Source: Pyrenophora tritici-repentis (Eukaryota; Ascomycota; Dothideomycetes; Pleosporales; Pleosporaceae). From it: a DNA stretch of 64,000 nucleotides. The stretch covers positions 1,054,001 through 1,118,000 of the forward strand of contig NC_089392.1 in assembly GCF_003171515.1 (NCBI RefSeq), written 5' to 3'. The translations under genes and the position numbers were made by a program. This document shows positions 1 to 64,000 of the stretch, piece by piece. Numbering within the stretch: position 1 is the first letter of the stretch; every line of letters starts with the position of its first letter. The notes under the pieces are model-generated. The model was not told the DNA's origin and ran no database searches. It worked only from the letters and a program-made list of their open reading frames with translations.

Positions 1-9
1 CTGAAAGAC

Positions 10-1380
10 ATGGACCGGCTCCACGTGTACTTCAACAATACTACGGACCAGCTGGTACAAGGAAAAGCTACCTTTCCAGTGATTCGCAAATGGGGACACC
101 CGTGGTTCCACCTAAGCAAGGCAGAGCGCGCGCGCGTATTCCTTACGGAGACTGAGCTCCGACGCTTACACCGGAGGTTCGGGCATCCAGCCGTCGAACG
201 GCTGATACGATTGCTCAAACGCGCAGGACACGAGGACGTGGATGAACGGCTGCTCCGAGAGATCCAAACGTTCTGCCATCACTGCCAAGCGCATGATCCA
301 GCGCCGCGCCGATTCAAGTTTAGGCTGAAAGATGATCGGGAATTCAACTTCGAGATCCTCGTAGATGTGATGTATCTGAGTGGGAAACCAGTGCTTCACG
401 TGATCGATTCGGCTACAACATTCAACGGCGCGCGATTTCTACCGTCTATGAGCGCGAAAGACACCTGGGAAGCACTCCGCCTGCTCTGGATTGATACATA
501 CCAAGGGCCGCCAGATATCGTCACCCACGACGCCGGCACCAACTTCGCGTCAGTCGAATTCAGATCAGAGGCGAAGATCATGGGAATCACATGTAAACAA
601 GTGCCAACCGAGGCCCATTGGTCTATCGGCAAGGTAGAAAGATACCACGCACCGCTCAGACGCGCGTACGAGATCCTGAGGACAGAGCTTGACACTGGCA
701 CCAGCGACGCCGCAGTGTTGCAGATGGCAGTCAAGGCCGTCAACGACACCGCAGGCCCAGACGGGCTCGTACCCACGCTGCTCGTCTTCGGTGCATACCC
801 CCGGATATCCATGGATTCACCACCATCTCCCTCGATAACCCATCGCGCGGAGGCAATCCAGAAAGCGATGAGGGCGCTGCGGAAGGCCTCAGCGGAACAT
901 GCGGTGAGCAACGCACTTGGTACCAGGAATGGGCCTACTACAGACGGGGTACTGTCACTGCCTCTTCAGAGTGAGGTGATGGTATGGCGCGAGAAGAATG
1001 GATGGCAAGGGCCGTATAGAGTCATCGATATGAAGGACCACGATGTTACTGTAGACATGATCAACGGCCCAACGACGTTCCGATCCACTGTCGTAAAACC
1101 GTACTATCGCGATCTGACTACAGCGATAGACGGCGCAGATCAAGGCACAGGTGGATCTCCGACCACAGACGAAGCGATTGCTGATGAACCGCCACTACCG
1201 GTACCACCGGCGGAAGCCAACCAAGCGGCTCAGCCGCGCAAGCGGGGCCGCCCACCTGGATCAAAGAACAAGCCCAAGGTGCAGTACCTGTCGAAGAAGG
1301 AGGAGGACGATTACGCCCTGGCCGTCAAGCTACGCAATGACGGCGTGATTAACGTCCGGGCGCTCCATTCGAAGCATCCG
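10..1380 (+). pseudogene. copia GAG-pre-integrase and integrase part of pol
   Basis: This frame encodes the integrase of the family-A copia element, which would join element cDNA to the host chromosome. The HHCC zinc region is visible (RRFGHP, then CHHCQA), followed by the integrase core with its catalytic Asp in LVDVMYL, a second Asp in THDAGTNF, and a Glu in GKVERYH. A Pro/Lys-rich tail with an AT-hook-like KRGRPPGSKNK follows. The reading frame is lost near 1350: downstream homology (FEASDQKEID) continues in another frame, so integrase and RT are no longer one polyprotein. The first ATG at 10 is arbitrary because the element continues upstream. Confidence 0.85.
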
Positions 1381-2840
1381 ATCAGAAGGAGATCGACGAC
1401 CTCGTCGGCCGTGGAGTATTCAGTTTTGAGCTGTTTGATCCAACTCTACACGGCGGGTATCGTATCTTCAAATCGCGCATGGTCCGCGAAGTCAAAGGCA
1501 AGACCATGGTCCCGTACGAGAAATCACGCCTCGTTGTTCAAGGTTACAATGACGAGGGCAAACACGAGATCCTGACGCAGTCGCCAACCATCCAACGAGC
1601 CAGCCAGCGCCTGATTCTAGCCCTAGCGCCTGCATTACTCGATGAGGGCATGGTTGTGGAACTACGAGATATCACGCAAGCGTACCCACAGGCACAAACA
1701 GAGCTATTCCGCACGGTTTTAGCGCACCTCCCAAAGGAGCTTATAACAAAGTATCCCAAGGGAACAATTATTCGCGTAATCAAGCCACTCTATGGAATCG
1801 CGGAAGCAGGAGTCCACTGGTTTGCTACGTACCAAGGACACCACTGCAAGGAGCTCGACATGGCTACATCAACGTATGACCCGTGCCTCCTGATCACGAA
1901 CGGGAGACGGGAAGCGTTTGGAATAGTGGGCCTGCAGACAGACGATACTCTCGCGATTGGGACGCCTGCATTCTCTGGTGCAGAAGACGCTGCGCTCCAG
2001 AAAGCCAATTTTCGAGCTAAGCCCAAGGAGAGACTGTCCAAAGAAGTATCACTCGAGTTCAACGGATGTACTCTAACGTTGCGCGGAGACACGATTCTAC
2101 TTACGCAGAAGGGACAAGGTGCCAAGATCGAAATCATTGATCCGAAGGCAGCAAACCGAGCACAGAAGTACATGGAGCAGCGCGCGCGTGGCGCGTACAT
2201 TGCGTCGATATGCCAACCTGAAGCATCGTTCGATCTTTCCGCGGCTGCGCAAATACAACAACCTAAGGACACAGAATACGTGAAGCTTAACCGCCGGCTG
2301 CAGTGGCAATCTGAGAGCATACAACGAGGCCTGCGATACGTCCCTCTCGACCTCGCTACAGCAAAGCTGGTAGTGTTCACAGACGGATCCTTCGCGAACA
2401 ACCAAGACCTTAGCTCACAGCTAGGGTACCTACTTATCCTTGCGAATGAGTCGAGTCGACAAGACAGCACGTTTGATATTCGTGGTAACGTAATCCATTG
2501 GAGTTCGACCAAATGCAAACGCGTTACCCGGAGCGTTCTTGCCTCAGAAACGTACGGCATGGTTAGCGGTGTCGACATCGCTATCGCTATCCTAACAACC
2601 CTCAAGATAATTACAGGACGCCTAGGTCTACCACCGATCCCACTTATTGTGTGTACGGATTCATACTCCTTGTATGAATGCCTCGTCAAACTCGGAACAA
2701 CTGCTGAGAAGCGACTGATGATCGACATCATGGCGCTTCGGCAGTCATACGAGCGTCGCGAGATCACTGAGATCCGCTGGATCAACGGAGAGGACAACCC
2801 GCGGACGCATTCACGAAAGCAACACCAAATCGCGCGTTAG
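1368..2840 (+). pseudogene. copia reverse transcriptase and RNase H part of pol
   Basis: This encodes the copia RT (RVT_2 type), which copies element RNA into DNA, followed by RNase H. Visible are KSRLVVQGYND, the first catalytic Asp in ELRDITQAYPQ, LYGIAEAG, and QTDDTL in the YxDD position. RNase H is recognised by VVFTDGSFAN, ASETYGM and CTDSYSL. The open frame ends with NGEDNPRTHSRK. A one-base loss near 2803 replaces the conserved copia ending ADAFTK, which is present in the adjacent frame and runs on to a stop inside the LTR at about 2905. The same lesion occurs in the copy at 63056-63523. Confidence 0.88.
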
Positions 2841-2886
2841 AACGTTTCATCGAAAGCAACAAGCTGTCAATCCGAGTAGAGGGATC

Positions 2887-3199
2887 TGTGCAGCGACCTA
2901 CGGAGTAGGCACATATGCCTATTTGGAATCCCTCTCATTGTGCCCTTTTTAGAAGACCCGTTTTTCCTTACATCAGTCGTTACAATAAGAAAAGATTGCC
3001 AGTGTCGGCATACACACGGTGTGTCGCCTAATAAGGCCCAATGTACCGCCTCGATCCTACTTCGGCCCAACTCGGACCCAACGCTATGTATACCTTCGTA
3101 GCCCCCACATTCGTAGAATCATCATACACCAGAATACCAATACACAAGATTACCTTAGCTACTGTTATTCACCGTACGATCGTACAAGGCCTTCCAACA
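2887..3199 (+). repeat. copia family A 3' LTR, 313 bp
   Basis: Starts TGTGCAGC directly after a purine-rich tract and ends CCTTCCAACA, so it has the TG...CA ends of an LTR. The same 313-bp sequence, reversed, lies at 62697-63009. The 5' partner is outside the window, so the target duplication cannot be tested. Confidence 0.9.
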
Positions 3200-3314
3200 A
3201 AAGGTTTGAAAGAGAGCGTGTGGGTTGTGGCATCTATGCGGCGTTTTGCCGCGAATCCTACACTGAATAATGCCAAGGAATTCAGCGGGTCTTAGTGAAA
3301 TTCAAAAATAGAAA

Positions 3315-4868
3315 TCACTCGTCATAGAAGGAGTTCGTTACCTTCACGAAGGTCTCGAACTCTTGTGGCTGGTCTATTAATTGCGCGAGGTACGCTAGGC
3401 CTTCCTGTCTTGTGCGAGGGGGCACGATGGGGCGTAGAGGCCACTTCTTGAAGTGTGTTGTGGCTCTCTTGCAGAACACTAGGTGTTCTGGCGTCTTGGG
3501 CCTACCGCATGGGCATTCTGAGGTATCCTCGTGGTTGAATTTTCGGTGGTACCATTCAAAGTCGCCATGCGTTGAGCGTATCATAAGGACTTTCGCGAGT
3601 ATCCTTCGGGGCAGCCATAGCGCTGCGGGCGTGCGCCTAGTATCGTATGGCAGCTGCCATTGCGTGTACCATGCTGATAGCCTACTGCTCTTATCCTTCC
3701 ACCAAGTGTCTCTTATGTGTTCGAGGAGGCGGCGGCCTACTGTTCGTATACCGGATCTTGTAGGGGAGGCGGCCATGCCGTATGGCTGGTGCGGGTCTTT
3801 GGCCTCGTTGTCAGCCAGCTGGTCGGCGAGCTCGTTTCCAACAATCTTCATGTGTCCCGGCGCCCACCGCGTTTTCACGTTGTAGGCCTCCATAGCTCCA
3901 TGAATTTGGAGGAACGCCCATTGGGAGGAGGCAGGGGCGGCTCCGCGTATGCCCCATATTACCGAAGTGCTGTCTATGCAGAGTACGATCTCCCTCTGGC
4001 TAGGCAGTGAGAGTTGTAGTGCGTGTTTGAGTCCTCTGCACGCGCCTATAGCCTCTGCATCGAAGACGTGGCTAAGGGCATTTAGTGAGCCTTGTCCAGT
4101 CGCCACGGCGGCCTGGCCCTGGTATATAGCGTACCCGTAAGTGACCACCCTTGTACCATTGATTTGTTGTTCAGACCCGTCTGAGAAGACAGTGATTGTC
4201 TCTTGTCCAAGAGACTCCCACCAGATGGTGAAATTCTGGGCAGCAATGTCCTTTCCTTGCCCTTGCGTTGGATCCTGCCTCGACCCGTCTGAAAAGTGAG
4301 GGCTGGCTAGGACGTTTCGGGGTGTGGCGGGTAGCAGTTGTGCTACGCGCTGAACCTTCGATCTTGGTATCCGTCGGTTGCCCGCTGCGCGTCCTCGTAT
4401 GACTAGTGGCAGTGTAGTTCTATTAGTAAGTGGGTGCTTGTCGTCTATTGTGCGTAGGTGAACTGCAAAGCGGAGCTTGGCCTCCTCTAGCGCCACCTGT
4501 GCCGACGGCATCGCAGCTTCTCTTAGCAGTACTGCGTTTGGTGTTGTCCTCCACGCAGGGAGGATTGCCTTCGTGGCTGCTATTAGTGCCTGATCTATCG
4601 TGGTTAGGTGCCAGCCTACCCTAGTGCTGACCGTGGGTTTACGGGAAACCCTTGCAATTCGTGGGTTCTTCGTCCTGCCCTCGTACCATGTTTCGGCTCC
4701 GTATAGTAGTATGGGCAGGATACATGTTATGGCTGCCTTGCGTAGCGATCCTGCTGGAGGGCCGTGGGCTGTGTTGGCGAGGCTCCGGAGATGGTTCGCT
4801 ACTTTCCTAGCTTGCGCCGCCCTTTCTGCGACGTGCTTCTTGAAAGTTAGTCCCCTATCAAACCACAC
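3315..4868 (-). pseudogene. LINE ORF2 C-terminal part: RT thumb, RNase H, CCHC
   Basis: This segment carries the end of the RT domain (WFDRGLTFKKHV, ILLYGAETWYEG), an RNase H domain (VFSDGSEQ, AEAIGACRGL, CIDSTSVIW, RWAPGHMKIVGNE with its Asp/Glu/Asp/His set) and a terminal zinc motif (CPCGRPKTPEHLVFC). RNase H would remove the RNA template during target-primed reverse transcription. It is separated from the upstream RT frame by a 5-base tandem duplication near 4880. Its last 650 bp are repeated almost exactly at 9248-9893. Confidence 0.88.
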
Positions 4869-6177
4869 CCCAAGCCAGCGCAGCGCAGTCTGGCTTCCCC
4901 CTGCGCAGGGCTATAGGGTGAATTGTTTGATCTTCCAATTGGATTGGCGGCGCATGTAGTCCTTTCTGGCGCGTGAGGTGGATCAGCTCCCGTTTCTCTG
5001 GTGCAAACGTGATCTTGTTCGCAGCTCCCCATTCATTGATAGATTTGAGGTCCTCTGCTAGCAGTGCGACGTTCTCGTCTAAAGAGTGGGAGACCCGGTA
5101 TAGGTTGATGTCGTCGGCATACCCGAACCGGAGTTTTCGGTCCTGGTTGAGTAGTTCAGCTAGGTATAGGGTGTATAGGACCGGTGATAGCGGCGATCCC
5201 TGCGGGGTGCCGCAGGCCACTCGATGTACAGGTGTAGTGACATTGCCTAGGCGTACTCGCACCCTCCTTTCCGACAGGAAGTTCTGGATAAATTTCCGGA
5301 GTAGGGGTGGCCACCCTTGTTGCCGCATTCGGTGTAGTAGCCTGTTTTTCAGTAGCGCGTCAAACGCCCCTTGGACGTCTAACGTGAGCATAGAGACATG
5401 CTCGTGTCTTGACCAAGCCATCTCCACGTCGTGTGTGAATGCGGTCGCTAGGTCCATCGCAGAGCGTTTTGGCAGCGCTCCACCGTGCTGTGGGCTCAGG
5501 ATGTCAAAAGCCATAGCTGTGTGCGCTATGCGCCTTGCTATGATACGCTCGAGTCCCTTCCCCAAACAGGACGATAGGGCAATTGGTCTCATTGATCTGG
5601 GTGAGGACTTATCCTTCTTCCCGACTTTGGGTATCATGGCCACTTCTACTGTCCTCCAGGCGGCTGGGTAGTGGCCTTGTTCCATGCACGCCCGGTAGAT
5701 GCCTAGCACTAGGTGTCTAATGTGTTCCCAGCATGCCTTTAGGAGTCGGACGGTCACCTGATCGGGTCCTGGGGAGGTGCTAGATACTCCAATCACGTAG
5801 CGTTCCGTCTCCTCCATCGATATGTATGTGTCCCATGGTAGTGGCGTGGTTTGCGGGTCGTTGTCAAGAGGCGGTGGTTCTAGGAGGTCGTCCTCCGCCG
5901 AAAAACGGTCGAGGATTGCCTCTCTAAGTGCCTCAGCTTTCTCGAGTGGTGCTATGATTGTCCTACCTTCGATTACAAGCGGGGTGTCCCGTTGGTCGAA
6001 TGATAGTTTATGCCAGCCTACTAGCTTGTATAGATCTTTGTCGTTATTACAGCCGTCTATGCGCTGCTGCCAGTACGTTCTCTTGGCTTTTCGTACCGTA
6101 GCTAGGAACGCACGGGTGGCTTCTGAGGGGGATTGGCCATAGTCCGACTTTTCCTGGATATGCCGCTTATACGCCAC
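4858..6177 (-). pseudogene. LINE ORF2 reverse transcriptase domain
   Basis: This is the central RT of the LINE ORF2. Diagnostic blocks are PKVGKKDKSSPRSMRPIAL, LSPQHGGALPKRS, MLTLDVQGAFDALL (first catalytic Asp), GTPQGSPLSPVLY and FGYADDINLY (FADD-type catalytic pair). These residues are all intact, so the RT core was functional when the copy inserted. The upstream join to the endonuclease is frameshifted in a run of A near 6175; the downstream join to RNase H is frameshifted near 4880. The element acts by nicking the target and priming cDNA from the nick. Confidence 0.9.
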
Positions 6178-7118
6178 TCTACAGTCCTCTGTCCACCATG
6201 GGGCGGAGTGGCCTTTTTCTCTGTTTGGTGTTCCCGCGCGTGCATTGCATCTCCTATAGCTTGGGTGATTCTAGCTATGCTTGCGTCGATTACGTCCGCT
6301 GGGGCGCTATTGCTAATTGGCTGTACGCCTACTGTGTAGAGTTGAACTAGCCCGGCAAACCTATCTATGTTTCTCTCGTGGACCCGGTAGTGATGCTGTT
6401 CTAGCACCGCTCTCCCTCGGCTTGGAAGGACAGTCACTAGGGTGAAATGGTCTGACCCTGTATACATATCTTCGCGGACTGTCGTTCTAGCGAAGGGTAT
6501 ATTTGAGAAGGATACGTCTAGCACGTGTCCTGCCCGATGTGTTGGGTTACCTGCCTCGCCGATGTAGGGTATGTCGTTCTGAGTGGCTCAGCGGGCGATC
6601 TCTGCCCCCCTATTGGCCGACGTGGAGCCGGGCTCAAAAAGTTCATGGCGGGCGTTTAAGTCACCCCCTATAAGGCAGTTACGGGGTGGCGTTAAAGCTG
6701 TGAGGTATTGAAATGTCGAGTCATTCTGTGGCTGCCTATAAACATTCAATATGCGGTAGCCGTTGGCCTCGATCCATAGCACATCCCGGCTGATGCGTGG
6801 GTGTATAAGATTAGCCCTTATATTTGGGCTCTTACGGGTATAGGTGAGCACCCGTGGTCGGTCAGTTCCCCACGTTGTGGGGTTGTTCCAGCTTATCACT
6901 GGCGATATCATATGGAATCCTGGGTGTGTAGAGGTCCGGGTTCCAGTGAGAGTAAAGGGTTCTTGGATGCATACTATGTCTATGTCTGCTTCCCATGCAC
7001 GTTCTAAGGCTGTAATGTGGTAAGGCGAGCTTCTGGCCACATTCACCCAGCATACCTGCATTTGTCTGTGTCGGTGTGGCGTGGTTTCGCCGGGTGAATT
7101 CGCGGGTTGTGCCCTCAT
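6102..7118 (-). pseudogene. LINE ORF2 AP-like endonuclease domain
   Basis: The N-terminal exonuclease/endonuclease/phosphatase fold nicks target DNA. Visible are CWVNVARSS (Asn of motif 1), IDIVCIQEPF (catalytic Glu), ILNVYRQPQND, LIGGDLNARHE (Asp-x-Asn) and, after an interruption, GSDHFTLVT (the terminal Asp-His pair). A TGA at about 6586-6588 stands where Trp is expected between GAEIAR and ATQND, so the frame from 7118 stops early and resumes in frame beyond it. The copy cannot make a continuous ORF2. Confidence 0.85.
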
Positions 7119-7320
7119 TACGCACTGGATCCGAGGCTCATTTCAGTGTCAGCGTGCTCAGACGATGACGTATTAGGGTCTTGGTCAGCGGTGCTAGGCT
7201 GCACGCTTCTAGCAGACATTCGCGCTAGGTTGAGGTCTTGCGTAGTTGCAGCTGTTCTCTTAGACCTCCTAGTCCCTAGGGTGGTTGCGGGCTCTCTAAC
7301 AGTGGCTGTGTTTAGGTTGT

Positions 7321-8794
7321 TTACGTCTTGTCGGCTTCTTTTACTTGCGTCCGTAGGTGTTCCACAGGCTCAGTAGTATTAGCTATGTCGCCGTCCGTGA
7401 TTTCAATGGAGGTTTCGACCGTGCTGCCTGTCTGTCTTCCTCTAGCTGGCTGTATTGCCTCAGAAGCACGGTCACCCGCCTCCCTAATGAATTTTAGTTC
7501 CCCCTTTATAGGTTGGATGAGTCGGCCATTCACCCTCGTTGGGGCTGCTGGGCACTTGTCGTGGGTTGCTGGAAATGGGCCATGGCAGTTGGCGCACTTT
7601 GGTGTGTCTTTGCATTGTTCTCCGTGTGGTCCCTGGTGAGTTGCCGTTGTTTTGCTGCATGTCGTGCAGCGGGCTGGCCTTGTGCAGCGGCTGGTTTTGC
7701 AGTACCCTAGGCAGCCTGGGTCGTGCAGCATTGCAGGTGAGTTCTTCTTTATCTCGTGCGCGTAGTCGCCCGTCCCAAATAGGCGAAACGATCGTACGGG
7801 TCTGGTGAAAGATATAATCCAGGTTGTCCTTCCCTCCGTGGGTCCATGTCTGGAGGGCCGGCAGCTCGCTGGTTCGATCCCTGTCTGGGACAGAGCTTCG
7901 CTGACTATATCGTCTATTGTGGTGGGTATACTTTCCCCTGTGATAGTGCGGTATGAGCTTTCTACGCCCTGGACTGCATAGTTCACCCATCGTTCAGGTA
8001 GTCTTGCGCTCTCGCCCTCTACCGCTCGGATCATGAGTTCGCGATTCTCCTGCCCCATAAGCAGGGCCTTGATTTTGTCGTTGCGGGGCGTAATCGCCCA
8101 GCCAGTCTTGATATGTTTTGCCGTAGGTATGTCGGAGGGGGTAATTTCCTTAATCGCCTTTACAATAGCCATGCGGGCCGCAAATGGTGATGCCCGTTGG
8201 AGCCGAGCCTCCGCTCCAACCGCTATAAGGATACGGTTGTCAGTGTTTAGAGGTCGCCTAGGAGTTTGAGCTAGCTGCTTTGGGGCAGCCGTGGCCGCTT
8301 TCGTCGTAGCGGCCCCCTTGCTGGGGGGTTGGATTTTTCAGGGTCCTAGCTACGTCCGCCCAGGAGCGGTGCGTAGTGTCAGAGTCGCTCCCTGAGTTTG
8401 GGGGCGTGATTAGGGGCGTGATTAGGGAGGTGTTAATAGCCCTTAGCACCTTCTGTTAAAGGTCCTTAGCCACACGGGCTCCGTCTGGGTCGGTGTACTT
8501 CCCAAGGCATCTGTCGACAGCTGTCGCTAGATCCGTTATGATGGAGTGGTGGAGGTTTGTAGCTTTTTGGGCTGCCTGAATCCGCTGGCGGACCGCTTCA
8601 GAGACAGCTTGATTGTAGGAGGTGGGCGCAGTGCTACCGATAGAAGGTTCAGCACGAGTATGTGCTCGCTGCCTCCTCTTGTTGCCGCGCAGGTCAGTAT
8701 TAATAGGGCTCTCAGGCTCCTCTGATCGTGTATGGGGGGGTTGGGCACTCCGTGGCGCCCTCTCTGGAGTTTCTACATTAGCCATTCTAACCAC
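7321..8794 (-). pseudogene. LINE ORF1 (Gag-like, zinc knuckles)
   Basis: ORF1 encodes the RNA-binding coat protein of the LINE. The N-terminal piece (8794-8456) begins MVRMANVETPER and is polar. A middle piece (8449-8258, RSWADVARTL) and the main body (8172-7321) are in other frames, so at least two frameshifts are present. The body has a basic RNA-binding region and tandem Cys/His knuckles (CKTSRC, CTTCSKTTATHQGPHGEQC, CANCHGPFPATHDKC). An out-of-frame ORF1 in an otherwise complete LINE indicates decay in place. Confidence 0.8.
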
Positions 8795-9247
8795 CTCCGC
8801 GAGAGCAGAAAGCGGTTATTTAGCTGAGGTAGTTACAGGCCGCCGTGCCGTTAAAATGATGTAAAAATCGTATAATTTTATAAGGGTCCCAAATTCCTTA
8901 AAAGTTGGTGTTCGGTGATGTGAGCTTTGGTTGATGTTGATGTTGATTATGGTTTAACGCCCTATCTGTAACCTCCCATAGGGTATTCGGGCGGGTCCCG
9001 CCGTGGTCTTATAGTGCTGTCGCACTTGCCTCGTGGAACCTATTCCTAGGTGTTTTGTATCTAAGGGGAGTGATGTCCTGCCTATATACATGTTCGTGAA
9101 AAGGACTCCCGCCATTTGAAGCCGTTTTCCTACAATATTCTAGTATTTCGTGGCTTGCGCCTTTGATCGATGCAGTACAATAACTGCTTTTTAGAGAGAG
9201 AAACGAAAAAGTAACAAGAGGCAATTTAAGATACAATGAAAGTTTTA

Positions 9248-9893
9248 AAAGAGAGCGTGTGGGTTGTGGCATCTATGCGGCGTTTTGCCGCGAATCCTAC
9301 ACTGAATAATGCCAAGGAATTCAGCGGGTCTTTGTGAAATTCAAAAATAGAAATCACTCGTCATAGAAGGAGTTCGTTACCTTCACGAAGGTCTCGAACT
9401 CTTGTGGCTGGTCTATTAATTGCGCGAGGTACGCTAGGCCTTCCTGTCTTGTGCGAGGGGGCACGATGGGGCGTAGAGGCCACTTCTTGAAGTGTGTTGT
9501 GGCTCTCTTGCAGAACACTAGGTGTTCTGGCGTCTTGGGCCTACCGCATGGGCATTCTGAGGTATCCTCGTGGTTGAATTTTCGGTGGTACCATTCAAAG
9601 TCGCCATGCGTTGAGCGTATCATAAGGACTTTCGCGAGTATCCTTCGGGGTAGCCATAGCGCTGCGGGCGTGCGCCTAGTATCGTATGGCAGCTGCCATT
9701 GCGTGTACCATGCTGATAGCCTACTGCTCTTATCCTTCCACCAAGTGTCCCTTGTATGTTCGAGGAGGCGGCGGCCTACTGTTCGTATACCAGATCTTGT
9801 GGGGGAGGCGGCCATGCCGTATGGCTGGTGCGGGTCTTTGGCCTCGTTGTCAGCCAGCTGGTCGGCGAGTTCGTTTCCAACAATCTTCATGTG
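9248..9893 (-). mobile_element. 5'-truncated LINE copy (3' 650 bp)
   Basis: A near-identical copy of the 3' end of the LINE at 3209-8870, with only a handful of substitutions over about 650 bp. It starts at the same 3' terminal sequence (next to AGAGAGCGTG) and stops abruptly inside the RNase H block HMKIVGNE near 9893, where gypsy sequence begins. Truncation at the 5' end is the usual outcome of target-primed reverse transcription. The reading frame through RNase H and CPCGRPKTPEH remains open to the stop at 9354. Confidence 0.88.
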
Positions 9894-11272
9894 GCGTGCT
9901 TGGTGTCCGGACCTTGTCGGCTTGTCAAGGCAACGACTCGCAGCGCGGGGTCGACCTGATAGGGTTTTATGACGATTTGCCACTGGTGCTGTCGTCGGTC
10001 GTCATCAGCGTCCTCGGGCAAGTCGCCTGGGCGCCTCGTAAGTGCGTCCGGCTTCGTGCCTTGTTTTCCAGGCCGATAAGTGATGTTGAAGTTGAATTCT
10101 GACAGAAACTCTGCCCATCGAGCCTGGCGGCGGTTAAGTCGCTTGGTCGTCATGAAGGTTTGTAAAGCCTGATGATCAGACAGGACCTTGACAGGGTCGA
10201 CGGTGCCGGCTAGCTCAAAACGCCACTCCTCAAACGCGCGAACGATGGCGAGAAGCTCCTTGTCATAGATTTCGTAGTTGCACTCCGCAGGGTTCATCTT
10301 GTGGGACAAGAAGGCTATAGGCCGAAGGACGCCGTCATGCATTTGCGAGAGGACAGCGGCGGTGACGAAGTCGGAGGCGTCAGTCCCCAGCCACGTGTCT
10401 AGGTCAGCATCGAAGTGAGCTAACATACCGGCAGCTTTGAAGGCGTCTTTCACGAGCTGGAACGAGCGGACGGCGGGCGAGTCTAGGGTGAGAGGGAAGG
10501 CTTTCTTGCCGTCGGCCTTAGTGAGTTCGGTGAGAGACTTTGTTAGGTATGAAAAACCCTTAATGAAGCGACGGTAGAAGTTCGCGAAGCCGAGGAAAGC
10601 TTGCACATCCTTAATCGACCGGGGTATCTGCCATTCAAGGACAGTAGCGATCTTCTTCGAGTCCATCTCTAGACTGTCGGTGGTGAGGATGAGGCCTAGG
10701 TAACGAACACGCTTGGTGGAGAAGGAGCACTTCTTGGCGTCGAGAAACATGCCAGCTTTGCTAATCTTGCCAAGCACCGTCAGGACGTGTTGCTCATGTT
10801 TGCTTTCGTCATCAGAGTAGATGAGGACGTCGTCTAGGTACGCTGTGCAGATGACGTTAAGGTGATCGTGGAGCGTTTCATTAATGAACGTTTGGAAGGT
10901 GCCTGGAGCGTTGCAGAGGCCGAAGGGCATGACAAGGTACTCGTATAACCCGTATCGGATGAGAAACGCTGTCTTCTCCTCGTCACCGTGCTTGATGCGT
11001 ACGGAGTTGAAGGCAGCGATGACGTCGACGAGCGTCATAATCTGTACCTTAGCCATCCGTGCCAGCGTCTCCTTAATAGCAGGTGGCGCGTTCCTGTTTT
11101 TGCGCGTGACAGCATTAAGACCGCGGTAGTCAACGCAAATTCGCAGTCCTCCCCTTGTTTTCTTGACTACCAGGACGGGCGAGGCGTATGGTGACGTGCT
11201 TGGCCTAATGAAACCCTTGCCGAGCATCTCGTCAATGTAGGCCTTGGTGGCTTGAGTTTCTTCCTCGCTGCC
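9894..11272 (-). pseudogene. Ty3/gypsy reverse transcriptase-RNase H fragment
   Basis: An uninterrupted frame of about 460 residues encodes a gypsy RT and RNase H: GFIRPSTSPYASPV, CVDYRGLN, LVDVIAAFNSVRI (catalytic Asp), MPFGLCNAPGTFQ, AYLDDVLIYS (catalytic pair), YLGLIL, then LGTDASDF, YDKELLAIV and YRPGKQGTKPDALTRRP. No protease, integrase or LTR is attached. The left end is fused to the truncated LINE and the right end to a pogo transposase, so it is a relic despite its clean frame. The open frame itself spans 9887-11314, including a few codons from each neighbour. Confidence 0.88.
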
Positions 11273-12656
11273 TACGCTTCTTCTCGTTGGTGAGCGCTTC
11301 GCGGAGCCGCTCATTCTCGTGTTGTAGTAGGGAAGTTTGAACAGCCATAGCGTGGACTGTGTGTGAGAGCTTTTTCGTTGGCTCTACTGCTTCCTCCCTT
11401 ACTACTACGCGCAGAAGTCGCTCTATTTTCCTCCAATCGCTCGCACTTATTACTGAAGTTATACTATCGCTCGAAGAAGGCCGTGTAGCATCTGCAGAGG
11501 CGTAACGTGCGAGTATTTGCTGAGGATCGAATGGAGAGAGGCCCGTGCATTGGAAGCTTTTGAGGATAGATTTGGAGTGAAACGATACGTCCCAGGCGAT
11601 ATAGAACAGGCGGAAGAAGTCGCACTTGGTGATGGATGAGAGACCTTGACACATATCCATAAAATCCGCGAGAACTTTACTGTACGCGCCCGCTAATGGT
11701 GAGAACATTACCACATTAAGCGGTTGCAAAGTATGAGTTGAGTGTGGGGGAAACACAGCTAATAGTATCTTGTTTTTGTCGCAGAAGTTGATAAAGTCTA
11801 TCGTTACGTGTGAGCCGTGGCCATTAAGTATAAGCAGCTGGTATTGTAGTCGTGCCTTTATTTTTGTCTCGCGATCGAAGACCTGTTGAAGCCACGCAAG
11901 GCCTATGTCGTTGCTAGTCCACCCGCTTAGTGATGAAGTGAAGAAGCACTTATGTAGTGATGGATCAAAGTCTTGTAACCATGAGTCTTGAATGTTTCCT
12001 GACGCTGCCTGATAGATGAGAGCAGGCGTGAGAGCACTCCCACCGGCACAGATACACGCCAGCAGGGTTATCCACTCACGATTGCCATCCTGTAGCAGAG
12101 TTTTCATCTCTCCAGACTCATAGCGACGCCTGCTAAACACCCTCTTCATCTTTGATAGCACACCAATCAAGAAACCCTTCTCATCCATATTGTATGTGTG
12201 GCGCGGTTCGACGTTGTACTGCTCGATTTTTTGCTGCAAAAGGTCGACATACAACCTATACTTAGCGCTAGAATCAGCTTTGTGGCGGTTGCTGTCCTTG
12301 CCGGAGGTCCATCGTGATAGTAGATCAAGCTTATGTTGCTCGATAAACCTGTCTGCCCAGCATTTTCCTACGTATTTTCGAGCAATATTAGAGGCGAAGT
12401 TGCGTATCATTTCTCTTGTAGGTGGCAAGCCGCGCTTAGAGAGTCCATCAATGTATTGTATAAGCTGTAACTCCTGCGCTGCATTGAGGTGTCGCTGCTC
12501 GACGTAACCCTGTTTACGCGACGCGCACACCCCGCGGTGTCTCCGTGATAGCGTTGATCAATTGCAGTCATATTCTTTCGCAACCTGTGTATAATTGGGT
12601 GATTCTCTAAGCTTCAGCGATTCCAAAGCTGCAAGAGCTGCGTCAATAGGGTCCAT
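11270..12656 (-). pseudogene. pogo-like DDE transposase, catalytically inactivated
   Basis: From MDPIDAALAAL (12656) this is a pogo/Fot-type transposase with an N-terminal psq-like helix-turn-helix, a Tc5/CENP-B-type DNA-binding domain (RGLPPTREMIRNFAS) and a DDE core. A TGA at 12560-12558 breaks the frame after the first helix-turn-helix and the frame resumes unchanged. The first catalytic Asp (NMDEKGF) is intact. The second block reads LNGHGSH and the third LQPLN, both with Asn where the family has Asp. The C terminus is cut at KKRRQRGRN by fusion with the gypsy fragment. Terminal repeats were not found. Confidence 0.88.
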
Positions 12657-12776
12657 ATTGGCTGAGAAATGTGGTGTTGAAGATTTGTTGTGAATGTTGT
12701 TGATCGTGCACGAGCCCATGCCGTGCACGAGCCGATGAAACACTGTATACTCGTTGCCTTTGTCCTGTGCCATCAC

Positions 12777-13195
12777 AGCTAAGGCCTGCCATCACCGATG
12801 TCAGCCCCAGTATGTGATGGCTGCCATCACCCTTAGGTTATGCCATCATTGATGGCACCGTCTTGGCGTGATGGCAGTCACGTAATCCTTGGCGCGCCCC
12901 GCGCGGGTCATCACCTTGTGACTTACGCGACGGTTGGCCTCCAACCTCGCATCCTTTGTCTAGGGGAGACATCTGGTATTTGTTCGTAACAGCTAGCAGG
13001 GAGGACGGTTGACCCGCACGAGCCACAGCGTTATGAGCTTCCGGCGATAGAGGAATATCAATTTATAGATACTAGCAGGAGCTGGGTAGCTTAAGTTAAT
13101 CTAAAGCGTATAAGGTATAGCTCCCGCTAAGCGAGGCTGATGAGAAAGAGCGCGAAGTGTAGATACCGGAAGCCGATTCTGCAAGCGAGTGTAGT
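12777..13195. other. Non-coding flank of the pogo relic
   Basis: Contains short GTGATGGC/GCCATCAC inverted units at about 12790-12890 and GC-rich sequence around 12890-12930. These may be remains of the 5' terminal region of the pogo element. No gene is supported. Confidence 0.4.
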
Positions 13196-13598
13196 ATGAC
13201 AGTGCAAGAGTACCGATTACAACTAGACGAGCACAGAGAACTCGCTATAGAGTATAGCGGTGACTTGTCTAAAGGCAGAATTCAAGAGTCTGGCGTGGAA
13301 GACCCTGTACCTACTGCGCTGTTTCTTTCCATAGACCAGATTAGCCGTGATCATGCGTTTGCCGCTGACTATCTGTTTCTTGCTGCAAGCGTAGACCGAA
13401 AAGCCATTTCGCTCGATCTTCTAGAGGCAGTCTCGATGCAAGCAAGAGAAGATGCTATCAGGATGCTTGACAAGTATGCGCTCGTCACCAGACGACCTGC
13501 TGAGTCTGCGCTAGATCTTCATCGACTCGTCCATCAAGCCCTACGCAAGCGACTGCAAATGCAGGGACAGGTCCAAGAATGGACTCAATGCACTACAG
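13196..13598 (+). pseudogene. NLR-like (NB-ARC/TPR) gene fragment
   Basis: The translation resembles the stretch after the NB-ARC domain of fungal NLR-type proteins: EYRLQLDEHRELAIEY, DYLFLAASVDRKAISLDLLEAV, AREDAIRMLDKYALVTRRP and LDLHRLVHQALRKRL are the winged-helix-like segment before TPR repeats. Fungal NLRs act in non-self recognition and cell death. There is no nucleotide-binding P-loop here and no TPR array afterwards. The frame runs into a MITE at 13599 right after EWTQCTT, and host-like codons (ITQL) reappear after it. This is a gene relic truncated at both ends. Family assignment is from memory of such proteins. Confidence 0.6.
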
Positions 13599-13879
13599 TA
13601 CACTCTCATGCAATTGCAGTTTTCGCTTCTTGCAAGCAATCGATCTTTCATCCTACGCGAAGCCTCTCTCGCCTGATGGTAATCTTAACAGAAGAGCGCT
13701 AGCTCCTGTCAGCAATTTCTAATGTAGGGAGACAGCAGTATCTTCTGGCCAATTAGAATAAGAAGCTTACAGAGCCCAAGTAGTTTTGGGCAAGCGCTGA
13801 CCAGTCGAGACGACAGATCGCGTGGGATGAATTCTAGGCAGGATGCAAAAAGCGGAAACCGCAAATGTATGAGAGTGTA
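13599..13879. mobile_element. MITE 1 (281 bp, TA-flanked)
   Basis: Begins TACACTCTCATGCA and ends in the inverse TGTATGAGAGTGTA-type sequence; about 27 bp at each end pair as imperfect terminal inverted repeats. The TA at both outer edges fits a Tc1/mariner-type target. It sits inside the NLR-like fragment. Confidence 0.8.
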
Positions 13880-13888
13880 TCACACAGC

Positions 13889-14174
13889 TACACTCTCATG
13901 CACTTGCGGTTTCCGGTTCTTGTAAGCAGTCGACCTTTAATCCCACGCCAAGAACTTTCGTCTAATCACGACCTTAACCGAGTAATACTAACTTAGCTGC
14001 TGTTAACAATGCTATGAGTCAATCGTCTGCCAAATGTCAGGAGTAATTAAAGCCCATCGTTTGCAGAGCCTGATCCCTTTTGGACAAGCGCATACTAGGT
14101 AGGTAAATGTGCTGCGTGGGATCAAAGGCGAGCGGCATGGAAAAAAGCGGAAGCTGCAAGTGCATGAGAGTGTA
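13889..14174. mobile_element. MITE 2 (286 bp), same family as MITE 1
   Basis: Begins TACACTCTCATGCACTTG and ends CAAGTGCATGAGAGTGTA, a terminal inverted repeat of about 30 bp. It is separated from MITE 1 by only 9 bp and has similar internal sequence and the same orientation. TA flanks it at both ends. Confidence 0.82.
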
Positions 14175-14559
14175 TAAGTAAACTTCGCTCTATCCTACTA
14201 TTGACTTAGAAGATGATATAGCAGCGTTCGAATTGATGACACGAGATGCAAAGAAGACTTTCAAAGCTGTGAAGGATATCTTGTCGTCAAGCCTGCTGTT
14301 TGAGCACCTTATTATGAACCGGTTCGCTGTTACCAAAATTCTAAACTACAGAACAGAAAGCCCGTGTGTCTATCAACCGAGTAACTAGCTTAGTCGAAAT
14401 CAGGACTTCAAGCAACTGCAAACCCTCTAGACCGGCCGGTTCAACCCGTTGCTTCAACGTGAGCAGTTTGTCTTGAGGTGATTGGCCAGTGTCGCGCGTC
14501 GGTGCTTAAGTTTCTGACTAGTTTAGTCTAGTCCATTGTAGTGCTCTGGCGCTCTGGCG
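14175..14559. other. No gene seen
   Basis: After MITE 2 the sequence may continue the NLR-like relic in shifted frames for a short distance (SKLRSI). Beyond that no coding or repeat structure is supported. Confidence 0.4.
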
Positions 14560-15288
14560 TCAAGCAAGTAACTTACTTGGTCGATGGACACACTGAAAAC
14601 TGGAAGAAGAAGTATCACAAGCTCGAAGAGGAGCATCGCCGTCTTCCAGGTAGTGCTCCTCGCTTCTTACAAAGTTCCGCTCAGCAGCTTCCAAACGCAG
14701 ACTCTGCAACAGTAGCCGCCTCAAATCGGATTGGTTCAAAAGAAGTTTGTCCCATTCCTCCACGGTTCCATGAACGCGATCTTGTCTCCCGAAGTTTGTA
14801 GCAGTCAAATCCACATACAGCTCTCGAAGCTTCGAAGCTTTGGCGTTGTTGTCACACACGAACTGCACATCGTGCGTCGAGATAGACCTGGCGAGGATCT
14901 TGGTTGTATGTTGTTCATAAAGACGCCTCATAGCATGATTCTTGAAGTCAGTGCATAATAACTTATCGCCAAGGACCCAACATTCGGCGTCGATACTGAC
15001 GCTATCGGTTCTAGTGCGAAAGGACGCCGACAGTGGTTCGGTCGTGTAATCTCCGTAGTACAGCCATTCAACGAAAAGCGCAAAGACAGTGGGTTTGTCG
15101 TCCGGGAGCTCGATTAGGTTCTCGCGACATTCCTTGAAGTCTCGATAAGAAGCAGTTGCAAGGAAAGGTGAGTGGTGCGAGATCAAGCGCTTGGGTAAGA
15201 ACCAATTGACTGAAAGGTCGGCAGGACTGTGTATAGAGGTTGCTGTGCCGACGCGGATTTCAATCGTGGGGCCGGTAAGACTGCGCAT
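14560..15288 (-). CDS. BTB/POZ domain protein
   Basis: A single open frame of 242 residues. The first 110 or so form a BTB fold in the style common in filamentous fungi: TIEIRVG, LISHHSPFLATA, ENLIELPDDKPTVFALFVEWLYYGDY. BTB domains mediate dimerisation and, in some proteins, recruit Cul3 ubiquitin ligase. The rest (WVLGDKLLCTDFKNHAMRRLY and a helical tail) matches the BACK-like region of such proteins; no kelch or ankyrin repeats follow. The start at 15288 is the first in-frame ATG. An upstream exon cannot be excluded. Target and role are unknown. Confidence 0.72.
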   Translation of the reverse strand: MRSLTGPTIEIRVGTATSIHSPADLSVNWFLPKRLISHHSPFLATASYRDFKECRENLIELPDDKPTVFALFVEWLYYGDYTTEPLSASFRTRTDSVSIDAECWVLGDKLLCTDFKNHAMRRLYEQHTTKILARSISTHDVQFVCDNNAKASKLRELYVDLTATNFGRQDRVHGTVEEWDKLLLNQSDLRRLLLQSLRLEAAERNFVRSEEHYLEDGDAPLRACDTSSSSFQCVHRPSKLLA

Positions 15289-17233
15289 ATCAATCTTGTG
15301 GCCTGTAGATAGGGCTATTGGGGTACATACAGGGCAAGATGGCTGTTATGCTTCTTGTCATCGGTCCGTGGCAATCTTTGTAAGGGCTGAGTGGAGAGCA
15401 TTGTTGAAACATCATCTCTTTGCCTAGCAGATGGTGCGTGTCCCCGTTCGTAATCTGCCAACCTGAGTTCTTCAAGGCTGAATTTAGCACACTCTTCCTG
15501 AGCAGAGATAGCTTGATATTGGTCCCTTCCGGAACCATAGGATGAAGGCTCTGTGTAGGGGACTAGTTGCACTGCGGCCGTGCCGTTGTTTACCAGTGAT
15601 GGATCTTCCAGCGGTGATTAGCCGAGAGACATCCGATTACCCAGTCGGTGCAATGGATAAGAGCAGTCAGGCTCAAGTGGGCGCATACCAGGCAGATCCG
15701 AGAAACTATGCGGACGCGTCAGTGATTGCTCGTGGAGGATGCATTATAAAAGCCGTATGCACCTCATTCTGCATACGTATGTGCCGTGCGCTCAGAGTTT
15801 TGCGCAGTTGACCGCTGGTAACGCTGTTATAAATACAGTGGTATGACTCTGCGAGCCGTTCGATGCAATGATAAGATTGAGAGGTGATGAAGCACGATGC
15901 GCGAACATGTAAATATTCAGAGGCTCGCGTCAGTGAAATGCCACTTGGCGACCTGTGTGTCGATGAGTGGGGAACGTGGTGGCGTCAGCCGATCTAGGTC
16001 CTGCTCGGTGCTATTTGCCAACATTATCTCTGTCCAACCCGACTATGATCAAGGGTTTCTCCGCACCCACGCCTGTAAAACTGTGGCATAGTTGCCATTT
16101 ACCTCCTCAACTATTCCTACCGAAGGCGCATTCTTGGCTGGCAACGATGGGTCATTGGTCTCGCGACGGACAAAGCGATCGTTGGCGTCATTTCTCCTGC
16201 GCGGAGCTTGGGGAAGCCTGGCTGTTTGGGTGACGCGGTTGGCCCCAGCTTGCCCTCGAACCTCCCGCTGGCTTCCCGCAACCCCATCCATTTTCTTCTC
16301 GGCCTCGCTGTCGCACTTTGCCAACGGATCTCACCTTCTCGTCTCCGCCCTCAACATCACCTTGCGTCCGCGCTTCGCCTGCTCGCCCCGTGCTCGCTCA
16401 CTCCGCCCCGCGCTCGTCTCCGACTCCTCTCGTCATTTCGTTATCTCGTCATTTCGTCGCCCGTCACCCATCAAGCCCTTGCCGCCCTATTTGTCTTCAA
16501 CATGCAATCGCAATCGGGCATATCTAAGCGATAAACGAAGAGGGACGCCGTCAAAGACCGCCAGCGGCAGGCGAAGGCACGATCGTTAGAGGCGCACAGA
16601 CTGGTTCGCCATCGTCTTCCCTTCCGGGTCCCTGCTGTGCCACGCGTCTACCTTGCAGTGTCGAACTTTGGCCCGAAGCAAGCGCCTTGTCTTAGAAAAA
16701 AAGCAGTCTGACAGAATGTCAAAGACGGGCCGCTGACCACAGTTGCTCACAACGGCACTATCACCCATGGTGGCATGCTGGGCCCGAATTATGTGGCCGA
16801 CTCCATCATCTCATGATACGCCGCGATTCCCCTCCCTAACTGCGTACCTGGAAACGACTCTCAGGGACGTATGTTCTACAGCCTGCACATATATCAATAA
16901 CCAACCAAAGGCTAGAATCCCTTCCAGAACAGCAGCGGCTGACGGCGACACCTTCCTCTAGACCTGGACTCACTTGTGGTCCAAGTACTCGTGTATCTTG
17001 CGTGCATCTTATTCATCTTCGCTGGTGGGCGCTTTGCATTGTGATCTACTACGGACACTCGGAACAAGTTTATTTGCATACGACCGTGCCATTGACGCGC
17101 AACAGCTGAATCACCTGCTCATAGGCTCCAGAACAAGCCGTGTGCGGCTGCATCAATATCTCAGTAGAGAGACTGTGCAGCCCTATAGGTGTATACTATC
17201 TGTGCACCTGGCCTATCTGGACCTCTTTCTCCA
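15289..17233. other. Intergenic, no supported gene
   Basis: Several short frames occur on both strands but none has recognisable motifs, splice logic or composition typical of coding sequence. A pyrimidine-rich tract around 16240-16530 looks like a promoter or 5' leader, yet no coding region starts from it in a way I can defend. Confidence 0.4.
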
Positions 17234-18279
17234 CTATCTTCCATCACCATTCTGCCGTGCGAGGGCTGCGCAGATATCTCGCAAGCACGTATCGTCTTGA
17301 TACTTCGGTCGAGGCGTCTTAAATATCTTCTTCCCCTTTTCTCCTTTCTTCGGCCATGCAAGGCGTCTTTTCTCCTCTTTATGCTGTTCGAGGGCTTTCT
17401 GACTGGTGAATGTACAACCGCACATACAGGCAAACCTAGCTAGCAAAGGCCCAACCTGCATTAACACGGGCTCCAATTCCAGGGAAGCGAAAGAAGAGAC
17501 CAAGGAGCTGTCTTGTTGGTTTTGAGTAAGGGACTCGTCGGCTGGCCGGCTATGATACAAACAGTCGTGGTTGTGTAGCTCAAGGACTCGTTGAGTCTCG
17601 AAGACATGGCCGTATGTGCAGGAGATAGGCGAAGCTAAAGTGAGCACTGAAGAGGGGACAATGCCTGGTACTGGTTTTGAAGCTGGGGAAATCGAAGTTG
17701 GAGGTGAATGTGGAGCCATGAATGGCTCCAAAGCTGGCGTTGTGCCTTTGAGTGTAGATCCGGATCTAGGCTCTCCTGCCTGACGAGTCTTCGAATACCG
17801 TAAATGATCTTCCAGCCTGCTCTCGTTCGTAAAGCTTTGTCCACAAGGGCACAGCATCTTCTGTGCTGTAGCTTCTGCCGGTGCAATGGGATTCTTCTCG
17901 GCCGCTAATACCGGATCTGCACTTGAATCTAATTCTGGGACCTGGATCAAACCCAATGCAGTTGAACGCGCATTCATTTGTTGCTTATAGACTGCACAGT
18001 GGCATCCGTGTCTTTGAAGTTGATCGTGATTCTTGAATGTGCTGTCGCACCAACAGGCTACAGAGGCCACGGGCCTTGGCGTTGAAGCTGGAATTGAAGC
18101 TCTAGCAGGAACCGTGGCGGCCCTTCGACTGGGGCTTGAAGTCATAGAAATGGCATCTCTTGCTTTCAGATGGATTCCACAGAGCCATTTATGCTCCAGT
18201 ACGTCTCCACGTTCTCGAAGCTTTCACCGCAGGGGCAGCGAACCTGGAGTGTGTTGATTCTTCCTGCTGCGTCCGCCAT
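17234..18279 (-). pseudogene. CxC zinc-finger-like repeat protein, frameshifted in first finger
   Basis: The product has five variants of a C-x-C/Y...F...L-x2-H unit: CPCGESF, CWCDSTF, CPCGQSF, CTYGHVF and CMCGCTF, each followed by a Leu and His about 9-12 residues later, as in degenerate C2H2 fingers. The main frame runs from MTSSPSRR at 18145. Upstream, MADAAGRIN (ATG at 18279) opens the first finger but the frame shifts between its Cys pair and its LEHKWLCGIH part near 18210. Nucleic-acid binding is likely from the fold but not shown. Either the gene is dead, or 18145 is now used as start. A sequencing error is also possible. Confidence 0.55.
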
Positions 18280-19414
18280 TTCGACCTCCGGATAAGATGA
18301 GGCAATGTCAACGAATAGTAAGCGTGGGGCTAAAGGTAGGTGGTGTTGTAAACTTGATCTACGTTAGCAACCGTGGCGTAAGGTCTCCGTAGTTAGATTG
18401 GGCCACTCACCAAGTATCATATTCTACACATCTAGAAAGCCTCGTACGTAACAGTGCGTAACTTAGTATGTTATGCTTCTTGAGCTCAGCCTACCCCGCA
18501 TCTGTCTATGAAAGGGGAAGTGGCAAGTTGATGTCAGATGATAGACTGACATGTTCCACCAGCAAGCGGCCCACACTAGTAAGTGGCCCACCCCACCTAG
18601 CCAATATGATGCTGGGGTATAGGCCTAAACCCCAGCATGATATTGGCTAGGTTAGGTTAGGTTAGCCTGAACCATTGCACTGGAGATTCGGGATACGGAT
18701 GGGTATGATGACATTTTGATGGGAGCAGATCATGATGGTAGGATGGTGGAGCAACAGAGAGAAGCATCGCATTCATCTTCGATACGTACTTGTGTTAACA
18801 GTCGTTTTCAAGACCGTAAATTGCGGCTTTTGACGTAAGCCAGTGACGAATGCTTTCGGTCCTCGTACCGTCACTTGTACCACATCCCTTATTGCGCAGC
18901 GCTCAGCCCCTGCTATATACCCCGCTCTACGTGCTTCACGATTGCCATTGACACTTATACAGAATTAAATCATGGCTCTGCATCGAATTCGTGTTCTTTC
19001 TCATCAAACATATCATGTCTCTTAGCATGCTGCTATGTCCGCAAATCGATGTGCTCTACTGGACTGTATCGCAAGTCTATGTCCAATGTCCTTATTGTGA
19101 GGAAATACATCACCACGGTGTTGCACCTCCAAGGAAGCGTGTTTTACAGTTGTGTTTCGACTGCTTTGCAGTACGCTGCAGGCCAATTACAGTAGGAAAA
19201 TAAGAACAGAACGGGAAGGACCCAAATTTGACGCGCACAGTTCAGCCTCGGGTTTTTGTTTTCGAGCCCAGAATGCGGTGACTTTTTTGTTGCTATCAGG
19301 ACGTTGGCTGTCGCCTTCCACCACAGCCTTCTCCCACCTCAACAATTCCGACTCTAGCAGACCACAGCGGAGTCGCTCCTGTTACCCTCTATCATCGCGC
19401 ACGACCGACCCTCG
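18280..19414. other. Intergenic with a large palindrome
   Basis: Apart from the 56-bp palindrome at 18596-18651 and the short GTTAG repeats beside it, I see no gene or element. The last few hundred bases probably contain the 5' flank of the transposase relic. Confidence 0.4.
18596..18651. repeat. 56-bp near-perfect palindrome followed by GTTAG repeats
   Basis: Two 23-base arms (CCTAGCCAATATGATGCTGG-type and its inverse, one mismatch) meet at TAGGCCTA, so the whole is palindromic about 18623. It is followed by three GTTAG units (18649-18664). It could extrude as a cruciform or be the fused ends of a fold-back element. Confidence 0.75.
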
Positions 19415-21080
19415 ATGCAGGACAAGGCGCAAAGTCAGCAGTACCTAACACCGTGGGAAGAAAGTGCGCTCGTGAAATTCATCTTACAGATGTCAGGCCT
19501 TGGGCAGCCCGTGCGAATTAAGTACATCCTCTCCCTCGCCTTCATAGCCGCTCGAACGCGACCCCCGACAGACAGACCTCTTAAACCTCCGGGTAAGAAC
19601 TGGGCAAAGGCTTTCGAGAAACGTCACCCACAAACGGCAGCGAGACGGATTATGGCGATAGACTGGAACCGCCACGACAAGAACACCGCGGCCAAGATGA
19701 CACACTGGCTCGAGGCGATAGGGCAGATCTTACGCAACCCAGCTATCCTAGCGGATAATGTCTATAACATGGACGAGACTGGGGTCATGCTATCAATGCT
19801 TGGCTCTGTAAAAGCCCTCATAGGTAAGGATGGCAAACGAAATTATGGAGGCGGGCGCGTGAAGCGAACGACAGTTACTGCTATCGAGTGCATTAGCGCT
19901 GACGGTAGGTATCTAAACCCTATGATCATTTGGCCGGCTACTACTCATCGAAGCAACTGGACTGTCTTACCCACTCCTGGTTGGCAGTATGCGTGCAATG
20001 AATCTAGATATGCCGACTCCAACATCAGCTTGCAGTGGCTCAAGTGTGTGTTTGACCCTGAGGCCAAGGAATGTGCCAACGGGAGACCCCGCGTTCTGAT
20101 TCTTGATGGCTTTACTTGGATTCCAGATTACGTGATATCCGTAGCCAAACACTGGTGTGACATCCTCCTCATACAATGGTGCGACGGCACACCAGTAAAC
20201 TATACAGATAGAGCCTGGGGCATAGATAGAATATCATCACACTTGCTTTCACTCCAGGGTTTTATCTTACCGCGAACAAATAGAACGAATAGAACGAGGA
20301 GGTGTTAATGCTATTGGCAAAGAGCATTTTACCTCGTTACACAAGCCTACGATAGAGCGAGCGTTTACGCCTAAGAACATCAAGGCTAGTTTTGCTGCAC
20401 GTGGTATGTTCCCCTTCAATCCAGAGAGAGTACTCAGGACTGTGCCCAAACTTCCGGCTGAACTAACTCTTGCGGTGACCAACGAAGTACCTTGCCAAGA
20501 CGATACATTTTTGCAAACGCCTGTAACACCAGTATCAGCAGAGGATCTTATGTCGCTGCAGAACCTAATCTTGCAAAGGGATGCTCATGCTCTTGACGAC
20601 ATGAGCAAACAGAACTTACAGCGACATTTACTGAAATTCGCCAAAGCTGCCCAATTAATCCTGACGAAGAGTGCCCTCCAGCAAAACCATACTTGACTCT
20701 CGATGGCAGTTAGTAACGAAGCTAAGCCCCGACGATCGACTAGAGTAGATATACTAGAGAAGGGGTCTGAGCAGGTGTTTACTTATGAGCATCTCTAAGG
20801 AAAACGGTTGGAGCGTGCGGAAGAGAACGCAGCTAAAGAGGCTTAAGCTAAGGCGGGACATGATCGGAAGTGCAAAAATGTTACGCAGGAGGCAGTAGAG
20901 GCCACGACGTCTGCAAGTACGGTCAGACGTGGTCGGAAGCGCAAGAGTACTGTGCTGGAAGCAGAGGCGAAATCGGCAGATGTCGGAGCTGGTCCATCAA
21001 TATCGAAGGGCAAAGTCGTGAGAGTAAGCCTTATACAGGCAGGAGTGCCAGTGATGGTACCAGTTGCAAAAACGTATTAA
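19415..21080 (+). pseudogene. pogo/Tc5-type DDE transposase relic
   Basis: The N-terminal part (LTPWEESALVKFILQMSGLGQPV, then a Tc5-type helix-turn-helix ending AARTRPPTDRPLKPPGKNWAKAFEKRHP) leads into a DDE core with YNMDETGVMLS, RTTVTAIECISADGR, PMIIWPATTHRSNW and VLILDGF. The third catalytic region should follow but 20112-20280 is scrambled. Homology resumes in another frame at about 20273 (ERIERGGVNAIGKEHFTSL, AFTPKNIKASF, MFPFNPERVLR) and continues after a stop as a basic C-terminal tail to about 21080. The element is non-functional; its terminal repeats were not identified. Confidence 0.82.
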
Positions 21081-21624
21081 GAGGTTGCTTTTTGCTAAGC
21101 GTTTAGAACTTATAATATTTGAATGGATCATCAATTACTTCAAGATGTGTTAGTGTCATTGCTTACAGTTTCGTTGGTAACAAGTTTTGGCGCTATTCCT
21201 ACTCCAGATGTCCAATCAAAAGTCGTGCAATGCGAGATATAATCACCGAAGATATCCCGAGATAAACGCGATACGCCTATGCCACAACGACCTTGGCTGC
21301 GTCGGCTTCCAAAGACGCGCTGCCGATACATGTCGCGCACCAGTACATAGCCCGGTCCACTACCATCACGATCCATGTGGACAACCTAGAGCGACGAAAG
21401 CAAGTCAGCTTAATGCTAAAAACAATCACTCTCACCTGTCGCGTTCCTCGAAAAACGAATCTCCTGTCGTCTCGCCTACATCCCACAGTCCGAAGCGATC
21501 TTACCCCTTCACGCGTCGACGAGCCCGCTCCCTCGATCAAAACTCTTACCTACCGCACCTCGCACGTGAGAACCTACGCGTTTCTCGTTTCGTGCCAGAG
21601 AAGCATGAGATCACGGCCTTCGGA
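21081..21624. other. 5' flank of kinase-like gene
   Basis: An in-frame open extension runs upstream of 21625 to 21187, but its residues are low-complexity (His, Ser, Arg rich) and carry no domain. I read it as leader sequence rather than protein. Confidence 0.35.
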
Positions 21625-22434
21625 ATGATAAAGGAGCACATGCAAGACCAGGCTGTAGACTATGGAAGTCTCAAACTCCTTGCCGTTGGTGGATCGGGGG
21701 TCGTATATGCGATCGACGAGGAAAGAATATTGAAGGAGTTCCACGGGGAGGAAATCGACGTCGAGCGTCGAGCACTCGAACGTCTAGGACTACATGTAAA
21801 CATTGTAAGATGTTTAGGTGAAACAGACAAATGCCTCATTCTTGAACGCGGTAGAACCGTTCGGACAGTGATTCAAGAAAGTGGAGCAAACCAGATCCCG
21901 TTGCATACAAAGATTCGCTGGCTACATGAAGCTGCAGAGGGAACGCGATACATGCACGACAATGGCATTATACATGCTGACACTGGATGTCACAATTGGA
22001 TTGTAGTTCAGGAGCGCCTCAAGATTATCGACTTCGAAGGCAGTAGCATTGATGGAGAAGATGCAGGAGCCTGCTATGAGTGGTTTAGTTATAAGGAATC
22101 TTCTCCAAGAATTAGCCGGAAGACCGATATCTTCGCATTTGGCTGCGCAATGTACGAAGTTATAACAGGAAGACAACCATACGACGAACTTCACCCATTT
22201 GAGGATCGAATGATCCGTGTCAAAAAGCTATATGCTGAGAATCAATTTCCAGAAGTCGAAAACATACCGCTAGGTAAATTGATGCAGGCTTGTTGGGATG
22301 GCACTTTCGATTCTATGGATGAAGTTCTTCAAGAACTAGGAGCTAGCTTGGTAGCTATTAGGAAAGTCAACCCTGGCGAGTGGGATGTGAAAGCGGTGTT
22401 CTTCAATGCTTTAAGAGCATTAAGGATTTGTTGA
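21625..22434 (+). CDS. Protein kinase-like protein, small, with DFE motif
   Basis: A 269-residue single-exon kinase fold. The glycine loop is GGSGVVYAI (residues 22-30), the presumed ATP-anchoring Lys is in RILKEF (K37), the catalytic loop reads HADTGCHNWIV (D119, N124) and the metal-binding motif is DFE (136-138) instead of DFG. A TDIFAFGCAMYEVITG block marks the C-lobe. Small kinases of this form with non-canonical HxD and DFx motifs are common in dothideomycetes; some may be catalytically weak. The start was placed at the Met before the glycine loop because upstream codons look non-coding. Partner and pathway are unknown. It converges on the small gene at 22540. Confidence 0.68.
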   Translation: MIKEHMQDQAVDYGSLKLLAVGGSGVVYAIDEERILKEFHGEEIDVERRALERLGLHVNIVRCLGETDKCLILERGRTVRTVIQESGANQIPLHTKIRWLHEAAEGTRYMHDNGIIHADTGCHNWIVVQERLKIIDFEGSSIDGEDAGACYEWFSYKESSPRISRKTDIFAFGCAMYEVITGRQPYDELHPFEDRMIRVKKLYAENQFPEVENIPLGKLMQACWDGTFDSMDEVLQELGASLVAIRKVNPGEWDVKAVFFNALRALRIC

Positions 22435-22539
22435 GCCCGTGGAGATATGCCAGCTGTAAGATAGCTCCAAGGACCGTGTATGACATGGTATCCATCGTAT
22501 CCCACCATCGGTCTCTGTGTGTCCCTCCAGGCTGGTTGC

Positions 22540-22844
22540 TTAACCATGAAGGTCATGCTATTTGTACAGTTAGATGATCTGAGGTAGACGAAGCATATGG
22601 TATAACTTACATCTTCAAAACGCTCCTGTCCGACGGATGTGCCTGAATCTCGACAAAACCTGCAGGGAGCGTTTCGATTTGAAGGTATGTGTGTGCCAAG
22701 AGCCGGATCATACGTGGAGTTCTCACATCTTGGTCCTGGCTTCGGAGAAGCTTCGCATCTCTGATAAAGACGTTTCACGATCTTATGTTGAGCTGGTAAT
22801 CGACACTGGGAATAGATAATATCTGCTGTAGTATACCGACACAT
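22540..22844 (-). CDS. Small Cys-rich protein, 83 aa, two exons
   Basis: Exon 1 (22844-22611) ends at a GTAAGT donor; the intron (22610-22558, 53 nt) has a CTAAC branch site 12 nt before TAG; exon 2 (22557-22540) adds HDLHG and a stop. The protein begins MCRYTTADIIYSQCRL and has Cys at 2, 14, 30, 40, 61 and 64 plus His20. This spacing resembles a family of uncharacterised small fungal Cys proteins that I recall from ascomycetes, possibly zinc binding. There is no signal peptide, so it is probably intracellular. Function is unknown. Confidence 0.6.
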
Positions 22845-23579
22845 AGTGAAGAGGCGTGGACGCGGGGTAGAAAAACCTGGGTTGGAGAGCAGGCGCTCAG
22901 CTTGAGTAATTAAACTTGGTTGCCCCGCCGCCGTGTATGTAACTGTGCTATTGCGGTCTAGCTCGCTGCTTATCATGTCCATACCTCTCGCTATCGCCGC
23001 ATATGTGCTGTCACGCGGTGACTCGCCGACTTGAACTAGGAGCATGACAATGCTAGCTAGGCATTGTGCCAGGTGAGAGCGTCAGAGAGAAAGCGATCCT
23101 CCGTGTCCATGACCAGCTTGTCCGGTATGAGAAGGCTACGCGGCTGGAGTAGGAGTACCGTAATTCTACCGCGTTGTTCGTAGGTCTTTAAATACTATAG
23201 GAAATCCATTAGCAAGGATGGGGTGAAGGTGGTATCAGTTATCGCTCAGAATAGCGTTTACTTAGCGTATGATGGTGTCGCATTGTCGCGATATTGATTT
23301 CGGGGATCTACAGTAGGGGACGCGGCACCAGACAATGGCGTTGTGGGCGGACGCTTACAGTAGGTACGCGCCCACCCATATCTTATCGGTACGCGCCCAT
23401 CCACATCTTATCGACACGCGCTCATGCACTCGCTCCATGACGGTCTACAAAAAAACACAACAACAGCGAGAATCTCACTTTTTTAGAATGAACCGAGTTC
23501 AACGCACGCAGACATCTACTAAAGACGGCACTCGACTAGCCAGCAATCAGAAGTAGCGCCCACTGCTGCTGAGACGTCA
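22845..23579. other. Intergenic, no supported gene
   Basis: No conserved motifs seen. A short direct repeat of an ACGCGCCCAYCCAYATCTTATCG type occurs around 23365-23412. Confidence 0.35.
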
Positions 23580-24760
23580 TGGCGAAACCGTGGCCTTGAA
23601 GGTCGACCTGGCCGATTCCAATAGACGAGCACGCGACCAACCTCAGCGCTTTCCTCGGCGAGGTACTATCGCTAATCGAGCGCAAAGGAGGCAGCCTCTT
23701 CCAGCAGGTATCGTTGGTGATATCATAAGCGGCGCATTGACATTCGTCCTAAAGACGCAGCACTCCTTCGACCTCAGCAGAACTCGTTCAACAACTAGCA
23801 GCAAATATACAACGGAATGGCAACATAGCGGAGGAGGCGAGGGCAGCGGCCAAGGACGCCACGGAAGTGGGCAGAGCGATGCTGGAGATGGCGCGAGAGA
23901 TTAGAAACAAAAGACCACAAGAACAGGCGAATGGACTAATGAGCTACGCCGCAGCGGCAGCTAAAGGCGTCCCACTAGCAGGTACATACAATACACAAGC
24001 TCTCAAAGCATCCTCTGTGCAGACACAGCGTGAGGTCATGGTGAACATTAGGACTCGCTTACTATACAGAGCCTCAGGGCAATGAACCGTAACAACCTGA
24101 ACCTTCAAGTCCAGCGTACCATCGAGCAGAGCGACAATGATACCATAGCCAGCGTGAAGATTGTCTCATCTAACCAGCTGAAGAGCGGAGACTTGAGCAT
24201 CAAGACAGCTAGCAGCAGCGAGGTCGAGACGCTGCGACAGTTTGCGGACGACTGGGCCCACCGCAATGGCAGTGGGAATACAGTGTAGATCCCGAAGTAC
24301 GACGTCCTGGTATACGGCATACGCACAAGCACGATAGATGTAACTTACGCAAGTTTGAAGAAAACAGAGCACGAATTCTATGGGAGAACAAACCGTTCAT
24401 CCCCTGGGCAGAGATAAGATACATAAGTTGGCTGACTAGAGACTTCTGCTAAATGGATTATTACCATCGATTTCATCAGGCTAGAGGATGCTAACAAGAT
24501 CATCGATGAGAGCCTAATCTAGCACAGCGAGGTCTTCCAGTGCTAACGATACGAACGACAGTGCCGAGTGAAGCAGGGCTACAGGTGCTAAAGATACGGC
24601 CACATAGGAACCCAGTGTAAGGCAGCAACAGCATGTGCCACTGGGCGCAGGAACGCGACACCCGGGGCTGCCCAGCGCGTACCGAGGAAATACGCGACAT
24701 GCCGAGGCGAAGACGTGGTTTATATTTCCCTGTCGACATCCCTTCCCTACAGCCATGCAA
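23580..24760 (+). pseudogene. LINE ORF1 (Gag-like) relic, second LINE family
   Basis: Pieces in several frames spell a Tad-type LINE ORF1 different from the one at 8 kb: SYAAAAAKGVPLAGTYNTQ, a region around VKIVSSNQLKSGDLSIKT and SSEVETLRQFADDW, and zinc-knuckle remnants (RYGHIGTQCKAATAC, CHWAQERDTRGC) near 24590-24670. At least four frameshifts or stops interrupt it. No ORF2 from this family follows clearly. It is an old, decayed fragment. Confidence 0.7.
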
Positions 24761-26296
24761 CGCACGTCACAGACCCGGTACATGCATCGTCCTGAGCTTT
24801 TTACCAGATGCCTTTCGTCCCGCAACTCACCGCTCGTTCGACCCCCAGCCTACGCGGCACTCGAAATCCTATTCCATGTCCCAAGGTCGGCATTTCCGGA
24901 GCTATGCCAGCCTCTAGTATGTTCTGTCTGACTGTATGCCATGTACAGGGCCGCGGCTTGACAGTGATAATCGCCACATTGTTATGCCACTCGATATGAG
25001 CCGTTGCCGGACCTCGAGACAAAGATACTGCTCGCCAATCCCGACATGACCATAACATTGACTTTCTTGTCAAGACTCTTAGTCATCGAATATTTGCTCC
25101 CTCAAGGGTGACTACTAAGCCCATCAGAAGCCACAATACTGCTACTCGAGCCGTCAGAAGAGCGAATATCCTACAGCTCATTAACAAGGTTCTTTACTAG
25201 TGATACTGTCAGCCCCATGTACCAAAGGGTGGCTCACCGGTAAGACAAAATACAAAACAGGGGATGGTCTGTGTGCTGCCGGTACTCCCAGTAGCCGTAG
25301 AACTAGACTGTTCTGCAAGTAAGGCTTTCCCCTGCGACGCCAAGGTGTTGTGCTAATGTTACGCCGCATTGACTGCCTACCCCAACCAGCGCTCACTGTT
25401 CTCATTTGCGAGGATACAAAAGCGGCGTTTCCGGCTGCCTTCTCGCCGTCATCATACTGCCTAACATGGCAAGTACTACGAAATTCGTTGATGTCTAAAG
25501 GACGCTCTCGGGCCAGGTCTCGCATGGGTATAATCCCCGAATTTGTGATAAGTGGCTGCATGGCGTAGACGCCCGCTGTGATGAATAGCAGCGTCTAGTC
25601 GCCGACCCAGCATCCTCCATGTTCCATGCAAGGCCATATTCAAAGCGCCCAGTTTTGGATCGCCGAGATCGCAAGAAAAGCGGCTGAAGAGCGGTGAGGT
25701 GACAGGATGAAGGACCTCTCAGCCTTATCGGAGGCTATGCGCGACATGCCTTTAACATCACAGTGGCGCACCATAGATCATCCAACTAGGGGTGCTATCA
25801 GTGCCATTGAAAATTGGATAATCGACCTGTAATTCCTTGATTTTATAGGATGATAGATGATGCATCTTATTCCCTCGTCACAGTGTCATAACGTAAGTGG
25901 TTAGACTGCAGCGTGGCACATGGCTGTCAATGTGAGTTTCTTTGCGTCGTACATAGTCCGCCTCGTTAGACCTTACCGCTTGTGAACGCTTGAGGAAGTG
26001 GAGGTATTTGGTGTCAACGTTGACGATCCGCCAGCAGTTTATCAAACCAGCGCAGATAACTCATCGAGTCTTTCAACACCGCAAATGATCACACCTTTCT
26101 GGTATCTAAAATAGCTAAGCGAAATTGCGGATCCTAGAGATCCTTCTTCGCGGAAGCGGGATACAGCCACCATGAAGGTCCTCCATGTCGCCTTCTCGCA
26201 AGGATGCTACAATCCCTGTTTGTCGCCTAGGAGGCAGGGGTTGACGGGAGGGCCTTGTCGATCATCCTCGTAGTCACAATGTGCAGCGATGGCATC

Positions 26297-26330
26297 GTAA
26301 GCGTAAGCATAAGCATAAGCATAAGCAGCG
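26297..26330. repeat. AAGCAT microsatellite
   Basis: Five to six units of a six-base AAGCAT/AAGCGT repeat in tandem. Confidence 0.7.
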
Positions 26331-26415
26331 GGTGCTGCAGGCGTGTGGCCTTGTTTCCTTGCTGATAGCCTTGAGTGGCGGTCCCTGTGAATGGAAATGC
26401 CACAAGGAGATACAG

Positions 26416-26621
26416 TACAGTACAGTGGTTAGCGGTTGCGGCTTCACGCTCCAAGCAGCATCCCAAAAGTTCAGTCATCAATAGGTCGAGGATTGACCAA
26501 TCACATCGATTGTTCTGCAGCGGTCATCTTGCGTTAAGCCGTGTACGGAAGGTGGGTCTGTGAAGAACCGTTGCGCAGCTGTGTGTAGGGGGGAAGCCGC
26601 AATCGCTAACCACTGTACAGT
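26416..26621. mobile_element. MITE, 206 bp, TA-flanked
   Basis: The left end reads TACAGTACAGTGGTTAGCGG and the right end, inverted, TACTGTACAGTGGTTAGCGA; the match continues through TTGCGGCTTC, giving inverted repeats of about 30 bp. It has no coding capacity. The TA ends fit a Tc1/mariner or Fot1-type parent. Confidence 0.75.
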
Positions 26622-27024
26622 ATTACCCCCGAACCACGTTGTTGGAAACGAACCGCCTCAGCTCCGCACGCGATAGAATCGACGGCCGTGTCTTGGGTCG
26701 TGTGGCGCACTCGTCTGCGAAAAAGGGCTAGCGCGACCTGCCTGTGAATCGCGCAGCCCCGCATTGCCGTGTTAGAAAGCAGGCTACGCGCACGGCTCGA
26801 ACGCAGCTGCCAGTACCTGCAGGGTGAGAAGGCGCTTGCTGATCCCCAACGGGCATCTCTCAGCCTACTGTATTACGCTGCAAGCTCCAATCCGCGACGA
26901 CTCACCCCCGCCGATGTCTCTTCTCACAACGCGACTCATTGCTGAGACCTTCACACGGATGATGGCAGCCGGCGCGCAGAAATCGGGCTCGAGCTGGGCT
27001 TGAGTTGCACTTGGAGTCGGGGCT

Positions 27025-27072
27025 GTGAGTCGGGGCGTGAGGCGGGGCGTGAGGCGGGGCGTGAGGCGGGAT
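27025..27072. repeat. 12-bp minisatellite, four units
   Basis: GTGAGKCGGGGC repeated four times, the last unit imperfect. It is GC-rich and sits between genes. Confidence 0.75.
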
Positions 27073-27697
27073 TGAGACGCTGGAACCACTTTGCCTCTCC
27101 AGCCGCAGAAAATTGCCCACATCAGCTTCTATACCCTGCCTAATACACAGGTCAGGCTCCGCTCTATACATACTAAGTCATTACAAATGCTCGTTTAGCT
27201 TATAGCGGGCGAGGATGTCAATCTTTCTAATCTTTCTGTACTACTGTAGGTAGACCCCCGATTTCCTCCCCATCAGCACACCTCTCCGCTTTTGCCAATA
27301 CACCTTTGCACACGCAACCCACGACCGATCGACGATATTGCCGTCTCCGCTCCACCTCTACCTACCCTCCTTGCGAAACGTTACACATCTAACGTTAGTC
27401 CTGCAGCGCGCACGCCGTCGCCGACTAAAGCGCCCAAATAGCTTCCTGCCCACTATCGTAGAGATGCTCAGTCGAACAGATCGCAACAGAGCCTGCTGCT
27501 GCGACCGTGAATAGAACGTACAACGGGTCCTTGCAGGCGTATCTATGCTCGAAATAATGCGCACGAAAGACTCTCTGAGCCTCCGCCTTCTCGACCTCGT
27601 CAACTATACGTCCTTGTGTGTGTGGTTCCGCTATGGCGCGGTCAGGAGGATAGCGTGACTTGGTCAGAGGGCAGTGCTACACTGGCTCCAAGCTGGC

Positions 27698-28660
27698 TCA
27701 CGGCAGCGCGCCAGCCTCGCCGGGTGTACACTGATAGCCACAATAGACACAATAGATACAATAGCTCGGATCATGGGCGCGCATCGCGTAGTTGACGCCG
27801 GCCAGCATTCCCGGCCCGCTCCACGACGAATCCGCAATAGGGGAGCCGTTTGTAGTTGGCATGGTCGGCTCCCACATTGCGCTGTATGGTCCCAGAAACA
27901 AGGATGGCGTCATCACACTCGGCCAGGGAAGGTTGCTTCCTGCTACCTGGTTGCTGTACTGGTCTTGCCATAGGGTCGGCTGGATTGGCAGAAACATGGG
28001 TTGCCATGCTGTCATGTTAACAGGCGCTGGCAGCGGCACAGAAGCGCCCGCGTTGATAGGGTCCAAGACCGTGTCCCGAATTTGCTTCTTGCTCGTGGCC
28101 ACGGCGAGCCGGCAGCTATCACAGTTACATTCGTCCCAGAAAATCGGCATCAGCTCCTCTTCCGGGCTGGCATCTTCTTCTTTGACCAACTTCTTCTTCT
28201 TTGGGGAAAACTTGTATCCGGGATACGCTTCGTGGTGGTTGCGGCGCTCAGTTTTTGCATAGGCGTCGTACGCCTGGCGCACGACCTCAGGCTCTTTGCG
28301 CCAGCTGTCTGCTATAATCGCCGAGAGCTTCTGCTGTTTGGGCTGCGTGTACAGTGCCTCTTCGATATATGCTAAACGGTATAGCATAAACGAGTTGAGA
28401 GGTCTCGCAACGTAGCCGCCTCGCAGCTCTGTCTCTCTCCGCCGGACATGTGCTGGCCGATTGACCCACTTTTGAGTGAAGATTGCGGCTCTGCGAATGA
28501 CGTCCGAGTAATCGCTCAGGGGCCGGTTCGAGCTCGAGCAGATGAAGCTTCTGCTTTTTCTGGCCTTGGCGGTGTTGGCTGCAGGCCGTCTGCTGGCTTG
28601 GACGCCTTTCGCTTGTCCTTGATTATCGCACTTCTGCTTGCAGCACCATGGGCCTTGCAT
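27698..28660 (-). CDS. HMG-box protein
   Basis: A 320-residue frame with one HMG box at about residues 85-152: VARPLNSFMLYRLAYIE, then KLSAIIADSWRKEPEVVRQAYDAYAKTE and HHEAYPGYKFSP, followed by a Lys-rich patch. HMG boxes bind and bend DNA; the RPLNSFMLYR start is of the sequence-specific MATA/SOX type. It is not the conventional pleosporalean mating-type MAT1-2-1 as I know it. The C terminus is Pro/Trp rich and ends in CIYCVYCGYQ, encoded by a 9-bp repeat (27739-27765). The N terminus is uncertain: a spliced start in another frame from 28797 (MSMRSRTS) is an alternative. It is divergent from the JmjC-like gene. Confidence 0.68.
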   Translation of the reverse strand: MQGPWCCKQKCDNQGQAKGVQASRRPAANTAKARKSRSFICSSSNRPLSDYSDVIRRAAIFTQKWVNRPAHVRRRETELRGGYVARPLNSFMLYRLAYIEEALYTQPKQQKLSAIIADSWRKEPEVVRQAYDAYAKTERRNHHEAYPGYKFSPKKKKLVKEEDASPEEELMPIFWDECNCDSCRLAVATSKKQIRDTVLDPINAGASVPLPAPVNMTAWQPMFLPIQPTLWQDQYSNQVAGSNLPWPSVMTPSLFLGPYSAMWEPTMPTTNGSPIADSSWSGPGMLAGVNYAMRAHDPSYCIYCVYCGYQCTPGEAGALP

Positions 28661-29158
28661 ATCGTCTTCCCGTCTCTTTCTTTTCCCGTTGACCGTCTGC
28701 TACGGCTGACTTGTATTGGGCCCGGCTGGTTTTTCATAGTCGGAGACGACCATCTGAGCGCTGGTGGCTGCACACTCGTTCGAGATCGCATCGACAAGGT
28801 GACTTACAACCTAGCCGGTACTTTACCATTACGATTGCTCGGCACTATCACCAATGCACGAGCTGCCGTAGCAGAATACATCTGCGACTTTCCCACACAG
28901 GCGCAGAAAGCGCTCGATGGTACCCTGAACTATCTAGGAAAGGTCCTGTCCAAAAGGGTTAACGGGACAAAAAGCAACTGGATTCTTGACCGGGCTGAGA
29001 AATACAAGCGCATCCTGGAAAAACATCAGAATGTCCACCCTATCAGCGCGTCGGAATAATACAGTGGTGGCCCAGAATTTCGAGAGGGCACGATTATAAT
29101 ATGTACCTCAAGGCAAGCGCGCCAACTACTTGAGACTTGCACGCTATCCGTCCCGCTG
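28661..29158. other. Divergent interval between HMG-box and JmjC-like genes
   Basis: Probably a shared promoter. The plus strand also carries an ATG-less open stretch (about 28795-29059; KVTYNLAGTLPLRLLGTI, WILDRAEKYKRILEKH) with coding-like composition. It could be an unassigned exon, but I could not connect it by splice sites to either neighbour. Confidence 0.3.
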
Positions 29159-29986
29159 ATGGTGCCTCAGCAATTCAACGATGCGCCGCAACCTCGAACC
29201 CTACTTACTATCGAACAGTTCCGCCAACAACTTCAGTTTCGCAAGCCAGTCAGGGGCAAAGCATGGATAGACGTACAGGACTTTTCGAATGAGGAGATTA
29301 CGCAGAAATGGGAGCTAGATGACGCTCTAAAACACATGGATAACTCGAGATACGGGCCTGTCAACTTCCTCAACATTCGTACGCTACGAGATAATGTGGT
29401 TCCGTGGGAACTCGAGGGATTGGCCGACTATAGAGTCTTGCAGGAGGCAAGCGACCGCGCCGGAGTTGCCAAGGACAACCGACAGGGTCTCAACTTTCCA
29501 GATAGTTTCGCGCTGTGGGGAAAGCAGGGGACTTGGTCATTTCCCCATGTGGACAAACATGGTTTGTATACTGCAGTACTGTGCGAACAGGGAGAAAAGC
29601 TGTGGTTCAGCTGGTCGCTGGACGACAAAGAGTTGGAGAATTGGGCCAAAGACCGCGAGCGTGGAGAGAAGTACGAGCCCAGCCAGGCAGGCTTTCCAGT
29701 CTTGATGCGCAATGGCGATCTACTCATACAGCCGCCGGGTACTGTGCATGCTCCAGCATCAGTCACAAACGTAATTATGACTGGGTACTTTTTCTGGTCT
29801 TCACGGACGATGAACACGACTGCACGTTGCGCCCTGCTGGATCTAGAGCACCCCAACATTACAAATGAAGATGTGCAACCAGAGCTAGGGGGCAGGCTAA
29901 AGCATCTCGCTCACGCATCAAAACTAAGACTGCAACCGTACAACTGGGGTGAGGAAGACCTTGAGGAGTTTCAACGTCTAGAGCAG
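29159..29986 (+). CDS. JmjC/cupin-like protein, 3' end uncertain
   Basis: The first exon encodes 276 residues of a JmjC-type double-stranded beta-helix. Probable Fe(II) ligands are H130 and D132 (SFPHVDKHG) and H197 (PPGTVHAP); a Lys in EKLWFSW would bind 2-oxoglutarate. Such proteins are hydroxylases or histone demethylases; no PHD or Tudor reader is present, so the substrate cannot be named. The exon ends at GAGCAG followed by a GTGAGT donor at 29987. A solo LTR begins 50 bp later. After it, CTTAG at 30248-30252 could be the acceptor, adding about eight codons (CVYKQVRI) before a stop. Otherwise the gene is truncated. Confidence 0.66.
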
Positions 29987-30036
29987 GTGAGTAGCGCTCA
30001 GCAACCTTCCTTATCGTATAGTATTAATCTGCTTCT

Positions 30037-30225
30037 TGTCGGATCGTGAGTATCGGTAGAGACGTCGGCTGCTGGACACTTCGGCCCGACTTCGGCCCAC
30101 CTTGCGCAGAGCTTAGGTGTACCTTCGTAGCAGCTATGTTCGTAAACAATCAATACCAATACCAGTCACTAGAAGAACCTCGTTGTTGTTATTCACCCCG
30201 TACGATCGTACAAGGCCTACCAACA
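30037..30225 (+). repeat. Solo LTR, copia family B, 189 bp
   Basis: TGTCGGATCG...CCTACCAACA. Its start matches the solo LTR at 52102-52292 and its final 30 bp (ACGATCGTACAAGGCC) match family A. Flanking pentamers CTTCT and GAATG do not match, so the duplication is lost or the insertion was rearranged. It lies in the apparent intron of the JmjC-like gene, in sense orientation. Confidence 0.8.
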
Positions 30226-30373
30226 GAATGGATATTTTGCCGCGTCTTAGTGCGTGTACAAGCAAGTTCGAATTAGATAGCTTGAATGGCAATGTATATA
30301 CATGCCTCGACATTAATGTCTAGTGGCACATCAGATGGTATATCAACAATCCATGCAAACATTCATAATACTC

Positions 30374-31238
30374 TTACTGCTTTGTCCCCATGAGTCCCCC
30401 AGGAGGATACTCGGGCTTCCCATCCGGCCCCAAGTTCTCCTCCCCACTCGACCCCGTCCTAGCCGTAGGCTTAGTCCCCGGCCCTCCTCGCTTCTGCCAA
30501 TCAAGCCACGAGCCGCGGTACTCTCCCACATTTACATATCTGTTGAAAAAGGCGTTAGCTGTTGGCCCTCTACACATCCATCTAGCCCTCCATCCCCTTT
30601 CCCAGTAAAAGGACACACATAGAGAGACGGAGACTTACCCAGCCTGTCTAGCAATCCCAGCAGCAGCCCTACTCCTCACCCCCGCCTTACAAAAAAACAC
30701 AACTTCCTTCCCCCTCGGCGGCTTCTCAAACCCAAACTGCTCTCCGAACTCTTCCTCTGGCAGTAGGAGCGCATCCGGGTGCGATGTCACTGGTATATTA
30801 ATCGCCGTCGGGATATTATTTGCGTCGTATTCATGGGGTTCACGGACGTCGATTAGGAGGCGGGAGTCTGAGGGGTGTTCGAGTATGTGGAGCACCTTTT
30901 TTGAGAGGTTAGATGGATAAGTCAGGGGGAGGGGAAGGAGGGGTGTATACATCGTCGAATTCGTAGAGTTTGTTTTCCGTCGAGCTGGGGCTGGAGCGGA
31001 GGGAGCGGGGGGATGGGTGGAAGTGCTGTGTTTGTGTTATTTGTAATGGGTTGGTTATAAGAAACGTGGGTTCTGTATTGCACCACGAATGAATGCTTTT
31101 CTTTTGCGCGAATGGAGGGCCGCCGTGTACTGCTTGTGAGCCGACGATTCTGGATAAGAGGTCTGGTTGACGGCCGATGACGGAGGTTTGCGATCGGGGG
31201 GTGGAGCCCAGGAGTTTGAGAAAGTGTTTCGAGGACAT
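30374..31238 (-). CDS. Mitochondrial rhodanese-domain protein, three exons
   Basis: Exons 31238-30951, 30895-30639 and 30539-30374 join in frame to 236 residues; introns of 55 and 99 nt have GTATAC/AAG and GTAAGT/CAG borders. Residues 1 to about 60 are basic and hydroxylated, with few acidic residues, as in a mitochondrial presequence. The rhodanese domain follows: LLIDVREPHEYDANNIPTA, then FFCKAGVRSRAAA with the active-site Cys in the CxxGxR loop, then GEYRGSWLDW. It would transfer sulfane sulfur, as in the yeast Rdl2/Aim42 type. All family landmarks are intact and the length is normal. The assignment to mitochondria is inferred from the N terminus. Confidence 0.9.
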
Positions 31239-31576
31239 AGTTGCGATTTAGACCGGAAAAGAGTTCGTATGTGGTTCCTCCTTGGAGTTATCGTGGCGGG
31301 ACTTCCGTGGTTAGAAGGTTGGTAGGTTGTAATAGTGTCTATCAGTAGAGATGCCGAGTTGTCGGTAGCAGAAAGTTGAAGCTCGGATGTAGCGAATTAA
31401 CGCCGACGTCACTCTTCGCGAACTCTGCGCGAACGTCGGACGCTAAGCCTTACAACAAGCATGGCATCATTGTGCATGAGTATGCGGCCTACGATTCTGT
31501 AACATTGGTGTTTATATTCATTGAACTTTTATAATTTTACATAAACCTAAAGTGGAGTAGATAATGCCTTCCCAAG
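31239..31576. other. Promoter side of the rhodanese gene
   Basis: No coding or repeat feature seen; presumably the 5' flank of the rhodanese gene. Confidence 0.4.
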
Positions 31577-31980
31577 TAACATGGTTGGCAAGCGAGCGGC
31601 GCACCCAAAAACACACCAAAAAGCGGAGTTTTGGGAACTGAATATCTCAACAACCACCAAATAGATTTTTCTTAAAAGTTTTACTAGAGCTCTAGGATTA
31701 TAATTCTATAAGATCCTATGGTTACAGGGCCCTAGCTACTCTAGATGTAGAGATATAGAGTTTGGGGGCTAAGAAAATGGAAATTTTTCGTTTTTGCTTG
31801 ACAACTCTACGACCAAGTTAGCTATAGTCCTATAACTATACAATCTACATGCTTATGTGTGTGCAGCTTCACGGTAAGATTTTAAGAGAAATCTATTTGG
31901 TGGTTGCTGAGCTGTTCAGTTGCCAAAACTCCGCTTTTTGGTGTGTTTTTGGGTGCGCCGCTCGCTTGCCAACCATGTTA
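31577..31980. mobile_element. MITE, 404 bp, with about 100-bp terminal inverted repeats
   Basis: Left TAACATGGTTGGCAAGCGAG and right CTCGCTTGCCAACCATGTTA are exact inverses, and the match continues with few mismatches for roughly 100 bp at each end. The centre is AT-rich and non-coding. TA at both edges indicates a Tc1/mariner-type target duplication. It lies between the rhodanese and Atos-like genes. Confidence 0.9.
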
Positions 31981-32154
31981 GCCACTTTTGTTTAACAACG
32001 CCCTTGGCCCTTTTCTAATATAGAAGTGACAATGCGTAACGCCATATAAGATGTATGATAAGTATGTGGGGTATCCAGTAAGGAAAGATGGGACGACATG
32101 GGCCAAATAGGAACAAAGAAATATGCATTTGTACATGGGCATTCGGCAGAAGTA

Positions 32155-34642
32155 TCACGTTGACTCTTCTCCATCGCGCTGCACACCCAGCCCCCGCAAT
32201 TTCTGCGACAGTAGACCTGCATTCGGAGGTCCAGTTGGGCTCCCGAGTGGTGAAAAGGCATTCCCACCATACCCAATGTCGCCTTTGCTGAGTTTCTCAA
32301 ACGTGCCGTCGTTGGAGCTATTCGGGCTCACGACAGGCCTCGGTGATGTAACAGGTGTCCTGAAGGGGCTCTTCGGATCAACATCCATGCACTCGCGAGA
32401 AACAGGTTGTGACTGAATCGCAGCTAGTCGACTGAGAGCAAAGGGAATGGGTTGTAAGTCGGCTACATGTGAGCTGAAACTGCTCGACGCAGATGAGTTG
32501 GCATTGTCACCAGTAAACTTCACTGTTGGAGGAGGCAAGGGTGTGTGCTGCCTAATGTTATCAAGCGCATCGTAGGCCTGCTGTGAGTGAGAAAGTGGCC
32601 ATCCAGCGCTGCGACGACGGGAGACTTTGTCTGTAAGCTGAGGCCCGCTAGACTGGGTCTTTTGCGATGCCATAGAGTCTCTTGTCGGTTTGTACGTGCT
32701 GTATCTTGGCTCTGGCTGCTGAATTTCATTTCTCAGCTTCTCCTTACCATCTGGCACTCGATTGGCAAAAACGACGCGTATGCTTTTGTACAGATAATGC
32801 CGACCCTTTGACGGACAGCATATGTGCAAATGAATCAGGTATCGCAGAATAGGTCGGTCGTTGGGATCGTCGGAACTACTGAGAGCAGCTTCTGGGCAGT
32901 CTGTGCCCAAGTTCTTTCGTGAAGAAGAGGGCATATCGATGATAGGCCCCGCAGAATAACTGCGCTGCCTGATGAAGGTCTTCTGCCCTGGCTCCATGTC
33001 GGACAAGTCGTACGGGACGAGGAATAGCTTCACGGCCGTCTTGTTCGGGTTCTTCAGTACTATCTGAAGCTGGCCCTGTGGCGGAATCCGGTAACATCCC
33101 CCGGGAGGCGCTTTCGGTAAAGTCGACCGTCTCTTCTTCTTCTCCTTTCGTCGAAGATTCCCTTTTGTTGTTTGTAGACTTTCTTCATCTCCCAGATGTA
33201 TCCGAAAGTCCAAGTCATCTTGATCGGGGGGAGGTACAGCATGGCGACGCTTATGTTTACCGGATTCTTTGCTTTCATCGGGCGCTGGTAATGAGTTTTC
33301 CAGGTCTATGAGACCGACATATGGACTTGGCTCGTTATCTGAGATCCTACCATTGCCTGTATTGTAGCTGTAGAAGACTGCAGGAAAAGGCACTGTTACA
33401 TGAGGTGGGCACCTGAGACTCGACTTGCAATCTCCACGCCCAAGGACGCCGATTTTGGCGACAAAGTCTAGAGGTCGCGAAGGCGTAGTTGACATACGTC
33501 CTCGCAATATTGACTCCTCGTATGAACCTACCATCGGAGCGTGTTGGAGTGGGGATGCTTCGGATGAGAAAGATGGCCGTCGGGGGCTCAGATAGGGTGT
33601 GTGTGTGAGTGAGAGTAAGGTTCGGATATGTTGTTTGTCATGGATCGCCGAGGTTGATGCGCCTGATACGGTAAGGAGGTGCCATGACGAAGATGGCGAG
33701 CTGCAGGAGTTCCGGTTGCGGATCGCGCCATTTGTATGGACTGGTACGGTTGAAAAGAAGGCGGGGTAAAAGTATGCCTGCGATTATTTCTGTCAGGACT
33801 CGGAGAGGTCTTTCGCGAACTCGGACCAGAGGAGAAGTCTAGACCTGTGTTGTTTGCCTGGTACACAAGGGGGCTTGTGGGTGGCAGAAGTGTGAATTGA
33901 CTGTGTGACGAGTGTGACGTCGCTCGTGCCCGCGCGACAGTACGAGTGTCGTCGTTGCTCGGCTCGGAATATTGGACATGGCTAGTACGGGTCGGATATC
34001 CAGCCGCGGGAAACGAACGGTCCCAAGGAACCACAGGCGAAGTGGCTACAAAACCGGCAGACGAGTGGCCATGGTCGGTTGCGGTAGCCGCTCTCTGCTC
34101 CCGAAAGTCGCCCGAGTGTAATGCCGATCGAGGGCGCTGGATGTCTAGGCCTGCCGCTGCAGCATCTCGGACATGGTCAGGGGTAGAAGTGCGCGAAGCT
34201 TGCAATTCGGTGGAAGGCGTTCGTGGAAGGCTTGGACGGTCTCCAGAAGTCGGACGTGGTGGGATAGGCCCATGATTTGCGATATCGGTCTAGAAATCAA
34301 GTCAGTATTTATTGCATGGATACACAAGCGCTACCGAGTGTATTTTGGCTTTTCTTTACTCACACCCTGCCACTGTAACCATGATGGGCTGTTGGTCTTC
34401 TTTATCCTCTCGATCCACTCATTGCGACCGAACATGGACGGCTTGCGCGTGTGGGTGGAAGACTCGACGTCTACTTCAAGCGACCGTTGGGCAGTCAGGG
34501 CTTCTTCTTGTCGCATGGCGTTGCCCCAATCGTCCTCCGAGTCAAGTCTCGTGGCTCCACCTCTTTCAAGGTTGGTGGGCGAGGTGTGAGCCAAGTATGA
34601 CGGCGCGGGTGGACTATCATTGGGATCATGGAAAATAGGCAT
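32155..34642 (-). CDS. Atos/FAM214-like protein, frameshifted at a CA repeat
   Basis: Exon 1 (34642-34364) ends at GTGAGT; the 74-nt intron ends TTTCTAG; exon 2 runs from 34289. Near the end of a long Ser/Pro/His-rich region the frame shifts at a CA repeat (about 33600). Both Atos domains lie after the shift: MVGSYEESILRGRM with FVAKIGVLGRG and VPFPAVFY, and GQLQIVLKNPNKTAVKLFL with YDLSDM and KTFIRQRSYS. Atos-family proteins are putative transcription regulators; the second domain is also called chromosome-segregation-like. About 800 residues would result if the frame were continuous. The shift may be a real polymorphism, an error, or a hidden short intron. Confidence 0.75.
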
Positions 34643-35322
34643 GACTGAAAGAGAATGTTGTAAGAAACAGCATAGATATGAGTACTAGTATCTCAGTGGA
34701 ATCAGATAATAGTGGTGGGATTATGGAAGTGTGACGACGGCGGAGACAGTGAGGTCAGGATGGAGCGCGTGCTGGCTCGGCGAATGATGTGAGTAAAAGA
34801 AGCAGTTTGGCGCGAATGCGTTGGCTCCAGCGGCCGGCTCACCACACAGTCATACTGGCCAGGAAACAAGGCGAAACACCGTGGAGCGCTCCGGGCTGAG
34901 GTGCGGAGAGGCAGAGGGATGACGGGCTATGCGCTGTGCGCTGTGATGTTTGCAACTACTTGGATGACGGCAAATTTCTAATCGCTGCTGATAAAGGAGC
35001 TCCAGTCGGTCGAACCGGTATTGGCCGAGGTCCTGGCGCAAGAGGTCACACGACGAGAAGAATTAAGTTTTGGCTTTGTGCCTGCACGTGCGCTACCAAG
35101 TGAATAGATGGAACTGTACGTAGGTATGCTCTGCAGAGATACAACGGTGCTCAAAGCTGAGACGGCCTCAGTTGTGCAGTGATGCAGCCATGCAGCCGAT
35201 CCCGCCCCGCTTCTGCCAAGACTGAGTGAGGAAACTACGCGCGCGTGCGCGGTATTGTGCCGTCTTTTGCCTGCTCACTTTTCACTTTTGATCTACCGAC
35301 ATCCACCACCGCTGTCGTCATC
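34643..35322. other. Divergent promoter region of Atos-like and FYV7-like genes
   Basis: No gene or repeat is supported. The last 60 bp are pyrimidine-rich, typical of fungal 5' leaders. Confidence 0.4.
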
Positions 35323-35977
35323 ATGGGAGTAAAACCACGACATGAGAAAGGCGGCGAGTCGTCGGCATGGAAGCAGAAAAAGGGTTTCAAGATTGGCCCT
35401 GCAAATCTGCCCGATGGCACCCATAGACGGAAAAGTACGTATTGGGTCCCATCAAGCGTAGCTCTCCACCATACCTACTAATTTGCGCATAGTCGAAAAG
35501 ATCAAGAAGAGCCTCATCGAGAAAGCCAAGATAAAGAAGCAGTATGCAAAGCTCAAAGCACGTGAAGAAACGGAAGCAACAGCACCGCGCAAATCTGTCT
35601 ATGAACGCGAAGCCGACAACACGACCGACCCTGTACCAGAACCCAGCCTGGAACCCCACCCTGACCGAGTCGCTATGCTGGAAGAGAAGTCACCTGAACC
35701 TCAAGGCACCCGATACATAGAGAGGCAGGAGCGAAGACGGCGTCCACAACCATTCCAGAAAGAGAGCGAGGTGACGCGCAAGAAGAGGGAGGAAGCCGAG
35801 GAGAGGCAAAAAGCGAGGGAAGAGGCAGACAGGGAGCGTCAGAAGAAAATCGCTGAACGGGAGCGCTTTAGAAAAACTATGGCCAAGGCGAGGGGAGGTC
35901 CCAATGGCAAGAGAAAACTCGGTCGCGAAAGCACCATTTTGCTTGCCAAAGCGCAGAGGCTCATGGCCAAAACCTGA
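35323..35977 (+). CDS. FYV7: rRNA-processing protein Fyv7-like
   Basis: Exon 1 is 35323-35434 and exon 2 35493-35977; the 58-nt intron has GTACGT, a TACTAAT branch site and CATAG. The 198-residue product is highly basic. The conserved core is GFKIGPANLPDGTHRRK joined across the intron to IEKIKKSLIEKAKIKKQYAKLKA, the Fyv7/Tap26 signature. A long Lys/Glu/Arg coiled coil follows and ends KRKLGRESTILLAKAQ. In yeast Fyv7 acts in the nucleolus in 18S rRNA maturation with the small-subunit processome. Length and architecture fit the family. Confidence 0.88.
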
Positions 35978-37084
35978 GGAATTCGACCATCTTGTAGAGA
36001 CGCGTGACGTCGACCTCTGGATCCCAGGCAATGAACACGTTCTTGCAAGCCGTCGGGCGACGTTTTCCCGACAAGCTCCGGTTCATGTACAGGTGCTTAA
36101 CACGCCACTGTCTGTCTGAAGCAACATCCTTCAGCTCCACCCGAGAAACGTATCCGGGAGTCACTACACCATACCAGCGTACCCCGAAATGCTACGCTGA
36201 ACGGCCATGTCCGTGTCGTCAGTAGCCTGACTATGCACTGTTTGTCATGCAGATGCTGCTTCTATGCTCAACAAACGTAAGAATATAGAATATCACATAC
36301 GTTCGAGTAACCCGAATAAATTAATGCCTTCTGGAATCAAGTTGTGTAATTCCATTGTCACGTCATTGCTACTGTCGTGTAATCAAAGTCACTTGTACAG
36401 CCTCCGGCTCAGCTCCAAGAGGAGGAGCGGTTGACTTGACAATGCATTCTGTTCGTGCCATTTTGATGCGCAAGATCGGACGCCCATCCCATTGGAGCAA
36501 TCAAGTAAGAGATTATACAAAACCAACTACACTAGCCAGGCCATCGCATGCATGGTCCCACCTTTCTGCGTTCCAACATTCGAATGCATGGAAATACCGA
36601 GGCAGAGGCTGGCGCTTGCCGTATGAGATCTGATCTCCGCACTAGAGACGCCACTCGCTCTTTCCAGCCTCGCTCGCACATCTCGCCATCCCTCTTACAT
36701 CCCACCACCACAGGTCAATGCTGCAGATGCATGCATATGCATTCACCGGGATTCCTCGTGCTACCACAATCCTCTACTATCCACACTCAACCCTATTATG
36801 AGTTGACTAGTAGTTGCCATCGCAGCTTCAAGCTCGCAGATTACACCGGATTTCATATGCTGCCCTCCGTCTTTTGTGAGCATCTGCTATCTTGTACAAG
36901 CAATTTCTATGGTCCGACCTCGAACGCAGCTCAGCCACGCTTGCCTCCGATCGACATTGGTCCGTCACCGGATTTCAATCAGCAGGTGGTTGGCGAGGCC
37001 TGTATTGGGAAAATCATCAACATTAACTGGTCGTATCTTCATTTTCTCGGAGCTTATATCATATTTTTGTATCTTGTGAAACAA
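35978..37084. other. Intergenic, no supported gene
   Basis: Downstream of the Fyv7 gene no coding exon, RNA or repeat could be supported before the LINE tail. Confidence 0.4.
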
Positions 37085-38500
37085 AAGGCCCGTTGCGGGG
37101 GAGCAATGAGCAACGTCAGCCAGACCAACACCGACAGCTACAAGCTATTACTAATTCAATTCCTAAAAACAACAAAAGAGATACAGAACAGACTATCCCA
37201 TACCAGTTTAGACCATGGGATACGCCTAACTACAAAGTAAAAATCTCACAAAAACGCAAGGAAGAGGAAGCAATTGAGCATAAGGCCTACATTAAAACAA
37301 GGCTAGATAACTGCACTACAATCTACTCAGACGCCTCGCAAATAAAAGATGGAAATGGTATAGGTGTTGGCATCGTAGCCTACAACTCAACCCAGCAAGA
37401 GGTCTACTCAGAAAAGACTAATATAGGGGAATACCAGCTAGTTTACAACGGTGAACTAGAAGGTATTACTCTAGCTTTTGAATACGCAGCAAAGACAGCT
37501 ACAAGAGATCAAGAATTTGAGATCTACGCAGACAACCAGGCAGCAATATATAGGCTCAAAAACCTATCAGATAACCCAGGGCAACAGTGGCAACTACGAT
37601 GCCTAAAAGCAGCAAAAACAATCCGACAAAAACAAGCTACTATCCACTTACTGTGGGCACCTGGACACACAGACATAGTAGGGAATGAAAGAGCGGACTA
37701 TCTTGCAAAAGAAGCTGCTAAAGAAGTCCCACAATCATCAACAAAAAGCATTGCCTACCTAGGCACTGTTATCAAAAAGATCGAACAAACCGAACAACGC
37801 CAAGAGTACCAAAAATACAAAACAAGAGCAACTAATCTAAACAAAAAGACCTACTCAGCAAAATTCCCACTCAAAATCCGAAAAACAATCCAAATACCAC
37901 GCAGCACTAATCGAGAAATCTCTAGCGCCTTCTATGCTCTCAAAATAGGACACGGATACTTTGGGTCCTATTTAAAGAGATTCAAGAAAAGAGAATCCGA
38001 CCTCTGCAGTTGCTCGCACACCCAAACACCAGAGCACCTACTTTTACAATGCTCTCTATACAAAACAGAAAGAAAAACTCTTATACAAGCAATTCATCAC
38101 CAACCAGCGACTCTACCACTACTTCTCCATACTAGCGCTGGTATAGAAGCTACTTTAGCTTTTATTACTAGCACTAGAATCGGAACAAGAAAATGGTACC
38201 AAGGACAGCTACCAGACGACACACAGAGAGACACTGTATAAAACTAAAAAACACTGCCTTCCCCTTTGCCATAAGAGCCCGCTGCTACATCTCTTTCTAT
38301 TCACCAAACTGCTCTTTAGCACCAGGCACTAGCTAGACACCGAGTATCTAGCTAGAAGCAAGCCTAAAATGCCATAGCCAAACAAACACCCAAATTGTAC
38401 GATAAACAAAACCAGATAGAACGGCCCTCGGCCCAGTCCTACATAGTCTCTGACTGAAAAAGGACTCAAATGGAATAATAATAATAATAATAATTATTGA
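37085..38500 (+). mobile_element. 5'-truncated LINE tail ending in a TAA repeat
   Basis: Contains the RNase H and 3' part of a LINE ORF2 followed by a short 3' untranslated region and a terminal (TAA)n-like tail (about 38474-38497). The 5' end is cut within ORF2. Base use is A-rich and unlike the LINE at 3-9 kb, so this is a third LINE family. Confidence 0.85.
37093..38241 (+). pseudogene. LINE ORF2 C-terminal fragment with RNase H
   Basis: The open frame encodes an RNase H domain (TIYSDASQIKDGNGIGVGIV, YNGELEGITLAFEYA, IYADNQAAIYRL, LLWAPGHTDIVGNERADYLAK) with Asp, Glu, Asp and Asp in place, then a terminal knuckle CSCSHTQTPEHLLLQC. The RT and endonuclease are missing. The frame has no stop, suggesting fairly recent arrival, but without RT it cannot move alone. 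Codons favour A-ending forms, unlike neighbouring host genes. Confidence 0.85.
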
Positions 38501-38788
38501 GAAGCTGACACTATTAGTAGTAGTATGACTACCTAATAGAGCGCTCTCTAAGGCACAACGGTAGTGGTGGTACAGATTCGTATTGTATTGACTAAGGAGC
38601 TATTCACACGTTCGTAGATCCGTGTTGCGTGCAGCTGCGTCCAAGCTCCCCGCTAGGACCCACCTGCACGTGTCACCAATCATGTGACTACTCCTCCGCT
38701 TGATACCACCAAGTCACTTACGGACTGTATTCTCAACAATAATAATAATACATGTGTCGAAGGTGAAAAGTCGCAGCACCAAACGCCC

Positions 38789-41700
38789 TCAACCATCTAA
38801 TGCTTGAGCTTGACACTGCACAAAGGTTAGCACACATCATCAAACAACAAAAGTTCAGGGCAGGACTTACCATCTGCCAATAAACTCCCCTCTTCCTCAG
38901 TAAACTCTGATGGTCACCCCTCTCCAATACCTTACCACTCCCCATCACAAAGATAACATCCGCCTTTTGAATCGTAGCAAGACGATGCGCAACCGCAATA
39001 ACCGTTTTACTCCCCTCTCCCGCAGCACGCTCAATAGCCTCCTGCACCAACTTCTCCGACTCCGAGTCCAGCGAAGAAGTCGCCTCATCCAGTAACAAGA
39101 GTTTAGGCTTACGAAGCAGTGCACGCGCAAGCGACAACCGTTGTTTTTGACCCCCAGACAACGACAAGCCCTTTGGCCCCAGCCGCTGCTCATACCCATT
39201 CGGAAGCGAGGTGATGAAGTCGTGTATCTGGGCGTCACGACACGCCTTCTCGATATCCTCGTCGCTTGCGGCGTCGACGGATAGCGCGATGTTTTCACGG
39301 ATTGTACCCTCGTAGAGTGTGGGTTCTTGGCTGACGAGGCTGATTTGCTTGCGGTATTCGGATGCGTTGAGCGAGGTGATGTCCTGGCCGTTGAAGAGGA
39401 TACGACCGGATGATGCGTCGTAGAAGCGCTCGAGGAGCGAGATGATCGTTGATTTGCCGCAGCCGGAGGCGCCTACAAGAGCGGCGAATTGGCCTGGGCG
39501 GACGTGTATGTTGAGGTTGGATAGGACGGGTACTTCGCGCGACTTGTATGTGAAATATACGTTCTGGAACTCGATACTTCCGCCTTGGGTAGTTTGTTCC
39601 AACGGCTGGTATTTGGAAGGGCCTGAGGTATTTTGCGGACGCATGCTGATAATGCGGTTCGCGGAAGCCGTCGCCTGGGCCATGTTGGGTGCAAAAGAAA
39701 AAAACATGCCCGCTGCGATGGCGCCTTGTACGATTGCTTGATAGATGACGAAGAAGTCGGCGTTATTGTACTCTCGAGACGCAAGCAAAGTACCACCATA
39801 CCAAAACGTAAGTGCCATAACCCCCAGTTCAACGCTATCACTCGCTGCAAAGACTACAGTGCTATATTTTGCGCTTGAAAAGGCCTTTGTAACATGGCCC
39901 TGTAGTAGTGACTCGTACCGATTCCCGATCATATCCTCCATGATAAGACTGAGTACAGTACGAAAAGCGCCAACAGCTTCAGCAGCAAACTGGCTACTAT
40001 TTTCGAACACTTTGGCGTTTGTCTTTGCAAACTCCATCTCGAGACGCACGCGGAGGTAGCCGGCAGCGAGAATGAGCGGGAGAGCAGCAAAGAGGCCGAC
40101 GAGAGAGAGTTTCCAACCGTAGACGAATGAGATGATGATACATCCCACGAGATTGACAACAGCAATGAGCGCCATGGACATTTCCGTCGCCGTCAGCTGC
40201 TGAATCTGCGTCGTATCTGAACTCAAGCTTGCGGTCAGGGAGCCGGGACTGTGCCCCTGGTCGTCGAAGAATGCGATGCGTTTCCGAATAAGGTTGTCCA
40301 GGTACTCTTGTCTGTACTTGAGCGTGACTGTAATTGCAATGAGTTGGCATGCCGCACCCATGGTGAAGTATGACAAAAAGTTGCTTGCTGCCAGTACACC
40401 GAACATGCCTGCCCAGAAGTTACCTTGGCTGACAAGTTCATTCATTGGCAGTGTAAACACATTGATGACGCTGGCGAAGATCCAAGCTTGAAGGGGGAAG
40501 ACAGCGCCACTTGCCAAGATGCCTGCAATAGCGAGCGCGTATAGGATCCAGTGCTGACGTTGCTCATAGATTAGTCGACCAAAGCTTCTGAGAAGACCCT
40601 GTTGCTTATACTCCGGTTCCGCGGATTCGGAAGTATGACTGCTCACGGTATGCTCCTCGATGACCTCAGATCGAGTAGTTTTGACCTTTTCCAGTACATT
40701 GTCGTCATCAGTATGCTCAGCTTCCATGGCAATCTCTTGTGCGTGAACCAGACCGTAGTAGACACCCGCGTCAATTTTCAGCAGATCTTCATGTGTACCT
40801 TGCTCTACGAGTTTTCCTTGACGCAAGACAACAATCTTATCCGCTCTTCTGATAGTAGAAAGGCGATGGGCAATGACGATGGTGGTTCTGTTCTTGGAGA
40901 CGCGATCCAGTGCTTGCTGAACAATACGCTCAGTCCTAACATCGATGGCGCTTGTTGCTTCGTCCAGAATCAATACAGGTGGTTGTTTGATGATACTCCT
41001 TGCGATTGAGATACGCTGTCGTTGCCCGCCTGACAACTTGATGCCACTTTCTCCCACCATGGTATCGTATCCGTCGGGTAGCTTTGTGATGAATTCTTCG
41101 GCATAGGCTTCCCGGCACGCCTCCTCCACCATTTTCATCTTTTCCTCTTTGGGCAAGCCTTCATAGCTTGTACCACTCAAACCGAACGCGACGTTGTTGT
41201 AGAGGGTGTCGTTGAAGAGGAAGGGTTCTTGTTGGACGAGACCGATTTGAGATCGCCACCACTTGAGATCGACTTGGCTGAGGTCAGTGCTGCCAATCTT
41301 TATATTTCCCGTGCATGTGTTGGGTCCCAATTCAGGCTCTTCTTCCTTGTTCTTGCTTTCTTCGGCCTTCTTCTCCTGAGTCACTTCGGTTGCAGAGGAT
41401 GAGGTGGATATCTGGGTTGCAGGTACGGCTAAAGCTGTCATACAACTGAGATCGTACCATCGCTGTACCAAACCTACAATGGTCGATTTCCCTGGAGAAC
41501 ACGATAGCACGTCAGCAAAGTCCCACAAACTGAGTCATGATGCTTACCACTTCCAGATGGACCAACAATAGCAGTGACTTTGCCAGCTTCGAATGCAAGA
41601 TCAAGGCCCTTGAGAATCTGGACGTCCGGTCGGCTGGGGTAAGAAAAGCACACATTATCGAATGTAATATCAGCATCTGCAGTGATATCCGGCTCTTTCA

Positions 41701-43030
41701 GCCCGGCGGTATTGGGAACCGGTGCATCAATGGTGACGAACAGTACGGTAGCGGCAGTTGCAGCCTTTGTGATAGCAATCATCGGAGAAACGACCCTGTT
41801 GATATTCATCAGCGCCATCATCACCGAAAACAGCACCACTGTTATCATCCCAACGTTCGCCTCTTTGCCTTCGGAGTATCGCTTGATACCAAACCAAAAG
41901 GCAATGGCAAAAGTACCATACTGTCCAACCATCATAGGTGACATCATAAGCCCCATCAGAGGAGCGGCCTTTCTTTCATTCTTCGCAGCCTTGTCCAGCA
42001 TATCTTCATGCTGTCTTGCCAGTTTCGCCTCTGCACCGAACGCAACGATAATGCGAATGGACGAGAACATCTCAAATGCCATGGCAGAAGCATCATCGTG
42101 GTGCTTCTCCGTGATCTTGTGTATTCGCATGAATGGCGGGAACAGCGCACCGTAAACCACCAGGATGAACGGAAGCGAGGCTGAGGCAACCAGCGTGAGC
42201 AACGGACTCTTGATGAACGCTACGACGTAGGCTCCAATGACAAGCGTGAGTGATTGGAACAGCATAGCAAATTCCTGGGAAATGGCGAGCTGGACGGTAT
42301 TGGAAGAGGTTGTGATACGAGTTGACACCTTTCCAGGACTTATAGTATCGATGACGCTGACTGGCTGTGCGAACAAAGCACGCAAGTATGCGAGTCGCAA
42401 TGCAGCAGAGATTCGGAGACCACTGATTCGAATGGTGAGCTTTGCCATTGTTAGTGTGTGGATACAGTAGCGAAGAACTTGTATCTTACCATTGAAATGT
42501 ATGAGAGGAAGAACTTGGCGATGAAAAGACACACCAGATACAGTGTGAGTCTGTTGACCTCTGCTTGAAACTCACGAGATGTCATCGTTGTACCTGGAAT
42601 GAAGTAAGTCGTAAATGAGCCCACTAATTGTCCTGCTCGGTATCAGCAATCGGGTACCTTCCATGATTGAATCGTTGAAGCATACCAAATACGACGTTCA
42701 TCAGCGGGAATGCGATTCCTGAACCTATCGAAGTAATACTGCACAGCGCTATGAGTACAAAGTCGAACGCAGTTCCATACGAAAAGACTCGCTGAGCAGC
42801 TTCTGTTAGTATTACATTGCGTGGTAGCGATAGCAACTTACAAAATAGTTTTTCAAGCCAGCCTGAGGCGACTTCGACTTCGCAGGGCCATCGTCATCGT
42901 GCGCAACTGCTTCAACAACACCATCTTTCTCCTGTTTTGTTTCAAGAACCTGAACTGCAAGTGCAGCGTTCTCCGCCTCAGCATTCGCCGCAGGTCTCGG
43001 TGGCGACCGAGCATCAACAGAAGCGTCCAT
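38789..43030 (-). CDS. ABCB-type multidrug transporter (full transporter), six exons
   Basis: Exons 43030-42842, 42791-42686, 42623-42490, 42439-41548, 41491-38871 and 38815-38789 join in frame to 1322 residues; all introns are short GT-AG. The order is TMD1-NBD1-TMD2-NBD2. NBD1 has Walker A GPSGSGKST (split by intron 4), LSGGQRQR and LILDEATSAID; NBD2 has GASGCGKST, LSGGQKQR and LLLDEATSSLD with the H-loops in VIAHRL and AVAHRL. A charged insertion of about 45 residues lies between Walker A and the Q-loop of NBD1, as in several fungal Mdr/Pmd proteins. It should export hydrophobic drugs at the plasma membrane using ATP. Every catalytic motif is intact. A sense solo LTR lies 30 bp upstream of the ATG. 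Confidence 0.93.
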
Positions 43031-43060
43031 AGTAAAGGGTGCGTAGAAAGAGTGCAAGTG

Positions 43061-43254
43061 TGGTTGTTAGGATGACACCGATCAGATTCGTTCAAGAGTG
43101 GGATCATTGATTGCTCTAAGGATCAGAAAGATCAGACGGCTAGTCCGGTATTTGTACATGATGGACCAGTCCCTTGGCACGGATCCGGAGTCTCAAAGAC
43201 CCGATTCGATCACGTGATCATACGACGTCCAACATCAAGTCCCTTTCCGCGACA
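43061..43254 (-). repeat. Solo LTR, copia family C, 194 bp, upstream of the ABC transporter
   Basis: On the minus strand it reads TGTCGCGGAAAG...AACAACCA, the same 194-bp LTR as the copia 5' LTR at 45380-45573 in opposite orientation. It carries a CACGTG E-box and a TACAAATACC TATA-like stretch. The flanking pentamers (AAGTG and CACCC) do not match. No internal element sequence is attached. Confidence 0.85.
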
Positions 43255-44173
43255 CACCCCCCAGTCCCACGCCGTCTCAAAAAAGTCGGACTGCTCATCG
43301 CATAAGTCGGACTACTCACTGCTGTGCCCCTCTATCTTTTGATCCCCCGTAAGTCCGCCGATAACCGGCGCGCCCCTCTATGGGCATAAAAAGCTGCTCC
43401 TCCGGTCGCTTTTCGACCATCACACCTTGTTCCTTCGAGCCTTTTCAAAAAATAGACCTGCTGCATGATCATGAGCAGTCCTTCCTGTTTTCTCTAAAAA
43501 CCACTTTTGCTCAGAATGGTGTTTGAGCCTGTTCCTCTTTTCTCAGAAAGATTATCTCAGGGAACATAGGGGAACGTTCTCCTCTCTATTCCCATAAAAA
43601 GCTCGAAAGCAAGTGTTCGTAGCCAGTATGTGCGGCTGCTTGGTTCCTTCTGGTAGCTTTGACCAGTCTCTTAAAATTGATCGATCGCCAACTATATGGC
43701 GGTCCAAAAAGTCGTCCCGGACTTTCTGCTCCTGTGTGTAGAAACCTGCTGAAAAATAACATCCGTATTGGCCAACGTCCTGGTCCTGAGTCCTTCGGCG
43801 GTTGAGCGGTTGATCTTGCGGTTTGAAAACTTCGTGAAGTGCGCGGTGATGATCAATAATCCTTACGCTGTGAGTGGTCGGAGAGTGTTTGTTACACTGG
43901 AAACTGGCCGGCGAGCACCAGGCTGGCAACGCTGAGAGCGTTGCCCGGGTGAAAGAGCGTTGCTCCCGCTAGGCTAGCGCTGATCCCTGGTGTTGATGCC
44001 TATGGCTCAGTCCTTTGCTCAGCTACTCCATGTTTTCTACTCCACCATTACAACAATCCTCACCATCACCTTTGCTCCGCACCATCACTCCTTCGCATTC
44101 CCGCACAGCACGCTCTTCACTTTTCTCGCCTTTGTTCTCCTTGCTTTTTCTGCCCGTCGTCGCCGCTCCACTC
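43255..44173. other. Promoter region of the Cys-rich gene
   Basis: The last 160 bp before the ATG at 44174 are a pyrimidine-rich leader. A GGGCATAAAAAGC box near 43382 and a CCCATAAAAAGC repeat near 43591 look like TATA elements. No coding exon is supported here. Confidence 0.45.
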
Positions 44174-45260
44174 ATGGTAATTTTTTGAGCAGCTGCGTAG
44201 CAGTGAGTGAGCAAGATACTAACGAAGTGCAGCCTGGGACTACACGCGGCAAGGCTGCTCAACGATCCAATGCCGAGCATGCTCGCAACTCCAAAATCGC
44301 TGCCTCCGGTGGCTCGCGTTCGGCCGGTGCTCCCCGTTCCGCCGCTGGTGATCGCTCTGAGCCCGAGTTTCGTCGCCGCACCGCCTCTCCGATCAAGGAC
44401 GATGCAAGCCCGTTTACCCGCTCGTCTGTCAAGAAGCAGTTCAACTCTCAAGCCGGCGCTCCGCGCGAGTTCGCCTGCGAGCGATGCGTCAAGCGATGGG
44501 CCGCCAACAATGGTCTTGGCCTTTGCTATGACCAGGCAAACAGCAAGAGCGGTCGCTGCGAGGCTTGCAAGACCCATACGTGCGCGCTCGTGTAAGTTTA
44601 GCATCTGATCTTTGATCTTGATCAAGTTGGCTAATGCTGTTCTTAGCGACAAGTCGATCGCCAGCATTGTCTACCCCGCCATAAAGCAAGGCATTCATGA
44701 GCAGCGGAAGGACGCTCCCTTCGTAAGTAATGCTTCAGTTGATCAATCGCTTGTGCATGGCCAATAGGAACGTCTAGAATATCGTCAAGAAGTATCGCGA
44801 TGTCGTCTTGGAGCAAATCAAGGAGCTTGAGGATAGCCTCAAGTCTGAGCGTCCAACTACCCGTGCTTCGGAGAAGGCTCCCGTGTCCGATGACAACGAT
44901 GACCGATCCATTTCTGAAGAGGAGGATGTTGCTTTCGATCTCGACGCATACTATGCCCGCTCTTCCCAGAAAGAGGAAGACTTTGACGATCTCTCTGGCG
45001 AGGCTGACTACACTACGCCTACTCGTAAGACGAGCATCTATCGCCAGGATGAGTATGATCCTTTCATTGATCATGAGCCTTCGGCTAGACCTTCATCTGC
45101 TCGAAAGTCTTCTGCTGGTCCTTCGTCTGCTCGAAAGCCTAAGCGTCTTGCTGTTCCTGATCGCGCTGCTGTTCGTCGCAAGTCTGTTCAAGACTTTGCT
45201 GATCACATTAGCAAGATGGCCACTGAGTTTGCCGAGAAGCTTGAGCGTGATGAAGCTTAG
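44174..45260 (+). CDS. Cys-rich protein of unknown function, four exons, between inverted LTRs
   Basis: Exon 1 is the ATG alone (44174-44176), followed by a 56-nt intron with ACTAAC and GCAG; exons 44233-44591, 44647-44722 and 44778-45260 follow, with 55-nt introns and GTAAGT donors. The product is 306 residues. After a Ser/Ala/Arg-rich start comes a Cys module: CERCVKRW, GLCYDQ, GRCEACKTHTCALV. This resembles Cys motifs of uncharacterised, repeat-associated proteins of filamentous fungi. A helical segment (IVKKYRDVVLEQIKELED) and acidic then Ser/Arg-rich tail end in a coiled coil. All splice phases fit, so the gene looks intact. No function is known. It sits between two inverted family-C LTRs. 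Confidence 0.72.
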
Positions 45261-45379
45261 GTTCTTTTCTTTTCTGTTGATCTCTTGCTCCTTCTTGGGT
45301 GAGCCTCGCTGATGACGCATTCCAGCTAATTAAGGCCTTTGGCATTAAGCCTTGTATAGTAGTTTCCTTAATTAGACCA

Positions 45380-45573
45380 TGTCGCGGAAATGGACTTGAT
45401 GTTGGACGTCGTATGATCACTTGATCGGATCGGGTCTTTGAGACTCCAGATCCGTGCCAAGGGACTGATCCATCATGTACAAATACCGGACTAGCCGTCT
45501 GATCTTTCTGATCCTTAGAGCAATCAATGATCCCACTCTTGAACGAATCTGATCGGTGTCATCCCAACTATCA
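45380..45573 (+). repeat. 5' LTR of copia family C, 194 bp
   Basis: TGTCGCGGAA...CAACTATCA, TG...CA ends, matching the solo LTR at 43061-43254 reversed. It is followed directly by a primer-binding site and a gag gene, so this is a true 5' LTR. The 3' LTR is not in the window because the element is interrupted at about 46735. Confidence 0.85.
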
Positions 45574-45590
45574 TAGTTATGAGCCCGGCG
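45574..45590 (+). other. Putative primer-binding site matching an initiator tRNA-Met half
   Basis: The sequence TAGTTATGAGCCCGGCG follows the LTR. Its complement contains GGGCTCATAAC, the anticodon-arm sequence of eukaryotic initiator tRNA-Met. Copia of Drosophila is primed from the 5' half of that tRNA, cut at the anticodon loop, and the position fits such priming. Confidence 0.6.
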
Positions 45591-45733
45591 TTTTAAGATC
45601 ACAGTATCGATTCTCCCTGCGCACCTTTTCACGTTGGTTACACGATCAGATTATTGCTCCGTTCATCTCTCTCCATTTATTACTTCCGTTCTCGTTGAGT
45701 CCATTGATCAATCCTAAGACAAAGAGGACCATC

Positions 45734-46735
45734 ATGGATCACGACCCCAAAATCCCAGCACCTAATGTTATCCTACACGCCCACAAGGACTGGCACCTAT
45801 GGTTCCCGCTGCTTGAGAAACACTCGCGCGATCGCGGAGTCTGGGAATACATTAACCCAGATGTTGACACTCTCATGCCAGCGATCGAATCCCTCGAGCC
45901 GGTCTATCCGGCCATTCCACCCGAGCCAGTCAAGCCTACTTCGCCTACCTCAGAGCAGACGCCTGAACAACAGGCTGCTCTTGAAGAGTACAATCATAAG
46001 AAGGCAGCCTATCAGCTCGCTGCCAAAAATCACGAGGAGGATGTTCGCGTCTACAAAGTCCTATGTAACCAGTGGGTTAGGAAGGCTTCGAAGATCGCAA
46101 ACATCAATGAGTGGATCAATCGTACAGTTTCCCAGGACTTGCTCTTACCGATCACAATGCAACTCCTGCGCGGAATATCCACTCCACAGGCTGTAGTTAG
46201 GGAGCTCAAGAAGCGTCTCTCGCCATCGGATTCGAACACCAAGAACCTCCTGCGCATCCAATACAGGGCTCACTTAGAGAAGGCCAAAACTGGTCGATCT
46301 AATGTGGACAAGTGGTTCAACGATTGGCAGGCTCTCTATGCAAAAGCTCAAGCGTTCGAACTTCACGAAGTTAAGGGTGATCTCGCTGTCACCGACTTTC
46401 TGGATGCGTTGGCGGCAAAGATCGCTCCTGACTGGGCACACAATTTGCGACAAACGATCACGACTGCGTCAGCTATGGGTCAGCCGACCATGAGCCTTGA
46501 CGATGTGGCCAGAGTGTTTAACTTGACCATGCAAGAGCACGAAGCATCTGGCGGAAAGGGCAGATCAACTGGAGTGTTCTCCACGTTCGGCGGTGAATCC
46601 GCTCCGAGCGGAGGAAACTCCGGAGGATCAACCGGAGGACCACGGAAGTATTGTCCGTGCAAACCCGGCAAGCCATCCCATTATTGGGAGCCCACTAAAT
46701 GCCACAGGCTTCAACAGGCAATCACTGGCATACAT
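45734..46735 (+). pseudogene. copia family C Gag, 3' end cut off
   Basis: From ATG 45734 an open frame gives about 334 residues of copia-type Gag (UBN2 style): HAHKDWHLWFPLLEKHSRDRGVWEYI, TVSQDLLLPITMQLLRG, KTGRSNVDKWFNDWQAL and DVARVFNLTMQEHE. A Gly/Ser region and a Cys/His motif (CPCKPGKPSHYWEPTKCH), the nucleocapsid-like zinc knuckle, follow. Gag forms the particle that packages element RNA. The sequence then changes abruptly to repeats of a hAT element, so protease, integrase and RT are absent. Before the break the frame is undamaged. Confidence 0.82.
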
Positions 46736-47702
46736 GGGCAAAATGGTCGGTTATTCCGGTCGGTTATTCCGGTTAACCAGTTAGTCAGCATTTTCGGCCG
46801 GTCTCAATCAACCGGTTTAATTAATATAATTAAATCGGTTAAACCGGTTAACCAGTTAAATATCTATAAGCTTCTTGTCTTTAATATAATCCTGCAAGCT
46901 TGCTTCTTTCCTCGTTACCATTCTACGTTATGTCACTTCCTGCTAAAACCTCGTCTTCATCTTTACCTGCCAACTTCTACTCCTTTATAGAGATCTCTAA
47001 GGAGCCTCCATCTATAAAAAGGAGTAGTAAGGGCGTTACTATCTACACCTGCAAAGTTTGCGTTCTTCGACCGTTCTCCGGAAATCATCGCATGAATGCG
47101 GTCCGACACGTTCGGAATAATCACCTATTACCGGCTCTTACTCCTCCTCTCGCGTTATCAAGCCCAGCTCCTGAGTCAGTGACTGGAAACTCCCTTACAT
47201 ATAACTCTCGCAAGATTACGTCCTTTTTCTCTACTTCTCCGTCGCCCGATTCTATAAGGAACGTCTTCAGTCTCCCGCGGTATCATGATGCTATCGTAGC
47301 CCTCTTCACACAGCGTCGGCTCCCGTTTTCTGCTATTAAGTAGAAAGAGTTCTAAGAGCTCTCTCTTGCTGCCAATCCGTATATCGAGGACCAACTTCTG
47401 AAAACCCGACGATCGCTCCTACGCATAATCATCACAAATAAAGCCTACTATTAGGAACAGATTAAAGAGAGCCTACAAACCGCTGTGAGCTCTATTTACA
47501 TCTCCTCTAATCTCTAGTCTTCGCCTAACCGCCATTCTCTTCTTGGCATTACTGCACAGTGGGTCGATGTAAACTATAAGCTTCAAACTGGATTACTAGC
47601 TCTCCCGGAATGTCGCTATACCTATAGTGGAGAGCGTTAAGCTGAGTTGCTTCTGCAGGTTATAGAGACCTATAGAATTACGTTAAAGATTGGCTGGCAT
47701 AC
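46736..47702 (+). pseudogene. hAT transposase relic, heavily RIP-mutated
   Basis: Subterminal GGTTAACCGGTT-type repeats (46740-46860) mark the 5' end of a hAT element. From about 46930 a BED-like start (TCKVCVLRPFSGNHRMNAVRHVRNNH) leads to hAT transposase (HDAIVALFTQRRLPFSAI, then in pieces SLAANPYIEDQLL, HSLLGITAQWVD, LLALPECRYTYSGER, IGWHT). At least six stops replace Trp (TAG) or Gln (TAA/TAG), for example at 47341 and 47353; all fit CpA-to-TpA change. The element ends where a Fot1-like insertion begins at 47703. Its 3' half was not found beyond that insertion. Confidence 0.8.
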
Positions 47703-47785
47703 TAACGTCATCGATCATCGAACCGCCCACATCATCGAACCGCCCACTTCTGCCAAGCCCGACCTTCAACCCACCACCACCTACT

Positions 47786-49279
47786 ATGCCTCCACCAATT
47801 GATCTTGAATTTTTCTCTCGTGATGATAGAATCACCCTTGCTATTAAAGCTTTAAAATGCGACGCGTCATTAAGCCAGCGGCACGTTGCTGCACTCTATG
47901 GGGTGCCGCGAAGCACCCTTAAGGATCGCGTCAAAGGAATTGCTTCACGACGCGATATCCAACCCAACCGATCAAACCTGACTAAGGCTGAAGAGGAGGC
48001 CCTTGTCAAGCGTATAAGGGATCTCTCCTCACGTGGATTTGCGCCTACAGTTGAGGAGGTGCGCAATATGGCCAATTCCCTGCTGGCTGCCCGGGGTGAG
48101 GGTCAGGTTGGTGTTTGCTGGGTCTACCGCCTTGTCAAGCGCCAGCCAGACATCAAGACTCAGTTATCACGACCTCGGGACTATAAACGGATCCTGTGCA
48201 GCGATCCAGCTATTATTGAGCCCTGGTTTAGGCTAGTAGCCAACATGAAAGCCAAGTATGGTATCCTAGACGAAGATACCTACAACTTCGACGAGACTGG
48301 CTTCCAGATAAGCCTTGGTGGGTCTGTCAAAGTAGTAACGGCGTCTCAACAACGTCTTAAACCTATCAGCCGGCAGGCTGGTGACAAGGAATGGATAACC
48401 TTAATTGCGGCAATCAACGCCATGGGTTGGCTGATTCCACCGTTCTTCATCTTCAGAGCAAAGAACCACCAACAGGCCTGGTATCATGGCAACCCCAAGG
48501 ACTGGAGGGTAGCTGTTTCAGACAAAGGATGGACCAACAACGAGATTGGAGTAGCCTGGCTAAGGCACTTTATTGACCACACCACCGCGCGTACAGTGGG
48601 CGGGTATCGGCTGCTCATTATTGATGGCCATGAGAGCCACCAATCAGTCCTGTTTCAGGATATCTGCAAGGAGAACAACATCATCACTCTCTGTATGCCA
48701 CCTCATACCTCCCATATCCTTCAGCCGCTTGACGTTGGGTGTTTCGGGCCCTTGAAGCGTGCGTACAAGAAGGAAGTAGGAGCCTTGGCAAACTACGACG
48801 TCAACCATATCGACAAAAAGGCATTCCTAGCAGCCTTTTTAGCAGTATACAAGGGTGTTTTCTCGTCTAATAACATCAGATCTGGATTCCGTGCAACTGG
48901 CTTAGTTCCTATCAACTCAGAGGTGGTGATATCACGACTTGAAATCAAGCCTCGTACGCCATCACCACCCTTACCAACCACCACCTGGCAACCCAGAACA
49001 CCAAGCAACGCCTTTGAGATAGATGCTCACTCAACCCTTATCTCTGATCGGATTAGGCAGCACCATAGCTCATCACCAGCTTCGATTATTGAGATGGTGC
49101 AGCAGTTTAACAAAGGTGCCAAGATGATGGTGCATTCTTACGCTCTTATGGCTGATGAGATGGGTCGACTCCGAGCTGCCAACGCTGCAGCCACAGAACG
49201 AAAACAGCGTATGTCGAGACATGCGCGTACAGCCAGCCCAGCGAGTTTTTCCGGGCCGGAAGCTTGGACCACTAGGTAG
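47786..49279 (+). CDS. Fot1-like DDE transposase
   Basis: The ATG at 47786 starts 497 residues: a psq-type helix-turn-helix (LAIKALKCDASLSQRHVAAL), a Tc5/CENP-B domain (RGFAPTVEEVRNMANSLL) and a DDE superfamily core. The catalytic triad is D169 (NFDETGF), D280 (IIDGHESH) and D316 (LQPLDVGCF), spaced by 35 residues between the last two. These proteins cut and paste the element at TA sites. The core shows no lesion. The frame ends early (AWTTR at 49279); the usual C-terminal zinc knuckle is found out of frame at 49401-49637, so the protein is shortened. An earlier in-frame ATG at 47690 lies outside the element and was not used. Confidence 0.85.
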   Translation: MPPPIDLEFFSRDDRITLAIKALKCDASLSQRHVAALYGVPRSTLKDRVKGIASRRDIQPNRSNLTKAEEEALVKRIRDLSSRGFAPTVEEVRNMANSLLAARGEGQVGVCWVYRLVKRQPDIKTQLSRPRDYKRILCSDPAIIEPWFRLVANMKAKYGILDEDTYNFDETGFQISLGGSVKVVTASQQRLKPISRQAGDKEWITLIAAINAMGWLIPPFFIFRAKNHQQAWYHGNPKDWRVAVSDKGWTNNEIGVAWLRHFIDHTTARTVGGYRLLIIDGHESHQSVLFQDICKENNIITLCMPPHTSHILQPLDVGCFGPLKRAYKKEVGALANYDVNHIDKKAFLAAFLAVYKGVFSSNNIRSGFRATGLVPINSEVVISRLEIKPRTPSPPLPTTTWQPRTPSNAFEIDAHSTLISDRIRQHHSSSPASIIEMVQQFNKGAKMMVHSYALMADEMGRLRAANAAATERKQRMSRHARTASPASFSGPEAWTTR

Positions 49280-49400
49280 ACCAAGCTTCCCGCTCAGCTC
49301 GCACCTGTACATATGGAGATCTCTCCACCCAGCTCTTGCTCACTACTAATCAAATACTATACACTTTGTTCGTTGCAACGACTGCTAGTATTCGACACCT

Positions 49401-49637
49401 TTGCCGTGTCAACAGCGTAAAAAGCGCCGGATTAAGAAAGGTGGGACCCTATCACAGGCAGAGGCAGAGGATTTAATTGCCCAAATAGATGTAGTAGAGG
49501 CGGCAGCACAGGAAACACGTGAGATGAGGCGTGAGGCAGGTGCAACGCAATCGCGGATTTATAGCTGCAAACAGTGTAGACAGCTGGGGCATAATAGGCG
49601 GACCTATAAGAAAGATGCAACTGAATTAGGCGATTAA
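49401..49637 (+). pseudogene. Detached C-terminal zinc-knuckle part of the Fot1-like transposase
   Basis: RKKRRIKKGGTLSQAEAEDLIAQ and ETREMRREAG match the C-terminal tails of Fot1-like transposases, ending in CKQCRQLGHNRRTY. The fourth zinc ligand is Tyr instead of Cys (compare CGRCGETGHNLRTC in the relative at 61 kb). The piece is separated from the main frame by a stop and about 120 bp that look inserted. Confidence 0.7.
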
Positions 49638-49790
49638 TTCTATCTACTTATTACCTGATTTGGATATGTGGTTGTGGAGATATTCTGATTTGAAGGGTGG
49701 GTAGGTGCACAAGGTGGGCGGTTTGATGATGTGGGCGGTTCGATGATCGATGACGTTAACACAGATCAAATCCGAAGTTCGCAATCAAAG

Positions 49791-49999
49791 TGTAACCGCG
49801 CGAGGCAGTCATCAGAGTATATTGTGTTCTGTTGTCTGTTGTGCTGTCATGGCCACCTTATATGTAGCCATAATCAGGGTCTATTTACATGACGTATCTC
49901 TGATGCTGGTGAGGGGAGAAGGTGCTCATGGAGGAGAGGGAGGAGCGCCAGGACAACGCACGTGACATGCGCAATACCCTTGCCTCACAAACCGCAACA
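49791..49999 (+). repeat. Solo LTR, family D, 209 bp
   Basis: TGTAACCGCG...AACCGCAACA. A 208-bp inverted copy is at 59431-59638. Neither has internal element sequence beside it, nor matching flanking pentamers. Confidence 0.75.
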
Positions 50000-50642
50000 C
50001 AAGCTCTATTCTCCGCGGTACACCAGGACTTGGTGGATCAACCCAGGTAGCTGACACATACATGAATTCGGTTATGATTAGGACAGAGCCGACAGAGCCG
50101 ACAGAGCCGACAGAGCCGAGATCCGACTAGTTAATTTGCCGATTGCCCGGGTATAGAAGCAAAGACGGCTAGCCCGTCCTGATTTGTAGACAAAAGTGTA
50201 ATAGACCGCGACGATATGAGTGCTCACAGGCGAAGATGAGGTCGAGGTCCTTGCACCCAACACGGGGTATTGATGACTCTCGGCCACTCAACAAGATTTA
50301 CGGCTGTCAAAATGCCGGGGGAATCATGGTGCAGGATGGTCCAGGACGATCCTCGACTACCTGCTACAGGCCGGCTATCGTTGTCAAGATGGCTGCGTAC
50401 TGGGCCGCCCTAACAAAGAACAAGATAATCATGGTAAAGTTCATTGGTTAGGTGATAGATTGATAAGACCCAGAAAATAGCAGACTCCCAAGTGTTTTAG
50501 TGTTAGTCCACGTAATCTTACGCTTGTTGTTTTTAACTCCATTAGACTGTGCTGTATCCGATATCATGCCTGATCTTCTCCTCCTGCACTGTCATTTCGA
50601 TCTTTCGATGATTTCAGTGCAACTTACTATTTTGTATATCAA
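50000..50642. other. No gene; contains a 9-bp minisatellite
   Basis: Holds four GACAGAGCC units (50082-50117). Nothing else could be supported. Confidence 0.4.
50082..50117. repeat. 9-bp minisatellite GACAGAGCC x4
   Basis: Four perfect tandem units 83 bp from a solo LTR. A one-base variant unit (GAACCGACA) is repeated at 62564-62626. Confidence 0.85.
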
Positions 50643-52019
50643 ATGACTTTTTCTATCTCGAGAAAATTACCGCAGTGTGATTTTCTGAGGGAAATAGCCC
50701 TTCACACTTCAAAGACCCTCAAGATGAGTAACGGTTCAAGGCGCACCCCTAACAAAGCCAAGGCTATTATACTACATCAATCTGAGCAACGCACTAAGGG
50801 GCGTTCTTTGGAGGAACCTGGTTACTGGATGACATCCAAAGGCGTGGTACCTTCCCCCTGGACAGACTGGCAAGATCACGATGCAACGAAACCTGATAAA
50901 TTTAACAAAGGAAAAGGGTTTAGAGGAAATAAAAACCAACATGGCAAGAAAAACATCACTTGCTTTCGCTGTGGAAAAGACGGCCACGTGGTCAGAAACT
51001 GTCGTAGCAGGAATAAGGCTGCGAGGCAACTTAATGCCACAACCGACGGCCAGGCTAGGGACAAGGCATGGGATGTTGTCTCTCGCCCATCGGCTAGTTG
51101 CGCGACTTTCAATAATGGAGGAAGAGTCACGAAACTTGAAGACTTTACCTTTACAGCAACAGGAAGAACGGGTGATACACTGGAGCTAGTAGAATCCAAC
51201 CACACAAAGTATGAAACGATGGCAAAGCTCAAAGAAGAACACTGCCCACCCAATTCATACGCCGACATACACTCAGCAGAGCTCCTCAATCAGCAGATCA
51301 ACGAGCTACAGCATTACCTCAACAGACCACCAATCAGCTACGATACCAGATCAGCAGGTGCCATGATGGCAATGCAATGCCAGTTCTACAAGCTATGGAA
51401 AGAAGTTAACCAACAAGGCAAGAACGATATTCCACCGACGTTTCAAAAGTTTGGGCTTATCGCCGCCGAACTAGGTTGGACTGAACGGGTAGAATACTCA
51501 TGGGAGATTGGGGAACAGTCATTTAAAGCAGAAATGACTGAAGAGAAACTCTCGCTGCTAGAAGATGTCAAGTACCTTAAGCGTAAGACAAAGAAGAAGA
51601 GTCGACCGGACGAAACGTTTTACTGGATGGATTATAGGAACGGGAATCATGCGAAGCTCTCATGGAGTGCATGCATTCACGACCATTGCATAACCCACTA
51701 TTCTGATAAGACGGGGACAGGATGGTTTCCAAGGAGGTTAAAAGGATTCGCTCGGTGCCAGTGGGCCTGGTTCAAGTGCAAGAATGATCAATGTCCAAGT
51801 CATCTATGGGACAAGAGAAAATTACCATACTTCCCAGGGCATGACGACCCTCAAGAGATCATTCAGATGCAAGAAATTCAGCAGGAAAAACATGGAGAAG
51901 GGTTCGTCTGGGAATGCAATCAGTCTGGCTGGCACACATGCTTGAACTGGGAATGCGACATTCATCGTGTGGCAAAAGAATTGAACGGGTTCGGAGGCAA
52001 GGCTGCTTTAGATCAATGA
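50643..52019 (+). CDS. Retroelement-like ORF: CCHC knuckle plus three W-x2-C-x4-C-x2-H modules
   Basis: An uninterrupted 458-residue frame. Near residue 107 is a retroviral-type zinc knuckle CFRCGKDGHVVRNC preceded by a basic Lys/Asn tract, as in Gag nucleocapsid. The second half is unusual: three modules WSACIHDHCITH, WFKCKNDQCPSH and WHTCLNWECDIH, all W-x2-C-x4-C-x2-H, the first two followed by a Lys and then WFP or YFP. No capsid, protease or RT is attached. It may be the end of a gypsy Gag or the start of its Pol, a separate element protein, or a retained host copy. The start may lie at 50724. The solo LTR downstream belongs to a copia family. Confidence 0.55.
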   Translation: MTFSISRKLPQCDFLREIALHTSKTLKMSNGSRRTPNKAKAIILHQSEQRTKGRSLEEPGYWMTSKGVVPSPWTDWQDHDATKPDKFNKGKGFRGNKNQHGKKNITCFRCGKDGHVVRNCRSRNKAARQLNATTDGQARDKAWDVVSRPSASCATFNNGGRVTKLEDFTFTATGRTGDTLELVESNHTKYETMAKLKEEHCPPNSYADIHSAELLNQQINELQHYLNRPPISYDTRSAGAMMAMQCQFYKLWKEVNQQGKNDIPPTFQKFGLIAAELGWTERVEYSWEIGEQSFKAEMTEEKLSLLEDVKYLKRKTKKKSRPDETFYWMDYRNGNHAKLSWSACIHDHCITHYSDKTGTGWFPRRLKGFARCQWAWFKCKNDQCPSHLWDKRKLPYFPGHDDPQEIIQMQEIQQEKHGEGFVWECNQSGWHTCLNWECDIHRVAKELNGFGGKAALDQ

Positions 52020-52101
52020 GAGTCCCAGTGAGGTCTATACCACAGACCCCCTAGGTTCATCAGTATAGCAATGACGGTTCGGAAACAAAAAATACAAAGT
52101 T

Positions 52102-52292
52102 TGTCGGATCGTGAGTATCGGTAGAGACGTCGGCTGCTGGACACTTCGGCCCGACTTCGGCCCACCTTGCGCAGAGCTTAGGTATACCTTCGTAGCAGCT
52201 ATGTTCGTAATCAACAAGAACCATCACCGAACAGAATGCATTCCTAGTTATCGTTATTTCCCTTTACGCACTTAGTGCAAAGCCAACCAACA
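52102..52292 (+). repeat. Solo LTR, copia family B, with 5-bp target duplication
   Basis: TGTCGGATCG...CCAACCAACA, 191 bp, homologous to 30037-30225 over its first 110 bp and at its end. It is flanked by AAGTT at 52097-52101 and AAGTT at 52293-52297, a perfect 5-bp duplication. Confidence 0.88.
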
Positions 52293-52457
52293 AAGTTAGT
52301 GATTTCAGGATACAGAACTGAGAGCCGGTCATTGTCGAGACCGAAGCCTGGTCACTATAAGTATACCAACACCATTCGTGAACTATGTAGACTTCGTTTT
52401 AAAGCAGCAAAAATATCCCGAAATGGAATCAACTGTTTTGAGGCTGAAAGCGGCGAT

Positions 52458-55400
52458 CAGAGTTGTCAACAATCAAGTCAATCAAGTCTCAGCTTCCGGC
52501 TTGACTTGAGGCTTGAACATCCGTTATGAGGCTTGATTGATTAGCTTGTTTGCAGTTTTTGGCTTGAGGCTTGATTGAAAGCTTGATTGGCTTGCTGTTG
52601 TACAACCCAACTGCCTATACTAAGTACTCATTCTCGTAATCCCAATCGCACAATTGATATATAGCGTCTATATCAGCGTCGGTCATAGTCGCTGCGGCAG
52701 CGCTATCGTCGCCCTGATCAAAGCCAGCCCTATGCCACCGCCATACGCACTGTATAGCGGCTAATAACTGAGGTGAGATCTGCCGTCTCCGAGGCTCAAG
52801 GAGATCGCCAAGCTCACTGAACATGCGCTCACATTCGCAGCTTGAAGCTGGGATAGAGAGCATGTCAATAGCCATCTGCGCAAGGCTAGGGTAGCGATCA
52901 CGCAAGCCTACCCAGTATTTGATAGGGTGAACGGCAGCGTAGCTACCCTTACTAGCTTTTGGTTCGCACGCCTTCCACCTCTCGTACTCATCCATATAAC
53001 CGTCGGTAGCAGCCACAGCGCCATCTGGGTCTAGGAGGGCATCAATTGCGTCATCGATCTCGTTAGAGATAACCTTTGGGCGCCTTACAGCACGCGGTGA
53101 GGTGTTGTACTCTGCCCAAAGCTCGTGAAACGTGCGGTTGTTAGCCTCTAGCCACTCAGGTTTGTCTGCCCAGGCGACCTCGCAGTACGTTTTATAGCGT
53201 GGATGGAGTAGAGTTGCAGCGTAGTACGCGGGTGAGAGGTCAAGCTTGGTGTAGTAATCATTAGCCTTCGCTCAGGCAGCGCAAAGGTTAATCGCGAGGT
53301 GGTCTTCGGGCGCTTCATTATGCGCGTTATAGTTGACAGCCTCGTAAGCTTTAACGCGTTGCTCGTAGTAAGTAAGTATATACTCAAAGACTGGGATAAC
53401 CTCAGCGATAGCGCCGTAAAGACCGCCTCCAACGCGGCCCTCAGTGTCTTTGCCACGTCCTTCTAGGCGCTTTGTTGCCGACTTTAGTGGCTTCAACACG
53501 TCGATATACTCAGTAACAACTGCCCAGTCAGCAGCTGTAAGGCCGCCAGATCGCATCCAGTCCGCAGCCTCAGGTAGCTTGTTGCCACGACTAATCGCAT
53601 ATGTATCCTCATCTCGCACGCGACATATATGATGATGGGCGTAAGCGTTAACAGCGGGCTGCAGCTTAACAGCGCGCTCAAAGGCGGAATAATACGAGTT
53701 CCAGCGCGTGACAACTGGCTTAACTGGCGCAAGCACTTCGCGCTGATCAGCGAGCAGCTCAGCGTTAGCTATGCGCTGGAACTTTTCAAAAAGCTCGAGC
53801 TGCTGCGGCGTTCTAATGTAGTTGATCACGCTAAGAAGTACGCCAAGTGGCCCATCCTCGCGCCAATTCCGTAACAGCTCGCTCTCAACAGCAAGCTCGC
53901 TGCGATCGTTGTCGTACACATCGTTGTTGCTGCCCCAAAGTAACGCCTGACCAATTAAGTTAAGAGTATGAGCACCGCAGCGGAGGCGACGATGGGCAGC
54001 GGTTAGGTCCATCTGCTGCGCGATGCTGAGGACAGCAGTGTCGTTATTAGTAGCGTTGTCGAGCATAAAGTAGCCAACAGTACGCGAGTTGATGCCAAAC
54101 TGCTGCAGAGTTTTGCTAACAACTTCTGCAATCTTTTCGCCAGTATGGGCGCCCGTTAGTTGGGGCAGCGCAATAGGGAGGTCTATGAGGTCCCCAGCGC
54201 TGTTAACGTAGTGCGCGACAACGCCTAAGAAGCCGCGTTTACCGCCCTTTGTTGTCCAACCGTCAAAACTAATGTGAATCTTGCTAAGGGCCTTCGACAG
54301 ATCAATGACGACCTGGGGTAACATAAAGTCGAAACGACGCATGACGTACCGCGAAACGCTTGCGTGGGACGTCCACAACGCCGCAGCTGCCTCTACGTTT
54401 GCAGCCTTAAGCATCTGTCGAAAGGCGGGCTTTTGAAACTCAGAGAGCGGGTGGTTGCTGTCGATAAGCCAGGCGACTGCGGCATGTCGAAAGGCCTGGC
54501 AATCAAACCCCCCAAGCTCATTAGCAAGGCCCTGCAATACCTTAACGCTAGCGGCTTTCAATAGAGCGCGCAGGCCGCCCTTGCCTGCCTTCGTAATGCT
54601 GTGCGTTTTACTAGGAGCTGTAAGGCTATGGCCGCGTCTGACTTGCTCAAGATGGCAGGCTGAAGTTGTCGAGAGCGTCGTTTCGTATATACCGCCCTGC
54701 CTAGCGTCTATCCATTTGTGCTGGTGGCAATAGCGACAGACAAAAAAGAGACGATCAGGGTCCTTGATGAGCGCAACGCGGTAGCCATAGCGGTATATCC
54801 AGCTTTTGCGCTGCTTCTGGGTGGATACAGGCTTGCAATATAGCGGCAAACGCGACCAATCTATGCCATCAAAGTTGTCGGCAAAGCGCTCATCAAGACG
54901 TTTGTCGCTATCCTCATTGCTATCCTCGTCGTCTTCAGTTATAACAGCCGTCGCGGCGCTGCTGCCCTCGGTTGGCGCTACGATAGCGGCTTCAGGCTGG
55001 CTCTCGCGCAACTGCGACTCGAAGGTGGGCGGCTCGGTGGCCTGGGATGTGGTAATCGCCAGGGCTTTGCGCGGTGATAGACGTTGAGCTGGCTGTTGAC
55101 TCTTGTCGATGTCGATAGGCTGCGACTCCGTACCGCGAGCAGCGACTCTAGCGCGCTTGTTCGGTGCAAACGCGTCTCCGCGCGGACGTTTAGGGGGTCG
55201 ATTAAGCGGCATAGCGACGATAGAGGTAAGTATAACACGAAACGACGCGTTAATATACGTAAATAAGTAGGCTTTAGCGGCTCTGAAAGGAACGTAATTA
55301 CATAAGAGTCGTCGCGCAAGTATAGCTGACTAACGTTAGCGGTACCTTAAGCGAGACTCAACACCATAAAACTATCGCGAGATCGCTCGCACGGCAAACT

Positions 55401-55580
55401 TGATAGCCTCACTAAAATCAACGCTAAAACATCAAGCCAATCCAGCCAATCAATCAAGCCTTTGACCTCGAGGCTTGATTGATTGCAAAATTCCTAGGCA
55501 GAGGCTTGACTTGATTGACTTGCAGTTTTCATCAAGCCTCAATCAAGTGCTTGTTTGCAGCTTGATTGTTGACAAGTCTG
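52458..55580 (-). mobile_element. hAT DNA transposon, 3123 bp, nearly intact
   Basis: Ends CAGAGTTGTCAACAATCAAG (left) and, inverted, CAGACTTGTCAACAATCAAG (right) are hAT-type terminal repeats with one mismatch. Both subterminal regions (52470-52600, 55420-55570) are packed with copies of TTGATTGA and GGCTTGA in both orientations, the usual transposase binding arrays. The flanking octamers do not match, so the target duplication has decayed or the element was rearranged. One transposase gene fills the inside. Confidence 0.85.
52615..55212 (-). pseudogene. hAT transposase with a single nonsense codon
   Basis: The frame spans 866 codons with one internal TGA (53274-53272) where Trp is expected between NLCAA and AKANDYYTKLDL. 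The N terminus is basic and Pro-rich, followed by a BED-like zinc region (CRYCHQHKW, then HLEQVRRGH). The RNase H-like core shows ISFDGWTTKGG, FMLDNATNND and CGAHTLNL; the C-terminal dimerisation domain reads SIPASSCECERMFSELGDLLEPRR. Apart from the stop, no damage is seen. The GC-rich composition and lack of CpA-to-TpA stops contrast with the hAT relic at 46.7 kb. Read-through of a single TGA is possible but unsupported. Confidence 0.88.
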
Positions 55581-56275
55581 TGGGCGCGTCCCGGACGAGT
55601 TCGGAACGCGGTGTCTAAGCGAGCCTATAACGGAGACGTCCACGTATGCAGAGGCCTACCTAGTTCCCCGGCTCCTAACCGGCTGCGTCGGAAGCTTGCA
55701 AGTAGGAGTAGGGGTGACACCCAATGCACCTAGAGTCTTCTTCAAGGGGTCTGCTGCGATGCAGCCGTAATGCAGCCAAGCAACTGCCCCCTGATCTAGC
55801 CACCCCACGGTAGTCTCCACCCTGTGCCTTGATGCAGGCTGTGTCAATAGCCACCTCGTAGTTCATTCCACAAAGGTAGCTAGGTTACTCAACAGGACGT
55901 AAAGTCTATCCCTGTATGACGATGATCCCTATGTGCAGAAATAACCCGTTAAGTCGCTTTCGGCACGCAAGGTTTTTCGGCACAGGGATAGATGTTACTC
56001 TCGAGTCTTCCCCTATGGAACCAAGCCTGGCTAATTCGTCATGGCTTTTGATTGCTGATCGCAGAATCAGTGCCGTGTACAGGGATCTCATTTGTGCGGA
56101 TTGTGCGGATGTAACTCGACCCCTCTACGTAGATCTTTCATTGCAATGCGTGTCTAAGGGCAGTATTCTTAAAGCTGACCAAGCTCGAAGCAATACGCAA
56201 TGTAAAACCAAAAGATGAGGCACTTGTTCGACTTTTGTTCACTGATAGTGCAGCCTTTTTAGACTGGTTATCGTT
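55581..56275. other. Upstream region of the Zn2Cys6 gene
   Basis: No gene or repeat recognised. Short frames here have no motifs. Confidence 0.4.
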
Positions 56276-58859
56276 ATGAGCTCCCAAGCAGATACTTCTC
56301 GTCCAAAGCTCACACGCAGGAGAGGCGCATGTAAAGAATGTCGCTCAAAGAAGATCCGATGTGCGCTATACTGCCTCAAATTTAGGAAACATATGCTAAT
56401 ACTGTTGGAACAGGTGATGGGGCTAGTCCGTGTCACAGCTGTGAAGTAAAAAAACCATCATACATTATCATGGAAACCTGACCTTTACTTAGAAGGCCTT
56501 GACTCCTTGTATATACCTGCATACACGGCGCTCTCAGGGATCGCAAGGAGGCTCAATTAATTCGAATTCGCCTAGTTACAGCGACACCTTCCAGAACGTT
56601 ACTTCGCCCTTACCCACAATGAAGGGCCTAGTGACGCCAGCTTCTCTAGACTTGTTCGACTTTGTTTATGAGAATCCCATACAGCAAATGAGGAGTCCCG
56701 GACTTAATCGTGAAGATGATCTATCACGAGTAGTTGCGCAGGGGACACCTCGTTATTTCGATGCTAGCCTCTTTGGTGAATCGCATCTAGCCACTGGATC
56801 TGGAAAAGGTGCGTTTTTATTTGAAACTCTTGTCTTTCGATTTCGTTTCAGCAACTATACTTCTATCTGCTGATCGGGTTATACTTTACCATTGATTTCC
56901 TGTTGGCGAGCTAACACTTACATAGGACCAGGCAGTTGCATGCAGAACAGTATTTTAACGAGGCAGATATTACAGTCGGCTCCTGGAAGTAGCGACAATC
57001 CAAGTGCCTTCGAGAATAGCTTGAACCTAGCTGCTCGTCGAAATAGTGAAGTTGATTCACACAATGTAACAAGGAATGCTTCGCAACAGGGCCCACTCCC
57101 CTTTTCCCTTCCAGCTCTGGGTTGGCAAGTCTTTCTAGAACCTCTACAGGTCAGTACTTCTTTTCTGCATACAAATCCATAGTAATACAAATCCAGGAAG
57201 AAGACTACTCCAGTTTCTAGAGTATGCGACATAACAGCTGCTATCCACGCGTCAAAACTAGGGAGCTCTACGAAGCAAGCTGCGATGAGAGCGATTAAGA
57301 CTCTACTTTCGTCTGACTGTCAATTATGTCTCCCTTCTTTCTGGAAAAGTGGTGTTGATGGGAAACAACCCTCATCCCTGGACATGGTGAGCCCGAAAAT
57401 AGATGCATGGATTTATAGTAAGTCTATTATCGTATACTAGGGTAGTGTGCTAACTAGACGAAGAAGCTTTTCAAGAACCAGGAGGGTAAGTAAGTTAGTG
57501 CACAGTTTATGTCTGCATCTATCTAATCTAAAGCTAGCTTGAACACTTTCATAAAAGCCCAGCATGTTATACAGATACACAGGGCACTTCTCAACCCCCA
57601 AAAACGATCGGTCCAGCCTACCGAGTTATACTTGTTACTAGTCACAATTACATGGGGAGCTCTACTCGACACAGAGGTTAACACCCCTGTCAAGGCTGAT
57701 CTAGCAGATGCTGTTGAAGATATGACAAAACTTTTATTCAGACACGCTGATAGTGTGGATAAGTTCCTGGTAAGGGTTAGCAACAGACACTACGTATGCT
57801 TTTACTAAAATCACTTCAGGCGCTTGTTGCTATGGTGAGTACATAATTTATGTGGATAAGATAGGTTTACTAATGCGTTTAGCTTTGTCTTGCTGAAAAG
57901 ATGAACCAAAAAGAACTACATGCGCTAATTCTAGGGTGTGCTGGAACCGCAAGTTCATTGAAACTCCAAATGAGATCTGTAGTGCATGCCACTTGCCTTA
58001 GTGAAGAGCAGGCTGCGCAGGTTGGGCAAGCTATTCGGGTCCTCTATTGTATCGACAAGTCCTATGCGTTGAGGTGGCAAACTCTTCCAGTAAGTATACT
58101 GCTGTTAATACATAAGCCTAGGTCTGACCAGACTAATTCAAATAGCTCGTTAGCAAAGAAGCTCTTCCTGTGTTAGATACACAAAACAATCTAACACTTA
58201 GAAACGATACCGCGGTATCGGTTGAGCTCTTGCATGCTCGAATGCAATATGCGCATCTTTGTCTGCATATAGCAGAGTTGCGCAAAGCTGTCGACGAGAA
58301 TATGTCTGGTTCCTTTATAGGAAGAACTAGAGAGCTAGCAAAAGCATTGGATGATTGGCACGAATCAATCGTAGAGAATCCGTTAATGTCGACGTTAGAG
58401 GAAAGCACAGCAAGACGCGTTAAGCATCAAGCATTCTGTCTTTACCATGAGGCATTGCTTCACTTAGTGAGCATTTGCTCATTAAACCAGTACAATCCCT
58501 TCAATCCGCCGCACCAAGAATGGGAAGCGATCCGTCGGCGATCTATCCGGGAGGTCGTGCTTTCGTGCTCTACGATACCGTCTGATGATCTGCTTCAAGA
58601 CCAGTAAGCATAGAACAACCTTGTGATTGATTACAGAAGCCCCTGACTATCGATTAGGAATTTCATGTTCATAAGTGTCTTTTCATTCTGCCTGCTTGCT
58701 CAGAACTCCTTACTAAATCAGAATACCGAGCTAAGAAGAGAAGATCAAGCGCTGCTTTGTATTGCCAGTGGGTTTTTTGCTCGGATGCGTCTCCTATACC
58801 CACAAAGCTTCGTCTTCGAGGAAGTTTCTAGTCTTCTCTCTATAATCAACCACGAATGA
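56276..58859 (+). CDS. Zn2Cys6 transcription factor, many exons
   Basis: Exon 1 (56276-56360) encodes CKECRSKKIR and one base of the next Cys; intron 56361-56413; exon 2 (56414-56445, 32 nt) gives CDGASPCHSCE; intron 56446-56492; exon 3 starts at 56493 with KALTPC. The joined motif is C-x2-C-x6-C-x5-C-x2-C-x6-C, a perfect Zn2Cys6 DNA-binding cluster. Exons to 56808, 56926-57149, about 57201-57386, then from about 57538 to the stop at 58857-58859 carry a fungal-specific regulatory domain (VLYCIDKSYALRWQTLP, LHARMQYAHLCLHIAELRKAV). Junctions after 57149 are approximate. It is a nuclear regulator of unknown targets; no metabolic cluster is next to it. Confidence 0.75.
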
Positions 58860-59430
58860 ATATGGGCAGGCAGCCGAGAAGAGACGCTGCTTTGATTGCT
58901 AGCTGGTAAGGTCAAGAGATATAAGATCTACACAGGTTTTGTAACATATTTAGTCAGAAATTGCTTCGTCGTGTTACGTAAGACCAATGATATGACCTAC
59001 ACCCAATTTCATGGCCCCAGTACTTGAGTGTTTCCTGGTTCATCAGCCTTAGACAAATTTATGAAATGCGAGTCAGCACAAACTGACAACTAATAACTTG
59101 GACGGCAACCGGATTGCGCAGGTAGGCAAAATTGTAGCGGTGTGAGGAGAGGAGGACTGCGTTGCATTGTATAGCTATGGAGGATCTGCAGCTATATAGG
59201 TGTGTGTGATGAGAAAGTGTGGTAGCGATAGCCGTACCCAACTCTCGCCCAAGTCGGTCTTGGCAAGGCCCAAACCGTTACAAAAATACGTCAGCCTACG
59301 ACGCTTTGTTAGAACAAGGGAAAACCAAAACAATTGGTTCGAAGCCTGCAAACTTAGTGACGTTAGCGACTCGCGCTACTTATCCGTGTCGCGCTGTAGT
59401 AGATAGTCTAGGATAGTCTTTAACGTAGTT
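58860..59430. other. No gene seen
   Basis: Downstream flank of the regulator gene; no coding frame, RNA or repeat supported. Confidence 0.4.
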
Positions 59431-59638
59431 TGTTGCGGTTTGTGAGGCAAGGGTATTGCGCATGTCACGTGCGTTGTCCTGGCGCTCCTCCCTCCCCTCC
59501 ATGAGCACCTTCTCCCCTCACCAGCATCAGAGATACGTCATGTAAATAGACCCTGATTATGGCTACATATAAGGTGGCCATGACAGCACAACAACAACAG
59601 AACACAATATACTCTGATGACTGCCTCGCGCGGTTACA
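59431..59638 (-). repeat. Solo LTR, family D, inverted copy
   Basis: Reverse complement of 49791-49999 with a small deletion in a TTG-rich stretch and few substitutions. Flanking pentamers TAGTT and CTTTA do not match. Confidence 0.75.
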
Positions 59639-59690
59639 CTTTAATTGACTGCATTGTACTGCAACATAGTTACTCCACGGGCGAGTGTTA

Positions 59691-61480
59691 GGATCTGTCA
59701 AGACCCCACCAAATACCACTCTTCCAATAATACGATCGCGATGAGCCAAGGACTAGAAAGTCTACCGACTTCAAAAGAGCGTCAATTACAGCTTGCACTT
59801 CAGGCTATCAAACGCGACGCGAATCTCTGAGTTCCACGCACTGCATCGATCTACAGAGTTGCTGAAAGAACCCTACCGACGAAGCGCTGGAAGGATGTTT
59901 CGACGCGATTGTAGGCCCAACTTAAAGAGACTATTAGATACAGAGAAGGATGTGCTTATTAGGCATATTCTTGACCTTAACGTGCGAGAATTTCCCCCCT
60001 CGGCTTGCTGCTGTTCAAGATATGGCCAATTCTTTACGAGCGGAGCGCTACTTAGTACCAGTCGGTATCAACTGGGCTGCAACCTTTGTTAAACGTCGCC
60101 CTGAGCTCAAAGTCAAGTTCAATCGAAAGTAAGACTATAAGAGAGCCCTCTGCGAAGATCCTGAGGTTACACAACGCTGGTTCCAGTTGGTAGAGAACAT
60201 TAAGGGCTAAGCATGGTATCCTTGACGACGACACCTACAACTTTGACGAGTCTGGCTTTATGATGGGACAGATATCAGTAGGAGCAGTAGTCACTGGCTC
60301 TGAGCGTCGAGGACGGCCGAAGACAGTGCAGCAGGGCAACCGAGAGTGGACTACAGTCATCCAAGGCATCAACGCGACGGGCTGGGCTATCCCAGCCTTT
60401 ATTATCTTCCAGGGCAAGCACCACCTCTCCGCATGGTATAAAGAGGAGGACCTGCCACAGGATTGGGTTATTAGGGTCTCTGAGAACGGCTGGACAAACA
60501 ACAAGCTCGGTCTACAGTGGCTAGAGCACTTTGACAGGCATACAAAGGGGAAGACTATTAGTAGTTATCGCCTGCTGGTTCTTGACGGTCATGAGAGCTA
60601 CAACTCGCTTGATTTCCAGCAGTACTGCAAGGACAAAAAGATTATTACTATCTGTATGTTTCCTCACTCGTCGCACCTCTTGCAACCACTTGATGTGGGT
60701 TGTTTTGCGCCGTTAAAGAAGCGGTATGGTCGCCAAGCCGAGGATCTGATGCGCAACCGGATCACCCATATCACTAAACTGGAGTTTCTACCGTGCTTCA
60801 AACGCGCCTTTGACGCTACTTTTACAAAGTCTAACATACAAGGAAGCTTTCGGGGCGCTGGCCTAGTCCCCCTTAACCCGGAGGCTGTGATATCGACGAT
60901 AGATATCCGCCTGCGCACTCCTTCATAACCTCCCGCCGAGGACACCCGCTGGCAGTCGCAAACCCCAAGTAACACCCTAGAATTCGGATCGCAATCAACA
61001 CTTGTGAAGGAGAGGATTCAGAGACATGTAGATAGTTCGCTAACTTCTATGGTTGAGGCTTTTGAGAAGATCTCAAAGGGCGCAGCGATAGTTGCGCATC
61101 AGCTTGTGTTGGCGCAAAGAGAGATTGCTGAGCTTCGAGCAGCTAACGAAGCGGCCACGCGACGTAAATCGCACAAAAAAAGCGGATACAGCAGGAAAGA
61201 ATCCTTATGGTTAACGAAGGCGTGCGCTTAACGACTCTAAAGGAGTTTGGGGTGCGTAGTGATGGGAAGAAGGCGAAGAAGAGGGCGCGCGTTGAGGTAG
61301 GCGAGCCGTCGCAAAGGCGCTGTGGACGCTGCGGAGAGACTGGGCATAACTTGCGCACATGCAAGCAAGATATAGCGGTAGATTGTAAGTAGAATAGCTT
61401 ACTACGATTTTTATTTGCCGTTCTGTACAGTGCAATACTATCGCGATAAGTCGTGCTTTTGGTGGGGTCTTGTTGGATCC
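59691..61480 (+). mobile_element. Fot1-like DNA transposon relic
   Basis: Imperfect inverted ends (GGATCTGTCAAGACCCCACC at 59691 and its near-inverse at 61458-61480) enclose a degenerate transposase. The true outer limits may lie 20-40 bp further out. It is a different subfamily from the element at 47705. Confidence 0.7.
59741..61392 (+). pseudogene. Fot1-like DDE transposase, degenerate N-terminal half
   Basis: ATG 59741 (MSQGLESLPTSKERQ) begins a psq-type helix-turn-helix that breaks at once; about 400 bp of frameshifted and stop-containing sequence follow. A clean core runs from about 60215 to 60928: YNFDESGF, GWAIPAFIIFQG, VSENGWTNNKLGLQWLEHF, VLDGHESY and LQPLDVGCFAPL, so all three catalytic Asp are present; His of GHESH is Tyr. 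After a stop, further tail sequence (EIAELRAANEAATRRK) and an intact knuckle CGRCGETGHNLRTC complete it near 61392. Damage is uneven: dense in the first 500 bp, mild later. Confidence 0.82.
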
Positions 61481-61844
61481 TGCCTGTTGATACGGCTAAG
61501 GTATCGGAATCACCTTCGTTGCAACGAGTTGAAATGATTGTGATTGTTCTTGTTCTTCTATGGAGGTGGAGGGAGGTCGGCAGTAAGGCAACAGCTAGAG
61601 CTCGGACCACACGGCTTAGTCAGCCGTGTAATCCAAGCTCGTGCATGCAGCTGTCAGATTGATGCGAGGTTTTGCTTCATGATCGAGCCGATGGTGGTTG
61701 GGGAAGGACATGAGACCCCCAAACCAGGGCTAGCGCCGGGACTTAGCACTGCCAAGCCCGAGGCGAGGCCACCTCCCACAGACAGAGCCGTAGACAGAGA
61801 CAGACAATAGACACCTCGATCCCATCCCAAAAAAAATCTGACAA
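61481..61844. other. No gene seen
   Basis: No coding frame with motifs and no repeat recognised. Confidence 0.35.
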
Positions 61845-61924
61845 GAAGATACACACGAATACCAATACACAAGATTACCTTGGTTACTGTTATTCACCGT
61901 ACGATCGTACAAGGCCTTCCAACA
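61845..61924 (+). repeat. Fragment of copia family A LTR (last 80 bp)
   Basis: ATACACACGAATACCAATAC to GGCCTTCCAACA matches the 3' end of the family-A LTR at about 3120-3199 with few differences. The rest of the LTR is missing. Confidence 0.8.
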
Positions 61925-62039
61925 CAAATTCTATTAAATTTTATTGCGTCGTTAAGGATTACCGGTAATAGTAGAAAACGTTAGGTTAGGTTTGGTGGGG
62001 TGGCCGGATGCCTGGTGGCGCACGTTAATATAGATTAGT

Positions 62040-62450
62040 AATACTATGTAAGGGGCTGCGCTCCAGGGAGCAATCGTGAGGTATACGAGAGGTTGTATTC
62101 GATAAGGAGCTATCTAGTTACTCTACTTGCGTGATGTTTATTTACTTGTCGGAAAAGAGTTATGCCGAAGTGTCTGAGCGCACTGTCTGAACGCTGCTCG
62201 GACGGTAAGCAGAATCTGGGTACTTGTAACGGGCTGAACGCCCTTCGCCTCCCATACTTGTCTACGATCTCGTTTATTTTACTTGCCCGGCCCGATGGTT
62301 GCTCTAGCAACTAGCATTGTATGTAGATAGCTACGTAGCCGAGAGCTTAGCTCTCTATCGAATACAATCTTGTTACCTTGGCCTGTCCGATTGTGCTCCC
62401 GAGCTTAAGACTGCCCCCCGGGGTTGCGCCCCTTATAGGTACATAGAATT
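62040..62450. repeat. Imperfect inverted-repeat element, possible MITE
   Basis: The two ends share diverged inverted sequence: GTAAGGGGCTGCGC near 62048 against GTTGCGCCCCTTAT near 62424, and GTTGTATTCGATAAGGAGCT near 62092 against the inverse near 62352. The centre encodes nothing recognisable. Confidence 0.45.
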
Positions 62451-62563
62451 GCGGTGAGGTGCCCCTTCGAATCTTCCGGCCCGATTACCTGTTGTTAGGC
62501 TGACAACTCACCGTCTGGAAGTCACTGTCCGTAACAGCTAACCGCCGGATATCTAATAATAAG

Positions 62564-62626
62564 GAACCGACAGAACCGACAGAACCGACAGAACCGACAG
62601 AACCGACAGAACCGACAGAACCGATG
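62564..62626. repeat. 9-bp minisatellite GAACCGACA x6 plus partial unit
   Basis: Six perfect units and a seventh altered one, 70 bp from a family-A LTR. The unit differs by one base from the repeat at 50082-50117 after rotation. Confidence 0.88.
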
Positions 62627-62696
62627 GACATTTCTGATCCAAGTAGGTATCTTACAAGATTTTTAGCTGAGCCTTCGCCACTCAAATGATAGAAAG

Positions 62697-63009
62697 TGTT
62701 GGAAGGCCTTGTACGATCGTACGGTGAATAACAGTAGCTAAGGTAATCTTGTGTATTGGTATTCTGGTGTATGATGATTCTACGAATGTGGGGGCTACGA
62801 AGGTATACATAGCGTTGGGTCCGAGTTGGGCCGAAGTAGGATCGAGGCGGTACATTGGGCCTTATTAGGCGACACACCGTGTGTATGCCGACACTGGCAA
62901 TCTTTTCTTATTGTAACGACTGATGTAAGGAAAAACGGGTCTTCTAAAAAGGGCACAATGAGAGGGATTCCAAATAGGCATATGTGCCTACTCCGTAGGT
63001 CGCTGCACA
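62697..63009 (-). repeat. copia family A 3' LTR, 313 bp, inverted copy
   Basis: Reverse complement of 2887-3199, same length and ends. Attached to copia RNase H on its right, so it is the 3' LTR of a minus-strand element running out of the window. Confidence 0.92.
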
Positions 63010-64000
63010 GATCCCTCTACTCGGATTGACAGCTTGTTGCTTTCGATGAAACGTTCTAACGCGCGATTTGGTGTTGCTTTCGTGAATGCGTCCGCGGGTT
63101 GTCCTCTCCGTTGATCCAGCGGATCTCAGTGATCTCGCGACGCTCGTATGACTGCCGAAGCGCCATGATGTCGATCATCAGTCGCTTCTCAGCAGTTGTT
63201 CCGAGTTTGACGAGGCATTCATACAAGGAGTATGAATCCGTACACACAATAAGTGGGATCGGTGGTAGACCTAGGCGTCCTGTAATTATCTTGAGGGTTG
63301 TTAGGATAGCGATAGCGATGTCGACACCGCTAACCATGCCGTACGTTTCTGAGGCAAGAACGCTCCGGGTAACGCGTTTGCATTTGGTCGAACTCCAATG
63401 GATTACGTTACCACGAATATCAAACGTGCTGTCTTGTCGACTCGACTCATTCGCAAGGATAAGTAGGTACCCTAGCTGTGAGCTAAGGTCTTGGTTGTTC
63501 GCGAAGGATCCGTCTGTGAACACTACCAGCTTTGCTGTAGCGAGGTCGAGAGGACGTATCGCAGGCCTCGTTGTATGCTCTCAGATTGCCACTGCAGCCG
63601 GCGGTTAAGCTTCACGTATTCTGTGTCCTTAGGTTGTTGTATTTGCGCAGCCGCGGAAAGATCGAACGATGCTTCAGGTTGGCATATCGACGCAATGTAC
63701 GCCCACGCGCGCGCTGCTCCATGTACTTCTGTGCTCGGTTTGCTGCCTTCGGATCAATGATTTCGATCTTGGCACCTTGTCCCTTCTGCGTAAGTAGAAT
63801 CGTGTCTCCGCGCAACGTTAGAGTACATCCGTTGAACTCGAGTGATACTTCTTTGGACAGTCTCTCCTTGGGCTTAGCTCGAAAATTGGCTTTCTGGAGC
63901 GCAGCGTCTTCTGCACCAGAGAATGCAGGCGTCCCAATCGCGAGAGTATCGTCTGTCTGCAGGCCCACTATTCCAAACGCTTCCCGTCTCCCGTTCGTGA
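63010..64000 (-). pseudogene. copia family A RT and RNase H, second copy, broken
   Basis: The minus strand repeats the RT end and RNase H of the element at 1-3199 almost base for base. It shares the one-base loss before the conserved ending (GEDNPRTHSRK). It has two further one-base losses of its own: near 63555 (CGTCCTCTCG against CGTCCCTCTCG at about 2340) and near 63705 (GTGGGCG against GTGGCGCG at about 2190). The pieces are 63523-63056 (TDGSFANN to the end) and 63968-63612 (QTDDTL onwards). The upstream part is beyond the window. Confidence 0.9.

What the first reader, a model, noticed from the sequence alone, without database searches (positions are those of the whole stretch)
43030..43254. 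Sense-oriented solo LTR 30 bp upstream of an intact ABCB multidrug transporter
A 194-bp LTR occupies the minus strand directly upstream of the transporter ATG (43030), reading in the same direction and leaving 30 bp. It contains a CACGTG box that the related LTR at 45380 lacks (CACTTG there) and a TATA-like stretch. The core promoter and leader would therefore be element-derived. LTR insertions upstream of efflux genes are known to raise fungicide tolerance in other fungi (for example MFS1 in Zymoseptoria tritici), so altered expression of this pump is plausible.
Basis: partly seen in the sequence, partly recalled or inferred. Interest (0 to 1): 0.85.

Follow-up and report, generated by a model that had tools for sequence, protein, structure and literature searches.

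The report
Retroelement LTR in place of promoter
In a wheat-pathogen fungus, one of two near-identical copies of a membrane pump gene lacks its own upstream DNA and starts 28 bases after a retroelement end, so any transcript probably begins in the mobile element; whether it is transcribed at all is untested.

Summary
The LTR is real but not solo. It is 196 bp (43059-43254, minus), one of at least 40 copies. It is the 3' LTR of a Copia-like element whose polypurine tract and 2.1 kb of internal DNA (43255-45379) are still attached; a second, opposite element abuts at 45380. The gap to the transporter ATG is 28 bp. CACGTG is the family norm (33 of 42 LTRs), not a special feature of this copy. The ABCB-type gene is intact (6 exons, 1325 aa) by sequence. 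The genome matches Pyrenophora tritici-repentis, probably isolate M4. A 98% identical paralogue on C6 has no LTR, and its homology to this copy stops exactly at the LTR end. No second copy of 1036 bp of the paralogue's upstream DNA was found in the genome, so only 28 bp of native leader are seen here. Transcription, if any, must start in element DNA or in those 28 bp. Raised expression or fungicide tolerance is not shown. The LTR leader carries upstream ATGs, one opening a frame that overlaps the pump's start, and the surroundings are transposon-rich, so silencing is a serious rival. Kind: known (TE-supplied promoter at a transporter); the paralogue pair is a natural promoter-replacement comparison.

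The parts
38789..43030 (-). ABCB-type full transporter gene, exons 43030-42842, 42791-42686, 42632-42490, 42439-41548, 41491-38871, 38815-38789; 1325 aa
   Evidence: Spliced model open throughout; 100% to P0001; ABC_membrane and ABC_tran domains with two and three stretches; two Walker A, signature and Walker B motifs
43031..43058 (-). All that is seen of the native 5' leader: 28 bp shared with the C6 paralogue
   Evidence: No difference in 29 aligned leader columns, counting 43059; alignment stops at 43059
43059..43254 (-). 3' LTR of a Copia-like element, 196 bp, TGTCGCGG..AACAACCACA
   Evidence: 40 places scored; ends set by relatives with exact 5-bp duplications
43211..43216 (-). CACGTG box, LTR positions 39-44; family norm
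   Evidence: 33 of 42 copies
43105..43107 (-). Upstream ATG (LTR position 148), 77 nt before the transporter ATG, opening an 84-codon out-of-frame uORF that overlaps the start
   Evidence: ATG kept in 34 of 42 LTR copies
43255..45379 (-). Internal 3' part of the same element, polypurine tract next to the LTR
   Evidence: Repeated elsewhere next to the same LTR; PPT flank in 9 further listed copies
44174..45260 (+). Antisense accessory gene inside the element: ATG 44174, introns 44177-44232, 44592-44646, 44723-44777 (inferred); 306 aa
45380..46728 (+). 5' LTR (45380-45575) and gag part of a second, oppositely oriented element that looks inserted in the first; upstream flank GACCA
   Evidence: Full-length relative L016 continues past the matching point; 97% to L012, L016 and L017 as far as 46728
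37027..38750 (+). Repeat with a LINE-like RNase H frame bounding the 3' end of the duplicated transporter block
   Evidence: RNase_H domain; repeats; C6 homology ends at 38749
30226..43059 (.). Segmental duplication shared with C6:2372443-2390364, interrupted by repeats

Best explanation
The window transporter is one copy of a C3/C6 segmental duplication. A Copia-like element sits in sense orientation with its 3' LTR end 28 bp before the ATG, and no native DNA upstream of that point is found at this copy (shown, within the limits of the search). The 5' side of that element was cut off by a second, opposite insertion and further loss or rearrangement (inferred). The 3' LTR, perhaps with the promoter region of the adjoining antisense gene, is the only promoter-sized DNA next to the gene, so the transporter, when transcribed, uses an element-derived start, most likely in the last third of the LTR (inferred), giving a leader with an overlapping upstream ORF. 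The expected result is regulation unlike that of the C6 paralogue; the direction of change is open.
For: LTR identity and copy number; internal DNA and polypurine tract attached; C6 paralogue without an LTR, homology stopping at 43059, the LTR's last base; no second copy of 1036 bp of C6 upstream DNA found; reading frame intact and under constraint, dN/dS 0.27 over 640 codons against C6; a TATA-like TACAAATACC kept in 35 of 42 LTRs.
Against: No transcript data. Four upstream ATGs in the LTR, one overlapping the start. No canonical TATA box. Dense transposon surroundings. Protein changes lean to this copy, 19 against 8 with 5 undecided, p 0.052, and CpG losses lean to it, 11 against 2 (post hoc); both fit a weakly used or silenced copy. 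CpA changes lean the other way, 2 against 8, p 0.11.
Confidence: 0.58

Rival explanations
1. The C3 copy is silent or nearly so: without its promoter and in a transposon-rich stretch, it is a slowly decaying duplicate and the C6 copy does the work.
For: Native upstream DNA not found; overlapping upstream ORF; excess of changes on this copy; repeats on both sides.
Against: All 1325 codons and 5 introns intact; dN/dS 0.27, although part of that may be shared history; the same protein is named in a published annotation.
Confidence: 0.3
2. The transporter is driven by a bidirectional promoter that belongs to the element's antisense gene rather than by the LTR; the LTR is only leader.
For: A CATAAAA or TATAAAA motif at the place of window 43385 (+) is kept in 9 of the 11 places listed; the antisense gene lies divergent from the transporter, whose ATG is about 355 bp from that motif.
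Against: No transcription data in either direction; the sense LTR is closer and is by nature a promoter (general knowledge of LTR elements).
Confidence: 0.12
3. The LTR raises expression of the pump and so fungicide tolerance, as in Zymoseptoria tritici MFS1.
For: Similar geometry, a Copia LTR upstream of a transporter gene; precedent proven by gene replacement (PMC5656749, passages).
Against: No expression or sensitivity data; upstream ORFs in the leader; substrates of this transporter unknown.
Confidence: 0.12
4. The LTR-gene junction is an ectopic recombination joint between LTRs, or the edge of the duplicated segment, not an insertion followed by loss of flanking DNA.
For: Native upstream DNA is found nowhere else; the 1.8 kb nearest the LTR differs from C6 by 55 substitutions, the next ~360 bp by 1 (post hoc split).
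Against: The joint falls exactly on an LTR terminus, as integration gives. A single polypurine-tract copy among 7 LTRs with this end type is not unusual (Fisher p 0.66).
Confidence: 0.35

Closest known systems
Zymoseptoria tritici MFS1 type I promoter allele (PMC5656749; passages seen)
   Same: Ty1/Copia LTR upstream of a drug transporter gene
   Different: There a 519-bp LTR insert lies 200-500 bp upstream and overexpression is proven. Here it is a 3' LTR with 2.1 kb of its element, 28 bp from the ATG, the native promoter is not found, an LTR-free paralogue exists, the pump is ABCB rather than MFS, and no expression data exist.
Botrytis cinerea mfsM2 promoter rearrangement of MDR2 strains (PMC2785876; passages seen)
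   Same: Retroelement-derived insertion combined with loss of native promoter DNA upstream of a transporter
   Different: There a 1326-bp RT/RNase H fragment without LTRs, with reporter proof. Here an exact LTR terminus joins the gene.
Antisense additional ORFs between pol and 3' LTR: plant Grande, RIRE2, Retand; fungal Boty brtn (PMC7264820 and PMC8365987, passages; the brtn paper itself seen only as a reference title)
   Same: Antisense gene in the same place within an LTR element
   Different: Copia-like host element and three inferred introns; no relative outside P. tritici-repentis in the one protein search made
Transduplication in P. tritici-repentis (PMC3538342; passages seen)
   Same: Transposons tied to gene copies in the same species
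   Different: There a DNA transposon carries the gene between its own ends; here the gene is part of a multi-kb segmental duplication bounded by repeats

Membership tests
Solo LTR | Single LTR flanked on both sides by the same short target duplication | tested here: not met
   Flanks GGGTG and CTTGC
Solo LTR | No internal element sequence attached | tested here: not met
   Polypurine tract and 2.1 kb of internal DNA attached
Ty1/copia LTR retrotransposon | Direct LTRs, 5-bp target duplication, PBS and PPT | tested here: met
   Full-length relatives on C7 (flanks TAAAG/TAAAG) and C10 (ACTAC/ACTAC), PBS-like stretch after the 5' LTR; the PBS reading is from memory of tRNA-Met primers; the window copy itself is truncated
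Ty1/copia LTR retrotransposon | Integrase-side domains before an RVT_2 reverse transcriptase | tested here: met
   In relative L016: gag_pre-integrs (below its cut-off) and SH3_retrovirus upstream, RVT_2 downstream; no integrase core domain was reported; no pol is seen in the window copy
ABCB full transporter | Two membrane and two ATPase domains with Walker A/B and signature motifs | tested here: met
Multidrug efflux pump | Exports several unrelated drugs | not testable with these tools
   Only homology to P-glycoproteins and to proteins named pmd1 or tr06
TE-activated efflux allele (MFS1 or mfsM2 type) | TE sequence directly upstream of a transporter gene | tested here: met
   28 bp from the ATG
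TE-activated efflux allele (MFS1 or mfsM2 type) | Expression raised against an insert-free allele | not testable with these tools
   No RNA data held

The most novel reading that the evidence does not exclude
A duplicated transporter whose native promoter has been wholly replaced by a retroelement end, so that two near-identical pump copies in one genome form a natural promoter-replacement pair, with the pump and the element's own antisense gene facing away from a shared ~1.1 kb element-derived control region that regulates both.
Probability: 0.25. Interest if true: 0.6.

Novelty: new member of a known kind. Interest (0 to 1): 0.4.

Why it matters
If the copy is expressed, one genome holds a native-promoter and an element-promoter version of nearly the same transporter, which helps to separate the effect of the promoter from that of the protein without strain differences. 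It would add an ABC transporter to the proven MFS cases of element-driven pump genes. If silent, it is a clean example of a duplicate left without a promoter beside a transposon.

Tried and rejected
Solo LTR: rejected. CACGTG as a gained box: rejected. Frame broken in the C6 copy: the tool counted one TAG in the C6 match. The C6 exons I could read (642 codons) hold no stop and equal P0002, so the TAG lies either in the intron stretch at the start of that match or in the part of C6 not read; I take the first as likelier but did not prove it. LTR type swap by recombination: one polypurine-tract copy among 7 LTRs with this end type, against 9 of 34 listed others, is not unusual (Fisher p 0.66; one search had been entered as 10 of 34, p 0.65). 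First intron 1 acceptor chosen wrongly, corrected. Bacterial promoter scan, Rfam, tRNA and NCBIfam (bacterial and archaeal models) added nothing. Papers: no paper of the library holds A1F94 with Pyrenophora; searches for the transporter in this species (10 of 10 listed, 12 of 27 listed) and for an antisense gene in Pyrenophora retroelements (2 of 2 listed) showed nothing on this locus in titles or abstract starts; of the papers opened only passages were seen. Not examined: 6.9 kb of C6 between 2379152 and 2386051, the rest of the C6 gene's DNA, DNA beyond the window on C3, any other isolate's DNA.

Rows dropped: 3 of 45 LTR rows were dropped as identical (two are the same place seen in overlapping loci, one is a second place with identical sequence in L037), 4 of 45 (the same three and one more place, on C10, identical in sequence to the C7 copy). 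One search scored 40 of 52 candidates, so copy counts are lower bounds. One search scored the 7990 candidates sharing most words and listed 120 of 2401 hits.

Full report
Where it is. The window is C3:1054001-1118000 of a 40,899,269-base genome in 41 contigs. The transporter protein is 100% identical to a Pyrenophora tritici-repentis protein (P0001, named A1F94_013780 by its source). Size and contig number fit isolate M4 (41 scaffolds, 40.92 Mb, N50 3.65 Mb in PMC7507622, passages); the isolate is inferred.

The LTR. The repeat on the minus strand upstream of the transporter occurs in at least 40 places. In the loci fetched, 45 LTR matches were found, 42 of them distinct. Thirteen of 41 listed copies have exact 5-bp duplications on both sides when the LTR is taken as 196 bp. 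Most copies end ..AACTATCATA or nearly so; six, the window copy among them, end ..AACAACCACA and one ..AACCACCACA. The window copy so spans 43059-43254, leaving 28 bp (43031-43058) to the ATG.

It is not solo. Directly 5' of the LTR (towards higher coordinates) is a purine-rich flank that also precedes nine other listed LTRs, and parts or all of the 2125 bp between the two window LTRs recur elsewhere beside the same LTR. Full-length relatives exist: on C7 (about 7.9 kb, flanks TAAAG on both sides) and on C10 (ACTAC on both sides). In the C7 copy, gag_pre-integrs and SH3_retrovirus come before RVT_2 (gag_pre-integrs is below its curated cut-off), the Copia order. So 43059-45379 is the 3' part of a Copia-like element in minus orientation. 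At 45380 a second element begins in plus orientation; in L016 the matching stretch continues instead, so the second looks inserted into the first. Its match to relatives stops at 46728.

The CACGTG box. It is the family norm: 33 of 42 distinct copies have it; 3 have CACATG, 3 CATGTG, and the 45380 copy alone has CACTTG. It is therefore no special gain of this LTR.

The transporter. A six-exon model, 43030 to 38789, is open for 1325 codons and carries membrane and ATPase domains in both halves with both sets of ATPase motifs. The best solved relatives are ABCB1-type translocases. 'Multidrug' rests on homology.

The paralogue and the missing promoter. A 98% copy lies at C6:2386051-2390364. Its upstream DNA (L041) has no LTR; the alignment to the window stops at 43059, the last LTR base, which matches by one letter. 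A search of the whole genome with the 1201-bp C6 stretch found only itself and the 165 bp shared with the window; that search skips simple repeats and very common words, so a decayed copy could be missed, but a direct comparison with the 64-kb window also found nothing more. So 1036 bp of native upstream DNA have no counterpart found on C3. Window 30226-37117 is also about 99% identical to C6:2372443-2379152 in pieces, so the transporter was copied as part of a multi-kb segmental duplication that ends at a repeat near 30226 on the left and at the LTR on the right. PMC5913888 (passages) reports 255 regions of segmental duplication in M4; whether this one is among them I could not see.

How the two copies differ. 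Over 2165 aligned columns there are 56 substitutions and one 3-bp gap. For 640 codons dS is 0.062, dN 0.017, ratio 0.27. The C6 exons read so far (642 codons) have no stop and equal P0002. With three outside proteins as guide, 19 protein differences fall on the C3 copy, 8 on C6, 5 undecided, p 0.052 (P0002 stands in for C6, and one of the 19 is a one-residue deletion). CpG-type losses fall 11 on C3 and 2 on C6 (p 0.022), while CpA-type fall 2 and 8 the other way (p 0.11); four contexts were looked at. Fifty-five substitutions lie in the 1.8 kb next to the LTR and one in the next ~360 bp (the split was chosen after seeing the data). These patterns fit a weakly used copy or a mosaic origin of the 5' part; they do not show either.

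How it likely works. With no native upstream DNA in sight, transcription must start in element DNA or in the 28 bp. The LTR has no TATAWA motif; TACAAATACC at LTR position 99 (35 of 42 copies; 3 have TATAAATACC) is the nearest. A start some 30 bases further on, as is usual for such boxes (general knowledge), would leave the ATG at LTR position 148 in the leader. That ATG opens an 84-codon frame running 178 nt past the start of the transporter ATG; its context is weak (T at -3) and the transporter's is good (A at -3, G at +4; read). In the C6 copy the nearest upstream ATG is 159 bp away. So output could be higher, lower or nil. The element's antisense gene, with a CATAAAA motif at 43385 that is kept as CATAAAA or TATAAAA in 9 of 11 places listed, faces the other way and may share the control region.

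Comparison. The nearest precedents are the LTR in the MFS1 promoter of Zymoseptoria tritici, proven by gene replacement (PMC5656749, passages), and the mfsM2 rearrangement of Botrytis cinerea, in which a retroelement fragment came with loss of promoter DNA (PMC2785876, passages). The present case resembles the geometry of the first and the promoter loss of the second, but no effect is shown.

The arrangement is probably not an assembly error: the antisense gene's protein and the transporter carry consecutive source names in a published annotation (A1F94_013779 and A1F94_013780), both clusters listing a longest contig of 3,659,090 bases, against 3,658,030 for C3 here. Whether that is another isolate or another version of the same one I could not tell.

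Verdict. Structure firmly established and corrected; promoter replacement well supported; regulatory effect open.

Noticed in passing
44174-45260 (+): Intron-bearing (inferred) antisense gene, 306 aa with CxxC pairs and no Pfam match, inside a Copia-like element between pol and 3' LTR; dN/dS about 0.28 against the C7 and C10 copies, which have no in-register stops, while six other copies have 6-12; only two protein clusters found, both P. tritici-repentis. Antisense placement would let introns survive an RNA stage.
   Followed up: partly
41260-43059: The 1.8 kb of the transporter next to the LTR is more diverged from the C6 copy (55 substitutions) than the following ~360 bp (1) and than the duplicated flank at about 99% identity; mosaic origin or relaxed constraint.
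   Followed up: partly
30226-43059: Segmental duplication with C6:2372443-2390364; a ~400-bp repeat at about 31577-31980 is present here and absent from the matching place on C6, with at least ten further copies elsewhere.
   Followed up: partly
LTR position 33 in 43059-43254 and 45380-45575: The two window LTRs share a T found in no other of the 42 distinct copies, perhaps conversion between neighbours.
   Followed up: no
47690-49758: A frame that resembles a DDE transposase (recalled, no domain search made), with 45-bp inverted repeats at 47703-47747 and 49714-49758.
   Followed up: no
62697-64000 and about 1894-3199: A ~1.3 kb stretch present in at least 30 copies at 99-100% identity across the genome, so recently active.
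   Followed up: no
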